Below, in pieces: positions 1 to 64,000 of a DNA stretch of 64,000 bases (position 1 is the first letter of the stretch; each line of letters opens with the position of its first letter). The stretch spans positions 1 to 64,000 of the IMG/VR virus record IMGVR_UViG_3300034980_000520; one strand, written 5' to 3'. Made by a program: the position numbers and the translations under genes. The notes beneath the pieces are model-generated. The model was not told the DNA's origin. It did no database searches and saw only the letters and a program-made list of their open reading frames with translations. The DNA comes from a virus.

Positions 1-1
1 G

Positions 2-142
2 GATCAGAAAAAGGGAAATTATGAGTGGGGAGCCAAGGAAGGCGCCCGCACTTTTAAAGGCGAAAATGGGAAAGCCCGCGCAGCAGATGAACAAAAAAAG
101 TTAAAGAAAAATGGTATCACTGTTAGCGTAGAGAAGAAATAG
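2..142 (+). CDS. C-terminal end of an unrecognised gene (5' truncated by window)
   Basis: An open frame runs from the window edge to a TAG at 140-142 and encodes the last 46 residues of a protein. The visible part is hydrophilic and lysine-rich, with the stretch EGARTFKGENGKARAADEQKK and an end in VEKK. I do not recognise it. The stop is followed directly by the ATG of the next gene, so the two are probably co-transcribed. Confidence 0.6.
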   Translation, partial: DQKKGNYEWGAKEGARTFKGENGKARAADEQKKLKKNGITVSVEKK

Positions 143-682
143 ATGAAGAAACTATTTGAAAATTGGAACAGATACTTGAATGAATCATTGGCGGCAAACC
201 TAACAGATAAGATGCACGCTCAATGGCTTCAAGGCTATCAACAAGAAAATGGCAACAAACCAAGACTTAAACCTATTCCTGATAATCCTCCGATAGAACA
301 GTTAGAGGGCTACGAGGGTGTCGAGATGGTTGATGGCATTGCACACCAGAACATTAATCAAGAAGCTAGCAAGATCGAGCCGTCTCTTAAGCATAAATTA
401 AATGGCGCCCCTGCTGTTGATTACGCAGCAGCCACCGAGAGTATACCAATAAACTCAACTAGTGATATAGAAGAACTAGCTTCTGAATTTCATGTGATTT
501 GGATGAAGCATAACTCGTGGCAAAAAGATAGTAATCCAAATTTGTTTATTGATTATCATCAGCTACCCGGCGATGAAAAGCTTAAAGATTTAGATCAGCT
601 AAAAGTTGCTTTGGATTTACAATATCCGGGCAATGAAGAAATTCAACAACTATTTAACCAAGTATATAAGGAAACAAGATAA
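143..682 (+). CDS. Hypothetical protein, possible RyR-like domain, tagged N-terminus
   Basis: 179 residues, ATG start immediately after the preceding stop. The N-terminus MKKLFENWNRYLNES is a short amphipathic helix of the kind that recurs at the start of several proteins here and may be a capsid-targeting tag (inference). The C-terminal half has a tryptophan-containing segment (HVIWMKHNSW, near residue 117) followed by DYHQLPGDEKLKDLDQL. This resembles the W-x(n)-Y-x2-LP-x3-K pattern of RyR domains, which are common in phages and of uncertain role. The RyR match is by eye and weak. It overlaps the next start by one base. Confidence 0.6.
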   Translation: MKKLFENWNRYLNESLAANLTDKMHAQWLQGYQQENGNKPRLKPIPDNPPIEQLEGYEGVEMVDGIAHQNINQEASKIEPSLKHKLNGAPAVDYAAATESIPINSTSDIEELASEFHVIWMKHNSWQKDSNPNLFIDYHQLPGDEKLKDLDQLKVALDLQYPGNEEIQQLFNQVYKETR

Positions 683-1074
683 TGGCTATAAGAAAAAACA
701 AGAAGAGAATTGACCCTCGGTATTTTTTACACGAGACGACATATAGAGATGAATTGGATGAGCAGGGCGACAAAGGACAGGAGAAGCTCGACACTATTAG
801 AAAACTCCTGCACAAATCACAAGACTACGGTGACGATGCCGGCGCCGCCCAAGCGCGCCAAGCTCTGGAGCAACAAGTGATAGCCCTTCTTAGAATGGTG
901 AATGCCGGCGGAGAATCCCCCGGCAATGCCTCGGCAATCGCCCAGCGAATCATGAGCCAATTGGCCCGTGGCCCCCTGAAACGACACCAACCACCGCTCG
1001 ATCCCGATTCGGAGAATTACTTTGAAGACGTAGCTAAAGCCCTGATCGCCAAGTCGCAGGATCCTGCAGGATAA
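682..1074 (+). CDS. Hypothetical protein, possibly virion-associated
   Basis: 130 residues starting at an ATG that shares its A with the preceding TAA. The N-terminus is basic (MAIRKNKKRIDPRYFLHETT). The middle is helical and rich in Ala/Gln (residues 45-75), with no membrane segment or catalytic motif. I recognise no domain. Position among tagged, acidic or basic small proteins upstream of the terminase suggests a minor head or internal protein, but that is guilt by association only. Confidence 0.6.
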   Translation: MAIRKNKKRIDPRYFLHETTYRDELDEQGDKGQEKLDTIRKLLHKSQDYGDDAGAAQARQALEQQVIALLRMVNAGGESPGNASAIAQRIMSQLARGPLKRHQPPLDPDSENYFEDVAKALIAKSQDPAG

Positions 1075-1079
1075 ATAAA

Positions 1080-1373
1080 ATGAATTGGTTAAAATCACTT
1101 TGGAGCAAACTGGTAAGCAAAACATCTGTTTCCCCTACGTTTGTTGTGGTTGAAGAAGAGGACGAAAGAAGTGCCGGAGAAATATTTTATATGATCTGCC
1201 GGCAAGCAAAAGTAGGACACGCCGAACTTACGAAGAACAGAATAGTAGAAGATTTTGAAGAATGGTACGACGGTCCACGCAACGAAGAATGTATAAGAAA
1301 ATCAATAAAACACTTCAGAGATGAAAATAGCGGAGTAATAAGTGCAAAACTAGCAGGAGTCCCAACAGAATGA
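1080..1373 (+). CDS. Hypothetical protein with MNWLKSLWSK N-terminus
   Basis: 97 residues. The first ten residues (MNWLKSLWSK) form a Trp/Lys amphipathic segment nearly identical to the start of the 80-residue protein at 42440 (MEWLKSLWAK). That suggests a shared membrane-surface or targeting peptide; the rest of the two proteins differs. The body is acidic then helical, with EEWYDGPRNEECIRKSIKHF as its most distinctive stretch. Function unknown. The stop overlaps the next ATG (ATGA). Confidence 0.6.
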   Translation: MNWLKSLWSKLVSKTSVSPTFVVVEEEDERSAGEIFYMICRQAKVGHAELTKNRIVEDFEEWYDGPRNEECIRKSIKHFRDENSGVISAKLAGVPTE

Positions 1374-1642
1374 AAATCACTAAGTCCAGACTTAAGCAGA
1401 TCATCAAAGAGCAGATTGAAGCTACTCTGCATGAAGAGACGGAGATAGAAGATCTGCGACCCGAGGTAAAGAGAATTTTCGTTTTGATAACGGCAGAAAT
1501 TAAAAAAAGCCCAGAAAACCAGCGCGGTATCCTGTGGTCAACACTCATGTCAATGATTGCAGAAGCTGCCCAAGAAGGTAAAGGCTCTGAGTTGCAGGAT
1601 GTAGCCGAGGTTTTGGATCCCGACGCCGAAGAGGAAACCTGA
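1370..1642 (+). CDS. Small acidic protein with KITKSRLKQIIKE N-terminal tag
   Basis: 90 residues. The N-terminus MKITKSRLKQIIKEQIE is the clearest copy of a helix that recurs, in variant form, at 3615, 9876 and 10892. The remainder is Glu/Asp-rich and helical and ends in EEET, with no enzyme motif. In T4, short N-terminal sequences direct internal proteins into the prohead core and are removed by the head protease. A similar role for this tag is inference from its repetition, its amphipathic character and the protease gene nearby. Confidence 0.65.
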   Translation: MKITKSRLKQIIKEQIEATLHEETEIEDLRPEVKRIFVLITAEIKKSPENQRGILWSTLMSMIAEAAQEGKGSELQDVAEVLDPDAEEET

Positions 1643-1686
1643 GCAGATAAAGAAGACTCCGGCGGAGTTACTATAAGGAGGAAAAA

Positions 1687-1887
1687 ATGATGGAAAAAGC
1701 ACAAGCATTTGTAGACACATGGTTAGCTAAACTTACTTCACGCAAGCTGATGGTATGGCTTACTGCCACTGCGCTCACCTTAGCAGATCACGTTACGAGC
1801 GAAGATTGGGTAATTATTTCTGCAATATATATTGGTGGACAAACAGTGATCGATGGTGTCGCTAGGCTAAAAGGATACAATGATTAA
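1687..1887 (+). CDS. Holin-like small membrane protein
   Basis: 66 residues preceded by a strong AAGGAGG ribosome site. A polar N-terminus with TSRKLMVWL leads into two hydrophobic stretches (about residues 20-33 and 41-57), ending YIGGQTVIDGVARLKG. The SRK-x-W start followed by a YI-GGQT-x3-D tail resembles small phage holins, which assemble in the inner membrane and time lysis. Placement just before two spanin-like genes supports a lysis role. A generic membrane protein cannot be excluded. Confidence 0.6.
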   Translation: MMEKAQAFVDTWLAKLTSRKLMVWLTATALTLADHVTSEDWVIISAIYIGGQTVIDGVARLKGYND

Positions 1888-2263
1888 AGAGAAGATACTA
1901 GAATTTGCTCTGAAGAACTGGAAAGCAATACTAATAGTGTTGCTTTTAGTCGTTATAGCCCTCAAGAATGGTCGCGATTATAAACTCATGCAAACTGCAT
2001 ATGAAACTCAAATAGAATCTCATGAAGCACAAATCGAAGGTTTGAAAGAAATACACAAGCGAGAGATAGAAGAGAAGCAAGTGTTGATGGAAAGCTTCTT
2101 AGAATCAATTGCAGCAATTGAAGAAGAATACGAAAAAGCCCAAGAAGAGCTTGACACACTTCGAGAGAAAAAGAATAACGAATACAAAAGAAAATTCAGA
2201 CATGATAAACAGGCACTAATTAAAGATATAGAGACAAAGTTTGGTATTGAATATGTTCCTTAA
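1880..2263 (+). CDS. Inner-membrane spanin-like protein (Rz-like)
   Basis: 127 residues overlapping the holin-like gene by 8 bases. A single hydrophobic segment at about residues 14-28 (AILIVLLLVVIAL) follows a short basic N-terminus. The rest is a long charged coiled coil (IESHEAQIEGLKEIHKREIEEK...). This N-in, one-TM, periplasmic coiled-coil plan is that of inner-membrane spanins, which fuse inner and outer membranes at lysis of Gram-negative hosts. Function is inferred from architecture and context; sequence identity to a known spanin cannot be shown here. Confidence 0.55.
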   Translation: MIKEKILEFALKNWKAILIVLLLVVIALKNGRDYKLMQTAYETQIESHEAQIEGLKEIHKREIEEKQVLMESFLESIAAIEEEYEKAQEELDTLREKKNNEYKRKFRHDKQALIKDIETKFGIEYVP

Positions 2264-2672
2264 TCTTCTTTTGATGTTGAGCCTTTCGGCAAATGCAACG
2301 GAGCCTGCCAAATTTTCCATACTGGAATACAAAGCGCCGGCACCATTTGCCGGTGTTCTCTTCGACGAGAGAGCCATGGCAAAGATGTTGTCAGATTATG
2401 ATCTTGTGCTGTATTCTTGCGATATAAAGACAGATTATCAATTAAGGATTCAAAAAGAAGAGTATGAGTTTAAGTTAGAAGATCTAAAAATAGAACATAA
2501 AGCCTTAACAGATGAGTACGATTTGTTTATAATGCAGAAAGATAAAGAAATTAATATACTTGTAGACTCACTAAAAAAAACATCTCCCCGTCACAAATGG
2601 TTATATTTTGCTGGTGGGATCCTCATTGGTACTGCGGGCTCATATGGCGTATATAAGGCATTAAATGACTAA
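2253..2672 (+). CDS. Exported coiled-coil protein with C-terminal TM, spanin-like partner
   Basis: 139 residues if translation starts at ATG 2253; a TTG in frame at 2241 is less likely. A signal peptide (MFLNLLLMLSLSANA, cleavage before TEP) is followed by a mixed region with one Cys (YSCD), a coiled coil, and a C-terminal hydrophobic segment (WLYFAGGILIGTAGSYGVY). There is no lipobox, so it is not a classical outer-membrane or unimolecular spanin. The overlap with the Rz-like gene by 11 bases suggests they act together, perhaps in lysis. Confidence 0.5.
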   Translation: MFLNLLLMLSLSANATEPAKFSILEYKAPAPFAGVLFDERAMAKMLSDYDLVLYSCDIKTDYQLRIQKEEYEFKLEDLKIEHKALTDEYDLFIMQKDKEINILVDSLKKTSPRHKWLYFAGGILIGTAGSYGVYKALND

Positions 2673-3075
2673 AAAAGATCCAAACCAACTCGCTGCCATT
2701 GAACTTGCTATAAGCAAAAAGTATGGCAAAGACGCAGTAGCCAACCCCCGCGCCCGCTGGAACGAGGACAAAGAAAAAGAGTACTTACGTCAAATGTCTG
2801 AATTCTATACTAAGATTAAGAGAAACGAAGAGCACCAAGAGAAAATCGATATAAATGGTATAAAGGTTACAAAAAAACTACTTAATAGAGAATCTTTAAA
2901 GTGTTGTCCAGTCTGCGGAACCTTTCCAAAGAAATCTATGGATGATGTCTGTCTCGTCAAATTTGAGTGTTGCAGCAACTGTTACATTAAATATGTGGAA
3001 GGCAGAGAGGAAAGATGGCTAGAAGGTTGGAGACCAAATTTAAAAGAGGAAATAAAAAATGGCAACAGTTTATGA
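2665..3075 (+). CDS. Zinc-ribbon-like hypothetical protein
   Basis: 136 residues; ATG overlaps the preceding stop. The N-terminal half is helical and charged. Residues about 80-107 hold paired cysteines, CCPVCG followed by ECCSNC, consistent with one zinc-binding ribbon, then an acidic WLEGWRPN motif. Zinc ribbons of this kind bind nucleic acid or protein partners. The specific function is unknown. The 17-base overlap with the next gene argues for translational coupling. Confidence 0.6.
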   Translation: MTKKDPNQLAAIELAISKKYGKDAVANPRARWNEDKEKEYLRQMSEFYTKIKRNEEHQEKIDINGIKVTKKLLNRESLKCCPVCGTFPKKSMDDVCLVKFECCSNCYIKYVEGREERWLEGWRPNLKEEIKNGNSL

Positions 3076-3613
3076 AATAATGCAAGGCTTGGCACAAGCT
3101 GCCGCAAACGCTTACGACGGAGCACTCGGAGAAGATTTTGAGCCGGCAAATGACGGCATTTTACGCAGAGAAGAAGGTGACGCTCTTATTGATGAGAGAG
3201 TCATGGACGGCTTTAACGTTAAGTTTTACGGCAATATGATGTGTCTTTCATACATGTCCGAAATACAATTAAAAGAAGTATACGCCGGCGGCTTTGAGGA
3301 AGAAATGGATCAAAGACTGACGGACATCTCCGGATGGCTTAAGAAAGAGTATAAGAAAATTACAGGCAATTCTGTCACTTTAACAGAAGAAGGCGAAATC
3401 GATGTCATGGTGCAAAATTCCTCCCGCGTTCGTAGTTGGGTTCAAGCTAAGAAGCATTACAAAGTCGGCGGATTGTCGGAAGACATGAATGACGATAACC
3501 AAGGCTCCACAAACCCGGTAGAAGCTAGTTGGAAAAGCTTTATGGATCAAGGCGGATGGGATGGCAAAGGCGGAAAACGTCCGGAGAACGATACCAGAAA
3601 AAAGGAATCGTAA
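3059..3613 (+). CDS. Hypothetical protein, probable virion or packaging accessory
   Basis: 184 residues beginning MATVYEIMQGLAQAAANAYDGA. It is mixed alpha/beta and acidic, with no TM segment. Distinct features are GFNVKFYGNMMCLSYMSE at about residues 51-68 and a polar Gly/Lys/Asp-rich C-terminal tail. I do not recognise the family. It lies two genes upstream of the large terminase, where small terminase genes often sit, but no helix-turn-helix is evident, so I do not call it one. Confidence 0.6.
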   Translation: MATVYEIMQGLAQAAANAYDGALGEDFEPANDGILRREEGDALIDERVMDGFNVKFYGNMMCLSYMSEIQLKEVYAGGFEEEMDQRLTDISGWLKKEYKKITGNSVTLTEEGEIDVMVQNSSRVRSWVQAKKHYKVGGLSEDMNDDNQGSTNPVEASWKSFMDQGGWDGKGGKRPENDTRKKES

Positions 3614-3614
3614 A

Positions 3615-4595
3615 GTGAAAGTCACACAATCAAGACTGCAACAGATTATCTTAGAAGAGTACATAAAAGAAGAGGCTCTCGAAGAAGCATTGAGCCCACA
3701 ACAGGAAAAGGAAATGTTGGCATGGATCCGGAAGCAAGGGCCCAAACCTGATTGGCTCGGGGATAATTATGGACACAGCAAAAAAGTAAAATCTGGCCAG
3801 GTACCAGCGGATCCAAATGCCGATAGAGCGGCCCAGACGATGCCGATTGGTATGGATATTCCGTCAGACGACGCCCCAGAGCGCGATTATAGTGGTTTCC
3901 AAGATCGTTCCGGACCATCTGACAGCCCTTTGGCAGAGCCGGAAGACATGAGCGACGAAGACGTTCTAGCGTCCATTAGTCAAATGATTCAAGGGAGGGA
4001 TCCAGAAACGGTTCAGGCGCTCTTTCAGGCGGCATTTGAACAGATCCCGGGCATTGAGATGGGTATGGCAGACGACGAAGAAGAAGAACTCGGCACGCCG
4101 TACGGTGGTAAGGAGTTCGATCGCCGAAAGGGTCAATTTGGACAAGCCGGCTTCCGCGAGCAATTAGTAAATGAAGTATATGCGCGTATTCTGGAATCCG
4201 ATTTTCACCGCGGCTACGGCATGGCAGGAATTCCATGGAAGCGAGATATCCCCGACGAAGAAGTTGACGAAGGGCTTGATGATTATCCTGATTTTGAACC
4301 GGCATACGATGTCATGAAAGGTGAAGGCCCGCCAGAGGAAGCACCGTTCCACGACATGTCCGACGTCGAAGTTCCTTATGCAAGAGAACTGGCACAAAAG
4401 ATGTGGGATGGCGGCGAACGACTTCCAGATACCTCACAAACGGCGCAACTAAGCGCTAAGCAGGAAGCAAGTCTTATCGACACAATCGAAAAAGAATCGG
4501 GCGATCTACATGTTGACAACGACGCGTTGAGCGACCTAGTGATGGATGTAACAGAAGAATTGTGGGCAATTCAAGAGAAGTCGGAAGATGTATGA
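3615..4595 (+). CDS. Tagged acidic protein, candidate internal head protein
   Basis: 326 residues from a GTG start at 3615, chosen because it directly follows the previous stop (3611-3613) and yields the KVTQSRLQQIILEEYIKEE tag seen elsewhere. An upstream ATG at 3561 would overlap the previous gene by 53 bases. The body is very acidic (many Asp/Glu/Pro/Gly) and low in complexity. A second tag-like helix, GFREQLVNEVYARILE, lies at about residues 181-196. No enzymatic motif. It overlaps the terminase start by 4 bases (ATGA). A packaged or scaffold-associated protein is a reasonable guess. Confidence 0.65.
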   Translation: MKVTQSRLQQIILEEYIKEEALEEALSPQQEKEMLAWIRKQGPKPDWLGDNYGHSKKVKSGQVPADPNADRAAQTMPIGMDIPSDDAPERDYSGFQDRSGPSDSPLAEPEDMSDEDVLASISQMIQGRDPETVQALFQAAFEQIPGIEMGMADDEEEELGTPYGGKEFDRRKGQFGQAGFREQLVNEVYARILESDFHRGYGMAGIPWKRDIPDEEVDEGLDDYPDFEPAYDVMKGEGPPEEAPFHDMSDVEVPYARELAQKMWDGGERLPDTSQTAQLSAKQEASLIDTIEKESGDLHVDNDALSDLVMDVTEELWAIQEKSEDV

Positions 4596-6175
4596 GTTTC
4601 CAATTAGACAAGAAACAGAAAGTCAAAGAAATCTTAAAGTGCGGTAAGGATCCTTCTTACTTCCTCACCACATACGCCCGCATATCTCACCCGATGCACG
4701 GGCTGATTCTTTTTGATACATACGATTTCCAAGATGAACTCTTAAAAGACTTTAACGACTATCGCTTTAACGTTATTTTAAAAGCACGCCAATTGGGAAT
4801 TTCTACAATTACTGCCGGCTATATTGTATGGCTGATGTTATTTCATCGAGATAAAGCAATTCTCGTAATGGCAACCAAGTTTGCTACGGCAGGAAACCTT
4901 GTAAAGAAAGTTAAAGGTATCATGAGAAACGTGCCTGACTGGCTGAGCATCGCCACAATTTCGGTAGACAACAGAACATCTTTCGAGCTTTCAAATGGTT
5001 CATCGATTAAGGCTGCTTCTACTTCTGGGGATGCTGGGCGTTCTGAGGCACTGTCTCTCTTGGTTCTAGATGAGGCTGCTCACATTGAGGGATTGGAAGA
5101 ACTGTGGACTGGTTTGTATCCAACGCTGTCTACTGGTGGACGCTGTATTGCGCTCTCTACACCAAATGGTGTGGGGAATTGGTTTCATAAAACATGTAAT
5201 GATGCGGAATCCGGCACCAACAATTTTAATTTAACGACGCTTATGTGGGATGCGCACCCTGACAGGGATGAGGCTTGGTATAAAAAAGAAACCAAGAATA
5301 TGTCCAAGCGACAAATTGCACAAGAGCTTGAGTGCAACTTCAATACTTCGGGCGAAACTGTTATCGACCCAGAATGTATGGATTGGCTGCTGTCGAACGT
5401 GTGCGAACCAAAACATCGCACCGGCTTCGATCGTAATTTTTGGATCTGGGAAGAGTTCGATCCGAGTTGCAATTACTTGATGGTATCGGATGTTGCACGT
5501 GGCGATGGGGCAGACTACTCTACATTTCATATTATAAAATTGGAGACTCTGGAAGTGGTTGGAGAATATCAAGGAAAGCCAGCCCTCGATATGTATGCGG
5601 GGATGCTCAACCAAGTTGGAAGAGAATACGGTGGTTGTATGCTGGTTGTCGAAAACAACAATATCGGCTATTCGGTATTAGATAAGCTTATTGATTATGC
5701 ATATCCCAATCTATATCATTCAATTAAATCTACACACGAATATATCGAACAATATCAAGCAGAGTACACTAACTCTTCTGTCCCCGGCTTTACCACATCA
5801 ATGAAGACGCGCCCCCTTATCATCGCAAAACTAGAAGAATTCATCAGAAACAAACTAATTAAAGTGTATTCATCTCGCACCATCAACGAGATGAAGACAT
5901 TCATTTGGAGGAACGGTAAGCCACAAGCAATGAAGGGATACCATGATGATTTAATTATGGCGCTCGCAATTGCATGTTGGGTTCGCGATACTGCTCTACA
6001 AGTGAATGCTCGCGAGCTAAATTATCAAAAAGCGTATGCTAATTCAATCTATACTTCGAAAACTACAATGAATACACAAATACCTGGTCAAGAGGGCTAC
6101 AAAAAAAATGATATGTTTGATAAAATGAAGGAAGCTAGAGATACATATGAACAATATAAATGGATTATAAAGTGA
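4592..6175 (+). CDS. terL: Terminase large subunit (T4 gp17-like packaging ATPase/nuclease)
   Basis: 527 residues. It pumps DNA into the prohead at the portal and cuts concatemers. The N-terminal ATPase has a Walker-A-like loop KARQLGIST (residues 64-72) and Walker B LLVLDEAAH (D160, E161). The C-terminal RNase-H-fold nuclease shows D300 in MVSDVARGDGADYS, E354 in VVENNNIG and a late acidic pair in YHDDLIMAL. Length and motif order fit gp17-type terminases. ATG 4592 is preferred to an upstream frame start because it forms an ATGA overlap with the gene before. Confidence 0.95.
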   Translation: MSFQLDKKQKVKEILKCGKDPSYFLTTYARISHPMHGLILFDTYDFQDELLKDFNDYRFNVILKARQLGISTITAGYIVWLMLFHRDKAILVMATKFATAGNLVKKVKGIMRNVPDWLSIATISVDNRTSFELSNGSSIKAASTSGDAGRSEALSLLVLDEAAHIEGLEELWTGLYPTLSTGGRCIALSTPNGVGNWFHKTCNDAESGTNNFNLTTLMWDAHPDRDEAWYKKETKNMSKRQIAQELECNFNTSGETVIDPECMDWLLSNVCEPKHRTGFDRNFWIWEEFDPSCNYLMVSDVARGDGADYSTFHIIKLETLEVVGEYQGKPALDMYAGMLNQVGREYGGCMLVVENNNIGYSVLDKLIDYAYPNLYHSIKSTHEYIEQYQAEYTNSSVPGFTTSMKTRPLIIAKLEEFIRNKLIKVYSSRTINEMKTFIWRNGKPQAMKGYHDDLIMALAIACWVRDTALQVNARELNYQKAYANSIYTSKTTMNTQIPGQEGYKKNDMFDKMKEARDTYEQYKWIIK

Positions 6176-6185
6176 GAAAATAAAA

Positions 6186-8162
6186 ATGGCAGATAAAAAT
6201 TCAAGAAATACCCAGTCCCAGCTTTTTAAAGCGCTCACTCGTCTTTTTTCAGGGCCGATTATAAATTACCGCTCGCAGACGGGTAGAAAGATCCGTCGAC
6301 AGCATCTAGATAAATTTTCAACTAGGTTTAAGTCAGCGTCCGGACAACAGTTTAAGAAGTCTCTTTATAACCCGCTCGACACAATTGCAGCCAATGCGAT
6401 GCAAAACCAGCGCCGAGTCGAGCGCTATGTAGATTTTGATCAAATGGAATACACTCCTGAGATTGCATCGGCACTGGATATTTATGCTGACGAGATGACG
6501 ACTTATTCTGATTTGCGCCCGATGCTGAGCGTCAGGTGCCCCAATGAAGAGATTAAGGCAGTATTAGAAAACCTTTATAGCAAGATTTTAAATATAGATT
6601 ATAATCTTTTCGGCTGGGCACGCACAATGTGCAAGTATGGAGACTTTTTCTTGTACTTGGATATCGACGATAAGTTTGGTGTGCAGTCAGTGATCTCTTT
6701 GCCAATATCCGAAATAGAAAGATTAGAAGGGAAGGACGCTACAAATCCAAACTATGTCCAATACCAGTGGAACTCTGCCGGCATGACATTCGAGAACTGG
6801 CAAATTTCACACTTCCGAGTTTTAGGAAATGATAAACATGCGCCTTATGGCACTGCTATCTTAGATCCGTGTCGAAGAATATTCCGTCAGCTTATCTTGG
6901 TTGAAGATGCAATGATGGCTTATCGAATTATTAGATCGTCCGAGAGGAGAGTATTTAAAATTGACATTGGCGCCATTCCTCCTCAAGACGTTGAGCAATA
7001 TATGGAGAAGATTGTTACTCAATTAAAGAGACACTCGGTTGTAGATCCTAGTAGTGGCAGAGTTGATTTGCGATATAACCCCATGAGCATCGAAGAAGAT
7101 TACTTTATTCCAGTACGTCCGGGATCTGCAACAGAGATTACCAATCTCGCCGGCGGTACAAACACGACAGCGATTGATGACGTTAAGTACTTGCGTGACA
7201 AACTCTTTTCCGCGCTAAAAATTCCTCAAGCATATCTTGCGATGGGCGATGGTGCCGCCGAGGACAAGACTACCCTTGCGCAAAAAGATGTAAGATTCTC
7301 CAGAACCATTCAGCGACTCCAGAGAGTTATTTCTGCAGAGCTTGAAAAGATTGGCATTATTCACCTTTACACTCTTGGTTTCCGCGGCGATGACTTGGTT
7401 AGTTTCAAGACAGTCTTAAACAATCCCTCGAAGATCGCTGAACTTCAAGAGATAGAACATTGGAAATCTAAATTTGACATCGCAGCCTCAGCAACCGAGG
7501 GTTTCTTTTCTCGGCGCTGGGTATCTGATAATATCTTTGGCATGTCTCACGAAGAATTTTTACGCAATCAGCGAGAAATGTTTTATGATCGCAAGCAGGA
7601 TGCTGCCCTTCAAGCAGTTGCGGAAGCTGCTGCAGCCGGGGAAGCCGGCTTGGGCGGAGACATGGGTGGCGATCTTGGTGGAGACTTGGGCGGCGATCTT
7701 GGCGGAGACTTGGGTGGTGATCTTGGCGGCGAAGAGATGCCGGCAGGTGATGTTGGCGGAGAGGAATCCCCATTGCTGGCAGTACCTCCCGGAAGTAGAA
7801 ATTCTCCGAGATTACATGGCGGAAAGAAAAGCCACAGCAAAAAAGTATACTTCCCCGCTAATCGCGATAAACGTGAAGATGCCGGCTTTGGTAAACACAT
7901 ACAAGGACTGACGAACATGGAGAAGCGAGGGAGAGCCCCCAGAGCTAGAAGCCCGGGCCGTGAAATCGCAAAGATTCCAAGCATGATACCTCTAGCAAAA
8001 GGTATTCCAGAAAGTAATTATCCATCCGACGCACCTATTTATAGTTTGAAGGATATCAGAGAGGAAGAAATGCTTTTTGAAGTCAACGATTCTCTGCATG
8101 GCCTAATATCACTCTTAGAAACAAAAGACAAGCTAATTACGGAGCAAGAAAATGAAGACTAG
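6186..8162 (+). CDS. Portal protein (T4 gp20-like) with Gly-Asp repeat tail
   Basis: 658 residues. Forms the dodecameric ring at the capsid vertex through which the terminase threads DNA. The core (about residues 30-480) has features of gp20-type portals: VERYVDFDQMEYTPEIASALDIYADEMT, then FRVLGN, the helical VEDAMMAYRIIRSSERRVFKIDIG, and DVKYLRDKLFSALKIPQAYL. After the core comes an Ala-rich helix and six tandem GGD(L/M) units (residues about 490-515), then a basic region and an acidic C-terminus, none of which I would expect in T4 gp20. It follows terL as in most myoviruses. Confidence 0.93.
   Translation: MADKNSRNTQSQLFKALTRLFSGPIINYRSQTGRKIRRQHLDKFSTRFKSASGQQFKKSLYNPLDTIAANAMQNQRRVERYVDFDQMEYTPEIASALDIYADEMTTYSDLRPMLSVRCPNEEIKAVLENLYSKILNIDYNLFGWARTMCKYGDFFLYLDIDDKFGVQSVISLPISEIERLEGKDATNPNYVQYQWNSAGMTFENWQISHFRVLGNDKHAPYGTAILDPCRRIFRQLILVEDAMMAYRIIRSSERRVFKIDIGAIPPQDVEQYMEKIVTQLKRHSVVDPSSGRVDLRYNPMSIEEDYFIPVRPGSATEITNLAGGTNTTAIDDVKYLRDKLFSALKIPQAYLAMGDGAAEDKTTLAQKDVRFSRTIQRLQRVISAELEKIGIIHLYTLGFRGDDLVSFKTVLNNPSKIAELQEIEHWKSKFDIAASATEGFFSRRWVSDNIFGMSHEEFLRNQREMFYDRKQDAALQAVAEAAAAGEAGLGGDMGGDLGGDLGGDLGGDLGGDLGGEEMPAGDVGGEESPLLAVPPGSRNSPRLHGGKKSHSKKVYFPANRDKREDAGFGKHIQGLTNMEKRGRAPRARSPGREIAKIPSMIPLAKGIPESNYPSDAPIYSLKDIREEEMLFEVNDSLHGLISLLETKDKLITEQENED
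7652..7731 (+). repeat. Tandem 12-base repeat encoding GGDL units in the portal tail
   Basis: About six successive 12-base units alternate GGCGGAGACTTG-like and GGTGGCGATCTT-like codons, encoding (Gly-Gly-Asp-Leu/Met)n in frame. Synonymous variation between units shows that the peptide, not just the DNA, is maintained. Copy number may vary between relatives by slippage. Confidence 0.85.
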
Positions 8163-8985
8163 ATATAACAAAAAACGCAACACGGCGTTTGTTTATGAAG
8201 CGCTGATTCGGGAGGGCACCTCTGCCATCCTACAACAAGACGATGATCGACGCAGCAAAGTTGTTTCTGTCATTAAAAAGCACTTTAAGCCCGGAACAAT
8301 ATTAAGAAAGGATCTAGAGTGCTACCAGTCCTTATATGAAAACCAAGTAGAAAACAAGGATGATTGCAAGAGTATTCTTAAAGAGGCTCGCCTTCAAAAG
8401 AGCTTTTTAAATCCCGAAATATTATTCAAAGAGCAGACTTCCCTGATTCATGATATAAACAAAGAGATTAAAGCTGATGTCTTTGGCAATTTTGTCCCAA
8501 ACTATAAGTCGCTAGCTAATATTTATCAAATGTTTTCTTTCTCTTCGTCTCCCAAAGACAAGGTTTTGTTAGAAAAACTTGTTATTGGCAACATGCTAAT
8601 TGAAAAAACAGATCAAGAAGAAGTGTTGCACATAGACGACATCGTGATAGAATCTTTTGTTAAGAAATTTAATGAAAAATATGACAAGGAATTATTGCAA
8701 GAACAAAAAACTCTTTTGAATCTTTATATAAAATCATTTGTAGATAATTCCCTTGAGTTTAAAATTTACTTAAACGAGGAAATTACCCGATTAAAAGAGG
8801 GCATCGAATCAGCCAAGACGCTTGAAGAATTTGTGGCAGATCCCGACATGCTGGAAAAAACATCTCAGGTTCTGAACAAGTTAGACAGCTTTAAGGAAAC
8901 AGAGATTAATGAAAATATAATTCTTTCTGTGTTAAAAATTCAATCACTCCACAAGGAAACCATGGAAGATGGCAGTAGTAATTAG
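8152..8985 (+). CDS. Hypothetical protein, head-module
   Basis: 277 residues, overlapping the portal gene by 11 bases. Mostly alpha-helical and charged; it begins MKTRYNKKRNTAFVYEALIREGTSAI and contains NLYIKSFVDNSLEFKIYLNEEI near residue 185. No known catalytic or membrane motif. In T4 a small gene lies between portal and protease; this is much longer and not obviously related. Tight coupling to the portal suggests a head-assembly role. Confidence 0.7.
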   Translation: MKTRYNKKRNTAFVYEALIREGTSAILQQDDDRRSKVVSVIKKHFKPGTILRKDLECYQSLYENQVENKDDCKSILKEARLQKSFLNPEILFKEQTSLIHDINKEIKADVFGNFVPNYKSLANIYQMFSFSSSPKDKVLLEKLVIGNMLIEKTDQEEVLHIDDIVIESFVKKFNEKYDKELLQEQKTLLNLYIKSFVDNSLEFKIYLNEEITRLKEGIESAKTLEEFVADPDMLEKTSQVLNKLDSFKETEINENIILSVLKIQSLHKETMEDGSSN

Positions 8986-9508
8986 AGTTGGCGAGAAAGC
9001 CAATGAGAAAAAAGTTAGATTAGATCTGGATGCTCGCAAGAGCCTTGCTGGTGATATAATGATTTTTGATCACGGTGACATTGACATTGTTCTGTCGCCC
9101 ACAACAAAAAAAGTAGTGGCATTTCCCAAAGAGTCGATGTCGGATTTGGTATATGGCGCTCAGAATAGACTCATGACACACTTAGTTAAAAGGGGAATTC
9201 TTACCCCAGAGTCTGTTCAAGCCGGCTCATTTTATGGAGCGCTCGAAGCAACAATTCAAGAGTCATCCACCCCAGATATCAGTGGTCCAAAGCTAGCACT
9301 TATTAATATTTCTCAATTCATAGAAGAAGAGCGTCCATATTTTGAAAATACGGAAGCTATCATTTCTATGGAAGATGGAGAACTGGTACACCCAGATAAA
9401 ACAGACTCAACAGAACTGGGTGAAGTACCGCAATCAACCGATCAGGGCTCGATCTCCAACAGATACATCAGAGATCCTTACGCTCTGGACTACATGTATA
9501 CATTTTAA
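8969..9508 (+). CDS. Hypothetical protein, head-module
   Basis: 179 residues, overlapping the previous gene by 17 bases. It begins MAVVIRVGEKANEKKVRLDLDARKSLAGDIMIFDHGDIDIVL, suggesting a beta-rich N-terminal domain. This is followed by a helical part (DLVYGAQNRLMTHLVKRGIL) and a polar tail ending DPYALDYMYTF. I recognise no family. Its position among head genes suggests a virion or assembly role. Confidence 0.68.
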   Translation: MAVVIRVGEKANEKKVRLDLDARKSLAGDIMIFDHGDIDIVLSPTTKKVVAFPKESMSDLVYGAQNRLMTHLVKRGILTPESVQAGSFYGALEATIQESSTPDISGPKLALINISQFIEEERPYFENTEAIISMEDGELVHPDKTDSTELGEVPQSTDQGSISNRYIRDPYALDYMYTF

Positions 9509-9518
9509 TAGAGGAAAC

Positions 9519-9827
9519 ATGGAATTATTAACATTTATACTTGCCGCCTATGGGCTTACGCAGGTAGTGGTGTATGGGAAGATATTTAACAAAGTACGAC
9601 CAACGAAAGGAAGGCTTGGAGATTTATTTAAATGTCCAATGTGCATAGGATTTCATGTAGGTTGGTTTTTAATGCTACTTTCCCCGTTTACAGAACTATT
9701 TAATTTTGACGTTTCTGTAGCCAATTTCTTTTTACTAGGTTGGTTGTCCTCGGGAACATCGTATATTTTAAACATGGTTTTTGGAGACGAAGGGATTAAA
9801 TATGAACACAAATATTTGGACAAATAA
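9519..9827 (+). CDS. Small membrane protein with CPMC-x-GFHVGW motif (DUF1360-like)
   Basis: 102 residues from ATG 9519, preceded by GAGGAAAC. The frame is open upstream, but this start has the ribosome site and avoids overlap with the gene before. It has three hydrophobic segments (about residues 3-20, 46-58, 68-86) and LFKCPMCIGFHVGWFL at 39-54. The CPxCxG(F/V)xxGW signature is typical of DUF1360-type small membrane proteins found in bacteria and phages, whose function is unknown. Confidence 0.65.
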   Translation: MELLTFILAAYGLTQVVVYGKIFNKVRPTKGRLGDLFKCPMCIGFHVGWFLMLLSPFTELFNFDVSVANFFLLGWLSSGTSYILNMVFGDEGIKYEHKYLDK

Positions 9828-9875
9828 ATGGATGCTCCAGCCAGTTAGACATTGCTGCAAAGGGAGTTAGCTAAA

Positions 9876-10292
9876 ATGAAAATAACAGAATCAGAAATTA
9901 AAAATCTTATCGACGAAGAAATTCAGGCGATGATTGACTCAGGCGATATCGACGAGAACGTTCTCGCTCGAATGGCACGAGGCGCCGGCAGATATGCGCG
10001 CAAGGCGCAAGGCGCACTCCAGTCCAAAGTCGCTGGTGCTATCGGCGCCCAGGACATGGCGGCCGCCGGCCAAGCTAAACAGATGTACGCCGCCCTTATG
10101 GGCCCGCTGGAGACGATTCAAGCCAACGCTAAAAAGATGGGATTACTCTCAGGGGCTAGCAAGGATCAAGAGTTGTATGATACAATCAAGGCTTTAGCGG
10201 ATATTGCAAAGAGATACAAATCAAGCGGCAATGTCAAAGGTTCAGTTGGCAGCATCCAGCAAGGATACCGCGAGCATCAGGAAGCAGAATAG
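9876..10292 (+). CDS. Tagged Ala-rich basic protein, candidate internal head protein
   Basis: 138 residues from ATG 9876 (a TTG at 9852 is open but lacks a better ribosome site). The N-terminus MKITESEIKNLIDEEIQ matches the recurrent tag. The body is Ala/Gly/Lys-rich and helical (RMARGAGRYARKAQGALQSK at residues 31-50). Immediately upstream of the prohead protease, it is a plausible protease substrate or core protein. LxE/IxE sites, the T4-type cleavage preference, occur at the tag end, but processing is inference. Confidence 0.65.
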   Translation: MKITESEIKNLIDEEIQAMIDSGDIDENVLARMARGAGRYARKAQGALQSKVAGAIGAQDMAAAGQAKQMYAALMGPLETIQANAKKMGLLSGASKDQELYDTIKALADIAKRYKSSGNVKGSVGSIQQGYREHQEAE

Positions 10293-10293
10293 A

Positions 10294-10905
10294 ATGGCTA
10301 AACAGCTACTAAGAGAGTACCATGCTTTATGTGAGGGAGGAATCTGTCAAGATCTCCTCACTGAAGAAGAAAAACGTTATGTCGCTGCCGGCGGCATGAT
10401 TCTGTCGGGCATCATGCAGATGACAGAGACGAAGAACGGAAACGGTAGAATGTATATGCATGAAACAATGGTACGAGAGATTAAGCTTTACCAAAAGCTC
10501 GTAAAAGAAAACCGAGCGCTGGGAGAACTTGATCATCCTGATGACTCGGTTATCAACTTAAGAAATGTTTCTCATTCGGTAACGGCGATATGGATGGAAG
10601 ACAAAAATGTAATGGGCAAGATCAAAGTTTTAGACACCCCTTCCGGCAAAATTCTACAAGAATTAGTCAACGGCGGCGTGACAGTTGGCGTATCCTCTCG
10701 CGGCATGGGATCAGTGTCGGAGGCTAACGGGCAAACAATCGTAGAAGATGATTTCCAACTGATATGTTTCGATATGGTATCGGAACCCTCTACTCCCGGC
10801 GCCTTCATGATGCGCGAAGCTAAAGACTTAAACAATTCGGTTGTGCACACGCGTGCAGATCGTCTTAACAGATTACTAAATGAGGTTTTAGATGAAGAAG
10901 GATGA
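10294..10905 (+). CDS. Prohead core protease (T4 gp21-like)
   Basis: 203 residues from ATG 10294, two bases after the previous stop. Serine protease of the herpes-protease/gp21 fold that cleaves scaffold and capsid N-termini during head maturation. Signature elements in order are NGNGRMY (residues 49-54), catalytic His81 in GELDHPD, and the nucleophile in GVSSRGMGS (S134/S135). This is followed by FQLICFDMVSEPSTPGAFM, also typical. Size matches gp21 (about 210). It sits between tagged putative substrates. Confidence 0.93.
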   Translation: MAKQLLREYHALCEGGICQDLLTEEEKRYVAAGGMILSGIMQMTETKNGNGRMYMHETMVREIKLYQKLVKENRALGELDHPDDSVINLRNVSHSVTAIWMEDKNVMGKIKVLDTPSGKILQELVNGGVTVGVSSRGMGSVSEANGQTIVEDDFQLICFDMVSEPSTPGAFMMREAKDLNNSVVHTRADRLNRLLNEVLDEEG

Positions 10906-11302
10906 TTTAAAAAGAATTATCAAACCCTTGGTTAAGGAATGCATTAACGAAGTTTTGCTCGAAGAAGGCGTATTATCAAATATAGTTTCGGAAGTTGCGC
11001 GAGGAATGGCGAATACCAACATGGTGGTAGAATCGCACGCGCCCAAGCAAGAGCCTAAACGAAGCACCCCCGCACCAACGAACAATGCGGCGGCACTTGA
11101 AAAAAGGAAGAGATTAATGGATGCAATCGGTAACGACTCATATAACGGCGTTAATTTATTTGAAAATACACAGCCCATGAGTGGTTATGAGGCAGCAGAA
11201 GCAAAACCCGGCTCAGTTGATTTAGGTGATCCTAGGGACGCCGGAGTCGATATTAGTTCCATTGTGGGCAATGCCGGACGCTTGTGGGAGGCATTGAAAT
11301 AA
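10892..11302 (+). CDS. Tagged hypothetical protein following the prohead protease
   Basis: 136 residues overlapping the protease gene by 14 bases. The N-terminus MKKDDLKRIIKPLVKECINEVLLEE is a longer variant of the recurrent helix. A Pro/Ala/Lys linker and a C-terminal segment with LGDPRDAGVDISSIVGNAGRLWEAL follow. No enzymatic motif. Linked to the protease by overlap, it may be a scaffold-like or cleaved core component; this is inference. Confidence 0.63.
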   Translation: MKKDDLKRIIKPLVKECINEVLLEEGVLSNIVSEVARGMANTNMVVESHAPKQEPKRSTPAPTNNAAALEKRKRLMDAIGNDSYNGVNLFENTQPMSGYEAAEAKPGSVDLGDPRDAGVDISSIVGNAGRLWEALK

Positions 11303-11304
11303 AG

Positions 11305-11553
11305 ATGCCCCGAACGAAAGCAAACGTTTTAGTAACCTCAAAAGAATGCCGCGGCAACCACGAGCGCATGATTCGAAGATTTATTAAGAAGACAAAGAAA
11401 GAGAGAATAGTAGAAGAAGCTAAGGATAGAAGATACTACAAAAAGCCTTCTATTCGCAAAAGAGAAGAGCGCGCCAAAGCCGAGCGCCGTCGCAAAAGAG
11501 ACGAATTAAAAAAACAAAGAGCAGAAGAAAGGCGCACTAGAAAAAATAGATGA
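11305..11553 (+). CDS. rpsU: Ribosomal protein bS21 homologue
   Basis: 82 residues from ATG 11305 (GTG 11284 in frame would overlap the previous gene). After MPRTKANVLVTSKECRGN comes the bS21-like pattern: R-x2-RRF-x-KK, then a hydrophobic/acidic step, then RRYYKKPSIRKREERAKAERRRKR. In bS21 this is RRFKR...EV..REFYEKPT.ERKR. bS21 sits on the 30S platform near the mRNA exit and affects initiation. Phage-encoded bS21 is known from marine phages. The highly basic tail is longer than in many bacterial copies. Placement in the head module, rather than with early genes, is unusual. Confidence 0.75.
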   Translation: MPRTKANVLVTSKECRGNHERMIRRFIKKTKKERIVEEAKDRRYYKKPSIRKREERAKAERRRKRDELKKQRAEERRTRKNR

Positions 11554-11561
11554 CTATTTAT
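11553..11561 (+). promoter_or_regulatory. Candidate late promoter box ACTATTTAT
   Basis: ACTATTTAT, 40 bases before the ATG at 11593, in the 39-base space after the bS21-like gene. The same octamer stands in gaps before other virion genes. The box start overlaps the end of the preceding coding region by one base. Confidence 0.55.
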
Positions 11562-11592
11562 CTTGAACAATAAAATTTACGGAGATTTTTAA

Positions 11593-12012
11593 ATGGCAGA
11601 TACAAACTTTACACCCTCATGGGCAATTCCGGTAGGGATGAACCACGTACCCGCTTATCAAGTGAGCGGCATTCCATGGGCAACGGGCTCTATAGATGTT
11701 CAAACCGCCACTAAGATCACATTCCCCTCTGTTACCAGATGGGTGGTTATCAACAATTGGGATCTGAATGACAATTTAAAAGTCGGATTTTCACAACGCG
11801 GAGTCACTCATAATAGTAACTATTTTGAAGTCGGCAAGCAGTTTTCCAACGCCGGAGGCCCGGGCAGCGTACGCCTTGAGCTTAAAGTTTCTGAACTCTG
11901 GCTTTCGGGTTCAGCGAAAGTTGATGTAATTGCTGGCTTAACTTCAATCAAGCCCGGAAAGATTGCAACATCAGACGGTCCAAGTTTCTCAGGCTCAGCC
12001 GGGGTTGGATAA
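11593..12012 (+). CDS. Virion structural protein, possible decoration protein
   Basis: 139 residues, preceded by ACGGAG. Starts MADTNFTPSWAIPVGMNHVPAYQVSG and is predicted to be mostly beta: ITFPSVTRWVVINNW, LKVGFSQRGV and VRLELKVSELWLSGSAKVDVIAGL. It ends in a Ser/Gly-rich tail. No enzyme motif. It is first in the late transcription unit that continues with fibre-like proteins, consistent with a small capsid decoration or fibre-attachment protein. Exact role unknown. Confidence 0.65.
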   Translation: MADTNFTPSWAIPVGMNHVPAYQVSGIPWATGSIDVQTATKITFPSVTRWVVINNWDLNDNLKVGFSQRGVTHNSNYFEVGKQFSNAGGPGSVRLELKVSELWLSGSAKVDVIAGLTSIKPGKIATSDGPSFSGSAGVG

Positions 12013-12015
12013 TCG

Positions 12016-12693
12016 ATGGCGAAGTTTGGCTGGGCATATGTAAGCTGCACCGGTTCCGATGACGGTGGTGCATATGGACCGACTGGATCGGTTCAGTTTT
12101 TAACGGGTGCTGGAAATACTTCCGGCACTTTGAACTTTATGTATCATACCGCAGCGTATGGTTCTTCGTATGCAGCCAATAGCCTTGTCTTAACTGGCAC
12201 GCTGGTAGTGAGTGGGACGATCTCTGCAAGTCACTATCACATTGATAACGTAACTGTTATCGATTCTACTGGTTCTACCTACTTTGGTAACTCCAACGAC
12301 GACAGACACATCCGCACAGGCAGCTTAGAAGTTGCCAAGGTTGCGGGCAATGTAATACTGAGAGCCGATAATACAACTGAGACAGTTAGCGTGAGAGGCT
12401 TCCGCGGAATGTATACTGCTGTAGGTACCGCTAAAGCTACCGCTAGCGTCCCAAGTTATATTTTAGGAGTGAGTCTCAATAACAACGTTGAAATTAATAT
12501 CCCCGCCGCATCTACATATGGATCCGGCGCCATTTTGATTATTAAGGACGAAGTCGTTGGTCGCGGAGGAACAAATATTCGCTTGACTGCTTCGGCTGGC
12601 TACAACATCGACAACAGCAGTTTCTATATCTTAACGGGTTCAAATCCTGCAATTAGTTTGTATTCTAATGGCGCCAATTGGTTTGTCTTCTAA
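12016..12693 (+). CDS. Fibre/decoration-like protein with shared C-terminal beta domain
   Basis: 225 residues, four bases after the previous gene. The N-terminal part is Gly/Ser/Thr-rich with beta repeats (LVLTGTLVVSGTISASHYHIDN). The C-terminal 70 residues follow the pattern VEINIPAAS...GAILIIKDE...ISLYSNGANWFVF, also found at the end of the next gene and in variant form in 13883, 15698 and 22242. Such repeats are typical of trimeric fibres or capsid spikes. Receptor-binding cannot be assigned from sequence. Confidence 0.65.
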   Translation: MAKFGWAYVSCTGSDDGGAYGPTGSVQFLTGAGNTSGTLNFMYHTAAYGSSYAANSLVLTGTLVVSGTISASHYHIDNVTVIDSTGSTYFGNSNDDRHIRTGSLEVAKVAGNVILRADNTTETVSVRGFRGMYTAVGTAKATASVPSYILGVSLNNNVEINIPAASTYGSGAILIIKDEVVGRGGTNIRLTASAGYNIDNSSFYILTGSNPAISLYSNGANWFVF

Positions 12694-12712
12694 TTAATAA
12701 AGGAGACACCCC

Positions 12713-13753
12713 ATGGCGTATAATGCTATATCTGGCACCATCATTGCAGCGCAAAACTATTTGCCTGCAGTTGACTCGATCGTTGCCAACATTGTTTCGG
12801 GTAACCTGAGCACTTCCGACGGCGCAAGCATAATAAACATTCCACGTGTTTCCAACGCTACCAACAACTCTATCTTAACAAATGTAGGTGGAGATGCCAA
12901 CACATTAACGTGCGAGTCAAACCTGTTATTCGACGGCACCACTCTCAATATCACAGGACACCTCACTGCCAGCATTGGAATGTCAGCTTCCTTCTTATAT
13001 GGTGACGGCAGGCATCTCACCAATATAACCGCTAGCAGTGGAGGCTCTGCGGATGGACAGGGACCCAGCGGCTCCCTTCAATTCCACACGACTGGTGGCT
13101 CTATTAGCGGCTCTGCTCGCATGATGTATGTGAATGATACATTAAAGATTACGGGAAGCATTTTCGCTAGCGGAGCCATGGAATTGGATGGGGATTTTCT
13201 TCCTGCGGTGGGGAATACTAAGAATTTGGGATCTTCTGCTAAGCCGTGGGGCGCTCTATACGTTTCGAGTAGTTCTATTTATATGGGCTCTGATAAGATT
13301 AGTGTACAAGATAACAACCTCCGCTTTGGATCCGGCAGTACCAACCGGGGATTTCAGGTAGGCTTCATGAGGTTCCGCGATAAAGGGATCGCCATGGCAA
13401 ACGATTTGGTATTTCAAATAAATGCCAAGCAAATGTTGTTTGCCGGCGGCATTGCTTACAAGAGGCGCGTTGTATCGTGGGATTATACGATCACGAAAAT
13501 GGATTATATTGTGTGTGTTCAAACAAACACTTTAACATCTTCGGTAACACTCACACTGCCCTCTGCGGATGCCTGCACAAATGGGCAAACCTTCGTAATA
13601 AAGGACGAGGGAGGAGCAGCTAATACTCACGAAATCGAAGTACAGTGTGCTGGCAGCGATGTTATTGATGGACTAAATTCGGTACTTTTGAGATCTCCTT
13701 ATGCGGCAATCCAGCTTTATTGTAACGGCGCCGATAAATACTTTATTTACTGA
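12713..13753 (+). CDS. Fibre-like structural protein (paralogue group)
   Basis: 346 residues with AGGAGA before ATG 12713. Starts MAYNAISGT, an N-terminus shared in part with the next three proteins. Contains the repeat LLFDGTTLNITGHLTAS followed by FLYGDGRHLTNI, then a middle domain (PAVGNTKNLGSSAKPWGALYVSSSSIYMG). The last 70 residues carry the shared domain (VTLTLPSADACTNGQTFVIKDEGG ... IQLYCNGADKYFIY). The GTTLxITGxI...GxGxxLTxI repeat is common in phage fibres. Likely trimeric beta structure on head or tail. Confidence 0.68.
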   Translation: MAYNAISGTIIAAQNYLPAVDSIVANIVSGNLSTSDGASIINIPRVSNATNNSILTNVGGDANTLTCESNLLFDGTTLNITGHLTASIGMSASFLYGDGRHLTNITASSGGSADGQGPSGSLQFHTTGGSISGSARMMYVNDTLKITGSIFASGAMELDGDFLPAVGNTKNLGSSAKPWGALYVSSSSIYMGSDKISVQDNNLRFGSGSTNRGFQVGFMRFRDKGIAMANDLVFQINAKQMLFAGGIAYKRRVVSWDYTITKMDYIVCVQTNTLTSSVTLTLPSADACTNGQTFVIKDEGGAANTHEIEVQCAGSDVIDGLNSVLLRSPYAAIQLYCNGADKYFIY

Positions 13754-13815
13754 CGCTGTTCTCTGCAGTCTCACACTACTTAAAAGACGAGCGGAGTCTC
13801 ATGACTCGGCTCAAA

Positions 13816-13840
13816 TCTGGATAAGTACGTCTTATTCAGA
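13816..13840 (+). promoter_or_regulatory. Stable 5'-leader hairpin before the fibre gene at 13883
   Basis: Inverted repeat of 10 bases (13816-13825 with 13831-13840, one G-U pair) around the loop TACGT. It lies in the 129-base gap, which has no ACTATTTA box. It is followed by A-rich sequence rather than a U-tract, so it is not a standard terminator. It could protect or be a processing site for the downstream, strongly codon-biased mRNA. Confidence 0.45.
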
Positions 13841-13882
13841 TTACCATAAAAAAAACTTAATTAATATGGAGGGTTTTATAAA

Positions 13883-15580
13883 ATGGCTTATAAATTTCAA
13901 GTGGGGCCCGCTAGCTTAAGCGGCTCCCTCAAACGTTCAGGTTCTATGGATATCATGAACGCATCTGGCGTGAGTTCATTCACGGTAGACTCATCAAGCG
14001 GTAATATTTCCGGCTCTGGTACTCTTATCAACGTCGGCGCCGCATCTTTCGGCTCCACTATCGCCGCCACCGGTTCTATTACCGCTGGCTCATCTTTCAT
14101 CATCGGCTCTGCTGATTTGAATGAAGTAGATATGGAGAAGCTTGACGGCATTACCAACGGTACTGCTGCTGTTAACAAGGCTGTCGTTCTCGACGGTTCT
14201 AAAAACATTGCCACTCTCGGCACTGTTGGTTGTGGCGCTATCACCTCAACCGGTGCTTCCACCATGGGTTCGCTGAACATCGGCGGAACCTTGGCATGTG
14301 ACACCAGCTTCACTCTTGACGCTGTTGTAATCAACGCCACCGAGCTTGGCTTTATCGACGGTGTTACCGCTGGTACTGCTGCAGCTTCTAAGGCACTTGT
14401 CGTGAGTGCTGATAAGGATATCGGCACAATTCGTAACCTTACGATTGACGGTACTTTCTCCGATGGTAACTACACCTTTGACACTAGCGGAAACGTTACT
14501 GGCTTAGGAACTGTTGGTTGCGGTGCTGTTACCTCGACAGGTAATGTCTCTGGTACCACGCTCACTGGTTCTACCGCTGTTCGCACCGGTGGTGCAGATG
14601 CATGGGGCTTTAGCTCCGCCGGTACTGGTAAGTTCCACTCTATGAACGTAGGAACATCCTACGGTATCAGTAACAGTGGCGCGCTGACAGCTTCCGTCGC
14701 GACTGTGTCGGGTCTGTCATCTCTTCAAGCAGTTACTGCCTCTAGCACCCTAGGTGTTGAAGGTGCGACTAGCCTTAAGGGTACTGTTGCGCTTCCTGGT
14801 GTTGCTGTGGAGGCTATCGCTGTAGCTTCCGATTCTATGTTCTTCCTTGATGCCGATGGTCTCATGAAGAAGACGACGAACGCGCTTTATGCTGCAGCCT
14901 TAGTTGCTTCGGAGCCCGGCTTGGCATCAAGTGGTGGTAAGCTTCTCTTCGATCCAAGCAGTTGCGCTGCTGTGACTCCTGCTACTGGTGATTCATTAGT
15001 CTTCGCTGACGCTGATGATACTGACATTCCAAAGAAAGCAACTCTTGATGCTTTTGCTGGCGTTCTCGCTGGTGGAGCTGGTATCGCTGCTTCTGGTGTT
15101 GCATTGTCTCTCGACCTTAACGGGCTAGCCGCGTACGCCAACGTCACCCCTGCCTCCGATTCATTTGCAATTCTGTCTAATGCGTCTGGTAGTGTAAAGT
15201 CAACTTTCACTGAAGTTGCTTCGCGCATGGCTGGTGCCGGTATTACCGCTACCAACGGTGTGTTCTCTGTAGATACCACCGGTGGTGACAGTATGTCTCG
15301 CGCTGCTATTGCAAACGGTGGAACTGTTGCTGTTGGTCTCAACTACTTTGCGGCTCTTGTCGCTGATGCTACGGTTACGCTTCCTGCGTCTCCGACTGCA
15401 GGTGATATTTGTGTTATCAAGGCACATACAATCGCCGCTGGTAAAGAGATTATCATTAACCGCGGTCACAGTAGTCAAACAATTGACGGTCTCGCAACAA
15501 TCTCGATGCGCTCCAACTATGGCGCAGTAACCCTTATTGCTGCTACTGCTGGCAATACTGCTGATTGGCGACTCGCTTAA
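13883..15580 (+). CDS. Abundant fibre-like structural protein with optimised codons
   Basis: 565 residues, strong ribosome site GGAGGG. Starts MAYKFQVGPASLSGSLKRSGSM and continues with Gly/Ser/Thr/Ala beta repeats such as LGTVGCGAITSTGAS and LGTVGCGAVTSTGNVSG, and paired segments ELGFIDGVTAGTAAASKALV / EVDMEKLDGITNGTAAVNKAVV. The C-terminus (VTLPASPTAGDICVIKAH...SQTIDGLATISMRS) is the shared beta domain. Codon use (GCT, GGT, CGT, GTT) matches the capsid gene rather than its flanking genes, suggesting very high expression. Probably a long fibre or major decoration protein. Confidence 0.7.
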   Translation: MAYKFQVGPASLSGSLKRSGSMDIMNASGVSSFTVDSSSGNISGSGTLINVGAASFGSTIAATGSITAGSSFIIGSADLNEVDMEKLDGITNGTAAVNKAVVLDGSKNIATLGTVGCGAITSTGASTMGSLNIGGTLACDTSFTLDAVVINATELGFIDGVTAGTAAASKALVVSADKDIGTIRNLTIDGTFSDGNYTFDTSGNVTGLGTVGCGAVTSTGNVSGTTLTGSTAVRTGGADAWGFSSAGTGKFHSMNVGTSYGISNSGALTASVATVSGLSSLQAVTASSTLGVEGATSLKGTVALPGVAVEAIAVASDSMFFLDADGLMKKTTNALYAAALVASEPGLASSGGKLLFDPSSCAAVTPATGDSLVFADADDTDIPKKATLDAFAGVLAGGAGIAASGVALSLDLNGLAAYANVTPASDSFAILSNASGSVKSTFTEVASRMAGAGITATNGVFSVDTTGGDSMSRAAIANGGTVAVGLNYFAALVADATVTLPASPTAGDICVIKAHTIAAGKEIIINRGHSSQTIDGLATISMRSNYGAVTLIAATAGNTADWRLA

Positions 15581-15614
15581 TCATTCTTTCCGATATTTTA
15601 TATTGGATTCTTTT

Positions 15615-15647
15615 GGATGCCCTCCCTGTGGGGGCATCCTTTTTTTT
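15615..15647 (+). terminator. Rho-independent terminator
   Basis: Perfect 8-base stem GGATGCCC (15615-15622) with GGGCATCC (15632-15639), followed by eight T residues. It lies 34 bases after the fibre gene at 13883 and just before the next late box, so it separates two late transcription units. Confidence 0.92.
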
Positions 15648-15670
15648 ATGTGCTTAATAAGCAGAAATTA

Positions 15671-15679
15671 TCTATTTAT
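15671..15679 (+). promoter_or_regulatory. Candidate late promoter box TCTATTTAT
   Basis: TCTATTTAT, one base off the ACTATTTAT form, placed 27 bases before the ATG at 15698 and directly after a strong terminator. Spacing matches the box before 31263. The 117-base gap holds only these two signals. Confidence 0.5.
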
Positions 15680-15697
15680 TGGTGACGAGGATAAAAA

Positions 15698-16825
15698 ATG
15701 GCATATAACGTTTTAAAAGGCAAAGTAGACGGCTCCGTCGATCAACACGCGAATCAAGAGATCGGAGGCGTTAAAATATTTAAAAACGCAATCAGTGCTA
15801 GTGTTTTTTACGACACTGACGCACAAAGCCCCTGCGCAACGATAAAAGACATCGCAGTCCAAAAAGTTAAAAGTCAAACCGTCGGCGGCGTAATGGTATG
15901 GGATGGCAACGGCGAAGCTGCCACAAATCGAAAATTAAGATTTAATGGAGACACATTAACAACCTATAATCTTGTCGCCAAAACTCTTAGAGGATCCGCC
16001 GCTGGGCTAACTAATATTCCGCCCGACCAGTTCGACGCTGAAATAAGTGCCAAGTATATAAATCATGGCGCAGGATTGCACAATGTCCGAGGATCCCTTC
16101 AGATAAAAGCTTCGCACGGCATTCAAGTAGAGGACGGCTCCCTATCGCTAGCTCTGCAGCCAAATAGTGGACTCGCCCTTAAGTCTAATAAGTTGCTTAT
16201 AAATCCAGCACTCACCCCTCCAATCAATACAGGCGGCCAGAATTTAAGTGATCAAGATGTTTTAATGGTGGCGGACATATCGCGGAACAAGACAACCAGC
16301 ACCACACTACAAAATCTATATGATAATTATATTCGCCTTAAGATGCCCCAAGCCGCCGGCGAAAAACACCAAATTCAATTTAGAGGCGCCGCAGGATTTG
16401 CTGCATCTCCTAATCTAATGTTTGATGACAAACACAATACAATGGAGATATCTGGGAAAGTAAAGGCTCACGAAATTTCAACTGCGATCGCATTACGGTG
16501 TAATGGTGCTGTATATAAAAACATAACCAAGACGACTGACAAAAACTATGCAGTTGATCCCGAAGACTACACGATTGTTTGCGATACATCTAAGAATTCA
16601 GTCAATATAGAGTTGCCAACGCCTTGCAATAATGAGGGAAGACTTCTTGTAGTTAAAAAAATTGACGCCAATAAGTATAAGCTAGCATCTAACACTCTTA
16701 AGATAACTTGTGAAGACGGCAGAGTAGAGATTAGCAACGAGATCACAGTTAAGATGAACTACTCAAGCCGGACTCTACAATGCGATGGTGAAAACTGGTG
16801 GATTATCGGCAGTAACGGCAGTTGA
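15698..16825 (+). CDS. Fibre-like structural protein (paralogue group)
   Basis: 375 residues. Starts MAYNVLKGKVDGSVDQHANQEIGGVKIF, sharing the MAYN start with its neighbours. A fibre repeat is seen at LRFNGDTLTTYNLVAKTLRGSAAGLTNIPPDQF. The C-terminal region (VNIELPTPCNNEGRLLVVKKID ... RTLQCDGENWWIIGSNGS) is a divergent copy of the shared beta domain. Codon use is that of ordinary genes here (GCC GGC rich), unlike the previous gene. Function in virion inferred from paralogy and context. Confidence 0.67.
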   Translation: MAYNVLKGKVDGSVDQHANQEIGGVKIFKNAISASVFYDTDAQSPCATIKDIAVQKVKSQTVGGVMVWDGNGEAATNRKLRFNGDTLTTYNLVAKTLRGSAAGLTNIPPDQFDAEISAKYINHGAGLHNVRGSLQIKASHGIQVEDGSLSLALQPNSGLALKSNKLLINPALTPPINTGGQNLSDQDVLMVADISRNKTTSTTLQNLYDNYIRLKMPQAAGEKHQIQFRGAAGFAASPNLMFDDKHNTMEISGKVKAHEISTAIALRCNGAVYKNITKTTDKNYAVDPEDYTIVCDTSKNSVNIELPTPCNNEGRLLVVKKIDANKYKLASNTLKITCEDGRVEISNEITVKMNYSSRTLQCDGENWWIIGSNGS

Positions 16826-16856
16826 ATTCTACTTAATATAAACGGAGAAATAGTAA

Positions 16857-18962
16857 ATGGCATATAACAGTACGACAGGCAGTCAAATGTCGGGCGACAT
16901 AAGATACGAGAACGATCCAGAGGATACTCAGATAGATTTTGAAAATGACTCTATCACATTAAGAGCCGGCGGCGCCAACAACATGGTAATCTCGACGACT
17001 TCGATCACCGCATCAGTATTGTTGTCTTCGTCAATGCCTATTTCAGCATCTTCCTTTTGGGTAGACGGGGTTCAAGTAAGTGGCGGAGGAACTCCCGGCG
17101 GCTCCAGTACACAGGTGCAATATAATAATGGAGGCAGCTTTGCAGGCTCCGCTAATTTAACATTTAATGGAACGACGCTTACCGCCGCCGGAATTTCTTC
17201 TACTGGAAATACTACGCTCGGCGATGCCGGCGCCGATTCAGTCACCATTAATGCGGCAACCGTCAATATTCCCAATGTTGCAGCCGGTACAGATAACACG
17301 GTAGTAGTCTACAATGGAACTACACTTGTGACAGATGAGATTGATTCCCGCGTGTGGGGAAGTACGCTGGTGGACGCTACCGGCACGCCTGTTGCGAATC
17401 AAATAGCCACATGGAGTGACGCTAATACTGCACAGGGGCTCGCTACTCTGACTTATGACGGCACCACGTTAGCGATAACGGGCTCTATTTCTGGCTCTGG
17501 CAACATATCTGGTTCTGCTTTCTATGGAAGCGGAGCAAATCTCACAGGATTGCCATCAGCAGCTATTACGACTTATAATAATTCAACTGACAATAGAGTC
17601 ATTACATCGGTAAATTCGACAACGGTTCAGGGTGAAGCCAATCTCACTTTCGATGGCACGACACTTGCAGTTGTGGGCGACATGTCGGGTTCGGGTGTAC
17701 TATCGGCTGATCAGATTAAGTGTTCAGGTTCTGTAGCCGCGGTATCTTTTGCTGGCGATGGTTCCGCATTGACGGGACTACCCTCGGCTGCCATCTCTAC
17801 TTATAACACCTCCGGAGATAACAGGATCATAACTTCGGTGGACGCCACGACTGTACAAGGCGAGGCTGATCTTGCTTTTGATGGAACCAAGCTGACTGTA
17901 AAGGGAGCTAACAGCATAATAAACGTGACTGGCAGTCTCCAGATCGGCACCAACGTTGATACACCTCACAAACTGCACGTTAGCGGAACGGAATCGCAAG
18001 TATTATGTCTGATAGGGAGTGATCTCTATGAGACTATTTTTGCAGTAACCGGATCCGGAAAAGTTACAGTAGGTGGTGTCCATTTAGATGCTAAATTTAA
18101 TATTACGGGATCCGACGCCGATGTCCTTATGTCAGCCAAAAGCAACACTAAGAGTCCTGCTTTTGTTATATCAGGCAGTGGCAACGTTGTTGTAGGAAAT
18201 CAGCTTTCCGCTTCGAGCGGCATCACAGGATCCGCGCTATACACCGAACATACAGTTATAGATGCTATTCACGTTTCAAGTTCGCTCCCCGTTTCGGCTT
18301 CATCTTTTTGGGTAGATGGTGTTCAGATAACCGGCGGTGGGGGAGGCGGAACACCCGGAGGCGCTGATGGGCAAGTCCAGTACAATAATGGTGGCTCTTT
18401 TGGCGGAGAAGCCGAGCTTGTGTACGATGACAGCAACAACAGACTCGGTGTCGGCACTGCAGTCCCAACCCACACGCTTTCTGTGACTGGATCGGCAGCA
18501 ATCTCCGGAGATCTTACAGTCAGTGGATCGCTGAGAGCGGCCAAGAGAATAGAAATGACAACTCATTATTTTGCATATGGAGGTAACGGCGAAACATTCA
18601 TACCGTTCGGCTACGGAAATACAGATGACGCTACCAATCCGACAGAAAAGAACCAATTTATTGCGCCTTATCCGGGATCTCTTAAGAAATTAATGGTCCG
18701 CACTCATAATACTCAAAATGGGCATGCTACTGCGAGTTTGTGGGTAGGGAATGACGGTACCGAAGACTTCAACGTCGGCGGCTCGGTAGTAGAACACGTA
18801 ACCGCATCGATGGCTAGCGCAAATACTACATACACTTTTAACTTTACCGGAACTTCGCACTTTACATCAAGTCAAATTGTTGGCGTATCGTTCGATTTTA
18901 GATTGAACCCCGGCGAGGTAAATATGACATGCGTTTGGGAATACGACGATAGAGAACTTTAA
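16857..18962 (+). CDS. Large modular fibre-like protein with internal duplication
   Basis: 701 residues, ACGGAGA ribosome site. Starts MAYNSTTGSQMSGDIRYEND. It contains two copies of a module with SASSFWVDGVQ, a Gly-rich turn and VQYNNGGSF (about residues 57-100 and 472-520). It also has two copies of GLPSAAI(T/S)TYN...VQGEA(N/D)L.FDGT (about residues 231-270 and 307-346). The C-terminal 130 residues are a different beta-sandwich-like domain (FIPFGYGN ... VTASMASANTTYTFNF), perhaps the distal or receptor-contacting tip. It lacks the IKDE-type domain of its paralogues. Host-recognition role is inference. Confidence 0.7.
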   Translation: MAYNSTTGSQMSGDIRYENDPEDTQIDFENDSITLRAGGANNMVISTTSITASVLLSSSMPISASSFWVDGVQVSGGGTPGGSSTQVQYNNGGSFAGSANLTFNGTTLTAAGISSTGNTTLGDAGADSVTINAATVNIPNVAAGTDNTVVVYNGTTLVTDEIDSRVWGSTLVDATGTPVANQIATWSDANTAQGLATLTYDGTTLAITGSISGSGNISGSAFYGSGANLTGLPSAAITTYNNSTDNRVITSVNSTTVQGEANLTFDGTTLAVVGDMSGSGVLSADQIKCSGSVAAVSFAGDGSALTGLPSAAISTYNTSGDNRIITSVDATTVQGEADLAFDGTKLTVKGANSIINVTGSLQIGTNVDTPHKLHVSGTESQVLCLIGSDLYETIFAVTGSGKVTVGGVHLDAKFNITGSDADVLMSAKSNTKSPAFVISGSGNVVVGNQLSASSGITGSALYTEHTVIDAIHVSSSLPVSASSFWVDGVQITGGGGGGTPGGADGQVQYNNGGSFGGEAELVYDDSNNRLGVGTAVPTHTLSVTGSAAISGDLTVSGSLRAAKRIEMTTHYFAYGGNGETFIPFGYGNTDDATNPTEKNQFIAPYPGSLKKLMVRTHNTQNGHATASLWVGNDGTEDFNVGGSVVEHVTASMASANTTYTFNFTGTSHFTSSQIVGVSFDFRLNPGEVNMTCVWEYDDREL
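17021..17160 (+). repeat. Fibre module repeat, copy 1 (copy 2 at about 18271-18420)
   Basis: Encodes SS(S)(M/L)P(I/V)SASSFWVDGVQ, a Gly-rich linker TPGG and QVQYNNGGSF. The second copy lies about 1.25 kb downstream in the same gene with similar but not identical codons. Boundaries are approximate, read from the translated similarity. Confidence 0.75.
17548..17667 (+). repeat. Fibre beta-repeat, copy 1 (copy 2 at about 17775-17894)
   Basis: Each copy encodes about 40 residues with GLPSAAI(T/S)TYN, DNR(V/I)ITSV, TTVQGEA and FDGT. The two copies are 227 bases apart start to start and differ mainly at synonymous or conservative positions, indicating duplication within the fibre gene. Confidence 0.75.
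18271..18420 (+). repeat. Fibre module repeat, copy 2
   Basis: Second copy of the SASSFWVDGVQ / TPGG / VQYNNGGSF module described at 17021-17160. It has a longer glycine run before TPGG and divergence after the GGSF segment. Confidence 0.72.
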
Positions 18963-18998
18963 GCCGTATTAAAAAAATGGGTTTTCATCTACTATAAT

Positions 18999-19007
18999 AC
19001 TATTTAT
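18999..19007 (+). promoter_or_regulatory. Candidate late promoter box ACTATTTAT
   Basis: ACTATTTAT 42 bases before the scaffold ATG at 19041. An upstream TTTTCAT stands ten bases away, close to the T(T/A)TTG(C/A)A element seen before other boxes. The adjacent ACTATAATAC is A/T-rich and could also act as a -10-like element. Confidence 0.55.
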
Positions 19008-19040
19008 TTTTGAAATATGTTGTGATTCAGGAGATACTAC

Positions 19041-20267
19041 ATGTCTAATTTGCTTAGTGAAGCCATAGTCGATGCAAAAGCATTGAGAGATGCTGCGTTA
19101 AAAAACGCCGAAACGATTGTAATTGAGAAATATTCCACAGAAGTGAGAGATACCTTGGAGAAATTGCTAGAGCAGCCCGAAGCACCCCCACCTGTGGATC
19201 TCGATGCCGATATGGGCCCAGATTCAGAGGTACCCGTTGGAGGCGAAGAAGCCGCCATGCCACCAATGGAAGAGCCGCTCGATCCCATGGCAGAGACAGA
19301 AGAGCCAGCCGAAGAGATTTCGGAAGATGATATTCCGCTGGGAGCCACCAACGGCTTCGCGGATCTCGATGGCAAAAATTTGGGCTCATTCCCAGCAGAC
19401 GGACAAGATGTGGAACTTAACATCAACCTTGGCGCCCTTCAAGAGAGCGTCGACGAATTGACAGCAGCACTGCAAGAAGAAGAGGAATATGACATCTCTG
19501 AAGAGAACATTGCTGCGATGGTAGCAGAAACGCTAGGCGCCGCCACCAAGGAAGAGCTTGAAGAGGCAGCAACAGTTACTACCGCGCCCAGCGCCGGCAT
19601 TGCCGCAGCACAGCAAACGAAAGCTGAGGATGATGAATTTAAAGACTCTGATGACGGCGACTTGGCTGAAGGCGAAGATGAAGATCCCGAAGCTAAAAAC
19701 ACAGACATGGGTTCCCTTGTAGACGCGGTGATGGAAAGACTTACCGTAGACATGGGTGCTACTCTTTCGGGATGGGCGGGACGCTCATCTGAAAGCATGC
19801 GATGGGAGATTGAGAAAGCTCTCGCCCACCGACGTAGCACAGATGTCGATGAAGAATTAAAAGATTTGAAGAAAGCTCACGAAGAGTTGGTATTTGAAAA
19901 TAACCAACTCACCGAGCACAACAATAAATATAAGCAAGCAACAGTAGAGTTGAAGGAGAGTTTACATGATGTAAACCTTTCTAACGCTCGCTTGCTTTAT
20001 ACGAACCGAGTATTGAGAAATGCCTCCTTGAATGAGCGACAAAAAGATAAAATTGTCGAAGCTATTTCTGGCGCCGGTTCAGTAGCAGAAGCACGTACGA
20101 TATATGATACGCTTCAAAGCACAGTGGAGGCTGCCCCTAAGAGAAGTCCACAATCACTGAGCGAAGCAATTGGTCGTCGTTCTACTGTTCTAAGGGCTTC
20201 TCGTGAAGAGAAGCCTTCATCCGATCCGTTACAGGATAGGATGAAAAGACTAGCTGGAATAAAATAA
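19041..20267 (+). CDS. Prohead core scaffold protein (T4 gp22-like)
   Basis: 408 residues. Forms the internal core on which the prohead shell assembles and is degraded by the head protease. The N-terminal helix (LLSEAIVDAKALRDAALKN) is followed by a long acidic Pro/Glu/Asp region (about 45-220). A coiled coil (DEELKDLKKAHEELVFENNQL) and a C-terminal part with LSNARLLYTNRVLRNASLNERQKDKI, ISGAGSVAEAR and a basic tail MKRLAGIK complete it. The acidic-then-coiled-coil plan and position directly before the capsid gene fit gp22. T4 gp22 is shorter (269); the acidic insert accounts for the difference. Confidence 0.85.
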   Translation: MSNLLSEAIVDAKALRDAALKNAETIVIEKYSTEVRDTLEKLLEQPEAPPPVDLDADMGPDSEVPVGGEEAAMPPMEEPLDPMAETEEPAEEISEDDIPLGATNGFADLDGKNLGSFPADGQDVELNINLGALQESVDELTAALQEEEEYDISEENIAAMVAETLGAATKEELEEAATVTTAPSAGIAAAQQTKAEDDEFKDSDDGDLAEGEDEDPEAKNTDMGSLVDAVMERLTVDMGATLSGWAGRSSESMRWEIEKALAHRRSTDVDEELKDLKKAHEELVFENNQLTEHNNKYKQATVELKESLHDVNLSNARLLYTNRVLRNASLNERQKDKIVEAISGAGSVAEARTIYDTLQSTVEAAPKRSPQSLSEAIGRRSTVLRASREEKPSSDPLQDRMKRLAGIK

Positions 20268-20300
20268 TCATAATTTATAAAAAAAAGGAGGTGATTTAAA

Positions 20301-22103
20301 ATGTCTAGTATTATCGAAAGATTGACCGAAGGAGTTGTCAATCGTGATATGCGCGCCGAAGGCTCAGCTCTTCTTTCTAAATGGGAGAAGACTGGTTTGT
20401 TGGAGGGTCTTACCAAGGATCGTTCAAGAACTGCCATGGCTCGCTTGCTTGAAAACCAAGCAAAAGAACTGCTTCGCGAGAGCAGCAGCATGAGCGCTGG
20501 TGATGTTGAGGGCTTTGCAGCCGTCGCGTTCCCCATCGTACGTCGTGTATTCGCAGGCTTGATCGCAAACGATCTTGTCTCTGTTCAGCCCATGAGCTTA
20601 CCCTCGGGTCTGATTTTCTTCCTCGACTTCGTGTTCTCACCGAACATCGGAGCTAGCGGAACTCAGACTGGTAGATTTGGTAACGAACCTAACCAGTCCA
20701 TCTATGGTGGTGATAAGGTTGGTTCTGCTCTTACCGGCGGATTGGATCTTGTCGGCTCTAAGGGACAGGATCTTTCTGGTCCTCGTACCGTAGGCGCCCG
20801 TGGTTATGCATATGCATCCCCAAGTGGCTCTTGCGCAGTTTCGAGTTCTCAGATTACTGCTTCTGGTTGGCTTGTCGGTAACGAAACAGCCGCTCAGAAG
20901 AAGTTGATCCAATACGATCCGGATCTTGAATCTCTCAGTGGTTCTTCTACTGCTGTATACGTGCTTCGTCTTGTTCTTGAGAAAGAGCAGGTTAATAGCG
21001 CTGCAACCGGCGATGGAACTCAAATTGATTATCTCAACTTGGGTGCTGTTTCCGCTTCGATCGGCTCTATCAACTCAATGACTAGTCTCACTCTTACGTC
21101 GGCTGACACTGCTCAGTTACGTCGCTTGACTCAGGCTACAGAGGGCGTTGATCGTGATAGTGGTACTCTTTCACTGTACTTCACTACTACTGTTGACACA
21201 ACTTCAGTTGCCACCACTGCTGGTAGACTTACTGCAAGTTTCCCAATTATCGATGATATCGCTGCTGGCGGTGCTGTCGGTGCTGTTACCGGTCAAGAAG
21301 TGTGGGGCTTGGAAGGAAATGCTGACATCCCAGAGATCGACATCAAAGTCGATTCAGTGGCTGTCACCGCTCAAACCAAGAAGCTCAAGGCTAAGTGGAC
21401 TCCGGAGTTAGGGCAAGATCTTAACGCCTACCACAACCTTGATGCAGAGGTTGAGTTGACAAGTATCCTTTCGGAGCAAATCGCTCTTGAAATCGATCGT
21501 GAGATCCTTGCGGATCTCGTCAATGGTGCAACTGCTAGTACTTACTACTGGTCACGTTCCCCCGGTCTCTTCGTGAACCGTACAACTGGTGCTGAAATCG
21601 GCGCTAGCTCTGCGGCTCCCGACTTCACTGGTACCGTGTCTGAGTGGTATGAGACTCTTGCAGAAACCATCAATGATGTATCTGCTCAAATTCACCGCAA
21701 GACTCTTCGTGGTGGTGCCAACTTCATCGTCTGTGGACCAGAAGTTGCCAACATCCTTGAGTTCACCGCTGGATTCCGTGCCTCCGTCACACATGATGAC
21801 GAGGTTGGTTCCGTTGGTGCTGTTAAGGTGGGTTCGATGAGTAAGAAGTTCGACGTTATCGTTGATCCTTACTTCCTGCGCAACGTGGTTCTCGTTGGAC
21901 GTCGCGGTTCCTCTTTCCTTGAAAGCGGATACGTGTACGCACCATACGTACCACTGCAGACTACACCAACAATCTTCGGTGTCGAAGACTTCGTGCCTCG
22001 CAAGGGTGTGATGACTCGCTACGCCAAGAAGATGGTTCGTCCAGATATGTACGGATTGGTTGTGGTTCAGGGCATTATCGGTCAAGCCGGCGCAACTAGC
22101 TAA
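20301..22103 (+). CDS. Major capsid protein (T4 gp23-like)
   Basis: 600 residues behind an excellent AAGGAGGTGAT ribosome site. HK97-fold shell protein. Recognisable gp23-family segments are FPIVRRVFAGLIANDLVSVQP (about residues 77-97) with the following SLPSGLIFFLDF, RFGNEPNQ, KAKWTPELGQDLNAYHNLDAEVELT, LSEQIALEIDREIL, and the C-terminal FGVEDFVPRKGVMTRYAKKM. The first 60-odd residues are probably the propeptide removed by the prohead protease, as in T4. Codons are strongly biased to GCT/GGT/CGT, as expected for the most abundant virion protein. A terminator follows. Confidence 0.95.
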   Translation: MSSIIERLTEGVVNRDMRAEGSALLSKWEKTGLLEGLTKDRSRTAMARLLENQAKELLRESSSMSAGDVEGFAAVAFPIVRRVFAGLIANDLVSVQPMSLPSGLIFFLDFVFSPNIGASGTQTGRFGNEPNQSIYGGDKVGSALTGGLDLVGSKGQDLSGPRTVGARGYAYASPSGSCAVSSSQITASGWLVGNETAAQKKLIQYDPDLESLSGSSTAVYVLRLVLEKEQVNSAATGDGTQIDYLNLGAVSASIGSINSMTSLTLTSADTAQLRRLTQATEGVDRDSGTLSLYFTTTVDTTSVATTAGRLTASFPIIDDIAAGGAVGAVTGQEVWGLEGNADIPEIDIKVDSVAVTAQTKKLKAKWTPELGQDLNAYHNLDAEVELTSILSEQIALEIDREILADLVNGATASTYYWSRSPGLFVNRTTGAEIGASSAAPDFTGTVSEWYETLAETINDVSAQIHRKTLRGGANFIVCGPEVANILEFTAGFRASVTHDDEVGSVGAVKVGSMSKKFDVIVDPYFLRNVVLVGRRGSSFLESGYVYAPYVPLQTTPTIFGVEDFVPRKGVMTRYAKKMVRPDMYGLVVVQGIIGQAGATS

Positions 22104-22128
22104 ACACTAGAAACGTAATGCACAGTGT

Positions 22129-22155
22129 AAAGCCTCCGTTTTTAACGGGGGCTTT
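22129..22155 (+). terminator. Terminator hairpin after the major capsid gene
   Basis: Ten-base stem AAAGCCTCCG (22129-22138) with CGGGGGCTTT (22146-22155), one G-U pair, loop of seven. The U-run after the stem is weak (TTT inside the stem, then CCTGT), so it may terminate partially or stabilise the 3' end of capsid mRNA. Confidence 0.7.
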
Positions 22156-22241
22156 CCTGTATCTAAGAGCTACTTATATGCGAGGAGAGAAATCTCTTCG
22201 TTAATTGACCTAATTAATATTTATATAAGGAGAAATATATT

Positions 22242-22748
22242 ATGGGAACCAAAAGAGTAGGTTGGGCACGAATTCGTAGCCTGATTAACGAAAATCAAAA
22301 TCAACTTAAGACACGAAACGATCAAATTAAAGCGGTGTCTTCCGCTACCACTTTAACCGCTGATGATTCCGGCGCAACTATTTACTGGACACACAGTACA
22401 TCGAATCATGACATTACACTTCCGGCCGCTAAAGTTGGCTTGAACTTCAAGTTTGTCATTGCTGAAGGGTTTGCTAAGAATCACCACATTACTTGTGCTG
22501 GTTCAGACGAGGTTTTTGGAAAGGTGACGGTTACTTCTACAACGGCAGATAAAACCGACACACAAACCGAGGACAAAGACACAAGCAATTTTACTGAACT
22601 AAGACTTCATTCATCCGGGAACACCCTAGGCGGCGGCTCGGGCGATGTCATCGACATGGTTTGTGTTGAAGACGGCTACTGGCTCGTTAGCGCAGTGCTC
22701 CACACCACCGGTACTGCTCCGGCAGCAACTGTGGTAATGCAGGCTTGA
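22242..22748 (+). CDS. Virion protein related to the fibre C-terminal domain
   Basis: 168 residues with AAGGAGA before the ATG. After a helical N-terminus (GWARIRSLINENQNQLKTRN) it carries a single copy of the beta domain found at the ends of the fibre-like proteins: ITLPAAKVGLNFKFVIAEG, then ITCAGSDEVFG, then VIDMVCVEDGYWLVSAV. An insert rich in Thr/Asp/Lys lies between strands. Located between the capsid and neck genes, it may be a capsid decoration protein or a fibre anchor. A TATTTATA at 22218 upstream resembles but does not match the late box. Confidence 0.65.
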   Translation: MGTKRVGWARIRSLINENQNQLKTRNDQIKAVSSATTLTADDSGATIYWTHSTSNHDITLPAAKVGLNFKFVIAEGFAKNHHITCAGSDEVFGKVTVTSTTADKTDTQTEDKDTSNFTELRLHSSGNTLGGGSGDVIDMVCVEDGYWLVSAVLHTTGTAPAATVVMQA

Positions 22749-22790
22749 TGTGATCGCATAGACTGTTTTTAGAAAAATATAACTTTATTT

Positions 22791-22823
22791 CCCCCCCTCT
22801 CCTTTTGGATTGGGGGGTTTTTC
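22791..22823 (+). terminator. Rho-independent terminator
   Basis: A C-run (22791-22797) pairs with a G-run (22812-22817) around a CTCC/GGAT-containing loop, followed by TTTTT. It ends the 22242 transcript about 45 bases after its stop. The rest of the 176-base gap holds the next late promoter box. Confidence 0.8.
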
Positions 22824-22871
22824 TTGAAAATGTCGATCCCCCCAAAAATACCGCCCGCAATTTTTTGAGAT

Positions 22872-22895
22872 TTTTGCACCCGCGATTACTATTTA
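22872..22895 (+). promoter_or_regulatory. Candidate bipartite late promoter TTTTGCA-N9-ACTATTTA
   Basis: TTTTGCA at 22872-22878, nine bases, then ACTATTTA at 22888-22895, 37 bases from box start to the ATG at 22925. Arrangement and spacing match the elements at 23329-23352, 26050-26073 and 63665-63688. Confidence 0.62.
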
Positions 22896-22924
22896 CTGTT
22901 GAACTAAACACATAGGAGTTCCAA

Positions 22925-23305
22925 ATGGGAAAGAAAAGAAGAATGCTGTCAGCAACTAAGAAGTTTGCTAAAAAGCACAGCCAACACCCTCGAATGAGAA
23001 TGTTAAACAGCAGAAACACCGCGACAACAACCGCACCAGTGGAGGAAGTAGTCCTGAGCACCCCTGAGCCTGTTAAGCTGGCGCCAGAACCTACCACTAC
23101 GCCTGCTACCCCAATAATGGCGCCCAAAGCCACACCAGCGCCTGCAGCGACAGTTTCAGAAACCATAGAGGCTAAAGCCGCTACAATTACCCCGAAGAAG
23201 ACAAAACTGAAGGCTCCAAAGAAAGCGGCTCCCAAAACAGCCAAAAAAACGTCAACACGACGACGCAAAACAACCAAAAAGAAAACCAATAACGCAACTG
23301 CATAA
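22925..23305 (+). CDS. Histone-H1-like basic protein, candidate packaged DNA-binding protein
   Basis: 126 residues behind AGGAGTT. The N-terminal 25 residues are basic (MGKKRRMLSATKKFAKKH then SQHPRMR). A Pro/Ala/Thr-rich linker (about 40-90) follows, then a C-terminal tail of Lys/Ala/Pro/Thr repeats (KKTKLKAPKKAAPKTAKKTS, RRRKTTKKK). This composition is that of histone-H1-like tails and bacterial Hc1/AlgP-type proteins that neutralise and condense DNA. It has its own terminator upstream and late promoter. Packaging in the head is inference from its timing and place beside capsid and neck genes. Confidence 0.6.
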   Translation: MGKKRRMLSATKKFAKKHSQHPRMRMLNSRNTATTTAPVEEVVLSTPEPVKLAPEPTTTPATPIMAPKATPAPAATVSETIEAKAATITPKKTKLKAPKKAAPKTAKKTSTRRRKTTKKKTNNATA

Positions 23306-23328
23306 AATAAACGTTTTCATGCATTGAG

Positions 23329-23352
23329 TTTTGCAGCGCTCTTTACTATTTA
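23329..23352 (+). promoter_or_regulatory. Candidate bipartite late promoter TTTTGCA-N9-ACTATTTA
   Basis: TTTTGCA (23329-23335), nine bases, ACTATTTA (23345-23352). The box abuts an in-frame ATG at 23353, which decides against that ATG as the start of the next gene. ATG 23374, with a GGGAGAGGGA ribosome site, is preferred. Confidence 0.62.
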
Positions 23353-23373
23353 ATGGGAGAGGGAATTTCTTTA

Positions 23374-24642
23374 ATGCCAACTAATCTTAGCCCAAAATCA
23401 ACAACAAGCGCCGTCATACTCACATCCACAGGCTCCGCAGCCAATGTGGGAACTGCTGTTCCGTTTGGTATTTATACCGGATCTGTTGATTTCTTAAGCG
23501 GCGCCTCGCTGCAAGTTAATTACGTTTACAAGAAACTTGGTGGCGACGTCGTTGACATTGAATTAACGCCCGCAAACGTATATTCGGCTTATGAAGAAGC
23601 GGTATTAGAATATTCTTATATTATTAATCTGCACCAAAGCAAGAATGCGCTTGGTGATTCACTGGGCGATGTTACCGGTACGTTTAACCACAAGGGTGAG
23701 CTATTAACGGGCCCGACAGGCTCGAATCTAAGATTCCCGAGGTTTCAGGTATCATATGCTCAGCGTGTGGGAGATGGACTGTCAACCAAATCAGGCTTTG
23801 GTGGCACCACTACAATATACTCAGGATCTTTTACGCCAGATGAGAACACTCAAGACTATGATTTGCAGTCTATTATTGAAGCGGCATCGAGCACGGGCAC
23901 AGATGAGTCAGGAAATTCGGTGCCCTTTTCGGGCTCTGTGGGTTCTAAGAGAATCTTCGTAACGAAGGTGTTTTTCAAGACGCCACGCGCTATGTGGCGT
24001 TTCTACGGGTATTATGGAGGCATTGGTGTGGTGGGCAACCTGAGCACCTACGGACAGTTTGCAGACGATTCGACGTTTGAGTTAATTCCAACGTGGCAGA
24101 ATAAATTACAGGCGATTATGTATGAAGATTCTATCTATACACGAACATCGCACTATTCCTATGAGTTAAAGAACAATAAGTTGAGATTGTTTCCCAATCC
24201 GATGAACTTTCCTTATGAAAATAATGAAGTTTGGTTCAATTTTTATATTAAGCAAGATGCAACCGCCGATGAAGCCGGATATGACGATGGGGTTCGCGGA
24301 ATTAACAACATGAATACGCTGCCCTATGACAATTTGCCCTATAATAGTATCAACTCGATTGGTAAACAGTGGATCCGCAAATACGCTCTTGCACTGTGCA
24401 AAGAGATGCTTGGGCAAATCCGTGGAAAATTTACTACTATTCCAATTCCCGGCGATACTGTCACCTTAAATCATAGCGAGTTGCTAACTCAAGCAAAAGC
24501 AGAACAACAAGATCTGAGAGATAAACTTAAAGAAATGCTTCAGGGGATGGAATATCACGAACTGGTTAAGATATCTGCACAGAAGGCAGACTCAACGGCT
24601 AAAACGTTTGTATTTTCTCCTGTGCCAATATTCGTGGGGTAA
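23374..24642 (+). CDS. Neck / head-completion protein (T4 gp13/gp14 type, tentative)
   Basis: 422 residues from ATG 23374, chosen because of the ribosome site and because the promoter box touches the upstream ATG. The N-terminal region is Ser/Thr-rich. A middle region has FVTKVFFKTPRAMWRFYGYYGG. The C-terminal part reads WIRKYALALCKEMLGQIRGKF, IPIPGDTVTLN and LLTQAKAEQQDLRDKLKEML. The W-x2-YA-ALxKxxxGxxRxKF...PGxxVxLNxxxL pattern is typical of T4-like neck proteins that close the filled head. Which of gp13 or gp14 it corresponds to is not decided. Confidence 0.65.
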   Translation: MPTNLSPKSTTSAVILTSTGSAANVGTAVPFGIYTGSVDFLSGASLQVNYVYKKLGGDVVDIELTPANVYSAYEEAVLEYSYIINLHQSKNALGDSLGDVTGTFNHKGELLTGPTGSNLRFPRFQVSYAQRVGDGLSTKSGFGGTTTIYSGSFTPDENTQDYDLQSIIEAASSTGTDESGNSVPFSGSVGSKRIFVTKVFFKTPRAMWRFYGYYGGIGVVGNLSTYGQFADDSTFELIPTWQNKLQAIMYEDSIYTRTSHYSYELKNNKLRLFPNPMNFPYENNEVWFNFYIKQDATADEAGYDDGVRGINNMNTLPYDNLPYNSINSIGKQWIRKYALALCKEMLGQIRGKFTTIPIPGDTVTLNHSELLTQAKAEQQDLRDKLKEMLQGMEYHELVKISAQKADSTAKTFVFSPVPIFVG

Positions 24643-24647
24643 TTTAG

Positions 24648-25136
24648 ATGGGAAATGAATGGAAAAGACCAGAACAGCCGCCACCACCGCTCTTCTTAGG
24701 TAAAAAAGAACGAGATCTTGTAAAGCAAGTCAACGATGAGTTGGTTGAGAATGTCATTGGGCAGGCAATCCTCTATTATCCAATTGATATGGATCGTACT
24801 AATTTTCATGACATGTATGGAGAAGCAGTCGAGAAAACCTACCTTTCTCCTATTCGCGTATACGCTTTAATTAAATTTGACGAAGAAGCAACAAGTTATA
24901 TGGAAGGAATGGGCATCGATGCAGATTCAGTAATCACCGTTAACTTTCATCGTCGACGACTCACCGAAGATCAAGATTTATATGTCCGTGAGGGTGACTT
25001 TATTTTATATGGTAAAACATATTACGAGATAGTTAAGTTATCGGAGCCAAGAAAGTTGTTCGGACAAGTCAACCACACGTTTGAAATTACAGCAATCTGC
25101 AAGCGCGCCAGAAAGGGGTTATTCGATGCTTCCTGA
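24648..25136 (+). CDS. Head-tail connector-type structural protein
   Basis: 162 residues. A proline-rich start (EQPPPPLFLGKKERDLVKQV) leads to ELVENVIGQAILYYPIDMDRTNFHDMYGEA, a beta-rich middle with YLSPIRVYALIKFD, and REGDFILYGKTYYEIVKL near the C-terminus. The compact beta-barrel-like pattern and position between neck and tail genes fit a head-tail connector or stopper protein. I do not recognise a named family. It overlaps the next gene by 11 bases. Confidence 0.65.
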   Translation: MGNEWKRPEQPPPPLFLGKKERDLVKQVNDELVENVIGQAILYYPIDMDRTNFHDMYGEAVEKTYLSPIRVYALIKFDEEATSYMEGMGIDADSVITVNFHRRRLTEDQDLYVREGDFILYGKTYYEIVKLSEPRKLFGQVNHTFEITAICKRARKGLFDAS

Positions 25137-26010
25137 TAATTTTGATTTTGCAATGCTGCCGGACGTTGCCCACACTGGCTCAGCCACTCTCCAAGAAATT
25201 GGAATGCTTGCTTCTACTTTGGAGAATATTGATTATTCCCTTACATCATGGGTTAAGGAAGATCTGGCACTAACTGCGCGCACCAATGAGGGTAGGATCA
25301 CTGTTCCCGTGCTATGGCAGGCACCAGAACGAGCATACCAAGTGAAAAACTCTAAAGAACTTCGAGATCAGCAGGGTTCGCTAAAATTACCCCTTATAAG
25401 TATTGAGCGCACCGGACTCGTTAAGAATCCGGAACATAAGGGAGCTTATCAGGCTCAGACATATTCCAACGACAGAGACGGTAGAACAGGAAGAATTGTG
25501 ATCGCACGCCGAATCGTTCAAGACAAAACACGTAATTTTGCGGCTGCCGAGGCAATGAGACAGCTTCCAAAAGCTACCAGTTTTCAAAAATATTACCCAC
25601 GTGTTAACAAAAAGATCGTGATCCAAACACTCTCCATTCCCATCCCAATATATGTGGATGTGAATTATAAGATCATGATCAAATCAGAATACCAACAACA
25701 AATGAATGATCTTGTAGCGCCCTTTATTGGAAGAACAGGACAAATTAACTCTTTTGTAATGAGACGCAACGGGCACTTATACGAAGCGTTTATAGATCAA
25801 AACTTTACACACACTAATAATGTCGCTGCTTTGAACGAAGATATTCGCATGTTTGCGACAGAAATCAGCATCCGCGTACTTGGCTATCTTATCGGCGAAG
25901 GCAACAACGACGATCGTAAAATTGTTAAGATCGAAGAAAACGCAGTAGAGGTGACATTTCCTAGGGAGTCTATACCGATGCCCGGCGATCCCGGCTTCAT
26001 CGAAGATTAG
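25126..26010 (+). CDS. Neck/tail-completion structural protein
   Basis: 294 residues from ATG 25126, giving a short overlap rather than the longer one of an upstream frame start. Begins MLPDNFDFAMLPDVAHTGSA. Contains ITVPVLWQAPERAYQVKNSKELRD, then LPLISIERTGLVKNPEHKGAY, RIVIARRIVQDKTRNF, IPIPIYVDVNYKIMIKSEY, and a C-terminal FATEISIRVLGYLIGEG. It looks like a mixed alpha/beta tail-terminator-like protein, the T4 counterpart by position being gp3/gp15. Assignment is by context only. Confidence 0.62.
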   Translation: MLPDNFDFAMLPDVAHTGSATLQEIGMLASTLENIDYSLTSWVKEDLALTARTNEGRITVPVLWQAPERAYQVKNSKELRDQQGSLKLPLISIERTGLVKNPEHKGAYQAQTYSNDRDGRTGRIVIARRIVQDKTRNFAAAEAMRQLPKATSFQKYYPRVNKKIVIQTLSIPIPIYVDVNYKIMIKSEYQQQMNDLVAPFIGRTGQINSFVMRRNGHLYEAFIDQNFTHTNNVAALNEDIRMFATEISIRVLGYLIGEGNNDDRKIVKIEENAVEVTFPRESIPMPGDPGFIED

Positions 26011-26049
26011 TTCCTGAAGTGCACTCATTTTCTTTAATACGTTGAAGAC

Positions 26050-26074
26050 TTTTGAAAATGCGTTAACTATTTAT
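26050..26074 (+). promoter_or_regulatory. Candidate bipartite late promoter TTTTGAA-N9-ACTATTTAT
   Basis: TTTTGAA (26050-26056), nine bases, ACTATTTAT (26066-26074). It lies in the 118-base gap before the tail sheath gene, 63 bases from box to ATG 26129, the longest leader of the set. Confidence 0.62.
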
Positions 26075-26128
26075 TGATGATTAACCTATGATTTTTCGAA
26101 ATTATAACACTAAGAGGATATAGTAAAG

Positions 26129-29100
26129 ATGTCAGTTAAAAACTTTAAGTTCGTATCTCCCGGAGTATTCATCAATGAGATTGATAACTCGTTTATTCCG
26201 CAATCGCCAGATGCAATTGGACCCGTCGTAATCGGCCGCTCTAGAAAGGGCAAGGCAATGGAGCCTGTAAAAATCGAGTCCTACTCTGATTTTGTAAACG
26301 CTTTCGGAGATACCGTACCCGGCTTCGGCGGCGGCGATATTTACCGCGCCGGAAACCTTCAATCCCCAATGTACGGCACATATGCCGCAAAAGCGTTCCT
26401 GAACTCAAATGTAGCGCCTCTTACCTACATTCGACTTCTCGGACAACAGACATCTGTAGGTTCGGCCGCCGGCGGTGATGCTGCCGCAGGCTGGAAGGCT
26501 TCTGGCTCTGCCCCCACCGTGCAAGCTGGAGGTGTTGGAAACAACACAAACGCCGGCGCCTTTGGAATGTTCCTCTTCACGAATACCGGCGAAACAGTCG
26601 CAACAGGCTCCATTGACTTTACATCTATGGGTAATGTTGCCGCAACCACTGCATCAATATTCACAATCGTAAGCACCGATGGGACAAGTAAAACTTACGT
26701 AGCAAAATCAGGCTCTACCGCCGGCGCTCTCGATAACGGGAACGTATCGTTTAACTTTATTGAAAACGCAGCCGCCGGCGCCTCCAGATACTACGCAATG
26801 ACACAGTTGTCATCAGCAATTAACTCAGCTAATGGTCACAATGCAGGATCAGCCGGCTCAAAGATTAAACTTAACGCAACCGCAACGGGATCGGCACCAG
26901 TGCTGTCCCTCATACAAGCTGTGGGAGGTACCGACGGAAACGTTGAAATCACGGGCAACGCCGCCGCAAAATCGAGCGGTATTGTTTCCGGCGGTTTTGG
27001 CGGCGGCTCAGGAGAGCCTGCCATCGGAACTGGTTCACTAGCAGCAGTCTGGTATCTCCAAAACGGTGTGGTTCAACTTAGTGGAACCCTTTGGGGCGGT
27101 AGTAGTACCACTGTCACTGCTTCTAATGCAGCATTCATCACGTCAGATTCCTCCGGAAACTATAAGATGCTTATTTCAGGCTCCGCCCAAGGTTCGCAAA
27201 CGTTTACCTTCAACTTTAACGATAACAGCGAAAACTTCATTCGCAACCAGTTTAACACGAACCCGCAGCTAAAGAGTGGAAACGAAAAGACGTTTTATCC
27301 CGCTGCCACACAAGTTGATTACTGGCTCGGTGAGACATACGAACAACACGTCAGAAACGATGGGCTTGCTGCCTCTACGTCTAGTGTCGGTATCATTGTT
27401 GCGCTAGGTTCCGGCTCAGCCGGCTCCACCCAAAACTGGGGTAATATGAAGAAGCAGGCTTCACGCGAAGCTGTTGCTGGATGGTTCATCGCACAGGATA
27501 CCGGCGTAGCTACCTCCTATAACCCAGCTAATCAACAAAAGCTTTTCCGACTTGTTGGAAGCGGACACGGTGAGTGGTTGCACAAGAATCTCAAGGTTTC
27601 GATCGAAAGAGTGCGCCAATCCAATACGAACACGAACCCTTACGGTAGTTTCTCGGTGGTACTTAGAAATATTCTAGACACAGATACCGCCGTCGAGGTA
27701 GTTGAAAGATTCGATAATCTTAACTTGGACCCCACATCCCCCGATTTCATCGCCCGCAAGATTGGCGACAGATACTCTCAATGGGATACTACCAACCGTC
27801 GCTTGCGCTACTACGGAGAATATGCCAACAAGTCTAGATTCATTCGTGTAGAGATGAACCCTGACGTCGAAGCAGGAGCAACTGATCCTTCACTGCTTCC
27901 CTTCGGCTACTATGGACCCCCTGCACCTCGCGATATTATCGATGTCACTGGAAGGACAGAGCAATCGGCCGAAAAGCTTAAAGACAGATATATCGCGTAT
28001 AGTGGCTCATACGCCGGCGGCTTCGGTGTCAGCAATGATTATCAGTTGCTTAGCGGATTGGCGGATCCTGACGAAGTAACCGGCTCGTTCAAGTTCCCGA
28101 CAGATCTTCTCCGCTCTTCTAGCACAGATGGTGGTTTAACTCAACCTACCAATGCATACTTCGGCTGGCGCACAACACGCACGGCAACGTCCAACACACC
28201 GGACGCCAGCGTGGCAGATCCACATCGCCTCCTGTTCCCAGATTTCCCGGATGATCCTACCACCGGTGGGAGCGCGACTGCAGCAGGCCGCGGCGTTACC
28301 CCTTACACCTACATCTTCAGTCTTGATAATGTTAAGAAGGACGGGGATGATATCTACATCTATGTGTCGGGTTCACGCACAAACGACATTTCAGTCACTG
28401 CTGGCGGAACCTATAAGACGCTTCTTGATGCCAACTACAACCGATTCACTGCACCGTTCTGGGGTGGTTTCGATGGCTGGGATATCACGAAGCCCGATCC
28501 CGTGGCTAACTCGCTTATGAGTTCTACGTCTACCGAAGACAATGATTATGTATATCACACAATTCGTCGCACACTGGAAACAGTATCGGATGTTGGGCTT
28601 CTGGACTTCAACTTGCTGTCAATGCCCGGTTTGACTACCGATGCGCTGACGCAATACATGATGGAAGTTTGCCAAGATCGCGCTGATGCCATGGCACTTC
28701 TGGACTTGAGCAGCGTATATACTCCTCCGCACGAAGAGTACTTAGCAAAGACGGCTAGAGCCAACAAGAATGTTGTCACAACCGCTAATGCACTCAAGGA
28801 TAGAAGGCTCGATAGCTCCTATGGCGCCACATTCTACCCATGGGTTCAGACTAGAGACGCGAACACCGGACAACTTGTCTGGATTCCGCCATCCGTCGCC
28901 ATGATGGGTGTTCTGGGCTCTTCTGAGTCTAAGTCTGCCGTCTGGTTCGCTCCCGCCGGCTTCAACCGCGGAGGACTTACTGAAGGCGCCGCTGGAATTC
29001 CAATTACAAATGTTTCCGAGAGGCTTTCTTCTCGCGAGCGTGACACTCTCTATGATGCCCGAATTAACCCCATTGCCTCGTTCCCCTCAAGTGGAATCGT

Positions 29101-29461
29101 GGTATTTGGACAGAAGACTCTCCAAGAGCGTCCATCGGCACTCGACAGAATTAACGTCCGTCGACTTGTCATCTACTTGAAGAAGCAAATCTCCGTCCTT
29201 TCGACGCAGATTCTCTTCGAGCAAAATGTGCAAGCCACATGGGACAGATTTAAGGGACTTATTGAGCCATTCTTGGCAAACGTCAAGGTTCGGTTCGGTA
29301 TTACCGACTATCGCTTGATTTTGGATGAGAGCACAACAACCCCCGACTTGATTGATCAGAACATTCTTTATGCGAAGATTATGGTCAAGCCAGCAAGAGC
29401 AATTGAGTTCATCGCAATTGACTTTGTTATTGCATCGACTGGTGCATCTTTCGATGACTAA
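26129..29461 (+). CDS. Tail sheath protein (T4 gp18-like), oversized
   Basis: 1110 residues. Contractile sheath subunit that drives the tube through the host envelope. The N-terminus (FVSPGVFINEIDNSFIP, then GPVVIGRSRKGKAMEPVKIESYSDFV) and the C-terminus (ALDRINVRRLVIYLKKQIS, LFEQNVQATWDRFKGLIEPFL, ITDYRLILDE, KPARAIEFIAIDFVI) are classic sheath. Between about residues 110 and 420 it carries large Gly/Ala/Ser/Thr-rich beta regions that resemble fibre modules. T4 gp18 has 659 residues, so about 450 extra residues probably form domains on the outer sheath surface. It is followed directly by the tube gene, as usual. Confidence 0.93.
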   Translation: MSVKNFKFVSPGVFINEIDNSFIPQSPDAIGPVVIGRSRKGKAMEPVKIESYSDFVNAFGDTVPGFGGGDIYRAGNLQSPMYGTYAAKAFLNSNVAPLTYIRLLGQQTSVGSAAGGDAAAGWKASGSAPTVQAGGVGNNTNAGAFGMFLFTNTGETVATGSIDFTSMGNVAATTASIFTIVSTDGTSKTYVAKSGSTAGALDNGNVSFNFIENAAAGASRYYAMTQLSSAINSANGHNAGSAGSKIKLNATATGSAPVLSLIQAVGGTDGNVEITGNAAAKSSGIVSGGFGGGSGEPAIGTGSLAAVWYLQNGVVQLSGTLWGGSSTTVTASNAAFITSDSSGNYKMLISGSAQGSQTFTFNFNDNSENFIRNQFNTNPQLKSGNEKTFYPAATQVDYWLGETYEQHVRNDGLAASTSSVGIIVALGSGSAGSTQNWGNMKKQASREAVAGWFIAQDTGVATSYNPANQQKLFRLVGSGHGEWLHKNLKVSIERVRQSNTNTNPYGSFSVVLRNILDTDTAVEVVERFDNLNLDPTSPDFIARKIGDRYSQWDTTNRRLRYYGEYANKSRFIRVEMNPDVEAGATDPSLLPFGYYGPPAPRDIIDVTGRTEQSAEKLKDRYIAYSGSYAGGFGVSNDYQLLSGLADPDEVTGSFKFPTDLLRSSSTDGGLTQPTNAYFGWRTTRTATSNTPDASVADPHRLLFPDFPDDPTTGGSATAAGRGVTPYTYIFSLDNVKKDGDDIYIYVSGSRTNDISVTAGGTYKTLLDANYNRFTAPFWGGFDGWDITKPDPVANSLMSSTSTEDNDYVYHTIRRTLETVSDVGLLDFNLLSMPGLTTDALTQYMMEVCQDRADAMALLDLSSVYTPPHEEYLAKTARANKNVVTTANALKDRRLDSSYGATFYPWVQTRDANTGQLVWIPPSVAMMGVLGSSESKSAVWFAPAGFNRGGLTEGAAGIPITNVSERLSSRERDTLYDARINPIASFPSSGIVVFGQKTLQERPSALDRINVRRLVIYLKKQISVLSTQILFEQNVQATWDRFKGLIEPFLANVKVRFGITDYRLILDESTTTPDLIDQNILYAKIMVKPARAIEFIAIDFVIASTGASFDD

Positions 29462-29505
29462 AATTAAAATTACAAACTAGTTAAATTCAAGGGAGAAAAC
29501 TAAAA

Positions 29506-30099
29506 ATGCCATTCTGGTCACAATCATTCAAGGACGATGTAAATCTCAAAGATCCTAAGAGACAATTTAGATTTACAGTATCTATTACGGGTATCAACTC
29601 GCAAAATGGAGGGCCGCTCCTCTGGTATGCAAAGAGTGTAGACAAACCTACCTTTACCCTCAGTCACACTGAGCACAAGTACCTAAACCATACATATAAT
29701 TATCCCGGCAATGTAACTTGGAATGAAATTAGCATGAAGATGGTAGATCCCGGCGGCGATCCCGACGTGACAGCCACGCTAGCAGCAATTGCGCAAGCAT
29801 CTGGCTATTCGATCCCCTCCACTCCCGATGATTTAACGAGTGTCTCCAAAGCGAAAGCAACAGCGGCTATTGGACAGATTACTATCACTCAAATTGATGC
29901 TGACGGTGTTCCCGTCGAGCAGTGGACACTCTGGAATGCGATGGTGGCTGAGATCAATTTTGGTGGCACCCTTGAGTACGGAAAAGAAGAATTAGTAGAA
30001 TTGTCCTTAAAAGTTAAGTACGATTGGGCTAGAATAGAGACACCGAGCAGCACTTCTTCAGCGATTGCGCTTGGTGGAAACAGTTTCTTCAACATATAA
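29506..30099 (+). CDS. Tail tube protein (T4 gp19-like)
   Basis: 197 residues behind AAGGGAG. Starts MPFWSQSFKDDVNLKDPKRQFRF. Beta-rich body with LLWYAKSVDKPTFTLSHTEHKYL, TYNYPGNVTWNEISMKMVDP and ELSLKVKYDWARIE near the end. The KDPKR(Q/K)-x-RF start, the 'K-x-(V/C)-x-(K/L)P' step and the short length match gp19-type tubes, which stack as hexamers inside the sheath. T4 gp19 is 163 residues. Confidence 0.9.
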   Translation: MPFWSQSFKDDVNLKDPKRQFRFTVSITGINSQNGGPLLWYAKSVDKPTFTLSHTEHKYLNHTYNYPGNVTWNEISMKMVDPGGDPDVTATLAAIAQASGYSIPSTPDDLTSVSKAKATAAIGQITITQIDADGVPVEQWTLWNAMVAEINFGGTLEYGKEELVELSLKVKYDWARIETPSSTSSAIALGGNSFFNI

Positions 30100-30116
30100 A
30101 AAAATAGAGGTGTATA

Positions 30117-30974
30117 TTGTCTAGAAATAGAGACAGGACGGGCGGTGCTAACTCAGGCGCGCCCCAAGGCGAAGCCCCTGTCAATCAAATGATGAATAAC
30201 AACGAGAATCAACAATCATTCTCCTTTGTTGTTCCTACTGAGTTTGTGGAATTGCCGTCAGAGGGTAAATATTACCCTTCTGGTCATCCACTCCACAATC
30301 AACCAAACATTGAAATTAAGCAGATGACAGCCAAAGAGGAAGATATCCTTACCTCACAGTCGCTGCTCAAGCAAGGTGTTGCGCTCGATCGAGTACTACA
30401 GAGTATTGTTACTGACAATCGTATCAACGTAAATTCTCTCTTGGTTGGCGATAGGAATGCTCTTTTGGTGGCATGCCGCGTTTCCGGTTACGGGAGTGAT
30501 TACGAGACGCAGGTTACTTGTCCAAGTTGTCAGACGAAACAACAATATGTTTTCGATCTTAATTCGCTTGAAACACATCAAGGTGGAAATTTTGAAAATG
30601 TGACGCCAAACGATGATGGGACATTTACAACGCCACTCCCCAGATCTAAGCTTACTGCTACATTTAGACTTCTTACGGGAAATGATGAGAAAAACCTAGA
30701 AAAACTTCGAACCAAAAACAACAACAAGCGCGACAGACTGATTACAGGACAATTGCGGAGTATGCTGGTGGCTATTGAAGATAACGACACCGCCGAAGCT
30801 CTTAATTATGTGGTTGAGAATATGCCATCCTTAGATTCCGCCCACTTGCGTAAGTGTTATAAAGAAGTCACCCCAGATCTTGAGATGAAGCAATATTTTG
30901 AATGTACAGGTTGTGATCATGCACAGCACATGGAGGTTCCGTTAACAGCGGACTTTTTTTGGCCTAACCGCTGA
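30117..30974 (+). CDS. Baseplate hub assembly protein (T4 gp26-like)
   Basis: 285 residues from a TTG start at 30117, supported by AGAGGT seven bases upstream; no ATG sits at a better place. After a polar N-terminus come FVELPSEGKYYPSGHP, IEIKQMTAKEEDILTSQSLLKQG, DRNALLVACRVSGYGSDYE and CPSCQTKQQYVFDLNSLE. This order matches the T4 baseplate gp26 family (P-S-x-G-x-Y, then MT-x-EE-D-L, then the YG-x-x-Y-CPxC zinc step). A second CxxC (CTGCDH) lies near the C-terminus, completing a probable zinc site. Confidence 0.85.
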   Translation: MSRNRDRTGGANSGAPQGEAPVNQMMNNNENQQSFSFVVPTEFVELPSEGKYYPSGHPLHNQPNIEIKQMTAKEEDILTSQSLLKQGVALDRVLQSIVTDNRINVNSLLVGDRNALLVACRVSGYGSDYETQVTCPSCQTKQQYVFDLNSLETHQGGNFENVTPNDDGTFTTPLPRSKLTATFRLLTGNDEKNLEKLRTKNNNKRDRLITGQLRSMLVAIEDNDTAEALNYVVENMPSLDSAHLRKCYKEVTPDLEMKQYFECTGCDHAQHMEVPLTADFFWPNR

Positions 30975-30978
30975 ATAC

Positions 30979-31206
30979 ATGGAGAGTGTATATGAGGTGT
31001 TTTTCTTCCTGAAATATTCAGGAGGATGGTCGTTCTCGGAAGCATATAATTTGCCGGTAGGACTAAGGAAATGGTTCGCCGAACGCTTAATAAAGCAACT
31101 GGAAATGGAGTCCGAAGCCCGCGAGTCATCAAGAAGTTCCAAAAAACAGTCTTCGCACACTCTATCCTCACAGAATCAACCTCGCGGCATAGGCCCGAAC
31201 AGATAA
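30979..31206 (+). CDS. Small baseplate/tail assembly protein
   Basis: 75 residues, five bases after the gp26-like gene. The first 45 residues (YEVFFFLKYSGGWSFSEAYNLP, then VGLRKWFAERLIKQLE) follow a pattern seen in small T4-like hub-assembly proteins adjoining gp26: aromatic start, SF-x-EA-x-N-x-P, then LR-x-WF. The rest is polar Ser/Lys/Gln. It sits directly before the tape-measure gene, where tail assembly chaperones usually lie. A terminator hairpin follows its stop. Confidence 0.6.
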   Translation: MESVYEVFFFLKYSGGWSFSEAYNLPVGLRKWFAERLIKQLEMESEARESSRSSKKQSSHTLSSQNQPRGIGPNR

Positions 31207-31211
31207 AGTTC

Positions 31212-31235
31212 AAAAGCCCAACTTTTTGGGCTTTT
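31212..31235 (+). terminator. Rho-independent terminator between baseplate and tape-measure genes
   Basis: Nine-base stem AAAAGCCCA (31212-31220) with TGGGCTTTT (31227-31235) and a six-base loop. The 3' arm supplies the U-run. The next late box begins at the very next base, so transcription stops and restarts here. Confidence 0.85.
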
Positions 31236-31244
31236 ACTATTTAT
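31236..31244 (+). promoter_or_regulatory. Candidate late promoter box ACTATTTAT
   Basis: ACTATTTAT directly after the terminator and 27 bases before the GTG start at 31263, the same distance as for the box before 15698. Confidence 0.57.
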
Positions 31245-31262
31245 TATAATAAGGTTTTTTAA

Positions 31263-33584
31263 GTGGCAACATTAGACGACATTAAATCAGTATTAGAGGG
31301 CATTAGATCCGATTTGGGATCAGGCACCGGCTCAACATCTGGTGGCACCCCGCTTAGCGCCGCCGATTTAGCCGATCACGCCCAAGCCTTGCGAGACAAC
31401 ACTGCAGCAACAGAGGAGTTGGGCAGAGAAACAGAGCGCTCCACCACCCGCATGCGGGACATGGATGAGACGACTCGAGAAGCCGATGGCACCTTGCAAA
31501 AGCTCGCCCGCAACATAAAGCACGTTGGCAGTTCGATGCTTTCAATGCAGGGCTCCCTCAACATGATGGTGGATGGCTTGATCAAAATTGGAAAGGGCCT
31601 CGTACAAGTAGCTAAAAAATCCCTCGATGCCACCAACAAACTAAACGAACTAACAACAGGTATGAGGGCACAAACGGGCGCCAGTGACGCTCTCGTTAAT
31701 TCCATTGGCAAAGTATATGACAGGACTCTCATGATGGGAGTGTCCTTAGAAGAAGCTGCGTCAGCAACCAACACATTAATGCATGGTATGTCCGATTTCA
31801 CGAAGATAACGGAGGATCAACAAGAAGCCCTTGTTAGAGATTCCGCTACCCTTCAAGAAATTGGTGTGAGTTTCGAGGCATTTTCGAGCATCGTGGAGAC
31901 TGGAACTAAGCTTTTAGGAATGGGAGCCTCCGAATCTGCAGACATGGTGTATAAGCTTCGCGGCGCTTCAAGAGATATGGGCATACCCCTCGACACCATG
32001 ATGCAGAAACTGCCCCAGTTGACAGATAAATTGGCAGATATGGGCGATCAAACGTTTCAGACTGCCATTGACATGATGAAGCTCAATAAGGAAACGGGAG
32101 CATCGCTGGATGCCATTTCTCAGCTTGATAGTCAAATGTATTCATTCGAGGGTGCCACCAAATTTGCTGCCGGCATGAACCAGGCGCTCCAGGGTACCTT
32201 CTTTAATCCCCACGAACTGATGCAAGCATATGACGAAGGCGCTCCTGCCGTCGCCAAGTTGATAGCGACAACCTTTAACGACGCCGGCAAAGATATAGGT
32301 TCAATGGGTCGTCGAGAATTGAAATTCTTCGCAGATCGCGCTGGCATTGGTGTAGCAGATTTCAAGAAGCTTCTTGGAAATGAAATGGGAACCCTCGATT
32401 CGGAAATGGGCAAGACTGCAACAGATCGCGCCGCGGCAGAAGCTGATGCCAGCTATGGGATGAAAAGCCAGGTGGATCAGATGAAAAACTTCAAGAAGGC
32501 TTTTGAAGAATTGCCCGTCGCAGCAGTTGAAGAGAAAGTGCGCCAGATACAAAATCACCTTGGCCCTGCGGCACTTGATACCGCTAAAATGGCTCGCGAT
32601 TTCGAAATCGTGGGAGCGGAAGCGAATGCGATCGAAGGAGCCTTAGCGGCAACCGCGGCAAATGCCGCGACAGTCGCCAAAGAAGGAGCCTCCGGCGAGA
32701 TCATCGGCGGTATAGGGCTCTTCATCGCAGGAATGGCGAGATCTATCCCGTCGCTTATCGTAAAAATCCCAGCATTCTTCATGAGCGTCATGGGAGGTAT
32801 CAGCAGTATGATCTCTGCTGTATATTACGCGATCTGGGCGGGGATGGTTGATTTCTTCGCACTGAGCACCGGTGCGATGGCGGGGGCGATCGCGGCAGTT
32901 GCAACCTTTGTTTACGGCACTTATAATGCAATTACAGATGTGCATGGTGCAATTTTTGAAGTAATTGCCGCCGGCGGTGATTGGGTAGATCAGATGATTG
33001 CAGCCCCAATAGCTATTATGCACGGCTTCGGCAGGGCATTAGACTTCATTCTGAGCGGCTTCGGATTATTTGAAGAAGGCTTCCTCTCGTGGATCAGTCG
33101 CATGTTTAATCCCGGCGGCAAAAGTTTCTTAGAGGCTTATCTGGAGATTGATTGGGGTCATATGAGCGAGGGGATGGACGAATCATTGATCGCAATTGCA
33201 AAAAATCTGGAAGAGTTCGGCTATGAATTTGCGGATCTGTTCGCCCGCCCGATCTCCTGGATTAAAGATCAATGGGGTTCTATGGTTGGTTGGTTCGCGA
33301 CGACGTTCGCGACACTCGGTCCAGAGATAGAGTCAGTTATGAATGATATGATCGCGGAGATGCCGGCACCAATACGTTACGCGATCAATAATGCCGGCAA
33401 GCTGGGAGACTTAGCATCCGGCGCAGCTACGGCAGCATCAGAAAGTTACGATGGGCTGATAGAGGCTCTCACCGGAAAGGATGCCGAACAAAATATAACG
33501 GTTGTTCAGGAATTGGATGGTGAACCAATGAAGAAGACGATACTTAAGGTAGTGGGCGGCGTAGTACAGCCGCTAACACAATAG
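31263..33584 (+). CDS. Tail tape-measure-like protein
   Basis: 773 residues from GTG 31263 (AAGG upstream). The N-terminal 120 residues are helical coiled coil (ALRDNTAATEELGRETERST). A long helical region follows (about 120-450), then hydrophobic segments (IIGGIGLFIAGMAR; MSVMGGISSMISAVYYAIWAG; AMAGAIAAVATFVYG) and a helical C-terminus. Long helical proteins with central hydrophobic stretches, encoded after the tube and before baseplate genes, are tape measures that set tail length and enter the host membrane. No peptidase or lytic domain is seen. Confidence 0.8.
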   Translation: MATLDDIKSVLEGIRSDLGSGTGSTSGGTPLSAADLADHAQALRDNTAATEELGRETERSTTRMRDMDETTREADGTLQKLARNIKHVGSSMLSMQGSLNMMVDGLIKIGKGLVQVAKKSLDATNKLNELTTGMRAQTGASDALVNSIGKVYDRTLMMGVSLEEAASATNTLMHGMSDFTKITEDQQEALVRDSATLQEIGVSFEAFSSIVETGTKLLGMGASESADMVYKLRGASRDMGIPLDTMMQKLPQLTDKLADMGDQTFQTAIDMMKLNKETGASLDAISQLDSQMYSFEGATKFAAGMNQALQGTFFNPHELMQAYDEGAPAVAKLIATTFNDAGKDIGSMGRRELKFFADRAGIGVADFKKLLGNEMGTLDSEMGKTATDRAAAEADASYGMKSQVDQMKNFKKAFEELPVAAVEEKVRQIQNHLGPAALDTAKMARDFEIVGAEANAIEGALAATAANAATVAKEGASGEIIGGIGLFIAGMARSIPSLIVKIPAFFMSVMGGISSMISAVYYAIWAGMVDFFALSTGAMAGAIAAVATFVYGTYNAITDVHGAIFEVIAAGGDWVDQMIAAPIAIMHGFGRALDFILSGFGLFEEGFLSWISRMFNPGGKSFLEAYLEIDWGHMSEGMDESLIAIAKNLEEFGYEFADLFARPISWIKDQWGSMVGWFATTFATLGPEIESVMNDMIAEMPAPIRYAINNAGKLGDLASGAATAASESYDGLIEALTGKDAEQNITVVQELDGEPMKKTILKVVGGVVQPLTQ

Positions 33585-33594
33585 GAGATAGGAA

Positions 33595-34665
33595 ATGGCA
33601 GGTAATAGCGACGACACTAACTTTTTTTGGCAATCTAAGTACGGTACTGAAACGTGGGTGGGGACAGAAAACCTTGTAGACGTCACAGATTCGTATGCAA
33701 ACAATCTCAAATACAGAATAGGCTTCTATCATGTTCCATCTGGAAAGATGGTATATTTTAAGGCATTCATAACCAATTACAAAGAAGATTTCGTAAGCGA
33801 CTGGAAAGAAGAACCCATCTTCGGTAGAACCGACGGCATCTATACTTATAGCTCCACCAAGCGTAAAATTAGTCTTTCTTTTGATGTTCCTGCTGCATCC
33901 GAAAGCGAAGCATACGAAAACATGGGAAGAATCCAACGATTAATCCAGTTTCAGTATCCCTCTTATGATGAAACAGGGCAATCGATCGGTGCCGGTGGAG
34001 AGCACCACAAAGAGCGTGTAATTGGACAATCTCCGCTAGTGAGAATTAGTGTTATGAACCTGCTACAACGCCCCCCGGTGGGCAAAAAAATGAAAAATGG
34101 CAGCGACGAGAGAACAAAGAAATCTAGAAGAGATTTGCTGAATGGTTATACTCGAGAGGATCAGACAGCAGCTGCCGGCATCCTAGCAGCAATCAACAGC
34201 CTCTCCTTAGATACGGACGTCGGCAAGCATGCAATATTCGAAAAAGCACCCGGGACAGTGCTCCCTCAGTTTTTTAGCGTTAGCCTGGACTTCTTTGTGA
34301 TTCACGAAGATACGCTCGGCTTTGATCAGCAAGGCAACTCGTTGCTTCCAAATTATCCATGGGACGTGTGGCTCAAGGAGCCTTCCGATGCTGAAGTGCA
34401 AGCAACCGAACAAAGCACCGCAGCCCGTACCGAAATGCTGCTCAATAACCAAGCTGCCGAAGACATCGCTAAAGCGCGCTACAGCGGGCTCGGTGCCAAA
34501 GGCAGAGCCAAGAGGGATATGAGAAAGTATGGGCGTATTGCTAAGCGCGCTGAAAAGCGGGGTCCAAATTCACGTGCAGCAGGAAGAATTCAAGAAGGCT
34601 CCTTCGATCGCGAGTTGTTCGAGGAAGCGGCTGATGCAGCACAAGACAACGATTGGGACTGGTAG
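33595..34665 (+). CDS. Baseplate/tube-initiator-type structural protein
   Basis: 356 residues, AGGAGATAGG upstream. The N-terminal 40 residues are polar and aromatic. The core has FGRTDGIYTYSSTKRKISLSFDVPAAS, then EAYENMGRIQRLIQFQYPSYDE, SPLVRISVMNLLQ and a later LPQFFSVSLDFFVIHEDTLGFD. The (G-R-T-D-x-I-x-x-Y-x2-T-x-R) and (Q-x-x-YP-x-Y) steps resemble T4-like baseplate proteins at the tube-baseplate joint. The C-terminal 80 residues are an Ala/Arg/Lys helical tail. Exact T4 counterpart (gp48 or gp54) not resolved. Confidence 0.68.
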   Translation: MAGNSDDTNFFWQSKYGTETWVGTENLVDVTDSYANNLKYRIGFYHVPSGKMVYFKAFITNYKEDFVSDWKEEPIFGRTDGIYTYSSTKRKISLSFDVPAASESEAYENMGRIQRLIQFQYPSYDETGQSIGAGGEHHKERVIGQSPLVRISVMNLLQRPPVGKKMKNGSDERTKKSRRDLLNGYTREDQTAAAGILAAINSLSLDTDVGKHAIFEKAPGTVLPQFFSVSLDFFVIHEDTLGFDQQGNSLLPNYPWDVWLKEPSDAEVQATEQSTAARTEMLLNNQAAEDIAKARYSGLGAKGRAKRDMRKYGRIAKRAEKRGPNSRAAGRIQEGSFDRELFEEAADAAQDNDWDW

Positions 34666-34675
34666 GGACATATAA

Positions 34676-35008
34676 ATGAGATACAAGGGAACTAAAATAT
34701 TTTCAAACAATGAAGACTATTATGAGTATTTGCGCCGAGAGCGCAAGCTGAAGTCTGTGGATCATTACGCAACACCGATCCTTAGAAATCCCACAGTAGG
34801 CCAGCGCGCATCTCTCGTAACCAATCAACATATCTGGAAATATGGCGATCGGTTATCCAATCTCGCCTTTAAATATTATGGCGATGTGAGATACTGGTGG
34901 GTGATTGCATGGTACAACGCAGTACCCACCGAAGCATCATTAGAAAATGGCGACTTGATAGCCATACCAGTCAACTTAGGAAAAACTTTGGCTGTTTTAG
35001 GGGTATAA
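34676..35008 (+). CDS. Baseplate wedge protein with LysM-like domain (T4 gp53-like)
   Basis: 110 residues. The C-terminal half reads IWKYGDRLSNLAFKYYGDVRYWW, then VIAWYNAVPTEASLENGDLIAIP. It follows the LysM-like plan GD-x-L-x2-(I/L)A-x-K-YYGD...WW-x-I-x-x-(Y/F)N-x-PT-x2-(D/N)GD-x-(I/L)-x-IP. This is standard in gp53-type wedge proteins and small baseplate LysM proteins of contractile phages. The N-terminus (YKGTKIFSNNEDYYEYLRRER) is polar. It is adjacent to the hub-like gene, two bases away. Confidence 0.82.
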   Translation: MRYKGTKIFSNNEDYYEYLRRERKLKSVDHYATPILRNPTVGQRASLVTNQHIWKYGDRLSNLAFKYYGDVRYWWVIAWYNAVPTEASLENGDLIAIPVNLGKTLAVLGV

Positions 35009-35009
35009 A

Positions 35010-38000
35010 ATGGCAGACAATGAATTTTTAAATTGGGAATTGCCTTCGGGAGATCTAACCGCGGCAGATATTGCAGCGTTCCAAGAGAACTATAAGCTAG
35101 CCTTCGAATACTATCTTGTAGAGGGACAAGCAGAACTAGCGGCAACGTCGGGTTATTTGACACCCGGCGATCTCGCCGGCGAATCCAGTCTCCAACCGAT
35201 CATGTTCCCCAGTACAATTGAGGAGTTAGTACTCCAACTCGATGCGGATCTTCGATATGAGCCATCAGCAGTCTGGGTTGCCGGAAATTTAAAAACAGCA
35301 CCCAGCGATGCTACACGAATAAAAGCGGCGATGGAGGGATCCGAGAATCTGGGATTCTTGGCGCTCAGGCTTTACAAAGAGTTTCTCGCCAAGAAACTCG
35401 TCGATGAGGCTAACGCCGCGACAGGCTACGATGCTGGGCGGGGCGAGAGCGAAACCGATCCAGAAGCAATTGAGTCAGATCCCGCTGCCGAAGACGATAG
35501 AGAGGAGCAGGAGGCACTTAGAGCCCAAGCCCTCAAAAAAGCAGAAGATGAAGCAAGCCGCCAAGTTGCCCTCATCGACGACTTACAAACAGCTCATTTT
35601 GATGAGAAACACTTTGTACAATCAAATTTGGTAAATCTAATTGATTTAAAATTAAATGTTGTAGATTTTTATGAATCAAAAGCCTTCGCATATGTTGACG
35701 GAAAACCTAATGCATGCATTATGATGCAGGGAGATCCATTTAATTTTTTAAATCAGCTAACCACCTACCGTGACGATTTATATTTTAGGATGCCTTCGTC
35801 AGAAATAGCGAACTTGCAGCCTAAAATCAGACTTTACAAATCTGTTCCCGCGTACGCGACCACAGGGGAGAGCTTCAAGCTTAATGTTCCCATTCACTTT
35901 GATACCTCTTTTACTGGCGCCAATTTGCAATCTCTACTTGAGAATAAAAACAGGCGAGCAGTGGGAGTCGGCATCAAAAGCTTTTCAGTTGATTATACCG
36001 GTGTGGACGCATTTTCTATGCATAAATCTTTTGAAGCGACATTGAAGATTTATGCTGCTAGTATGGGCGAGCTATTTAAGCCGCGCCATCACGCACCTAC
36101 TGGAGTTATGTATCGTTATATTGATTTAGCGTTGATGGCAGATCCTTTGAAGCGCCCTTCGAAAACGCCCCTTAGTCCAAAGGCGATGGGCATCGCGGCA
36201 ACTGATGTATCGGCGCTGGATTTTGAGATCAAAGCACAACTTGGAATTAGTCCGCTTAGTAATGTGGGTGCCGCAAAAGCCACTTATGACAGGGTACTGA
36301 AAAGAAATTCCGTCACCCTTACGATGAAGGCAGTCGAGCATTCTTTTAAATTCGTTCAGGCGAATGGAGCAGTCGAGCTAACTATTAAATATATGCCCTA
36401 CGTAGAAAAAAGATTTGCTGGCTCCGATTACAATGTTCTTAGCGATCGAGAGTCTCTTAAATATAAACTGAAGCAAGAATTACATGCCAAGATCGCCGAA
36501 GAAACATGTGATGCGAAAGTTGACGAAAAGCAGATTAAAGCGCGCATTGAAGAAGAAAGAATGATTAATACCACGGCTGCAGCCAACTTAATAAAAGAAA
36601 TATCATGCGCATCCAAAATTCGATATTTGCCCCTTGATGCCCAAATCGTTCAGGACTTTATGGATCTCGGGCCTAAGCTAGATTGGGGGAAAACGATTAA
36701 GTTGGCGCCATATGCGGCATTTGTTGGAAAGGAGGGTAACCAAGAAGCTTTAAAAAAAGATATTGCAAAAGCTGCCACCAACACGAGCAAGAAATTCCGC
36801 GGCGCCCTTCAGACAGGCTTTACTACTCCCCTCACGTCCTCTGCAAGATTTATCTATTTGGGCGACTTGGTGGATTTACTTATGGCTAAGATGACAAAAG
36901 CAAATTCTGCAGGAGAAATGGGAATGCTTATTTTCGAACTTCTAGAAAAAGATCCCGACATCAAAAAGTTTAACGCGTCCCACCCACTCGATATTGAATC
37001 CTTAATAGAGCGCTTCGCGCAATCGAGCCAAGATTTTGGCAGATTGAGGGTGGTCCTCGGCCCTATTGAGATTGTTGATCCCGGAAGCCCTAGTGAAAAT
37101 ATTCGGGTTGTGAGTATAGGCGATTTGCCAATTCCAGTTAGTCTTTTGTTGGAATATATGGTAAAAATGGCAGGCGAGAAAAGCACTAAACACTTTGATT
37201 TTATAACATTCATCACACATCTGATTAAAACTACAATTAGCAACTGGCTAAATGATGATACAGCGTTTGACGGAACCTTGAGTCAGCGTGTGAGAATTCA
37301 ATCAACAACGATCACGGCTTTTGACGGCCAGTATGAAAAGGACGATTTGACACAGGAGCTAGTAGCGCTCAACGCCAAATTCAAACGCGCCGATCCCAGC
37401 CGCGTTGCTGGCAGCGCCGCAGGCACCCCAGCGGTTGGAGACGTCAAAAGAATACATGCGCATCGCTTATACATCGACGATATGGCAAAACCAGCGCTCG
37501 ACACTGCGCCCGGAAAAGATGTAGAAGATATTGATGTTCGAACAGAAACGACATATTTGGTATTCTACAGCACCGCAGCGTGCCCCATTGAAGCTACCGC
37601 CGCAGGCCGGGCTGAGCGCTCAGTCCATAGCTATATGGTGGGGAAAGATCGTGGAATTATTAAGGATATCCAATTAGACGTTTACAAAGATGACGGGGGA
37701 ATGAAGGCTTTACGATATTCACAGTCCAACAACGCTGGATTGTCGCAGCTGCATGAAATTTATAATGTTAATATCAAGACTTATGCCAACTTAAATATGT
37801 GGCCCGGGACGACAATATATGTAGATCCACGTGGCTGGGTCCCGGATTTGGATCTCAAGACGAGGGGGATATATGGAACTGTTGATGCCGTTGATGATTT
37901 GGGCCTAGGCGGATATTATAATGTCATAAAGTGTGGGCATGTGTTCGAAAGGGGGAATTTTGAAACTTCCATATTTGCCCAATGGTTCTCGAATGGCGGC

Positions 38001-38261
38001 ACCGGCCCCAAGCTGGAAGATGCTGAGCGCTCATCACCTGCCGAGGCTCCCGTTACTAAATGCGGTACCGGCGCCACAACACAGCCGCAAGGGACAGATA
38101 AGAAAGAACCCATGGGCCCGTGCGAAGGCAACTCCGCTCACCGTCTCCGTGCCCTAAAGGGAGCATACGGCATTCAGCAAGTGGCAAGACGTTTACTAGT
38201 CGATGCCGGAGACTTCGGACAGCATCCTTCTCCCACCACCAACGACACCGAGACTAACTAA
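35010..38261 (+). CDS. Large baseplate hub-like structural protein
   Basis: 1083 residues. After an acidic helical N-terminal region (about 1-200) it has VDFYESKAFAYVDGKPNACIMMQGDPFNFLNQLT and ANLQPKIRLYKSVP near residues 213-280. These look like hub proteins in which a beta domain begins with 'L-x-P-x-I-x-L-x-K'. The C-terminal third contains YNVNIKTYANLNMWPGTTIYVDP, then GYYNVIKCGHVFERGNFETSIFAQW, the typical end of a gp27/gpD-type hub (tube-like) domain. Probably forms the central hub and links tape measure to wedge. It ends in a long polar Cys-containing tail. Confidence 0.65.
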   Translation: MADNEFLNWELPSGDLTAADIAAFQENYKLAFEYYLVEGQAELAATSGYLTPGDLAGESSLQPIMFPSTIEELVLQLDADLRYEPSAVWVAGNLKTAPSDATRIKAAMEGSENLGFLALRLYKEFLAKKLVDEANAATGYDAGRGESETDPEAIESDPAAEDDREEQEALRAQALKKAEDEASRQVALIDDLQTAHFDEKHFVQSNLVNLIDLKLNVVDFYESKAFAYVDGKPNACIMMQGDPFNFLNQLTTYRDDLYFRMPSSEIANLQPKIRLYKSVPAYATTGESFKLNVPIHFDTSFTGANLQSLLENKNRRAVGVGIKSFSVDYTGVDAFSMHKSFEATLKIYAASMGELFKPRHHAPTGVMYRYIDLALMADPLKRPSKTPLSPKAMGIAATDVSALDFEIKAQLGISPLSNVGAAKATYDRVLKRNSVTLTMKAVEHSFKFVQANGAVELTIKYMPYVEKRFAGSDYNVLSDRESLKYKLKQELHAKIAEETCDAKVDEKQIKARIEEERMINTTAAANLIKEISCASKIRYLPLDAQIVQDFMDLGPKLDWGKTIKLAPYAAFVGKEGNQEALKKDIAKAATNTSKKFRGALQTGFTTPLTSSARFIYLGDLVDLLMAKMTKANSAGEMGMLIFELLEKDPDIKKFNASHPLDIESLIERFAQSSQDFGRLRVVLGPIEIVDPGSPSENIRVVSIGDLPIPVSLLLEYMVKMAGEKSTKHFDFITFITHLIKTTISNWLNDDTAFDGTLSQRVRIQSTTITAFDGQYEKDDLTQELVALNAKFKRADPSRVAGSAAGTPAVGDVKRIHAHRLYIDDMAKPALDTAPGKDVEDIDVRTETTYLVFYSTAACPIEATAAGRAERSVHSYMVGKDRGIIKDIQLDVYKDDGGMKALRYSQSNNAGLSQLHEIYNVNIKTYANLNMWPGTTIYVDPRGWVPDLDLKTRGIYGTVDAVDDLGLGGYYNVIKCGHVFERGNFETSIFAQWFSNGGTGPKLEDAERSSPAEAPVTKCGTGATTQPQGTDKKEPMGPCEGNSAHRLRALKGAYGIQQVARRLLVDAGDFGQHPSPTTNDTETN

Positions 38262-38275
38262 AATAAGGCTTTAAC

Positions 38276-39469
38276 ATGACATATTTTTTTCGAGAAGACA
38301 ATAGCGAAAGCACCATAGACTTATATAATAAGAAGAGAATATACGATAGTATAATCCGCGGCACTTCTCCAAATCTTGTTAATTTTCAATTTGCCGAAAA
38401 GGCACTTTATGGGAGAGTAGATCGCCTCTACCGCCCAATGGTACTTACTAACTATATACCGCTCCAACTAAAGGGCTTCGGCGCAGAAGGAACACCTGCC
38501 CAATCGGCACGTGCCTTAAACTTTGTGGCAGACGCTTTCGCTGATTTGAGAAATCAGTTTTTAAAAAAGAGGCTGACAAATGAAATCTCCCCAAATGAAG
38601 ATTTTCTGAGTAGCCCTGTTGTTTATAAAGCCTATGTGAATCCCAAGAAAACTTACGATGAATATATTCAGATATATTTAGAGGCATTTCAAGATGTTGT
38701 CCGCACCAAAAGGCTGACATTCGGCAATTTTCAAGAATTTATAGACACGATCATGCCATTTTTAATGAAAACGATTCGCAAAAAGCCATTCACCTATACT
38801 GCATTCGTCAAGAGTACATTTTGCCCAATCAACGCGTCCGGACTCGTGGTAGAGATAGCGGATATTGATCCCGTGAATGATGTAGAAAAGGTGAAGAAGT
38901 TCATCAAGAGCCCCAATTGGCAGTTTTATTTAACAGCATGCGGTAATTTTGGCTTCATGGTAGATCGCAACACCCCTTGGCGCCTCGTTGCTGACATCGG
39001 TTCGGCAAACATGCTACAGTATGCTGAGCGCTATGGAGTTTATTCGACTGATGGGGTTTTAGTAGCAGCATATGGCCGGGCATATAAAAACTACTTGACA
39101 ACCTTTCGCTCTATATTGTATAATATGTACATGAAACTAAAGCGCCCTCGATATTCTCGCTATGTTGAAGTTGATTCATTGGGAGGAAAGGTTGTGACAG
39201 TAACCCCGAAGCGATACAGGCCAGAAGACTATTTATTAGAATTTCCGGACTCTTACTTTTTAAGTCTCTATTGTAAAATTAGAATGGTGGAGGAGGAGTC
39301 GTCTTTTTCGGAAGCGCAGAAGTACCAATTAATAGACAACACTATCGAATTGGCACAGGTTAATCCGACTAGGGCGTTAGATACATTTGAAATTATTGTG
39401 AATAAAACGTTTGACTATAACGGCTCATTGAGTTACATTAAGGATACATTGGCAAAGCTGAGAGAGTAA
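38276..39469 (+). CDS. Hypothetical structural protein at end of tail module
   Basis: 397 residues, mostly helical. Starts MTYFFREDNSESTIDLYNKKR. Notable segments are NYIPLQLKGFGAEGTPAQSARALNFVADAF (about 60-90), LVVEIADIDPVNDVEKVKKFIKSPNW and FGFMVDRNTPWRLVADIGSANM (about 222-243). No enzyme motif or membrane segment. Its last base overlaps the start of the polymerase gene, marking the join between tail and replication modules. Likely baseplate or fibre-attachment component, by position. Confidence 0.62.
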   Translation: MTYFFREDNSESTIDLYNKKRIYDSIIRGTSPNLVNFQFAEKALYGRVDRLYRPMVLTNYIPLQLKGFGAEGTPAQSARALNFVADAFADLRNQFLKKRLTNEISPNEDFLSSPVVYKAYVNPKKTYDEYIQIYLEAFQDVVRTKRLTFGNFQEFIDTIMPFLMKTIRKKPFTYTAFVKSTFCPINASGLVVEIADIDPVNDVEKVKKFIKSPNWQFYLTACGNFGFMVDRNTPWRLVADIGSANMLQYAERYGVYSTDGVLVAAYGRAYKNYLTTFRSILYNMYMKLKRPRYSRYVEVDSLGGKVVTVTPKRYRPEDYLLEFPDSYFLSLYCKIRMVEEESSFSEAQKYQLIDNTIELAQVNPTRALDTFEIIVNKTFDYNGSLSYIKDTLAKLRE

Positions 39470-40671
39470 TGTATTTTCAATCTATTGATGATAAAGAGGA
39501 ATGTCTAGGCATATACCACGATGGTGTTTTGGAATTTGATAAAGACAGAATGCCCACGGATTTTTCCGGAATGAGAACGTGGAAATATTCAGGATCTATT
39601 ATAAATAAAGATGTAGAATATGGTTGGCTATGGGCATCGGGTAGCAACCTAAAGGAAATGTGCCCACCTGAACTACAGTCAGAATTGTCGCGCATGCAAA
39701 AGAAGATGTCGGCATTTAAAAAATCATTTGAGATCGCCAAAATCGATTTTCGTCAACATTGCTTTTTTGATCTGGTACCGCACGATTTTTTGACTGCTTT
39801 TTTAGAAGTTAAAAATAAGATAACTCAGCATGTATTTGAAACAACAGAAAAGCCTGTTATCTACGATCACCTGTGCCAATTGGAAAAACTGTTGTATAAG
39901 ATAAGGTATCAAGAGATGAACATTGACCCTACCGACTGTCGACACCTTTTCATCAAGTCTGCCCACCGATCCCGAGCAAACAAAATTATGGGCGGCTCTC
40001 GGTTCATCGATTACAACATTTTTGGAACAAAAACAGGACGATTAGCAACGTATCCGGGATCTCTCCCTCTACTGACGATGCAGAAAGAATTGCGTGCTTT
40101 CATTAAACCACGCAACGATTGGTTTATTTCTCTTGACTATAATGCAGCAGAGGCGCGAACTGTAATCGGATTACTTGGAAAGTCACAACCAACGGAAGAT
40201 GTGCACGAATGGCATATGGATACTATTTTTAAGAACACGGAAATCTCCACCCGAGAAGCTGCAAAAACCGCTTTTTTCGCGTGGCTGTATAATCCTGCAT
40301 CTAGTCAATTCACCCAACAGCCATACGAGAGAGATGAATTGCTGGAAAAGTTTTATAAAAATGGATGCATAGAAACTCTTTTCGGAAGATCGATAGAAGT
40401 AGATGAATTTAAAGCACTTAACTACCTGATTCAAAGCACGACGGCAGATTTAGTGAATGAGCGCGCCGTTGCATTAGACAGCTTCCTAGAAGGCACGAAA
40501 AGCTTTGTGTCGCACATCGTGCACGATGAGGTGGTTTTGGATATGCATGACGAGGATCGTCAATTGTTGCCTGAAATTAAAGATATCTTTGCGCAAAACC
40601 GTTTGGCGAAATTTGAGGTTAACTTTAAAGCGGGTAAAGATTATTATAACTTAGAAAGGTTGAACGTATGA
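39469..40671 (+). CDS. Miniature family-A DNA polymerase (palm/fingers only)
   Basis: 400 residues. Motif A is SLDYNAAEAR with D223; motif B is R262-x3-K266-x7-Y274; motif C is VHDEVV with D353/E354. The TKTGRLATYPG step before motif A corresponds to the T-x-TGRL of Pol I. No 3'-5' exonuclease or 5' nuclease domain is present, and the 170-residue N-terminal part is short for a thumb, so this is well under the usual 550-900 residues. The 5' nuclease is supplied separately at 44420. It probably does repair, gap filling or primer removal beside the DnaE polymerase, but could be specialised. The ATGA at its end overlaps the next gene. Confidence 0.85.
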   Translation: MYFQSIDDKEECLGIYHDGVLEFDKDRMPTDFSGMRTWKYSGSIINKDVEYGWLWASGSNLKEMCPPELQSELSRMQKKMSAFKKSFEIAKIDFRQHCFFDLVPHDFLTAFLEVKNKITQHVFETTEKPVIYDHLCQLEKLLYKIRYQEMNIDPTDCRHLFIKSAHRSRANKIMGGSRFIDYNIFGTKTGRLATYPGSLPLLTMQKELRAFIKPRNDWFISLDYNAAEARTVIGLLGKSQPTEDVHEWHMDTIFKNTEISTREAAKTAFFAWLYNPASSQFTQQPYERDELLEKFYKNGCIETLFGRSIEVDEFKALNYLIQSTTADLVNERAVALDSFLEGTKSFVSHIVHDEVVLDMHDEDRQLLPEIKDIFAQNRLAKFEVNFKAGKDYYNLERLNV

Positions 40672-41531
40672 TATCGATCGTGGGAATAGGTAATGCCGGC
40701 TCTGCCATCGCGGAGAAGTTTAAGTCGCAAAAGAACAACTATAAGGTGTATCAGCTAAATAGCAAATGTGGTAAATCCAAATCTTGCCATAAACTGAAAG
40801 AATTTGACACACCAGAAGAATACGAGAACAGCATACCGAATCTTAAAACATTCTTTAAAGATATCACCGACAAGGTACAAGTATTTGTGGTGGGCTCCTC
40901 CAAAAGCTCCGGCTATGCTTTGGGTATCTTGGAGCAAATAAAAGATAAAAATTTAGAGATATTCTATATAAAGCCTGATACCGAGTTGCTGACAGGTATT
41001 CCCAAGCTGTTAGAAAACATGACATATGGAATACTACAAGAATATGCCCGCTCAGCTATGTTTACATCGCTGACAGTTTTTTCGAATTACGAGATTGAAA
41101 AAAATCTGCCCAATATATCAATTAAAAATTATTTTGATACCCTTAATCAAACCATTTTTTCTTCCGTTCATTATCTCAATTTTTTTACGCACACGGAGCC
41201 GGAAATAGGACAAGTTTCGCGCCCCGCTCCGATTAACAGGATCCGCAGTGTTGGGATGCTTAATTTAAAAGATATGTCAGAAAAATGGCTCTTTAACCTT
41301 GACAGCCCGCGTGAAACATGCTATTATATATGTATAAATCAGGATAGATTAGAAAAAGAATCGGGCTTGCATAAACAGTTGGTAGATATGCTCAAGGAGA
41401 AGCCTCGAAATGCTTACAGAAAGATCTCATATGGTATATGGGAGACAAATTTACAAGACTTTGGGTTCTGCGTTGCCCACACTAACGCAATTCAACAACA
41501 AACTACCCTTGACAAGCTAGAGCAAGGGTGA
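40668..41531 (+). CDS. Divergent tubulin/FtsZ-like protein (tentative)
   Basis: 287 residues. The N-terminus ISIVGIGNAGSAIAEKF (residues 2-18) fits the first nucleotide loop of FtsZ/tubulin. VFVVGSSKSSGYALGILEQI (72-91) falls where the GGTGTG tubulin signature lies and keeps G76, S77, S80/S81 and G82. It is followed by a strand (LEIFYIKPDT), a helix with ARSAMFTSLTVFSNYEIEK (127-145), and a helix NYFDTLNQTIFSSVHYLNFFT. Order and spacing match the FtsZ GTPase domain. The signature is degenerate and I see no clear T7 catalytic acid, so GTP hydrolysis is doubtful. Phage tubulins position DNA in jumbo phages; a role here is inference. A generic Rossmann protein is the alternative. Confidence 0.5.
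   Translation: MISIVGIGNAGSAIAEKFKSQKNNYKVYQLNSKCGKSKSCHKLKEFDTPEEYENSIPNLKTFFKDITDKVQVFVVGSSKSSGYALGILEQIKDKNLEIFYIKPDTELLTGIPKLLENMTYGILQEYARSAMFTSLTVFSNYEIEKNLPNISIKNYFDTLNQTIFSSVHYLNFFTHTEPEIGQVSRPAPINRIRSVGMLNLKDMSEKWLFNLDSPRETCYYICINQDRLEKESGLHKQLVDMLKEKPRNAYRKISYGIWETNLQDFGFCVAHTNAIQQQTTLDKLEQG
41299..41327 (+). promoter_or_regulatory. Possible internal sigma-70 promoter
   Basis: TTGACA (41299-41304), 17 bases, TATTAT (41322-41327), inside the tubulin-like gene, 265 bases before the SSB ATG. Because it lies in coding sequence it may be fortuitous; a better-placed promoter follows at 41509. Confidence 0.3.
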
Positions 41532-41537
41532 TACATT
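41509..41537 (+). promoter_or_regulatory. Sigma-70-type promoter before the SSB gene
   Basis: TTGACA (41509-41514), 17 bases, TACATT (41532-41537, four of six matches to TATAAT). The -35 lies in the end of the tubulin-like gene and the -10 just after its stop, 55 bases before the SSB ATG. Confidence 0.55.
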
Positions 41538-41591
41538 AGATATCGAGGAAAGCTCGGTATACTTTACAACAACAAATAGGAGAAAAAACTA

Positions 41592-42359
41592 ATGTCAATC
41601 AATATGGAACTAATGAAGAAGAAGCTCGCATCTCTGCGTGGAGAAGGCGGCAACGAAAACTCAGTGTGGTTTAAGCCACAAGAGGGCGAACAAGTGGTTC
41701 GCATCGTCCCCACTGCAGATGGGGATCCACTTAAGGAAATGTTTTTCCACTACAATGTGGGTGATCACAAGGGGGGCATTGTATGTCCTAAACGAAACTT
41801 TGGCGATCGTTGCCCCGTCTGCGAATTTGCATCCTCAGTATGGAAAGAGGCTGTAGCAACAAATGACGAAGAAGCGAAGAAGCTTGCAAAGTCATTGTTT
41901 GTACGTGCGCGATACTTCTCCCCCGTAGTACTTCGGGGATCAGAAGAGGAAGGAATTAAATTCTACGGCTACGGAAAGCGCGCCTACGAACTTCTTTTGG
42001 GATACATTTTGGATCCCGAATACGGTGACATCACCGACAAACTGGAAGGTACCGATATTACCTTAGTGTATACTAAGCCCACATCCCCCGGTGCCTATCC
42101 ACAAACAAGCCTTAAGATGAGAAGAAATACTTCGACTCTACTTGAGGATCAAGACGCTATCCCCGCCCTCCTTGATCGTATGCCCGATTTTGATAGCCTC
42201 TTTGAGCGACTTTCCCCCGAGGAAATAGACGCGATTCTTGATGAGCAACTTGCTGGTGATCTTAGTGCGGAAACACGATCATCGGAAACTGGGCGTTATA
42301 ATGTTGACACTCAAAACCCAGTTGATAAGGCATTTGATGAGCTGATGGCCACCAAGTAG
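41592..42359 (+). CDS. Single-stranded DNA-binding protein (T4 gp32-like)
   Basis: 255 residues, TAGGAG upstream. Coats single strands at the fork and in recombination. N-terminal lysine-rich LMKKKLASLRG is the cooperativity-arm type. VWFKPQEGEQVVRIVP begins the OB core. The zinc knuckle is HYNVGDHKGGIVCPKRNFGDRCPVCEF (H73 region; C-x9-C-x2-C). This is followed by ARYFSPVVLRG and GYILDPEYGDITD. The acidic C-terminal tail expected of SSBs is present but mixed (VDKAFDELMATK at the very end). Neighbouring RecA/UvsX and its own promoter fit a replication role. Confidence 0.87.
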   Translation: MSINMELMKKKLASLRGEGGNENSVWFKPQEGEQVVRIVPTADGDPLKEMFFHYNVGDHKGGIVCPKRNFGDRCPVCEFASSVWKEAVATNDEEAKKLAKSLFVRARYFSPVVLRGSEEEGIKFYGYGKRAYELLLGYILDPEYGDITDKLEGTDITLVYTKPTSPGAYPQTSLKMRRNTSTLLEDQDAIPALLDRMPDFDSLFERLSPEEIDAILDEQLAGDLSAETRSSETGRYNVDTQNPVDKAFDELMATK

Positions 42360-42370
42360 CGGGCTTGTTT

Positions 42371-42410
42371 AAGCCGCTGGCAGATCGGCTTTAAGTAAAT
42401 AGTCTGCCGC
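42371..42410 (+). repeat. Hairpin repeat, copy 1 (flanking the 80-residue gene)
   Basis: AAGCCGCTGGCAGATCGG at the left and AGTCTGCCGC at the right. TGGCAGA can pair with TCTGCC to make a stem with a long loop. The same left and right blocks recur at 42688-42720 on the other side of the 42440 gene. Possible transcript-end hairpin or recombination scar. Confidence 0.7.
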
Positions 42411-42439
42411 AATTTTCTATAAACAAAAAGGAGAATGTT

Positions 42440-42682
42440 ATGGAATGGTTAAAATCCCTATGGGCTAAATGGAAGGTTCAAATTAGCGTAGCAGGAGGCG
42501 TCCTGGTGATTGCCACCGCCTACGGAACCTGCAGCGTAGATCCCACTACGGTTTCTGACAATAGTAGCACAGATATCAACACGACTGAGACAGTCGAGGT
42601 ATCAGCCACCACAGAGACAGTTGGAGAGACAACAACCACGGGTGATACCACAGGTACCACCACCACAACTACAGGCGAGTAG
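42440..42682 (+). CDS. Small Thr-rich membrane-anchored or exported protein
   Basis: 80 residues, AAGGAGA upstream. MEWLKSLWAKWKVQ is an amphipathic start nearly identical to that of the 1080 protein. A hydrophobic segment (ISVAGGVLVIATAYGTC, residues 15-31) follows; the cysteine at 31 could be lipidated, though YGTC is a poor lipobox. The remaining 45 residues are almost entirely Thr/Glu/Ser/Val/Gly with TTTTTT runs. Function unknown. It lies between SSB and recombinase genes, bounded by two copies of a hairpin repeat, as if inserted as a cassette. Confidence 0.6.
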   Translation: MEWLKSLWAKWKVQISVAGGVLVIATAYGTCSVDPTTVSDNSSTDINTTETVEVSATTETVGETTTTGDTTGTTTTTTGE

Positions 42683-42687
42683 TAAAA

Positions 42688-42720
42688 AAGCCGCTGGCAG
42701 ACCGGTAAAAAGTCTGCCGC
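42688..42720 (+). repeat. Hairpin repeat, copy 2 (flanking the 80-residue gene)
   Basis: AAGCCGCTGGCAGACCGG then AGTCTGCCGC, with a nine-base loop between GGCAGAC and GTCTGCC (seven-base perfect stem). Left and right blocks match copy 1 at all but one base; only the loop differs. It lies six bases after the 42440 gene stop and before the recombinase ribosome site. Confidence 0.72.
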
Positions 42721-42744
42721 CATCACAAGCTTTAAGGAGGGCAC

Positions 42745-43896
42745 ATGGCAAAGAAAGTTACGGCTAAAGCAGGACGTGTAGCAATGCAGGATCTGATGAA
42801 ATTAGTCAATAAAAAAGCCGGCAGAAATGTCGCACACGATTTAACGGGAGATAATCCCACGTCCGTCAAGGAATGGATCCCAACAGGATCAAGATGGCTT
42901 GATTCTATTATCTGCAAGGGGTACGTCGCCGGCATCCCAGTAGGCAAGGTTACAGAGATCGCCGGGTTGGAATCAACAGGCAAATCTTACATGGCTGCGC
43001 AGATCGCAGCAAACGCCCAGAAACAGGGCAAGCTTGTCGTTTACTTCGATTCTGAGTCTGCCATCGATCCAACCTTCTTAGAGCGCACAGGGTGCGATTT
43101 AGGGCGTTTAATGTACGTTCAGGCGTCCTCTGTGGAGTTTGTGCTGGAGACGATCGAAGAACTTCTCGGTGCGTCCGATGACAAGCTCGTATTTATCTGG
43201 GATTCGTTGGCGTTTACGCCATCTGTGTCTGATGTCGAAGGAGACTTCAATCCCCAGTCGTCAATGGCGGTTAAGGCACGTATTCTGGCTAAGGGAATGT
43301 CTAAGCTGGTAATCCCCGTTGCTGATAGACAGGCGACACTGATCGTTCTGAATCAGCTTAAAACAAACATCCCGCAAGGACCGAACGCTAGAATTGTTGC
43401 GATGACAACACCATACACAACACCCGGCGGGAAGGCAATGCATTATTCATATTCATTGCGCATATGGCTAACAGGGCGAAAGGCAAAGTCTTCCTTTATT
43501 GAAGACGAGAAGGGCTTTCGAATCGGATCAGAGGTTAAGGTAAAACTTGAGAAATCTCGCTTCGGCACTCAAGGTAGATCGTGCGCATTCCGCATTCTAT
43601 GGGGCACCGAAGAGATTGGTATCCGAGACGAGGAAAGCTGGTTTGACGCTATTAAGGGCTCCGAGAGTCTTACCTCTGCCGGAGCATGGTATACGCTAGC
43701 TACTCCAGATGGATACACCAAGAAATTTCAGCCATCTAAGTGGACTGACTTGATTACATCTGATGAAGAGTTCCGCGGAAAGGTTATTCAAATAATGGAT
43801 GAAGAGATCGTTCAAAAGTTTGAGAAAAGAGAAGGCGATGCAGCCAGTTTTTATGAAGATCCGGAAGACTTGACAGTCCCCGTAACTTCAAAATAA
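42745..43896 (+). CDS. uvsX: RecA/UvsX-family recombinase
   Basis: 383 residues, AAGGAGG upstream. ATP-dependent strand-exchange protein for recombination-dependent replication and repair. Walker A is GLESTGKS (residues 74-81), the acidic residue after YFDSESAID (about 95-103) follows, and Walker B is KLVFIWDSLAF. The L2-like region reads NQLKTNIPQGPNAR then TPYTTPGGKAMHYSYSLRIWL, close to both RecA and UvsX. Length 383 is nearer UvsX (391). The acidic C-terminal tail is present. Preceded by SSB as in several T4-like modules. Confidence 0.92.
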   Translation: MAKKVTAKAGRVAMQDLMKLVNKKAGRNVAHDLTGDNPTSVKEWIPTGSRWLDSIICKGYVAGIPVGKVTEIAGLESTGKSYMAAQIAANAQKQGKLVVYFDSESAIDPTFLERTGCDLGRLMYVQASSVEFVLETIEELLGASDDKLVFIWDSLAFTPSVSDVEGDFNPQSSMAVKARILAKGMSKLVIPVADRQATLIVLNQLKTNIPQGPNARIVAMTTPYTTPGGKAMHYSYSLRIWLTGRKAKSSFIEDEKGFRIGSEVKVKLEKSRFGTQGRSCAFRILWGTEEIGIRDEESWFDAIKGSESLTSAGAWYTLATPDGYTKKFQPSKWTDLITSDEEFRGKVIQIMDEEIVQKFEKREGDAASFYEDPEDLTVPVTSK

Positions 43897-43899
43897 ACG

Positions 43900-43928
43900 T
43901 TGACATGTCTTTGGTGATAGGTTATAAT
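43900..43928 (+). promoter_or_regulatory. Consensus sigma-70 promoter
   Basis: TTGACA (43900-43905), exactly 17 bases, TATAAT (43923-43928): a perfect consensus in the gap after the recombinase gene. It would drive the 43956 and exonuclease genes from host RNA polymerase. Confidence 0.9.
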
Positions 43929-43955
43929 AAGATATAAGCTTGTAGGAGGGCTATT

Positions 43956-44420
43956 ATGAATATATTTGTACTGGATAGGGATCCGGTAATTGCAGCCACA
44001 ATGATGTGCGACAAACACGTGGTAAAGATGATAGTAGAAACTGCGCAGATGCTGTGTACGATTGCTCGTAATATGGGCTATGATGGCGCGCCCTACCGTT
44101 CAACCCACAAGAATCACCCTTGCACCGTCTGGGCTGCCAAGACATCTTCAAACTGGAGTTGGCTGCTACGTCATGGATTTGCTTTGTGTGATGAATATAC
44201 AAAGAGATATGGTAAAAATCATAAATCTAAAAAAGTTATAGAGTGGTGTAGCCAAATGCCGACTCGCCCCAAGCCGGGACCACTGACACCGTTCGCCCAA
44301 GCTATGCCCGAACAATACAGAAACGAGTGTGTTGTGACGGCTTACCGCGATTATTACGTGGGAGACAAATCTTCTTTCGCAACATGGAAAACACAAACGC
44401 CAAACTGGTGGAGAGTATAA
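43956..44420 (+). CDS. Conserved phage protein of unknown function (CDKHVVKM family)
   Basis: 154 residues; GTAGGAGG ribosome site. Begins MNIFVLDRDPVIAATMMCDKHVVKMIVETAQML. Further conserved-looking steps are STHKNHPCTVWAAKTSSNWSWLL (about 49-71), CDEYTKRYGKNHKS and PEQYRNECVVTAYRDYY. The His/Asn/Trp/Lys-rich pattern is familiar from many phage genomes, but I know no established function. The paired His and Lys residues hint at nucleic-acid processing. Transcribed from the consensus promoter just upstream; overlaps the exonuclease start by one base. Confidence 0.72.
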   Translation: MNIFVLDRDPVIAATMMCDKHVVKMIVETAQMLCTIARNMGYDGAPYRSTHKNHPCTVWAAKTSSNWSWLLRHGFALCDEYTKRYGKNHKSKKVIEWCSQMPTRPKPGPLTPFAQAMPEQYRNECVVTAYRDYYVGDKSSFATWKTQTPNWWRV

Positions 44421-45391
44421 TGACACAAACTGATAAAAAACGCGTCATCATTATTGATGCGCTAAACATGTTCTTAAGAGCATACATCGTGGATCCGTCT
44501 CTTTCTTCTAATGGGCAACCAATTGGTGGACTTAAAGGTTCGATAAAGATCCTCCAGAAACTCGTACGGATAAGTCAGCCCGACTCTATCGTTATTGTGT
44601 GGGACGGTCCGAATGGATCGCGAAAACGCAAAACCATGGACAAGAATTACAAGGCAGGACGCAAGCCGATCCGCCTGAATCGAGCCTTCCATAATCTAAC
44701 GGATAATGAAGAGCTACAAAATAGAATTTGGCAGCAAACTAGAGTGATTGAGTATCTGAATGAGATGCCAGTTGTTCAGATTATGCTCCCTGAGATTGAA
44801 GCCGACGATGTCATTTCTCATGTGAGCCAGCTCAGTCATTATGATGGCTGGCAAAAGGTAATCATTTCAAATGATAAAGATTTCCTCCAGTTGTGTGACG
44901 ATGAGACGGTTGTTTACCGCCCCACGGTAGATGTGCTCTTAAATAAGGTGCGAATCGTTGATGAATATGGTATTCATCCAACTAATATGGCATTGGCCCG
45001 AGCGATCGCCGGCGACACTTCTGATAACCTTCCCGGGATCAAAGGAGCGGGACTGGCAACTATTAAGAAAAGATTGTCTTTTCTCGCATCTGAAAAAGAT
45101 TATACAATTCAAGAGGTTATAGAATTCTGCGAAAATTCAGCCAATAAATTGAAATTTTTTACTGGTATTGTTGAGGGAAGAGAGATAATTGAGCATAATT
45201 ATAGAATGATGCAACTTTATTCTCCGATGCTCTCAATTAACTCAAAAGATTTTGTAAAAACAGCAGTCGTAGATTTCGAATGTAGCTTCAATAAGACAGC
45301 CATTATCAAAAAGATGCGAGAAGATGGTTTCGGCGAATTAAATTGGGAAGAGTTAAGAACTCGTCTTAATAATATAGCAGTAAGCTGTTGA
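44420..45391 (+). CDS. 5'-3' exonuclease / flap endonuclease (Pol I N-terminal type)
   Basis: 323 residues from ATG 44420, which shares a base with the preceding TAA; longer in-frame starts would overlap the previous gene. Removes RNA primers and flaps. Metal-binding acids are D in VIIIDALNMFLRAY, WDGPNGSRKRK, PEIEADDVIS, SNDKDFLQL and the helix-hairpin-helix GDTSDNLPGIKGAGLATIKK. All key FEN/T4 RNase H elements are present in order. It complements the polymerase at 39469, which lacks this domain. Confidence 0.9.
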   Translation: MTQTDKKRVIIIDALNMFLRAYIVDPSLSSNGQPIGGLKGSIKILQKLVRISQPDSIVIVWDGPNGSRKRKTMDKNYKAGRKPIRLNRAFHNLTDNEELQNRIWQQTRVIEYLNEMPVVQIMLPEIEADDVISHVSQLSHYDGWQKVIISNDKDFLQLCDDETVVYRPTVDVLLNKVRIVDEYGIHPTNMALARAIAGDTSDNLPGIKGAGLATIKKRLSFLASEKDYTIQEVIEFCENSANKLKFFTGIVEGREIIEHNYRMMQLYSPMLSINSKDFVKTAVVDFECSFNKTAIIKKMREDGFGELNWEELRTRLNNIAVSC

Positions 45392-45397
45392 GTGTAC

Positions 45398-45425
45398 TTG
45401 ACATGGGATTGGAATGTGTTATGGT
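45398..45425 (+). promoter_or_regulatory. Sigma-70-type promoter before the helicase
   Basis: TTGACA (45398-45403), 16 bases, TATGGT (45420-45425). The -35 is perfect and the -10 weaker. It lies in the 55-base gap, 22 bases before the TTG start of the helicase. Confidence 0.6.
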
Positions 45426-45446
45426 TATCACTATGAGGAGTGACCC

Positions 45447-46817
45447 TTGAACGAAAATGTAGGTTTTGCGAAGTATGGAAAAGTCTTTCAAGAGGGCTTG
45501 GTTCAACTCATTTTAGATGATCGCCCATTCGCCGATCAGATCTCTGAAGTGTTGGATATATCTTTCTTAGAATTAGAATACCTCCGAGTTTTTGCACGCA
45601 AGGTTATCAACTATCGCAACCGCTATTCTAAGCACCCCTCCCACGAAGCTGTCATAACAATGCTTCGCATTGAATTGGATGCGGAAGACGAGGTTGTGAA
45701 ACAGCAAGTAAAAGAGTATTTTGCGAAGATTCACGCATCCGAAGTCCAAGATGCAGAATATATTAAAGAACAGTCGTTAGATTTTTGTCGCAAGCAAAAC
45801 CTAAAAGAAGCCATGCTAAAGTCAGTCGATCTTCTCCAAAATAGTTCTTTTGATGAAATTTCGAAAGTCATCAATGAATCTTTAAAGCTGGGATCCGAAA
45901 CCAATTTTGGATACGATTATCTGGCAGATTTTGAAGAGCGCTTTTTACCCAAATTTAGAAATCCTGTATCGACAGGCTGGCAAGACTTAGATTCAATCAC
46001 TTCCGGCGGCTTAGGTAAGAGCGAGCTTGGGGTGGTGATCGCTCCCACCGGCGCCGGAAAATCAATGGTTCTCGTTCACTTGGGAGCGCAAGCTGTAGTG
46101 GAAGGGCAAGTAGTAGTCCACTATACCCTAGAGTTGCAGGACACTATCATTGCAAAGCGTTATGACAGTTGTATTACCGGATATCCTCTCTCTGACTTGA
46201 CATCCTTTAAGGAGGAGGTTTTTGACGAGATCAAAGATATCGAGGGGCGCCTGATCGTAAAAGAGTACCCCACCAAATCAGCGTCCACAGAGACGATCCG
46301 CAACCACCTTAGTCGTTTGCACAAAAGAGGCATTAAGCCCGGCTTGATTATAGTAGACTATGCAGACTTGCTTAAGCCGGTGGTTGTTCGGAAAGAAAAG
46401 AGAGACGAGCTTGGCTCCATTTATGAGGAATTGAGAGCCATTTCTACTGAGTACTCTTGTCCGATATGGACAGCATCCCAAACAAACCGCGCTGGGTTGA
46501 GTGCGGAGGTGATCACGATGGAGCAAATCTCAGAAGCCTTTAATAAATGCTTTGTCGCAGATTTCATATTTTCCGTATCACGTACAATTGAAGACAAACA
46601 AAACAACCAAGGAAAGATTTTTATTGCAAAAAATAGAAACGGACCGGACGGAATGGTGTATGATATATTCATGGACACCTCTAATGTCAAAATAAGAGTC
46701 TTACCAAGGGTAACGCACCCTAGCACAAATTCTGTAGCGACGAGCCCAGTTGTATTGACAGCCGGCATGCAGCAGAACTTGCTAAAAAGCAAATATGAAA
46801 AATTTAAAAGGAAATAA
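45447..46817 (+). CDS. Replicative DNA helicase (DnaB / T4 gp41-like)
   Basis: 456 residues from TTG 45447, supported by GAGGAG seven bases upstream; no ATG is as well placed. N-terminal helical domain (about 1-170), then a RecA-like core: GWQDLDSITSGGLGKSELGVVIAP, Walker A TGAGKS (residues 201-206), the LEL catalytic step in VVHYTLELQD, Walker B LIIVDYADLL, and SQTNRAGLS as sensor. A later NRNGPDG is the arginine-finger-like element. It would load at forks with the two polymerases. No primase gene is seen in this window. Confidence 0.92.
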   Translation: MNENVGFAKYGKVFQEGLVQLILDDRPFADQISEVLDISFLELEYLRVFARKVINYRNRYSKHPSHEAVITMLRIELDAEDEVVKQQVKEYFAKIHASEVQDAEYIKEQSLDFCRKQNLKEAMLKSVDLLQNSSFDEISKVINESLKLGSETNFGYDYLADFEERFLPKFRNPVSTGWQDLDSITSGGLGKSELGVVIAPTGAGKSMVLVHLGAQAVVEGQVVVHYTLELQDTIIAKRYDSCITGYPLSDLTSFKEEVFDEIKDIEGRLIVKEYPTKSASTETIRNHLSRLHKRGIKPGLIIVDYADLLKPVVVRKEKRDELGSIYEELRAISTEYSCPIWTASQTNRAGLSAEVITMEQISEAFNKCFVADFIFSVSRTIEDKQNNQGKIFIAKNRNGPDGMVYDIFMDTSNVKIRVLPRVTHPSTNSVATSPVVLTAGMQQNLLKSKYEKFKRK

Positions 46818-46822
46818 ATCAC

Positions 46823-48790
46823 ATGAGAACAATTGAGAACATACGCAGATTCAGACTATCAGATACTTTTATTGAACCCTACAAAGATGCCGAAGTGCCT
46901 TGGGGTCCCCTCGGGTACGTTACGTACAAACGTACCTATTCGCGAAGACTCAGTGAGTTCGAACCAGAGGCAGTAGGTTCCGAAGAGTGGTGGCAAACCT
47001 GTCGTCGAGTTGTCGAGGGTATGTTCAACATGCAAAAGCGACATGTGTTTATGCTTAGCTTAGAGTGGAACGACAATAAGGCACAAAAAACGGCGAAGGA
47101 GGCATACGATCGATTATTCAATCTCAAGTGGACTCCCCCCGGCCGCGGTCTTTGGATGATGGGAACTAAGTTTATTGAGGAAAGAACCGCTGCTGGTCTG
47201 TTCAATTGTGCTTTTCGCTCCACGCGTGATCTAGGAACCAAGGGTGGTTATCTCTTTGCGTGGATGATGGATGCGCTAATGGTTGGCATCGGCGTCGGGT
47301 TTGATACAGAGGGCGCCGGCTCTCTTTCGATTAAAGAACCCCAGTACACCAATGATACTTTAGTGATTGATGACTCACGAGAAGGGTGGGTGGATTCTGT
47401 ACACATGCTTCTCGATGGATTCTTTTTTGGTTCCAAAGTACCGAAGTTTGATTACTCGGCGATTCGTAAATTTGGAGCAGAGATCCGCGGATTCGGAGGG
47501 ACATCCTCTGGGCCCGATCCTTTAGTCGAGCTACATGAAAGCTTGAGAGAACTTTTTTCTGCTAAAATTGGTGAGAACATTACCTCCGTGGACATTGTAG
47601 ACACCGAGAATCTCATTGGCAGGTGTGTGGTATCGGGAAACGTTCGACGCTCCGCCGCCCTTGCAATGGGCAGATATGATGATACACCTTATTTAGAAAT
47701 GAAAAACGATCAAGAGAAGCTGTATCACCATCGCTGGGGATCTAACAACTCTTTTAATGCTGAAGTTGGAATGGACTATGAATGGCATGCTTCGCAGTCG
47801 CAAAAGAATGGCGAACCGGGCTATATTTGGCTCGATAATGCGCGCACACTTGGGCGATTCAAAGACGGGCGCCGCTATGATGATGTAAATGTGGCAGGCT
47901 TCAATCCGTGTGTGGAACAGCAACTAGAAGATGCGGAGCTTTGCTGCTTGGTAGAAACATACCCAGCTAAACATGAAGATTTAGAAGATTACTTGCGGAC
48001 ACTTAAAATTGCCTACCTCTATGGCAAAACAATAACGCTGTCAAATACACACTGGCCAGAAACAAATGCCAAGATGTTAAAGAACCGACGAATTGGACTG
48101 TCACAGTCGGGAGTTATTCAAGCATTTAATAAGTTCGGACGTCGAGAGGTATACGACATGTGCGACAAAGCCTACGGCTACGTTAAACAATTGGATGAAG
48201 AATACTCTAATTGGCTGTGCATTCCCAAATCAGTACGCATGACATCAATTAAGCCTTCTGGCACTGTATCTTTGCTCAACGGCAGCACTCCCGGGATTCA
48301 TTTTCCTGAAGATGAGTATTACATTCGAAGGATTAGATTTTCTACAGACAATAAAATGCTTGACGCTTTGAAAGATTGCGGTTATAATATTGAAGATGAC
48401 AAATATTCTCCGAATACTGTTTGTGTTGAGTTTCCTGTACATGAGCCCTATTTTTCAAAGGGAAAAAGATCTATTTCAATGTGGGAGCAGCTTGAGATTG
48501 CAGCCCAGTATCAATATTATTGGGCCGATAACTCAGTGTCTATTACAGTCACTTTCAAACCTGATGAAGCAAGCCAGATCAAAAGTGCCTTGGAGTTATA
48601 TGAAACACGCCTTAAGGCGGTATCCTTCTTGAAGTTTGAAAAAACCGGCTATGAGCAGGCTCCATACGAGCCAATTACAGAAAAAGAATATAAAAAGTTA
48701 TCCGCAAAAATAACACCCCTTACCCGAATAACGGACGAAGAAGGCGGCAGTGGGACAAAGTTTTGCACAAACGATACCTGTACAATTTAG
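46823..48790 (+). CDS. nrdJ: Ribonucleotide reductase, class II (adenosylcobalamin-dependent, monomeric)
   Basis: 655 residues. Reduces ribonucleotides to deoxyribonucleotides using B12, without oxygen or an R2 subunit. Catalytic cysteines match the Lactobacillus RTPR type: C129 in LFNCAF, C363-x-E365 in FNPCVE and C374 eleven residues later; a C-terminal C-x4-C (CTNDTC) is the dithiol relay. Other typical segments are PPGRGLWMMGT, GVGFDTEGAG, SGNVRRSAA and the loop KPSGTVSLLNGSTPGIHFPE. The length is a little short of RTPR (739). The host must make or import cobalamin. Confidence 0.93.
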   Translation: MRTIENIRRFRLSDTFIEPYKDAEVPWGPLGYVTYKRTYSRRLSEFEPEAVGSEEWWQTCRRVVEGMFNMQKRHVFMLSLEWNDNKAQKTAKEAYDRLFNLKWTPPGRGLWMMGTKFIEERTAAGLFNCAFRSTRDLGTKGGYLFAWMMDALMVGIGVGFDTEGAGSLSIKEPQYTNDTLVIDDSREGWVDSVHMLLDGFFFGSKVPKFDYSAIRKFGAEIRGFGGTSSGPDPLVELHESLRELFSAKIGENITSVDIVDTENLIGRCVVSGNVRRSAALAMGRYDDTPYLEMKNDQEKLYHHRWGSNNSFNAEVGMDYEWHASQSQKNGEPGYIWLDNARTLGRFKDGRRYDDVNVAGFNPCVEQQLEDAELCCLVETYPAKHEDLEDYLRTLKIAYLYGKTITLSNTHWPETNAKMLKNRRIGLSQSGVIQAFNKFGRREVYDMCDKAYGYVKQLDEEYSNWLCIPKSVRMTSIKPSGTVSLLNGSTPGIHFPEDEYYIRRIRFSTDNKMLDALKDCGYNIEDDKYSPNTVCVEFPVHEPYFSKGKRSISMWEQLEIAAQYQYYWADNSVSITVTFKPDEASQIKSALELYETRLKAVSFLKFEKTGYEQAPYEPITEKEYKKLSAKITPLTRITDEEGGSGTKFCTNDTCTI

Positions 48791-48801
48791 GAGATAAAAA
48801 A

Positions 48802-49071
48802 ATGTTTAAACCAGTTAATCGACACATCTTGGTAGAAATGGTAGACGGGGAAGAATCGCCTACTCCTTTGATAGTTCTTCCGGAAGATTTCAAACCAGCT
48901 ATGGAAAAGTATGCTGTGGTGAAAGTACTCAACTTTGCTGATGACATTCGATTTGAGCTAAAGAGCGCCCCGCGCATAGTGGTGGATCAGTCAATGATAG
49001 AAGAAATTGTTGTGAATAAGACTACTTATAACGTGATACAAGACAACTATGTGGTGGGCATCGTCACTTAG
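48802..49071 (+). CDS. groES: GroES-like co-chaperonin (T4 gp31 analogue)
   Basis: 89 residues from ATG 48802 with TAGGAG upstream; an in-frame ATG at 48763 lies inside the RNR gene. FKPVNRHILVEMVD matches the first strands of GroES (x-RPLHDRVIVK). The mobile loop corresponds to ESPTPLIVLPEDFKP, keeping the hydrophobic IVL tripeptide that docks on GroEL. The C-terminal strand (IQDNYVVGIVT) fits ESDILAIVE. Phage co-chaperonins such as gp31 adapt host GroEL to fold the capsid protein. No GroEL gene is present in the window. Confidence 0.8.
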   Translation: MFKPVNRHILVEMVDGEESPTPLIVLPEDFKPAMEKYAVVKVLNFADDIRFELKSAPRIVVDQSMIEEIVVNKTTYNVIQDNYVVGIVT

Positions 49072-49092
49072 TTGAGCCTGTAGGTTATCTCT

Positions 49093-49998
49093 ATGGATAA
49101 GAATTTTTATAATGAAGCTTCCGCCAAAAAACTTGGCTGGGCTCCTTCGTGGTTCGGCGAGAAATATTTTGATGATAAGCTGCTGCGCGCCATTAAGAAA
49201 TGGCAACGCGCACGCCACTTAGCTGCCGATGGTTTGTGTGGTCCGATGACATTCCGCAGACTGTGGACAGAGCGCCAAGAGATAGTGGGCGATTATTGTC
49301 CCAATGAGGACATGTCCTACTCCAATTACATTGTATACAATGGAGAATTTCATCCTATTGAGTGGGACAAGTTTGTTCTGTGGTCGGATGACGGCGCCCT
49401 TGTCTCAAAGCCCGGACACTACTATGATTATTCCGGACGTCCAAAGCGCAAGATTCGCTATTTCGTGAATCACTGGGATGTGTGCCTTAACTCCACATCA
49501 TGCCAAAACGTTTTAGACAAAAGAGGAATTTCAGTACACTTCTTGATCGACAATGACGGGACGATTTACCAAACCCTAGACATGCAACATGCAGCATGGC
49601 ACGCAGGCTCCGCAAGAGCCAACCGAGCCTCAGTGGGAGTTGAGATTTCGAATGCTTATTACCCAAAATATCAAGATTGGTATGTTAAAAATGGGTATGG
49701 CAAGCGCCCAATGATTGACGATGCGTGGGTACACAGTTCCCAATTAGAACCATTCATGGGCTTTTATCCCCAACAAATTGAAGCCCTTAAGGCGCTCTGG
49801 AAAGCTATTAATAGTGCAACAGGAATTCCTTACGAATGCCCAACCAATCAATTTGGCAATACCTCAACGAAATATGAGCAGCAGGTTACTTATGGTAAAT
49901 TTAGTGGTTTCGTAAGTCATTACCACGTCAGCAAGGCAAAAATTGATTGCGCAGGCTTGGATCTAAAGAAAATTCTAGAAGATATAAAAGAAGAATAA
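49093..49998 (+). CDS. Endolysin: peptidoglycan-binding domain plus N-acetylmuramoyl-L-alanine amidase
   Basis: 301 residues. The N-terminal domain (about 15-60) has LLRAIKKWQRARHLAADGLCGPMTFRRLW, the PG-binding-1 helix pattern. The amidase_2 domain follows: H127 in FVNHWD, FLIDNDGTIYQTLDMQHAAWHAG (substrate cleft and second His region), VGVEISN, and the C-terminal zinc ligands H276/H278 and C286 in HYHVSKAKIDC. It cleaves the sugar-peptide bond. There is no signal peptide, so release needs a holin, possibly the one at 1687, 47 kb away in this window. Confidence 0.88.
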   Translation: MDKNFYNEASAKKLGWAPSWFGEKYFDDKLLRAIKKWQRARHLAADGLCGPMTFRRLWTERQEIVGDYCPNEDMSYSNYIVYNGEFHPIEWDKFVLWSDDGALVSKPGHYYDYSGRPKRKIRYFVNHWDVCLNSTSCQNVLDKRGISVHFLIDNDGTIYQTLDMQHAAWHAGSARANRASVGVEISNAYYPKYQDWYVKNGYGKRPMIDDAWVHSSQLEPFMGFYPQQIEALKALWKAINSATGIPYECPTNQFGNTSTKYEQQVTYGKFSGFVSHYHVSKAKIDCAGLDLKKILEDIKEE

Positions 49999-50025
49999 AG
50001 TTATTTTAACCCACTACTTACGGAT

Positions 50026-50568
50026 ATGGGGTGGCTTTTATTTTTGATTCTGGGGCACGGAAGTGCGCCTCCAGACAGCACCGTGCCAGAACATTTTCAG
50101 AATGTAGCGCACATGCAAGAAACCATGGTAATAGGGAAACCTAACCAAAAAGCGACTTGGGGGGCACCTCCTATGATAAGAGTGTGCACGGATTCGGGCG
50201 TCTCGGTAAGTCGTGCCACTCGCGCTGTTAAATATTGGGAGCGCCTAGGCTATGAATTTGGTAGGATTGTGGGAGATCCCTTCTCGATGTGCATGACACC
50301 CAAATCTGGCGAGGTTCTCATCAGTATTCCCGATGGGGGTTTTAGCAGCACTCACATGGCAGCTACCAGATTGTATACCGACACTGCCTCGGGAGAGATT
50401 GTAAGAGCTAAAATTCAAATTCTTCCTCATAATGCCGCCAAAGATAGAGTGTTGGAACACGAAATAGGACACGCACTCGGCTGGGAACACTACCCACAGC
50501 GATACCATATCATGCACCCCACATGGAAGTACGGAGGATATGATTCTTATGGTGTTCGCAAAAGATAG
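50026..50568 (+). CDS. Exported metzincin-type zinc metalloprotease
   Basis: 180 residues. A hydrophobic start MGWLLFLILGHGSA acts as a signal peptide. The active site HEIGHALGWEH (H145, E146, H149, H155) is the metzincin HExxHxxGxxH, followed by the Met-turn region RYHIMHP (M163). The remainder is a small beta-rich catalytic domain with IRVCTDSGVSVSRATRAVKYWERLGYEF. Matrixin-like proteases act outside the cytoplasm; here perhaps in the periplasm or on the outer surface during lysis or host alteration (inference). No prodomain or cysteine switch is seen. Same direction and spacing as the endolysin, 27 bases after it. Confidence 0.85.
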   Translation: MGWLLFLILGHGSAPPDSTVPEHFQNVAHMQETMVIGKPNQKATWGAPPMIRVCTDSGVSVSRATRAVKYWERLGYEFGRIVGDPFSMCMTPKSGEVLISIPDGGFSSTHMAATRLYTDTASGEIVRAKIQILPHNAAKDRVLEHEIGHALGWEHYPQRYHIMHPTWKYGGYDSYGVRKR

Positions 50569-50597
50569 TTGACATTACTGAGATATTGAGTTATACT
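50569..50597 (+). promoter_or_regulatory. Sigma-70 promoter before the exported cassette
   Basis: TTGACA (50569-50574), 17 bases, TATACT (50592-50597; five of six). It begins at the base after the metzincin stop, 54 bases before the lipoprotein ATG, and would drive that gene and the CTERM-like gene. Confidence 0.85.
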
Positions 50598-50622
50598 GTA
50601 TCAAACATAAACTAGGAGAAAC

Positions 50623-50895
50623 ATGTTTACAACTTTATTAGCACTAGCTGTGCTTTCTTGCTCCCCTGTGGGAGAAATACGGGATACCGGCCCACAACCG
50701 GCTACATTTGATGAGACAATTGAACGTCTCGATCGTATGATCTTGACGTCAGAAAAAATGTTGGAGGATTTGAAAAAGATGAATCACAATTCTGAAATGA
50801 TTTTTCGTGCCGTAACCGGCTGTCCTTCGGATCACCGGTGCGAGGAATTAAAGAACCACATCGAGGCACAAATTGACACGAGAGGTGAAAAGTGA
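50623..50895 (+). CDS. Small lipoprotein
   Basis: 90 residues, TAGGAG upstream. Signal MFTTLLALAVLSC gives a lipobox-like VLSC with lipidated C13. An acidic coiled-coil-like body follows (DETIERLDRMILTSEKMLEDLKKM), then a cysteine pair (CPSDHRC), which may form a disulfide. The architecture is that of outer-membrane spanins as well as ordinary lipoproteins. The ATG-like overlap with the next gene (GTGA) suggests coupled expression. The exact role is unknown. Confidence 0.62.
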   Translation: MFTTLLALAVLSCSPVGEIRDTGPQPATFDETIERLDRMILTSEKMLEDLKKMNHNSEMIFRAVTGCPSDHRCEELKNHIEAQIDTRGEK

Positions 50896-52070
50896 GGTTT
50901 TTATCCCTTTTAACAGCGCTAGCGCTGACTGGCACCGCACACGCTGACGATTTTAGCGACAGCGAGACGTCCTATTCGGGCGCATCTATCTTAGAAGGAG
51001 ACTGGGACGTATCGTTTGAAGCCGCTACCGACATCGCTGGCAGTGAGGACCGATTTCCGTACGCCTTTTTTGAAGGGAACACCCTTTATGTGGGCAACTC
51101 AGATCCGCAGGATAACACCATTGACGCCATCGTGGAGTTTTTCTGGTTTCAATCGTCTATCGATAGAGGCACAGATTTTTATGTTGCCGTCATCAAGACA
51201 AGAGTTACGCCCGGGCACAACTGCTTTTATGCCCCTTGGGGCTGGGCAGATGGTGCCCAGTGCAAACTATGGGCAGACGAGTGGAGTGATTGGGGCGAGC
51301 ATCCAGTTTTATCGGTAGAGGCACTGACAGACATTGAACGCGAACAAGGTGCCTTCCGCTGGGACTGGTCCGTTCCATTTGAGTCCTATGGCATCGATGC
51401 TTATGGACAAGTAACGTTTCAGAATGCATACGGAATTGGATCTGATTCAGAAGGCGCCGTCATGGCTCATGGGGAGTACCCCATTAACGAAGATGGGGAA
51501 GTAGAGGCGGAGGGCAATGTACAGATCAAGGGCTATCACTCATCAGAGTATTCAGTTCAAACACAATACGAAGTCACACTTTATGAGTGGGATGTGTTTG
51601 TGGATGGAAGAGCTGATCTAATGGCTTGGGACATGTACTTAAACCTTGGAGCAAGAGAAACACAATCGGCTTACCACGAATACTTTTTGAGTGTTCAGGT
51701 TGAGGAAGGCATGCCGTTCATGATAGATGAGTTAAACTTTATGGGAAACTTCGATACCGGCTGGTATGATCCCTTCCATCACGAACTTGGTGTGACACTT
51801 ACAGACTTGGTTATTTCACAGCCGTTCTTTATTCCCGCAGAAGAAGAAGAGGAAGAAGAGCCCGCTGTTACGGAGAGCGATACGGGAAACTCACAGGAGC
51901 ACGAAGACACTGGTGATGACGACACGAGCACTCCTTTTGAGTTTGCTGACGATGAGTCTGAGCCGGGAACAAAGTCTTCCGCCGGCTGCAGCGGCAGCGC
52001 CACTAACCGTGGTAGTCTGTATGTTATCTTTATGGCTGCCTTGCTAGCAGGGTTCAGAAGGGAAGATTGA
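50892..52070 (+). CDS. Secreted protein with MYXO-CTERM-like sorting tail
   Basis: 392 residues from GTG 50892. A clear signal peptide (MRFLSLLTALALTGTAHA) precedes about 310 residues of acidic, aromatic, beta-rich sequence (e.g. DAIVEFFWFQSS, EYSVQTQYEVTLYEWDVFVDG). Then comes a low-complexity linker (EEEEEEEPAV, DTG and EDTGDDDTS). The end is GCSG, a hydrophobic segment (LYVIFMAALLAGF) and RRED. Signal, acidic DTG linker, Cys, TM and Arg is the layout of MYXO-CTERM/related sorting tails of myxobacteria and relatives. Host-like surface protein is the best reading; function unknown. Confidence 0.65.
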   Translation: MRFLSLLTALALTGTAHADDFSDSETSYSGASILEGDWDVSFEAATDIAGSEDRFPYAFFEGNTLYVGNSDPQDNTIDAIVEFFWFQSSIDRGTDFYVAVIKTRVTPGHNCFYAPWGWADGAQCKLWADEWSDWGEHPVLSVEALTDIEREQGAFRWDWSVPFESYGIDAYGQVTFQNAYGIGSDSEGAVMAHGEYPINEDGEVEAEGNVQIKGYHSSEYSVQTQYEVTLYEWDVFVDGRADLMAWDMYLNLGARETQSAYHEYFLSVQVEEGMPFMIDELNFMGNFDTGWYDPFHHELGVTLTDLVISQPFFIPAEEEEEEEPAVTESDTGNSQEHEDTGDDDTSTPFEFADDESEPGTKSSAGCSGSATNRGSLYVIFMAALLAGFRRED

Positions 52071-52963
52071 TATTAGAGCGACAGCATGTAGTGCTTGGAA
52101 GCTCTCTTAGCGCTCTTCTATTCGCCTATATTAATGATTATGCTGTTGTTTTTACAAAGCCAAGAACGCCCTTTAAGTTCGATTATTTGAGTACTAAATT
52201 AGATCTTTCGAGCCTCAAAATACCTTTTAATAATTTAACGCTTAAAAGTTTCGACAGTAAAATGCAAGTTGGTATACAAAAGGTGTTATTATGGGAACGC
52301 ATATTGTTTCTGCAGTCGTTACGAGGAAATATAATATCCACTAAGGACGCTCACAGCTTACGTCTTGCCGGCAACACGATAACGATATCCAACGAGTATT
52401 CTAAAATATTAGATTTGGTTTTTGAAAAGTGTTATTATTATGGCGACGACGGGGCAGCAGGATTTACAGAGAAAACAGATCTTGACGAAGCTACCTATAT
52501 ATGTTATGATTATATAGCATTCAATAGTGGAGGAAAACATGAAATTGATTACATCAGAACAGGTGATGATTTTGTCAGCGAGATATGGTTTTATAGTTCC
52601 GACCGTATTGATGGAAATACTCCTGTTAGAGATGCTTGTGCGGTATCAACACTAACCAAGCAGCAACTACAGGACTTTGATTTTTCAGAAACTATGGCGA
52701 GGTTTAAAACACTTCAAGTTATGAAAGATAATGGAATGAGAGGAAAATTCAATGGATACACAAAAAAAGGAAAGGCTCGGCACTATGATTTTAGAACATC
52801 TAGCATTAGGCGCTCAACGCAGCGCGACTACCATGAACCGAGAGCGCACTCCTCTTGTATCGAGATTAAAGCCCCCGATGAAGAAAATTTACTTAAATCT
52901 TTGCCGAATGCTGCAGCCAACACCTGTAGACTTTTAGAGAGATTAGATGAAAACTCATCTTAG
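52067..52963 (+). CDS. Hypothetical protein with Rossmann-like start
   Basis: 298 residues from TTG 52067, overlapping the preceding stop. The first 30 residues (VVLGSSLSALLFAYINDYAVVF) have a strand-GxSxSA-helix pattern like nucleotide-binding Rossmann folds, but no second motif is evident. The rest is beta-rich and aromatic with FNSGGKHEIDYIRTGDDFVSEIWFY. I do not recognise a family. The overlap with the next gene, a putative nucleotidyltransferase, suggests they work together. Confidence 0.55.
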   Translation: MILERQHVVLGSSLSALLFAYINDYAVVFTKPRTPFKFDYLSTKLDLSSLKIPFNNLTLKSFDSKMQVGIQKVLLWERILFLQSLRGNIISTKDAHSLRLAGNTITISNEYSKILDLVFEKCYYYGDDGAAGFTEKTDLDEATYICYDYIAFNSGGKHEIDYIRTGDDFVSEIWFYSSDRIDGNTPVRDACAVSTLTKQQLQDFDFSETMARFKTLQVMKDNGMRGKFNGYTKKGKARHYDFRTSSIRRSTQRDYHEPRAHSSCIEIKAPDEENLLKSLPNAAANTCRLLERLDENSS

Positions 52964-53828
52964 CGGTATAATTCCGCTTGCAAATCATGAAAACGATTTG
53001 GGAGTCGACTTCCCAGCGCCACTGATTCCAGTTGAAAATGGTTTCACAGCTGTTCAAAAATCGGTATTTGAATGTACCATGGCGGGCTGCGACACTATAT
53101 GGATTGTCGCGAATGATGATCTCTCCCCATCCATAAGGGCAATCGTGGGGGACTGGGCATATGATCCAGTATACTTTAAGAGAGACATGGCAAGTAAATA
53201 TTATTCCGAACTTAGGAAAGAAGTGCCTATTTATTATGTTGCGATTAATCCTAAAGATCGCGATCGTCGCGATTCATATGGCTGGTCGGTGTTGCATGGC
53301 ATCCACACAGCATATATGACGTCTTATAAGATTTCAAAATGGATTGTGCCGGAAAAATATTTTATTTCTTTTCCCTTTGGGGTTTATGATCCGCATATTT
53401 TAAGAGACTATCGCAAAATAATCAGAGATAAGAATAATAATTTTTTCTTAAAACACGACAAAAACTATATAAAAGATAATGTGCCGCTAGCGTGCACGAT
53501 GACAGGAGAAGACTTTAAATTATGTCGAAGAGCGATAAACAAAAAGACAACAAGGGAGTATTTACCCCCTTTACCGAACCAGCAATACCCTACCCAAAAG
53601 TTGCCCCTCCACGAAAGGTGGTCAGCACGGACGTTCAATTTCAAAGAAATTTTCGATAGTATTGACGAGAAGGGTGCAACGTACGTAGACTTACCGTGGC
53701 ATTATGATGTGTCAGGGTGGGACGGCTATGTAGCGTACATGCGATCAGAAAATAAGATAAAAAAGCCCATTGAAGCATTGACAAAGCCCCACCAACATGT
53801 TAAGATACCATATGATTCGGAGGGATAA
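52947..53828 (+). CDS. Nucleotidyltransferase-like protein
   Basis: 293 residues. The N-terminus SGIIPLANHENDLGVDFPAPLIPVENGFTAVQKSVFECTMAGCDTIWIVAND matches, in spacing, sugar-nucleotide pyrophosphorylases: PLA-G-x2-R-x4-PK-P-x3-V-x-G, then a helix and an A-G-x4-I-W-I-V-x-N step. The G-x-G-x-R loop is not conserved, so activity is uncertain. The middle has WSVLHGIHTAYMTSYKISKWIVPEKYFISFPFGVYDP. A sugar or base modification role, or a hydrolase of the same fold, is possible. It ends directly before the DnaE gene. Confidence 0.5.
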   Translation: MKTHLSGIIPLANHENDLGVDFPAPLIPVENGFTAVQKSVFECTMAGCDTIWIVANDDLSPSIRAIVGDWAYDPVYFKRDMASKYYSELRKEVPIYYVAINPKDRDRRDSYGWSVLHGIHTAYMTSYKISKWIVPEKYFISFPFGVYDPHILRDYRKIIRDKNNNFFLKHDKNYIKDNVPLACTMTGEDFKLCRRAINKKTTREYLPPLPNQQYPTQKLPLHERWSARTFNFKEIFDSIDEKGATYVDLPWHYDVSGWDGYVAYMRSENKIKKPIEALTKPHQHVKIPYDSEG

Positions 53829-56800
53829 GTGAATCGTATAAATTCTAAAATTAAATTCGTAGGCTTGCACGCACACAGCGTGGCAGGATCTATTTTTGAT
53901 GCCATTGGGTATCCGCAAGATCATATGGATTTTGCATATGAAAACGGCTGTGACGCCTTGGCATTAACCGATCATGGAAACATGAATGGTTTGGCATATC
54001 AGGTACTGCATGCAAAAAAGATGCAGGAAGCAGGAAAGGAGTTCAAGCCTATCTTTGGTTGTGAGGCATACTTCACGCCATCCATTGCTGAATGGCATGA
54101 TGCCTACAACAAGGCGATGGAAGACAAGAAGCGCGCCCGCTCGATCAAGAAGGACGAGCAATCTGGCGCCACCGTCGAAGACGAAGGCGACAGCAAAAAG
54201 ATTCAAGGGATTCTTAAGCGCCGCCGACATCTAGTGCTGCTGGTGCAGAACCAGACAGGGCTTAATAATCTATTCAAGCTTGTATCGGAATCATATCAGC
54301 CAGAGAACTTTTACCGCTACCCCCGAATTGACTACGCACTGCTGAAGAAGTACAATGAGGGTATCATAGCCTCGTCAGCATGCCTAGGAGGCGTTTATGC
54401 CGGCAACTACTGGGAGCATCGGGAGGAAGGCGAAGAAGCCGTCCTAGAGGCAATGCGAGAGTCTACGCGACAAATGGTTGACATCTTTGGAGATCGCTGG
54501 TACGCCGAGATTCAGTGGAACAATATTAAAGAGCAACATGAGTTAAATCAATATGTCATTCAGATTGCTAAAGAGTTTGGCGTTGGACTGGTGACGACAG
54601 CCGACAGCCATTACCCCAACCCTGACGCTTGGAAGGACAGAGAGCTTTACAAGCGTCTTGGTTGGCTTGGTAAGGGGCGCCCATCTTGGGCAGAGGAGGA
54701 GTCGCAACTACCTGCAGGCGTTGAAGAAATTGGTTATGAGTTGTATCCAAAGAATGGCGATCAGATGTGGGAGAGCTATAAACAATACTCCGAGGAACAA
54801 GGCTTTGAGTATGACGATGAGATAGTATTAGAGAGCATCGAAGAGACACACAGAATTGCGTTCGATCGAATTGAATCATTCTTGCCAGATAACACGGTGC
54901 GTTTGCCAGAGTTCGTTGTGCCAGCCGGCTATACTGCCACGCAAGCGCTCGTCCAGTATGCCCTTGAGGGCTTAAAAGAAAGAGGTATGCACACCAACAA
55001 GGAGTATACCGATAGACTCAAGCGTGAATTGAATGTGATTGATGATCGAGGGTTTTCCAAGTATTTCTTAACGATGAAATCTATTGTTGATGTTGCATCG
55101 CAAATGATGCTCCCCGGCCCAGGCAGAGGATCTGCCGCCGGTTCTCTAGTGGCGTATGCTCTTGATATCACGCAAGTTGATCCCATCAAGCATGGGCTCC
55201 TCTTCTCTCGCTTTCTGCGCTCAGACGCCACGGACTACCCTGATATCGATTACGATGTGTCGGACAGCATGGCACTCAAGGAGAAGCTCGTTGACATGTG
55301 GGGAGCCGATTGTGTTGCGCCTATTTCTAACTGGAACACGCTGCAGCTCAAAAGTTTAATTAAAGACATCTCAAAGCTTTATGATATTCCATTTACGGAG
55401 GTGAATACGGTTACCTCCATTATGATCCGCGAAGCCACACCCGAAGCAAAGCGCAAGCACGGAATCAAGTCAGGCGTGTATGCGCCCACGTGGGAGGAGG
55501 TGATCGAGTTTTCACCATCCCTGCAATCCTATCTTGCGAAACACCCAGCAGTTAAAACACACGTTGAAGGGCTAGTGGGGCAAGTTCGCTCTTGCTCTCG
55601 CCACGCCGGCGGCGTTGTGATTGCAGAGAATCTGGACGAAAACATGCCGCTTATTAATTCTGGTGGAGTGCGACAGGCACCATGGGCAGAGGGGCAGAAC
55701 GTCCGACATCTTGAACCAATGGGATTCATTAAGTTTGATTTGCTAGGACTGTCGACGCTAAAGATGATGGAGGGTTGTATCGAGCATATTCTCCAGCGCC
55801 ACCACGGAGTCGAGAAACCTACCTTCGCACAAGTTAGAGAATATTATGACAAGAACCTTCACCCCGACGTCATTGATACCAATAATCAAGAGGTGTATGA
55901 AAATGTATTCCACAAAGGTAAGTGGGCAGGCATCTTTCAGTTTACCGAGCAGGGAGCACAAAAGTTCTGTGTTCGCGCCAAGCCTCGCAACATCATCGAT
56001 GTGTCGGCTATCACTTCCATCTATCGTCCTGGGCCGCTTGCAGCTAATGTCCACGACGAATACGTAGAAGCAAAAGAGAGCCCACATCATATCAAGTATT
56101 TGAACGATGACTCGCACGATATCACGCAGGAGACATTCGGTTTCCTAATTTTCCAAGAGCAAATTGCTCTGCTAGCACACAAGCTTGGAGGCTTGACTCT
56201 CGATGAGGGTAATATGCTTCGCAAGGTGCTGACTAAGAAGGGTACCGGTAAGGGATCCGTGAAGGGGAGGCTACATGATAAGTTCATTTCCGGCTGCTTT
56301 AAGAACAAGATCTCAAAAGACGAGGCACAAGCGCTTTGGGACAAGTTTGAATATTTCTCAGGATATGGTTTTAACAAGTCTCACGCAGTATCTTACAGCT
56401 TGATTTCGTTTCAGTGCGCGTGGCTTTGGAACTACTATCCTGCCGAATGGATGGCAGCGTTTCTAGACAAAGAGCCAGAGAGTCGGAAGGAAAAGGCAAT
56501 CAATACTGCCAAGAAGTTTGGGTTTGAGATTGAGCCTTTGGACGTTAACAAATCGGGCACGGTGTGGGAGATTAGTGCTGACGGCAAGACACTGATCCAG
56601 CCTCTTACTTCTATTAAGGGATTGGGAATGTCAGCTATTGAACAAATTTTAGCTAACCGTCCATTCCTGAATGCAGAGGATCTTTTATTCCGAGAAAGTG
56701 TTTCATATAGCAAGCTTAATAAAAAGGCGTTAGATGCGCTGTGTCGCGGAGGCGCCTTGGACAATATTGTTGATGATAGATTCTCGGGACGCAAGCATTT

Positions 56801-57260
56801 TTGGTCGGCTTGTGTGGTGGATCGGCCGAAGAGCCTCAAGAAATTCGGAGAGAATATGGAAACATATTACCCAGAAGGAGACTTCAGCGAAGAAGAGGTA
56901 ATTCAGTTTAAAACGGATCTAACAGGAGTGTTCCCTCTTAACTTGGTGGTTAGCGCCGAGATGATTCAAGCGCTCCAAGAAAGATTCATCCCGCCCATCT
57001 CCGAGTTCGATCAAGAATTGCAGGTGTGCTGGTTTATCCCAAGAGCCATCACCGCACGGAAGACTAAAAATGGAAAACTTTATTGGATCTTAGACGTAGT
57101 TGACTCCAACAACGAACTAACTAGAATAAGATGCTGGGGAGTTAAGCCAGAGAAAGATCGTTTGCATTTGAATCGCGCTTACATGGCGAGATTGAATTAC
57201 GATCCTAATTGGGGCTTTAGTACCTACGCTATTGGTAGAACATTCAAACTGTTAGGGTAG
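53829..57260 (+). CDS. dnaE: DNA polymerase III alpha subunit (family C, DnaE)
   Basis: 1143 residues from GTG 53829 (no ATG nearby). Replicative polymerase. The PHP domain has LHAHSVAGSIFDAIGYP, ALTDHGNMNGLAYQ, GCEAYF and TTADSHYPNP, so its metal ligands look intact. The palm has PGRGSAAGSLVAYALDITQVDP and PDIDYD (D472, D474). Later steps are SRHAGGVVI, FQEQIALLAHKLGGLTLDEGNMLRKVLTKK and GYGFNKSHAVSYSLIS. The C-terminal OB domain (ARKTKNGKLYWILDVVDSN) is present. Length is close to bacterial DnaE1 (about 1160). No beta clamp gene is seen here, so the host clamp may serve. Confidence 0.96.
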   Translation: MNRINSKIKFVGLHAHSVAGSIFDAIGYPQDHMDFAYENGCDALALTDHGNMNGLAYQVLHAKKMQEAGKEFKPIFGCEAYFTPSIAEWHDAYNKAMEDKKRARSIKKDEQSGATVEDEGDSKKIQGILKRRRHLVLLVQNQTGLNNLFKLVSESYQPENFYRYPRIDYALLKKYNEGIIASSACLGGVYAGNYWEHREEGEEAVLEAMRESTRQMVDIFGDRWYAEIQWNNIKEQHELNQYVIQIAKEFGVGLVTTADSHYPNPDAWKDRELYKRLGWLGKGRPSWAEEESQLPAGVEEIGYELYPKNGDQMWESYKQYSEEQGFEYDDEIVLESIEETHRIAFDRIESFLPDNTVRLPEFVVPAGYTATQALVQYALEGLKERGMHTNKEYTDRLKRELNVIDDRGFSKYFLTMKSIVDVASQMMLPGPGRGSAAGSLVAYALDITQVDPIKHGLLFSRFLRSDATDYPDIDYDVSDSMALKEKLVDMWGADCVAPISNWNTLQLKSLIKDISKLYDIPFTEVNTVTSIMIREATPEAKRKHGIKSGVYAPTWEEVIEFSPSLQSYLAKHPAVKTHVEGLVGQVRSCSRHAGGVVIAENLDENMPLINSGGVRQAPWAEGQNVRHLEPMGFIKFDLLGLSTLKMMEGCIEHILQRHHGVEKPTFAQVREYYDKNLHPDVIDTNNQEVYENVFHKGKWAGIFQFTEQGAQKFCVRAKPRNIIDVSAITSIYRPGPLAANVHDEYVEAKESPHHIKYLNDDSHDITQETFGFLIFQEQIALLAHKLGGLTLDEGNMLRKVLTKKGTGKGSVKGRLHDKFISGCFKNKISKDEAQALWDKFEYFSGYGFNKSHAVSYSLISFQCAWLWNYYPAEWMAAFLDKEPESRKEKAINTAKKFGFEIEPLDVNKSGTVWEISADGKTLIQPLTSIKGLGMSAIEQILANRPFLNAEDLLFRESVSYSKLNKKALDALCRGGALDNIVDDRFSGRKHFWSACVVDRPKSLKKFGENMETYYPEGDFSEEEVIQFKTDLTGVFPLNLVVSAEMIQALQERFIPPISEFDQELQVCWFIPRAITARKTKNGKLYWILDVVDSNNELTRIRCWGVKPEKDRLHLNRAYMARLNYDPNWGFSTYAIGRTFKLLG

Positions 57261-57262
57261 AC

Positions 57263-57868
57263 ATGAATATACTTAAAAACTTTAGCCCGCTCTTAAAAGA
57301 GCCAAAATTCATCGATGACTTGCCTGTTGTTATAAGGTTGACAAAGTTTGATGAGACATCCGCCAAGGGTTTTTCTGCAGCCGTAATGAAGGCGCAGAAC
57401 ACAGGGCAGCCTGTCTTGCCAATTATTATCGACAGTTATGGTGGGCAAGTATACAGCTTGATGTCTATGATATCAGATATTAAGCACAGTCGCATTCCTG
57501 TTGCAACTATCGTTCAGGGAAAAGCGATGTCTTGCGGGGCAATCCTCTTCAGCTTTGGAGCCGAAGGCAAGAGATATATGGATCCGGATGCGACAGTTAT
57601 GATTCATGACGTTAGCTCGATGGATCACGGGAAAGTGGAAGAACTCAAAGCCTCTGCGGAGGAAGCCGAGCGCCTTAACCAGAAAATATATTCAATGATG
57701 GCGGAAAATTGTGGACAGCACAGGGACTATTTTTTAGACATTGTACACGAAAAGGGACATGCCGATTGGTTCTTAGAGGCAGACGAGTGTTTAAAACACA
57801 ATCTTGCCAATCACCTGAAGGTACCAGAATTAAAAATTGAAGCAAAGGTTAAGTTCAGTTTCGAATGA
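57263..57868 (+). CDS. clpP: ClpP-like serine protease
   Basis: 201 residues, two bases after the DnaE gene. Catalytic triad by alignment to ClpP: S90 in GKAMSCGAIL (nucleophile), H115 in VMIHDVSS, D168 in DWFLEADECLKH. The IIIDSYGGQVYSLMSMISDI oxyanion/handle region is typical. It lacks the extended N-terminal loop of bacterial ClpP and does not show a clear hydrophobic pocket for ClpX. It could form its own ring with host ClpX/ClpA or act in virion protein processing. The head protease at 10294 is separate. Confidence 0.85.
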   Translation: MNILKNFSPLLKEPKFIDDLPVVIRLTKFDETSAKGFSAAVMKAQNTGQPVLPIIIDSYGGQVYSLMSMISDIKHSRIPVATIVQGKAMSCGAILFSFGAEGKRYMDPDATVMIHDVSSMDHGKVEELKASAEEAERLNQKIYSMMAENCGQHRDYFLDIVHEKGHADWFLEADECLKHNLANHLKVPELKIEAKVKFSFE

Positions 57869-57881
57869 ATCTATTTAATGT

Positions 57882-58586
57882 GTGATTAAAACCGAAAAAA
57901 TTAAATTGCGCCGAGTAATGAACGAGCTACACTATCTCTATGAGGAGATGGAGCTTATCGGAGATCTCTGTGGGACAGCCGCCGGTGACTTCGAAAGTTA
58001 TTACCGAGCCTTTTGCGCAGAGAACGATATTGATTTAAAGAAGCTGAACAAAGAAAACTCAGAACAGCTTAAAGAAATTTATGGTGTCAAAGATTTGGAA
58101 GAAGACGAGGTACCCTCCGAGCTTCCACGCTCTGGCTCCGCCGAACTGATTCCACAGAGTGGAGAAGCCAGCGATGCTGATCAGTTTATCCCCGATGATG
58201 ACGTTGTATACAAAGAACTCCACTCAATGTTTAATAAGATTTTTAAGAAGCTCGCCATGAAACTCCACCCTGATCGTATCGAAAATCATATACTTGATAA
58301 TGACGAGAAGATTAAGCTACGTAATGATTTTTCGAAAGCCAGAACATCCTTAGAAAAGAAGAAGTATTTCCATTTAGTAGAGATCAGCCGCCGCCACGGT
58401 ATTTATGTTACCGAGAGATATGGGCTGCAACTAAGATGGTTTAGAAAAGAGAGGGATAACGTACGCAAGCACGTAAATCATGAAAAATGCACATACAATT
58501 ATAAGTTTAGCGAATGCGAGACTGATGAGCAAAAAGATGCCCTCATCCGAGAATTTCTCCAGCAACTTTTTGGGATTTTAGCATAA
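57882..58586 (+). CDS. J-domain (DnaJ-like) protein
   Basis: 234 residues from GTG 57882; an ATG at 57918 is a possible alternative, both with weak ribosome sites. A helical N-terminal region leads to a J-domain-like segment at about 108-165 with HPD at 129-131 in MKLHPDRI, preceded by MFNKIFKKLA and followed by FSKARTSLEKKKYFHLVEIS, the helix II-HPD-helix III plan. J proteins stimulate host DnaK. The C-terminal 70 residues are basic then helical, unlike bacterial DnaJ. A CTATTTA at 57871 precedes it but lies too near the start to judge. Confidence 0.7.
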   Translation: MIKTEKIKLRRVMNELHYLYEEMELIGDLCGTAAGDFESYYRAFCAENDIDLKKLNKENSEQLKEIYGVKDLEEDEVPSELPRSGSAELIPQSGEASDADQFIPDDDVVYKELHSMFNKIFKKLAMKLHPDRIENHILDNDEKIKLRNDFSKARTSLEKKKYFHLVEISRRHGIYVTERYGLQLRWFRKERDNVRKHVNHEKCTYNYKFSECETDEQKDALIREFLQQLFGILA

Positions 58587-58603
58587 ATAACAACCAAAAA
58601 CGG

Positions 58604-58632
58604 TTGACAGCCGCATCCGCGGGTGTTATACT
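58604..58632 (+). promoter_or_regulatory. Sigma-70 promoter before the 58660 operon
   Basis: TTGACA (58604-58609), 17 bases, TATACT (58627-58632; five of six). It lies in the 73-base gap and is followed 28 bases later by the GTG start with an AAGGAGG ribosome site. It could drive the genes from 58660 to about 63660. Confidence 0.88.
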
Positions 58633-58659
58633 ATTAGTATAGTCATCAAGGAGGTATTA

Positions 58660-58914
58660 GTGGCTAACACAAACGAAGAAAAACAACAATATGTCAAGGA
58701 GTATATTCGCTCTTTGGCAGCAATCGAGGGGTGCATTGAACCCTATCAGGAGCAAAAGCGCGAACTGCGCACTGAATTCCGAGAGAACGGATGGCTCAAC
58801 ACGGATGAGATCCGAGCAGCAGTAAAGGCATATCGTCTTTACAAGCACAAAATCAACATTGACGAGGTGGTTGATAACTTCCACGTTATTTCAGGAGAAG
58901 GAGAAGAACAATAA
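58660..58914 (+). CDS. Small helical protein, unknown
   Basis: 84 residues from GTG 58660, AAGGAGG five bases upstream. Helical, with YVKEYIRSLAAIEGCIEPYQEQKRELRTEF then WLNTDEIRAAVKAYRLYKHK and an acidic C-terminus. The EPYxEQKxELxxEFxExG...EIxAAVKAYRxxK plan recalls small phage and bacterial nucleoid-associated helices (GapR/DUF2312-like), but the match is only in helix layout. First gene after a strong promoter, so probably expressed early. It ends overlapping the next start. Confidence 0.6.
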   Translation: MANTNEEKQQYVKEYIRSLAAIEGCIEPYQEQKRELRTEFRENGWLNTDEIRAAVKAYRLYKHKINIDEVVDNFHVISGEGEEQ

Positions 58915-59024
58915 TGGACAAATTTTTAAGTTCTATTTTATCAGTACCATGGATTCTTAAGGCAACGCTCTGGCTTTGTCACCTAGGAGAAGACTGGGGC
59001 GAAGAAGTCGAAGGCGAGGCATGA
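58914..59024 (+). CDS. Very small hydrophobic protein (36 residues)
   Basis: ATG at 58914 overlaps the preceding TAA by one base and has GGAGAAGGAGAAG upstream, a good ribosome site. The product is amphipathic-hydrophobic for residues 4-24 (FLSSILSVPWILKATLWLCHL) and ends acidic (GEEVEGEA). Its TGA overlaps the ATG of the next gene by four bases (ATGA at 59021). Function unknown; possibly a membrane-associated peptide or a coupling leader for the nuclease gene. Confidence 0.5.
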   Translation: MDKFLSSILSVPWILKATLWLCHLGEDWGEEVEGEA

Positions 59025-59749
59025 GAGCGAATCGTTTACCATTGACAAAGAAGCAAGTATTTAAGATCTTCCGCAGCAAGCCGTATTGGCTTGCCGTCGT
59101 CGACGCAGTGGAGAGCATGGCAGGTTGCCATTTTAAGAGTCTCGTCGCTGCAGATTCTTCAATAAAGACAGTTGGCGAATGGGCACGCTCAAAAGAAGAA
59201 GACAAGCGACAGCAAACTTCATCGTTGACTGTCCCCTTTGCATATGACTTTGAAGCTTGGATCCGCAAAATTGCTGTTGAGTTTGGAATTGAAATCTTGC
59301 AAAAGGACGAGAGTGAAGAAGGAAATGATTTTCGTGTCCGGACATCTGATGCCGGCATCATTCCCTTTGAGGTAAAGACAACCCAGTGCGCACAAGGATG
59401 GACGGGTTCAACTCACTCTGAGGGTAAGGGCAAGGCGCTCAACTATGTGCTAGCAAGCTTCGGACTAGATTTGGATTATCCAATCACTGCCGATCTTACG
59501 CAGCCGGCGTTACCCGGTGTGATTACCGCTCTCCACGCTTCGGTGTTTGGACAAGATGTTCCTGTCAAATGGTCAGGAGCAGCTTCGGAGAGCAACAGCA
59601 GCACCAAGGGTAGGATTCCAGTATCAGCATTTCGTCAATATCGCCAAGCAGTGGCATTTGGAAATGTTAAGAAAAATAGAGTATGGTGTAAGTGCGAACG
59701 AGCAAATCTCGCAGAGCATCGGACACTGTTGCAGGAGAGAGCGGCATGA
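59021..59749 (+). CDS. PD-(D/E)XK-type nuclease-like protein, paired with methyltransferase
   Basis: 242 residues from ATG 59021. Residues 88-130 read FGIEILQKDESEEGNDFRVRT...GIIPFEVKTTQCAQGW. D103 fourteen residues before E117-V-K119 matches the D-x(n)-(D/E)-x-K active site of restriction-type nucleases, and the following T-T-Q is common in them. No other domain is evident. The gene overlaps the next one, a beta-class DNA methyltransferase, by 4 bases (ATGA), so a type II restriction-modification pair is plausible. It could instead be a homing-type or host-DNA-degrading nuclease. Confidence 0.6.
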   Translation: MRANRLPLTKKQVFKIFRSKPYWLAVVDAVESMAGCHFKSLVAADSSIKTVGEWARSKEEDKRQQTSSLTVPFAYDFEAWIRKIAVEFGIEILQKDESEEGNDFRVRTSDAGIIPFEVKTTQCAQGWTGSTHSEGKGKALNYVLASFGLDLDYPITADLTQPALPGVITALHASVFGQDVPVKWSGAASESNSSTKGRIPVSAFRQYRQAVAFGNVKKNRVWCKCERANLAEHRTLLQERAA

Positions 59750-60588
59750 ATCATATCAATCAGATCATTAACAGCGATAGTATAACTGCGCTGCAGGAAC
59801 TCCCAGAGAACTCAATAGATATGGTAGTGACGTCACCGCCTTATGATAATCTGCGAGCATATCAGGGATTAATCGATGACATGAAGGAAGAGTATAATGG
59901 CTATTCCTTTCCCTTTGAACAAATTGCAACCGAGCTATCTCGCGTTGTGAAGAAGGGCGGCGTAGTCGTATGGGTAGTCGGAGATGCAGTGATGAAGGGT
60001 GGCGAAACAGGTTCGTCCTTCCGGCAGGCACTATACTTTATGGAGAAGGGGTTTAAACTTCACGACACCATGATTTATGAGAAGAACGGAAGCTCCTTCC
60101 CAGCCAGACGAGACGGCAACAGATACTCCCAACTCTTTGAATACATGTTTGTGTTCAGCAAGGGAGGGAAACCCAAGACATCAAATCTTATTTGTGATAA
60201 GCCTAACCGATGGGCAGGCTACACGCATTTTGGGAAAGGATCGATTAGAAACAAGAAGGGAGAGCTAGTGGAAAGAAACATTAAGCCCATCCCTGAATTT
60301 TCCCCCCGAAATAATATTTGGAAATATAACACTGGAAAGAATTACTCTACCAAAGACAAGGTAGCATTTGAGCATCCTGCCATTTTCCCCGAACAATTGG
60401 CAGCAGATCATATTCTAACGTGGAGCAATCCCGGCGATGTAGTTTTAGATCCCTTTAATGGATCTGGCACAACTACGAAGATGGCAGCACTGCACGATAG
60501 AAATTATGTGGGCATTGATATCTCAGACAAATACTGTGATATTGCCCGCGAACGTTTGGAAATTATAAAAAAAAAGAGAGCAAGTTAA
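59746..60588 (+). CDS. Beta-class DNA methyltransferase (N4-C or N6-A)
   Basis: 280 residues from ATG 59746. Motif IV is MVVTSPPYDN (T29-S-P-P-Y33) near the N-terminus. The SAM-binding motif I is VVLDPFNGSGTT near residue 240 at the C-terminus, then YVGIDISDKYCDIARERL (motif II). This IV-TRD-I order is class beta. SPPY is favoured by N4-cytosine enzymes but also occurs in N6-adenine ones. The target-recognition region is about 100-215. It forms an overlapping pair with the nuclease-like gene and lies just before a Dam-like enzyme. Confidence 0.87.
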   Translation: MNHINQIINSDSITALQELPENSIDMVVTSPPYDNLRAYQGLIDDMKEEYNGYSFPFEQIATELSRVVKKGGVVVWVVGDAVMKGGETGSSFRQALYFMEKGFKLHDTMIYEKNGSSFPARRDGNRYSQLFEYMFVFSKGGKPKTSNLICDKPNRWAGYTHFGKGSIRNKKGELVERNIKPIPEFSPRNNIWKYNTGKNYSTKDKVAFEHPAIFPEQLAADHILTWSNPGDVVLDPFNGSGTTTKMAALHDRNYVGIDISDKYCDIARERLEIIKKKRAS

Positions 60589-61062
60589 ATGAATAAAAGT
60601 ACACAAGTAGTAATGTTCTCGTCTGAGACGGGAGATTGGGCAACGCCCAAGGAATTTTTTGATAAACTGGACTGGAGGTTTGGACCATTTGATCTGGATC
60701 CCTGCGCCACCCCATCGAATACAAAATGTTCGAACTTCTTCACAGAAGCTGAAGACGGTTTGTCTAAGGATTGGGGTGGTTTTACCGCCTTCATCAATCC
60801 GCCATATGGCAGAGGGATTGACGCATGGATTAAGAAGGCATACGAAGAATCCCGAAAGGAAAACACCAAGATAGTAATGTTGATTCCATCGCGAACCGAC
60901 ACAAAGTACTGGCATCAATATGTGATGAAAGCGGATGAAGTACACTTTATAAAAGGACGCTTAAAGTTTGGCGACAGCAGCAATAGCGCCCCCTTCCCAT
61001 CAGCAGTCGTTGTATTTGACGGCAGCAATAGGCAACAGATCATTGGAGCACTGAACCGATGA
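60589..61062 (+). CDS. Phage Dam-like N6-adenine methyltransferase
   Basis: 157 residues, immediately after the previous stop. The plan WATPKEFFDKLDWRFGPFDLDPCATP (SAM site) then FINPPYGRGIDAWIKKAYEE (NPPY at 70-73) and VMLIPSRTDTKYWHQYV is that of the small phage N6-A-methyltransferase family (PF05869). Such enzymes modify phage DNA against host restriction. Distinct from the neighbouring beta-class enzyme, so the phage may carry two methylation specificities. The last bases overlap the next ATG (ATGA). Confidence 0.92.
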   Translation: MNKSTQVVMFSSETGDWATPKEFFDKLDWRFGPFDLDPCATPSNTKCSNFFTEAEDGLSKDWGGFTAFINPPYGRGIDAWIKKAYEESRKENTKIVMLIPSRTDTKYWHQYVMKADEVHFIKGRLKFGDSSNSAPFPSAVVVFDGSNRQQIIGALNR

Positions 61063-61448
61063 AACAAGATCTTTTACAGGGAGCGCTCTTACGGCTTCAG
61101 GGCTCCATCCTTGAAACATTCGAAGCTTTGAAGGATGAATATGCGGCGCCCGCAAATGAGGGTACTGTGGACAGGATAGCGTCACTCGCCGCAAGATTAG
61201 CCAATCTAGAGGGCGCCCTCATAACATTGCAACAATACTCTCAAAGAATTGTGGAAACCGCCAAAGCAGAAGCCATGGAAACGTCATTGGCAGCAGCCCG
61301 CATGGCAATCGCGGAAGCCAAAAGCGCCTCCGAAGGAGAGTCGGCAGTCATTACCGAGGAGAATTCAAAAACAATGAAGAAAGTGAGGGCAGTCCAAAAA
61401 GAACAGAAGAAGCCCAAGAAGACAAAGAAGAAGGATACAAAAGAATGA
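61059..61448 (+). CDS. Helical protein with Lys-rich tail
   Basis: 129 residues. N-terminal helices (LLQGALLRLQGSILETFEALKDEY) and an Ala/Glu-rich coiled coil (VETAKAEAMETSLAAARMAIAEAKS) precede a basic C-terminal tail (KKVRAVQKEQKKPKKTKKK) that may bind nucleic acid. I do not recognise a family. Overlaps both neighbours by 4 bases, so translation is coupled within the operon. Confidence 0.6.
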   Translation: MKQDLLQGALLRLQGSILETFEALKDEYAAPANEGTVDRIASLAARLANLEGALITLQQYSQRIVETAKAEAMETSLAAARMAIAEAKSASEGESAVITEENSKTMKKVRAVQKEQKKPKKTKKKDTKE

Positions 61449-61702
61449 ACCGGCAACACCGCCGCGCTCTCAAGAAGCAGACAACCTCACCGGCAGAGCA
61501 GAAGATGGCAGAACAAGTGGCAAAATTTGGTAAAATGCCAGAGAAATGTTGCGCCTGCGAAAAAGAGTTTGACAAGAAAGATCGTTCCATGATAGAATCA
61601 TGGAGTGTTGTTGTGAAGCAGGAAGTAGTACGTCTATTCTGCCCAGCATGCATTAATAAAACAAAGGAGGCTCTCAATGGCAGTCACACGAATATCAAAT
61701 GA
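61445..61702 (+). CDS. Zinc-finger-like small protein
   Basis: 85 residues, basic start MNRQHRRALKKQ. Two CxxC pairs, CCAC (in PEKCCACEKEF) and CPAC (in LFCPACINK), are about 29 residues apart, consistent with a single treble-clef or ribbon zinc site. Phages often carry such adaptors for RNA polymerase or recombination proteins; no specific role can be assigned. Overlaps the thioredoxin-like gene by 26 bases. Confidence 0.6.
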   Translation: MNRQHRRALKKQTTSPAEQKMAEQVAKFGKMPEKCCACEKEFDKKDRSMIESWSVVVKQEVVRLFCPACINKTKEALNGSHTNIK

Positions 61703-62051
61703 ATCTTTGGACATGCTGCTCCAAGGAAAAGTAAAGGAAGCAGCAACTTGCGTGCTTAAGTTCTATTCTAATGGCTGTGATATGTGTCATGCCTTGAGTG
61801 ATTATTACGCACAAATATCGCAAGAAGATAAGTATAAAGATTTGCATTTCTTTGCCGTAAACATTGATGATTATCCTGAAATAGAACGTAGGTTAAACTT
61901 TAAGGGAGTGCCAACAATTTTTATTCTGCATTCCAATATTGGAAACCGCGCCCCCACGATCCGAGTCATAGAGGAGCCCGAGAAGCCCAATGATAAAACA
62001 TGGTATAAGGTGTCAGACATTAAAAAGTTTATTGACAGAGAGGGACTGTGA
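61677..62051 (+). CDS. Thioredoxin-like protein
   Basis: 124 residues, ATG with AAGGAGG upstream. Residues 25-40 read CVLKFYSNGCDMCHAL: a strand then CDMC, the CxxC redox site of the thioredoxin fold. Then come HFFAVNIDDYPEIERRLNFKGVPTIFIL (cis-Pro in GVPT) and IRVIEEP. All thioredoxin-fold landmarks are present. It could supply reducing power to the class II RNR or act as a polymerase processivity partner like T7/host thioredoxin; both are inference. Confidence 0.8.
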   Translation: MAVTRISNESLDMLLQGKVKEAATCVLKFYSNGCDMCHALSDYYAQISQEDKYKDLHFFAVNIDDYPEIERRLNFKGVPTIFILHSNIGNRAPTIRVIEEPEKPNDKTWYKVSDIKKFIDREGL

Positions 62052-63088
62052 AAAAGTCCTTATCATATGATGACGTTTTGCTACTCCCCCAATACTCAGA
62101 CATTCGAAGCAGAAGCGAAGTCTCAACAGAAGTTGATCTCGGCAACGGATTGAAACTCGCTCTCCCGGTGTTAGCGTCACCAATGGATACGATTTCAGAG
62201 GCTCCGATGGCGATCGCGCTTGGTGGTGCCGGCGGTGCAGCAATTATTCATAGATATGCTTCTGTTCAGGAGCAGTGCAAGATGGTAAGCTGGGCACAAG
62301 AGGGTGGCATTAGAAATTTTAAAACCGAAATCAATGTTGGAGCCGCTGTGGGTGTCACTGGAGATTATCTTCTGCGCTCAAGAATGCTTTTAAACGCCGG
62401 CGCAACCTTCCTATGTGTGGATGTTGCACACGGGCATCATGTTTTAATGAAAGAAGCCCTCCGGGAGATCCGCGATGAAGTGGGCGCCGATGTTCATCTG
62501 ATGGCAGGAAACGTTGCCACCCTGCAAGGCATCAATGATCTGGCAGAGTGGGGCGCCGATAGCGTAAGATGCAATATTGGAGGGGGCTCGATTTGTTCGA
62601 CGCGCATTGAAACGGGACACGGAGTCCCGGGCTTTCAAACGATAATGGATTGCGCGCAGACTAGTCGCGACATCACCATAATTGCCGACGGCGGCTTGAG
62701 AAATTCTGGAGATATTGTCAAGAGTTTAGGCGCCGGCGCCGATGCTGTAATGTGTGGATCCTTATTCTCTGGTACGGATGAGAGCCCCGGCAAAATAATA
62801 GAAGAAGCCGACGGCACTCGATGGAAGATATATCGCGGCATGGCATCCAAAGAGGCGCAAGTTAATTGGCGAGGCAGCTTTTCTTCAGCAGAAGGCATAT
62901 GTGCTCGCGTTCCTTATCGCGGTTCTGTAAGAAAAATTATAGAAAGCCTAGAGAGGGGAATTCGTTCCGGACTATCTTATAGTGGCTGCCGCACAATCTC
63001 TGAGCTTCAAAGTTCTGCAACTTTCACTTTGCAAACCCCCGCCGGCATGGGTGAGAGCCGAACCCACATTCTTAATAGGAAGTGGTGA
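62048..63088 (+). CDS. guaB: IMP dehydrogenase (lacking CBS domains)
   Basis: 346 residues from GTG 62048, overlapping the previous stop. Oxidises IMP to XMP, the first step to GTP. TIM-barrel signature: [38 protein letters not shown], then [20 protein letters not shown] with nucleophile C183, [32 protein letters not shown], and [17 protein letters not shown]. The catalytic flap residues and C-terminal pattern are IMPDH-like rather than GMP-reductase-like. It has no CBS pair (normally about 120 residues). An auxiliary metabolic gene raising guanine nucleotides during infection. Confidence 0.87.
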
Positions 63089-63411
63089 TGAGCGAAAACA
63101 CACTTGGACAGAACACTAAAAGGATCGTCTTTACTGAAAACGATCATCGCCATGCACAACTAATTGTAAAACTTAAAATGGATGGCATGACACAGGCGAA
63201 ATTTTTCAGACAAATGATTACAGGATATCTGGAAGATGATGAACGGATCCGAAGTTATGTGCTGGACAACTCTTCTCTCTCTAAAGTAAAGATTAACAAA
63301 AGCATGAAGTTGATCGAAAAAGGAAGAGAGACGGCAACTAATTTAGGGCTCAATGAAGATCAACTTGAAAATATATTTGATATGATAGCCGAGGAATTCC
63401 CAGAGTTATGA
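63088..63411 (+). CDS. Ribbon-helix-helix-like regulator (tentative)
   Basis: 107 residues from ATG 63088, which shares a base with the preceding TGA; a GTG at 63082 is less favoured. The N-terminal 45 residues read RIVFTENDHRHAQLIVKLKMDGMTQAKFFRQMITGYLEDD, with the strand-helix-turn-helix pattern of RHH (strand with R-I-V-F, then M-T-x-A-x-F-x-R-x-M). The rest is helical and charged. RHH proteins bind DNA as dimers. It overlaps the sigma-region-4-like gene by 4 bases, so they may form a regulatory pair. Confidence 0.5.
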   Translation: MSENTLGQNTKRIVFTENDHRHAQLIVKLKMDGMTQAKFFRQMITGYLEDDERIRSYVLDNSSLSKVKINKSMKLIEKGRETATNLGLNEDQLENIFDMIAEEFPEL

Positions 63412-63662
63412 AAAACGGCTTACGTCAATGCAGCCTAGATTGCATAAAGGCACAGAAACCTTGCAAATCTAAAGAATGCCGCCACTATATTGAGTTCGAA
63501 GGTGAGTATAATTGTACTTTAGTCTCTATATATGAAAACGGCCCCATGACTCTGCGTCAAGTCGGCGATAGAATTGGGGTGTCGTTTGCTAGAATTAAAC
63601 AAATTGAAGAAAAAGCGTTGAAGAAGATAAAACACAGCGATTTAATTTCTTTTCTAAATTAG
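63408..63662 (+). CDS. Mini sigma-factor region 4-like protein with Cys cluster
   Basis: 84 residues. The C-terminal part reads GPMTLRQVGDRIGVSFARIKQIEEKALKKIK, which matches sigma-70 region 4.2 (TL-x-E-VG-x-x-x-G-V-(S/T)-x-x-R-(I/V)-x-Q-I-E-x-(K/R)-AL-x-K-L/I-K). The N-terminal part holds CSLDCIKAQKPCKSKECRHY, a Cys cluster that may bind zinc. Regions 1-3 are absent, so this is a free-standing -35-recognition module, about 84 residues instead of 200-600. It is directly followed by the ACTATTTA late box and may help the host polymerase use late promoters. This role is inference. Confidence 0.7.
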   Translation: MKNGLRQCSLDCIKAQKPCKSKECRHYIEFEGEYNCTLVSIYENGPMTLRQVGDRIGVSFARIKQIEEKALKKIKHSDLISFLN

Positions 63663-63664
63663 GA

Positions 63665-63689
63665 TATTGAAAAAAATAATACTATTTAT
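63665..63689 (+). promoter_or_regulatory. Candidate bipartite late promoter TATTGAA-N9-ACTATTTAT
   Basis: TATTGAA (63665-63671), nine bases, ACTATTTAT (63681-63689), 39 bases from box to ATG 63720. It directly follows the sigma-region-4-like gene and starts a new unit at the window end. Confidence 0.6.
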
Positions 63690-63719
63690 ACTAGGAACTC
63701 ACGTAAGGAGAAAATGTAG

Positions 63720-64000
63720 ATGTCCCGTAAAACTTTATTAACCGAAACTGAGATTAGGCAGTTTCTCAAGCTTGCCAACTTAGGTGCGGTAGGCGACACA
63801 CGAATTCAAGAGATGAGCATGTCTCCGGATCTTGAAGATCTCGAAGAAGAGGCAGACCCAGAAGAGTTAGATAAATTCGCTGCTGATGATTTGGAGGACG
63901 ACACCGCTCTCGGCGACGAAGAAGCCGGAGCCGATGAGCTTGAAGCTGACTCCGAACTCGACGCAGAGATGGGCGGCGACATGGGCGGCGCCCCCGATGG
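63720..64000 (+). CDS. Acidic protein, N-terminal part (3' truncated by window)
   Basis: ATG 63720 behind AAGGAG; the frame is open to the window end (93 codons visible). Starts MSRKTLLTETEIRQFLKLANLG, a helix comparable to the recurrent tags, then a very acidic Glu/Asp/Leu region (LEDLEEEADPEELDKFAADDLEDD) and EMGGDMGGAPDG at the edge, which resembles the Gly-Gly-Asp repeats in the portal tail. The late promoter and composition suggest a scaffold-like or packaged head protein (inference). Confidence 0.6.
   Translation, partial: MSRKTLLTETEIRQFLKLANLGAVGDTRIQEMSMSPDLEDLEEEADPEELDKFAADDLEDDTALGDEEAGADELEADSELDAEMGGDMGGAPD

What the first reader, a model, noticed from the sequence alone, without database searches (positions are those of the whole stretch)
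40668..41531. Divergent tubulin/FtsZ-like protein in a replication module
The sequence shows, in order, a first nucleotide loop (GIGNAGSA), a strand-loop with GSSKSSGYALGI where FtsZ has GGTGTG, then helices and strands (IFYIKPD, ARSAMFTSLTVFSN, NYFDTLNQ) that parallel FtsZ's later loops in spacing. It is established that some large phages encode tubulins (PhuZ, TubZ-like) that centre or segregate DNA. Here the signature is degenerate and the T7 catalytic acid is not evident, so this may be a polymer-regulating or non-hydrolysing relative. Its tight overlap with the small polymerase suggests a link to replication.
Basis: partly seen in the sequence, partly recalled or inferred. Interest (0 to 1): 0.82.

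Follow-up and report, generated by a model that had tools for sequence, protein, structure and literature searches.

The report
Second, odd tubulin of a phage
This gene makes a small, much-altered tubulin (the filament protein family behind microtubules and the bacterial division ring), always paired with a DNA polymerase gene in a large uncultured, probably marine, phage group that also carries a second, ordinary tubulin, so these viruses may build a two-tubulin skeleton for copying their DNA.

Summary
Confirmed and extended. ORF 40668-41531 (287 aa) matches no Pfam, PHROG, NCBIfam or PDB sequence family, but two AlphaFold2 models give the tubulin/FtsZ fold over the full length: the window protein (pLDDT 72) and a ~48%-identical relative (pLDDT 90, pTM 0.89). 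The best Foldseek hits are FtsZ and TubZ (E 4e-11 and 3e-13). Profile comparison agrees weakly but in register, best with the phage tubulin PhuZ (P 1e-3). The family has more than 550 loci in IMG/VR and was not found in 50,697 phage records, the plasmid collection or GTDB genomes. Its gene overlaps a mini DNA-polymerase-A gene by exactly 4 nt in 164/164 cases; gp32 follows in 128/129. Guanine-contact positions and T1 are kept; T4 is rewritten (GSSxS); T7 has lost the conserved acids (E/D at 188 in 115/143 relatives, Pro in the window). New here: genomes of this group (~191-196 kb) carry a second, canonical tubulin (PF00091) 39-45 kb away, in 10/10 contigs long enough to show it; the window's contig ends before that site. 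Best reading: a GTP-binding, probably poorly hydrolysing tubulin made with a repair-type polymerase to organise phage replication with the canonical tubulin. Filament formation and function are untested.

The parts
40668..41531 (+). Divergent tubulin-fold protein ('TubB' in this report), 287 aa
   Evidence: ORF; >550 homologous loci; AF2 + Foldseek
40683..40700 (+). T1-like loop, residues 6-11 GIGNAG
   Evidence: G6 and G8 invariant 143/143; S1-H1 junction in the model
40893..40916 (+). T4 position, residues 76-83 GSSKSSGY (FtsZ GGTGTG)
   Evidence: G76 143/143, S80 S/T 142/143, S77 and S78 mostly Ser; hhalign register against PhuZ GGASGS
40971..40997 (+). T5 region, residues 102-110 KPDTELLTG
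   Evidence: P103 and D104 invariant, G110 141/143
41085..41087 (+). S6 Asn140, equivalent to the guanine-contacting Asn of FtsZ 'IPND'
   Evidence: 143/143; hhalign to FtsZ residues 132-168
41121..41189 (+). Core helix H7, residues 152-174, with invariant Asn160 and an aromatic at 156
   Evidence: AF2 helix 152-174 in both models; N160 143/143, F/Y156 142/143
41199..41237 (+). T7 loop region, residues 178-190 PEIGQVSRPAPIN; lacks both FtsZ aspartates, P188 where most relatives have E/D
   Evidence: at least 17 state changes on a family tree
41238..41486 (+). Compact C-terminal (activation-like) domain, residues 191-273; H9 of FtsZ missing, no C-terminal H11
   Evidence: DSSP of the models
39469..40671 (+). 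Mini DNA polymerase A (400 aa, no exonuclease domain), translationally coupled partner gene
   Evidence: PF00476 2.6e-13; 75/75 relatives found through the polymerase have TubB downstream
40668..40671 (+). ATGA stop/start overlap between mini-PolA and TubB
   Evidence: exactly 4 nt in 164/164 distinct loci
41592..42359 (+). gp32-like ssDNA-binding protein, next gene downstream
   Evidence: PF08804 / phrog_1192; 128/129 loci
42745..43896 (+). UvsX-like recombinase
   Evidence: phrog_97 7.8e-61
44327..45391 (+). 5'-3' exonuclease / FEN-like (start uncertain)
   Evidence: phrog_107 2.4e-28
45447..46817 (+). DnaB-like replicative helicase
   Evidence: phrog_19 1.5e-73
53829..57260 (+). DnaE-type DNA polymerase III alpha, probable replicative polymerase
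   Evidence: phrog_405 1.7e-233; present in 7/7 records tested
4562..6175 (+). Large terminase; in relatives the second, canonical tubulin ends 3.6-6.4 kb upstream, i.e. beyond this contig's left end
   Evidence: phrog_2; no TubA in the window

Best explanation
TubB is a compact tubulin-fold protein, the second and divergent tubulin of a ~195 kb, probably marine, phage group that also encodes a canonical FtsZ-like tubulin (TubA). Shown: the fold (by prediction, about 0.97 likely), conserved guanine-pocket positions, rewritten T4, loss of a conserved T7 acid, obligate pairing with a mini DNA polymerase A in the replication operon, and co-residence with TubA in relatives. Inferred: it binds guanine nucleotide (about 0.8), self-associates or joins TubA head to tail (about 0.5), and turns nucleotide over poorly, as catalytically defective PhuZ does. 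It is made together with the gap-filling polymerase and helps place, hold or organise replicating phage DNA and its lagging-strand/repair machinery, acting with or regulating the TubA filament (about 0.4).
For: Fold: AF2 pLDDT 72/pTM 0.77 for the window protein and 90/0.89 for a relative ~48% identical to it; Foldseek PDB E 4.2e-11 and 2.9e-13, TM about 0.6-0.73, over about 300 or more columns, best 50 hits all FtsZ/TubZ/tubulin; BFVD hits include a phage FtsZ and PhuZ Noxifer. Sequence: hhalign to PhuZ P 1e-3, 0/300 shuffles; to FtsZ P 0.0095 at S6-H7, 1/300. Pocket: N140 and N160 143/143, F/Y156 142/143. Replication link: 4-nt overlap with mini-PolA 164/164, gp32 128/129, 75/75 in the reverse search. 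Two tubulins: PF00091 over cut-off in three of four records tested, TubA with invariant GGGGGTGSS and FDxKD in 72/72, both genes in 10/10 contigs with room, 39-45 kb apart. Precedents: catalytically dead PhuZ D190A forms stable GTP-dependent filaments (PMC4244570); a prophage actin is required for efficient viral replication (PMC4446434).
Against: No biochemical evidence. T4 and T7 are so altered that nucleotide binding or polymerisation could be lost. TubA is very conserved (88-96%) while TubB is 48-61% between the same genomes, which fits a strict 1:1 heterodimer poorly. Distance correlations between TubB and the polymerase are no higher than for other gene pairs, so a specific contact with the polymerase is not shown. 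A 4-nt overlap is a common phage operon feature. TubA is not present in the window's own truncated contig, so co-residence is inferred for this very phage.
Confidence: 0.45

Rival explanations
1. TubB does not polymerise: it is a tubulin-fold accessory subunit or nucleotide-sensing regulator of the mini-PolA, made 1:1 with it by translational coupling.
For: Exact 4-nt overlap in 164/164; strict co-occurrence in both search directions; T4/T7 degeneration; no C-terminal polymer-stabilising tail; both genes diverge at a similar rate.
Against: TubB-PolA distance correlation is not special (partial r 0.40 against 0.54 for PolA-gp32 and 0.49 for TubB-UvsX). Conserved residues lie on both the nucleotide face and the T7/H10 face (G181, P186, I192, R193, L234, H235, K243, K245, N248), as for a longitudinal interface.
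Confidence: 0.25
2. TubB is a decoy or cap for the host's FtsZ: it inserts into or caps host division filaments, blocks division and keeps the cell as a replication factory.
For: FtsZ-like fold with degenerate catalytic loops is what a capping homologue would look like; TubB evolves fast while TubA hardly changes, as expected for a protein facing changing hosts; other phages inhibit FtsZ with unrelated proteins (Kil, PMC3961180; Gp0.4, PMC13423816).
Against: The obligatory place between polymerase and gp32 suggests replication rather than host takeover; dN/dS stays low at 0.03-0.06; the bottom-face motifs differ from those of FtsZ.
Confidence: 0.15
3. TubA and TubB form an alternating heteropolymer, with TubA's T7 acids hydrolysing the nucleotide on TubB and TubB's acid-less T7 leaving TubA's nucleotide intact, an alpha/beta-tubulin-like division of labour.
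For: Two tubulins in 10/10 informative genomes, only one with T4 GGGGGTGSS and T7 FDSKD, invariant or nearly so in 72 sequences; precedent BtubA/BtubB heterodimers (PMC2746283).
Against: Very unequal rates of evolution; genes 40 kb apart in different modules, unlike operon-encoded heterodimers; 115/143 TubB keep an acid near T7.
Confidence: 0.12
4. Plain Rossmann NAD-binding protein with a chance resemblance to FtsZ.
For: Weak Pfam/NCBIfam hits to Rossmann families (GFO_IDH_MocA 0.09, aspartate dehydrogenase 0.09).
Against: Those scores are far below the cut-offs; none of the best 50 PDB matches is a Rossmann protein; in BFVD such matches appear only at E > 2e-3 over parts of the chain.
Confidence: 0.02

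Closest known systems
PhuZ (tubulin of phiKZ-like jumbo phages; PMC4244570, PMC3678025)
   Same: Phage-encoded tubulin fold; best profile match, T1 to T4 in register; BFVD structural hit to PhuZ Noxifer
   Different: No PhuZ relative by sequence search; 279-287 aa against 314-342; no C-terminal helix H11 and acidic tail; T7 acids not conserved; located in a polymerase-gp32 operon; no chimallin match in 7 records (no positive control)
Bacterial/archaeal FtsZ
   Same: Fold (Foldseek 4e-11); S6-H7 segment with guanine-contact Asn
   Different: Not detected by PF00091 or NCBIfam; no GGGTGTG, no NxDxxD, no H9
TubZ (Bacillus plasmids, phage c-st; PMC7950403)
   Same: Fold; best PDB hit of the second model is B. 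cereus TubZ 4ei7, 2.9e-13
   Different: No TubR-like neighbour: the flanking genes are PolA and gp32; shorter; no C-terminal tail
BtubA/BtubB and alpha/beta-tubulin
   Same: Two tubulins per genome, with asymmetric catalytic loops
   Different: In this phage the two genes are far apart and differ greatly in rate; heterodimerisation is untested
AlpC, prophage-encoded actin of CGP3 (PMC4446434)
   Same: Works-like comparison: a phage cytoskeletal protein tied to efficient viral DNA replication
   Different: Actin superfamily, with its own DNA adaptor AlpA

Membership tests
Tubulin/FtsZ superfamily (fold level) | Tubulin/FtsZ fold: Rossmann-like GTPase domain, core helix H7, C-terminal activation domain | tested here: met
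   Two AF2 models and Foldseek
Tubulin/FtsZ superfamily (fold level) | Detectable sequence homology to FtsZ/tubulin profiles | tested here: inconclusive
   No Pfam hit; hhalign P 1e-3 to PhuZ and 0.0095 to FtsZ, in register, above shuffles
Tubulin/FtsZ superfamily (fold level) | T4 signature GGGTG(S/T)G | tested here: not met
   G-[SAG]-[SGA]-x-[ST]-[SA] in 143 sequences
Tubulin/FtsZ superfamily (fold level) | Guanine-contact residues on S6 and H7 | tested here: met
   N140 and N160 143/143, aromatic at 156 in 142/143; equivalence from the hhalign register, not from a solved complex
Tubulin/FtsZ superfamily (fold level) | Catalytic acid(s) in T7 | tested here: not met
   No conserved Asp at the D209 equivalent; E/D188 in 115/143 only, P in the window; at least 17 changes on a tree
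Tubulin/FtsZ superfamily (fold level) | GTP binding, GTPase, head-to-tail polymerisation | not testable with these tools
   Needs protein
FtsZ family | PF00091 / NCBIfam FtsZ model | tested here: not met
PhuZ family | C-terminal H11 and acidic tail | tested here: not met
   Chain ends about 14 residues after S10; no H11
PhuZ family | Sequence relatives among phiKZ-like jumbo phages | tested here: not met
   tblastn of two family members against 50,697 phage records finds no PhuZ
PhuZ family | Phage nucleus (chimallin) in the same genome | tested here: inconclusive
   No match in 7 records, no positive control
TubZRC partition system | Adjacent tubR gene and centromere repeats | tested here: not met
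   Flanking genes are PolA and gp32 in nearly all loci; centromere repeats not searched
Rossmann NAD(P)-binding proteins | Best structural neighbours are dehydrogenases | tested here: not met

The most novel reading that the evidence does not exclude
These phages build a two-component tubulin cytoskeleton: a slow-evolving canonical tubulin (TubA) and a catalytically degenerate, fast-evolving partner (TubB) that is made with the lagging-strand/repair polymerase and links, caps or co-polymerises with TubA at phage replication sites. That would be a viral two-tubulin system with a direct tie to the replication machinery.
Probability: 0.3. Interest if true: 0.92.

Novelty: new variant of a known kind. 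Interest (0 to 1): 0.78.

Why it matters
Known phage tubulins are single proteins (PhuZ, TubZ c-st) in jumbo phages or plasmid prophages. Here a large uncultured phage group carries two tubulins, one of which is so altered that no sequence library recognises it and which is tied, without exception in the loci examined, to a DNA polymerase gene. If it works with the replisome, it offers a testable link between a cytoskeletal filament and DNA replication, and a prokaryotic case of tubulin specialisation like that between alpha- and beta-tubulin. It also shows that tubulins can hide in phage 'unknown' genes.

Tried and rejected
Single-sequence and profile searches of Pfam, PHROGs, NCBIfam and PDB gave no recognisable function. 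The family-level PHROG hit (phrog_28377, 3e-5 in some members) has no function attached. The GTDB scan with the family found no cellular relative, the plasmid search none. Mirror-tree analysis to show TubB-PolA co-evolution was not specific and is not used as support. A search for members with canonical T4/T7 motifs, through four family-led scans, found no deeper branch; members stay at or above 41% identity in the set aligned, but each scan returns only its best 80 loci. A suspected stop inside the capsid gene of relatives was checked and is an alignment-end artefact. A Rossmann dehydrogenase was considered and rejected. Descent of TubB from TubA by duplication was tested by hhalign and is unresolved (P 0.036, T4 out of register).

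Full report
Observation. The ORF at 40668-41531 (+, 287 aa) exists as described and its ATG overlaps the stop of the 400-aa polymerase gene (ATGA). Alone, the protein matches nothing: Pfam, PHROGs, NCBIfam and PDB sequence searches give only sub-threshold Rossmann-type noise.

Relatives. No relative was found in 50,697 annotated phage records (a divergent member gives only chance hits), in 72,556 plasmids or in the GTDB genome scan. In a set of 123 distinct members the lowest pairwise identity was 41%. That the group is marine is inferred (a TaraRedSea MAG contig carries its DnaE at 64%), not shown.

Fold. AlphaFold2 with 25 sequences gave pLDDT 72, pTM 0.77 for the window protein. A second member, about 48% identical to it, with 84 sequences gave pLDDT 90, pTM 0.89. 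Both have the S1-H1 ... S4-H3-S5-H4-S6-H5-H7 order, core helix H7 at 152-174, and a compact C-terminal domain. Foldseek against the PDB returned FtsZ, TubZ and tubulin as all of the best 50 hits in both cases (best E 4.2e-11 and 2.9e-13). Against viral models the best were a phage 'FtsZ' and PhuZ of Noxifer. The models used no templates but could still echo known folds, so sequence evidence was sought separately.

Sequence evidence. A profile of 143 family members against 9 PhuZ sequences aligns residues 2-98 in the correct register (T1, then T4 against PhuZ GGASGS), P 1e-3. Against 11 FtsZ it aligns residues 132-168 (S6 and H7), P 0.0095. Column-shuffled profiles reached these scores 0/300 and 1/300 times; shuffling destroys local order, so this null is lenient. 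PhuZ against FtsZ, as a positive control, gave 3e-8. So homology is supported, but it is remote, and the fold evidence carries most of the weight.

Nucleotide pocket. In 143 sequences G6, G8, G76, P103, D104, N140 and N160 are invariant and position 156 is aromatic in 142. N140 aligns with the Asn of FtsZ 'IPND', and F/Y156-N160 with the FtsZ/tubulin H7 motif. T4 is not GGTGTG but G-[SAG]-[SGA]-x-[ST]-[SA]. The T7 region has no conserved Asp at the D209 position. E or D stands at 188 in 115 of 143 members and Pro in the window; the state changes at least 17 times on a family tree, unlike a fixed catalytic residue. I infer guanine-nucleotide binding with weak or dispensable hydrolysis. A PhuZ mutant without its catalytic Asp still forms GTP-dependent, stable filaments (PMC4244570), so loss of the acid does not mean loss of polymerisation.

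Context. The upstream gene is a short family-A polymerase (PF00476) with recognisable A, B and C motifs (DYNAAEAR, R...K.......Y, HDE) and no exonuclease domain. The replicative polymerase is probably the separate DnaE-type enzyme at 53829-57260 (7/7 records). With the FEN-like exonuclease (44327-45391) the short enzyme looks like a gap-filling pair, an inference. The polymerase-TubB overlap is exactly 4 nt in 164/164 distinct loci; the polymerase is directly upstream in 114/114 with room and gp32 directly downstream in 128/129 (the exception, L044, has a 383-aa ORF inserted). A search that started from the polymerase found TubB downstream in 75/75. dN/dS of TubB is 0.03-0.06. Mirror-tree correlations are not specific.

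A second tubulin. Searching four related records with PF00091 found a canonical tubulin over the Pfam cut-off in three of them; the fourth, the window's own record, stops short of the site. This 'TubA' (L424:1749-2888, 379 aa; N-terminal 62 residues with 19 acidic and 1 basic) lies beside an SbcC/SbcD-like gene upstream of the terminase. It has 171 viral loci and no hit in annotated phages. It aligns with FtsZ at P 1.3e-13; T4 GGGGGTGSS is invariant in 72/72 and T7 FDSKD in 71-72/72. In every contig long enough to hold both (10/10) TubA and TubB occur 39-45 kb apart; TubA contigs without TubB have at most 34 kb downstream. In one 194,231-bp record the TubA gene runs across the contig ends, so the genome is circular as assembled, about 194 kb; other records are 191-196 kb. 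The window's 72-kb record begins 4.56 kb before its terminase and holds no TubA. In relatives TubA ends 3.6-6.4 kb before the terminase, so in the window's phage it is inferred, not shown, to lie just outside.

Interpretation. Between the same genomes TubA is 88-96% identical while TubB is 48-61%. This argues for different jobs: a strongly constrained canonical filament and a faster-evolving, catalytically degenerate companion tied to the polymerase. I favour TubB as a GTP-binding tubulin that self-associates or joins/regulates TubA to organise phage replication. Rivals are a non-polymerising polymerase subunit, a host-FtsZ decoy, and an alpha/beta-like heteropolymer. None can be decided from sequence.

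Known versus new. Phage tubulins are known: PhuZ and TubZ c-st (reviewed in PMC7950403); marine jumbo phages with phiKZ-type tubulin (PMC9123017); two distinct FtsZ/tubulin representatives among jumbo phages (PMC7824862). My searches of the open-access library found no description of a phage with two tubulins, nor of this polymerase-coupled family; the library is incomplete, so absence there is weak. I file TubB as a tubulin-fold protein that fails the T4 and T7 signatures and belongs to none of the named families FtsZ, PhuZ or TubZ.

Noticed in passing
L424:1749-2888 (G003), L426:3312-4448 (G008), G005:C1:193193-194230, G011:C1:12243-13373: Second, canonical tubulin (PF00091) in the same phage group, beside an SbcC/SbcD-like gene, with an acidic ~62-residue N-terminal extension; unusually conserved (88-100%).
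   Followed up: yes
G005 (194,231 bp record): The TubA gene is split across the two contig ends, so this 'linear' record is effectively a complete circular (permuted) genome of about 194 kb; the window's 72-kb record is a fragment.
   Followed up: partly
window 53829-57260 and 39469-40671: Two DNA polymerases in one phage: a DnaE-type Pol III alpha and an exonuclease-less mini Pol A, with a separate FEN-like exonuclease.
   Followed up: partly
L426:178-3315: SbcD-like and SbcC-like domains in one 1045-aa ORF (phrog_100 and phrog_77); the following tubulin start overlaps its end by 4 nt.
   Followed up: no
L044:5941-7092: A 383-aa ORF inserted between TubB and gp32, the one exception to the gene order; function not examined.
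   Followed up: no
window 26129-29461 and 35010-38261: Unusually long tail sheath (1110 aa), and further along a 1083-aa ORF without any Pfam or PHROG family.
   Followed up: no
window 38276-39469: 397-aa ORF of unknown function directly upstream of mini-PolA, conserved in position but very fast evolving (mean distance 1.19 against 0.6 for TubB).
   Followed up: no
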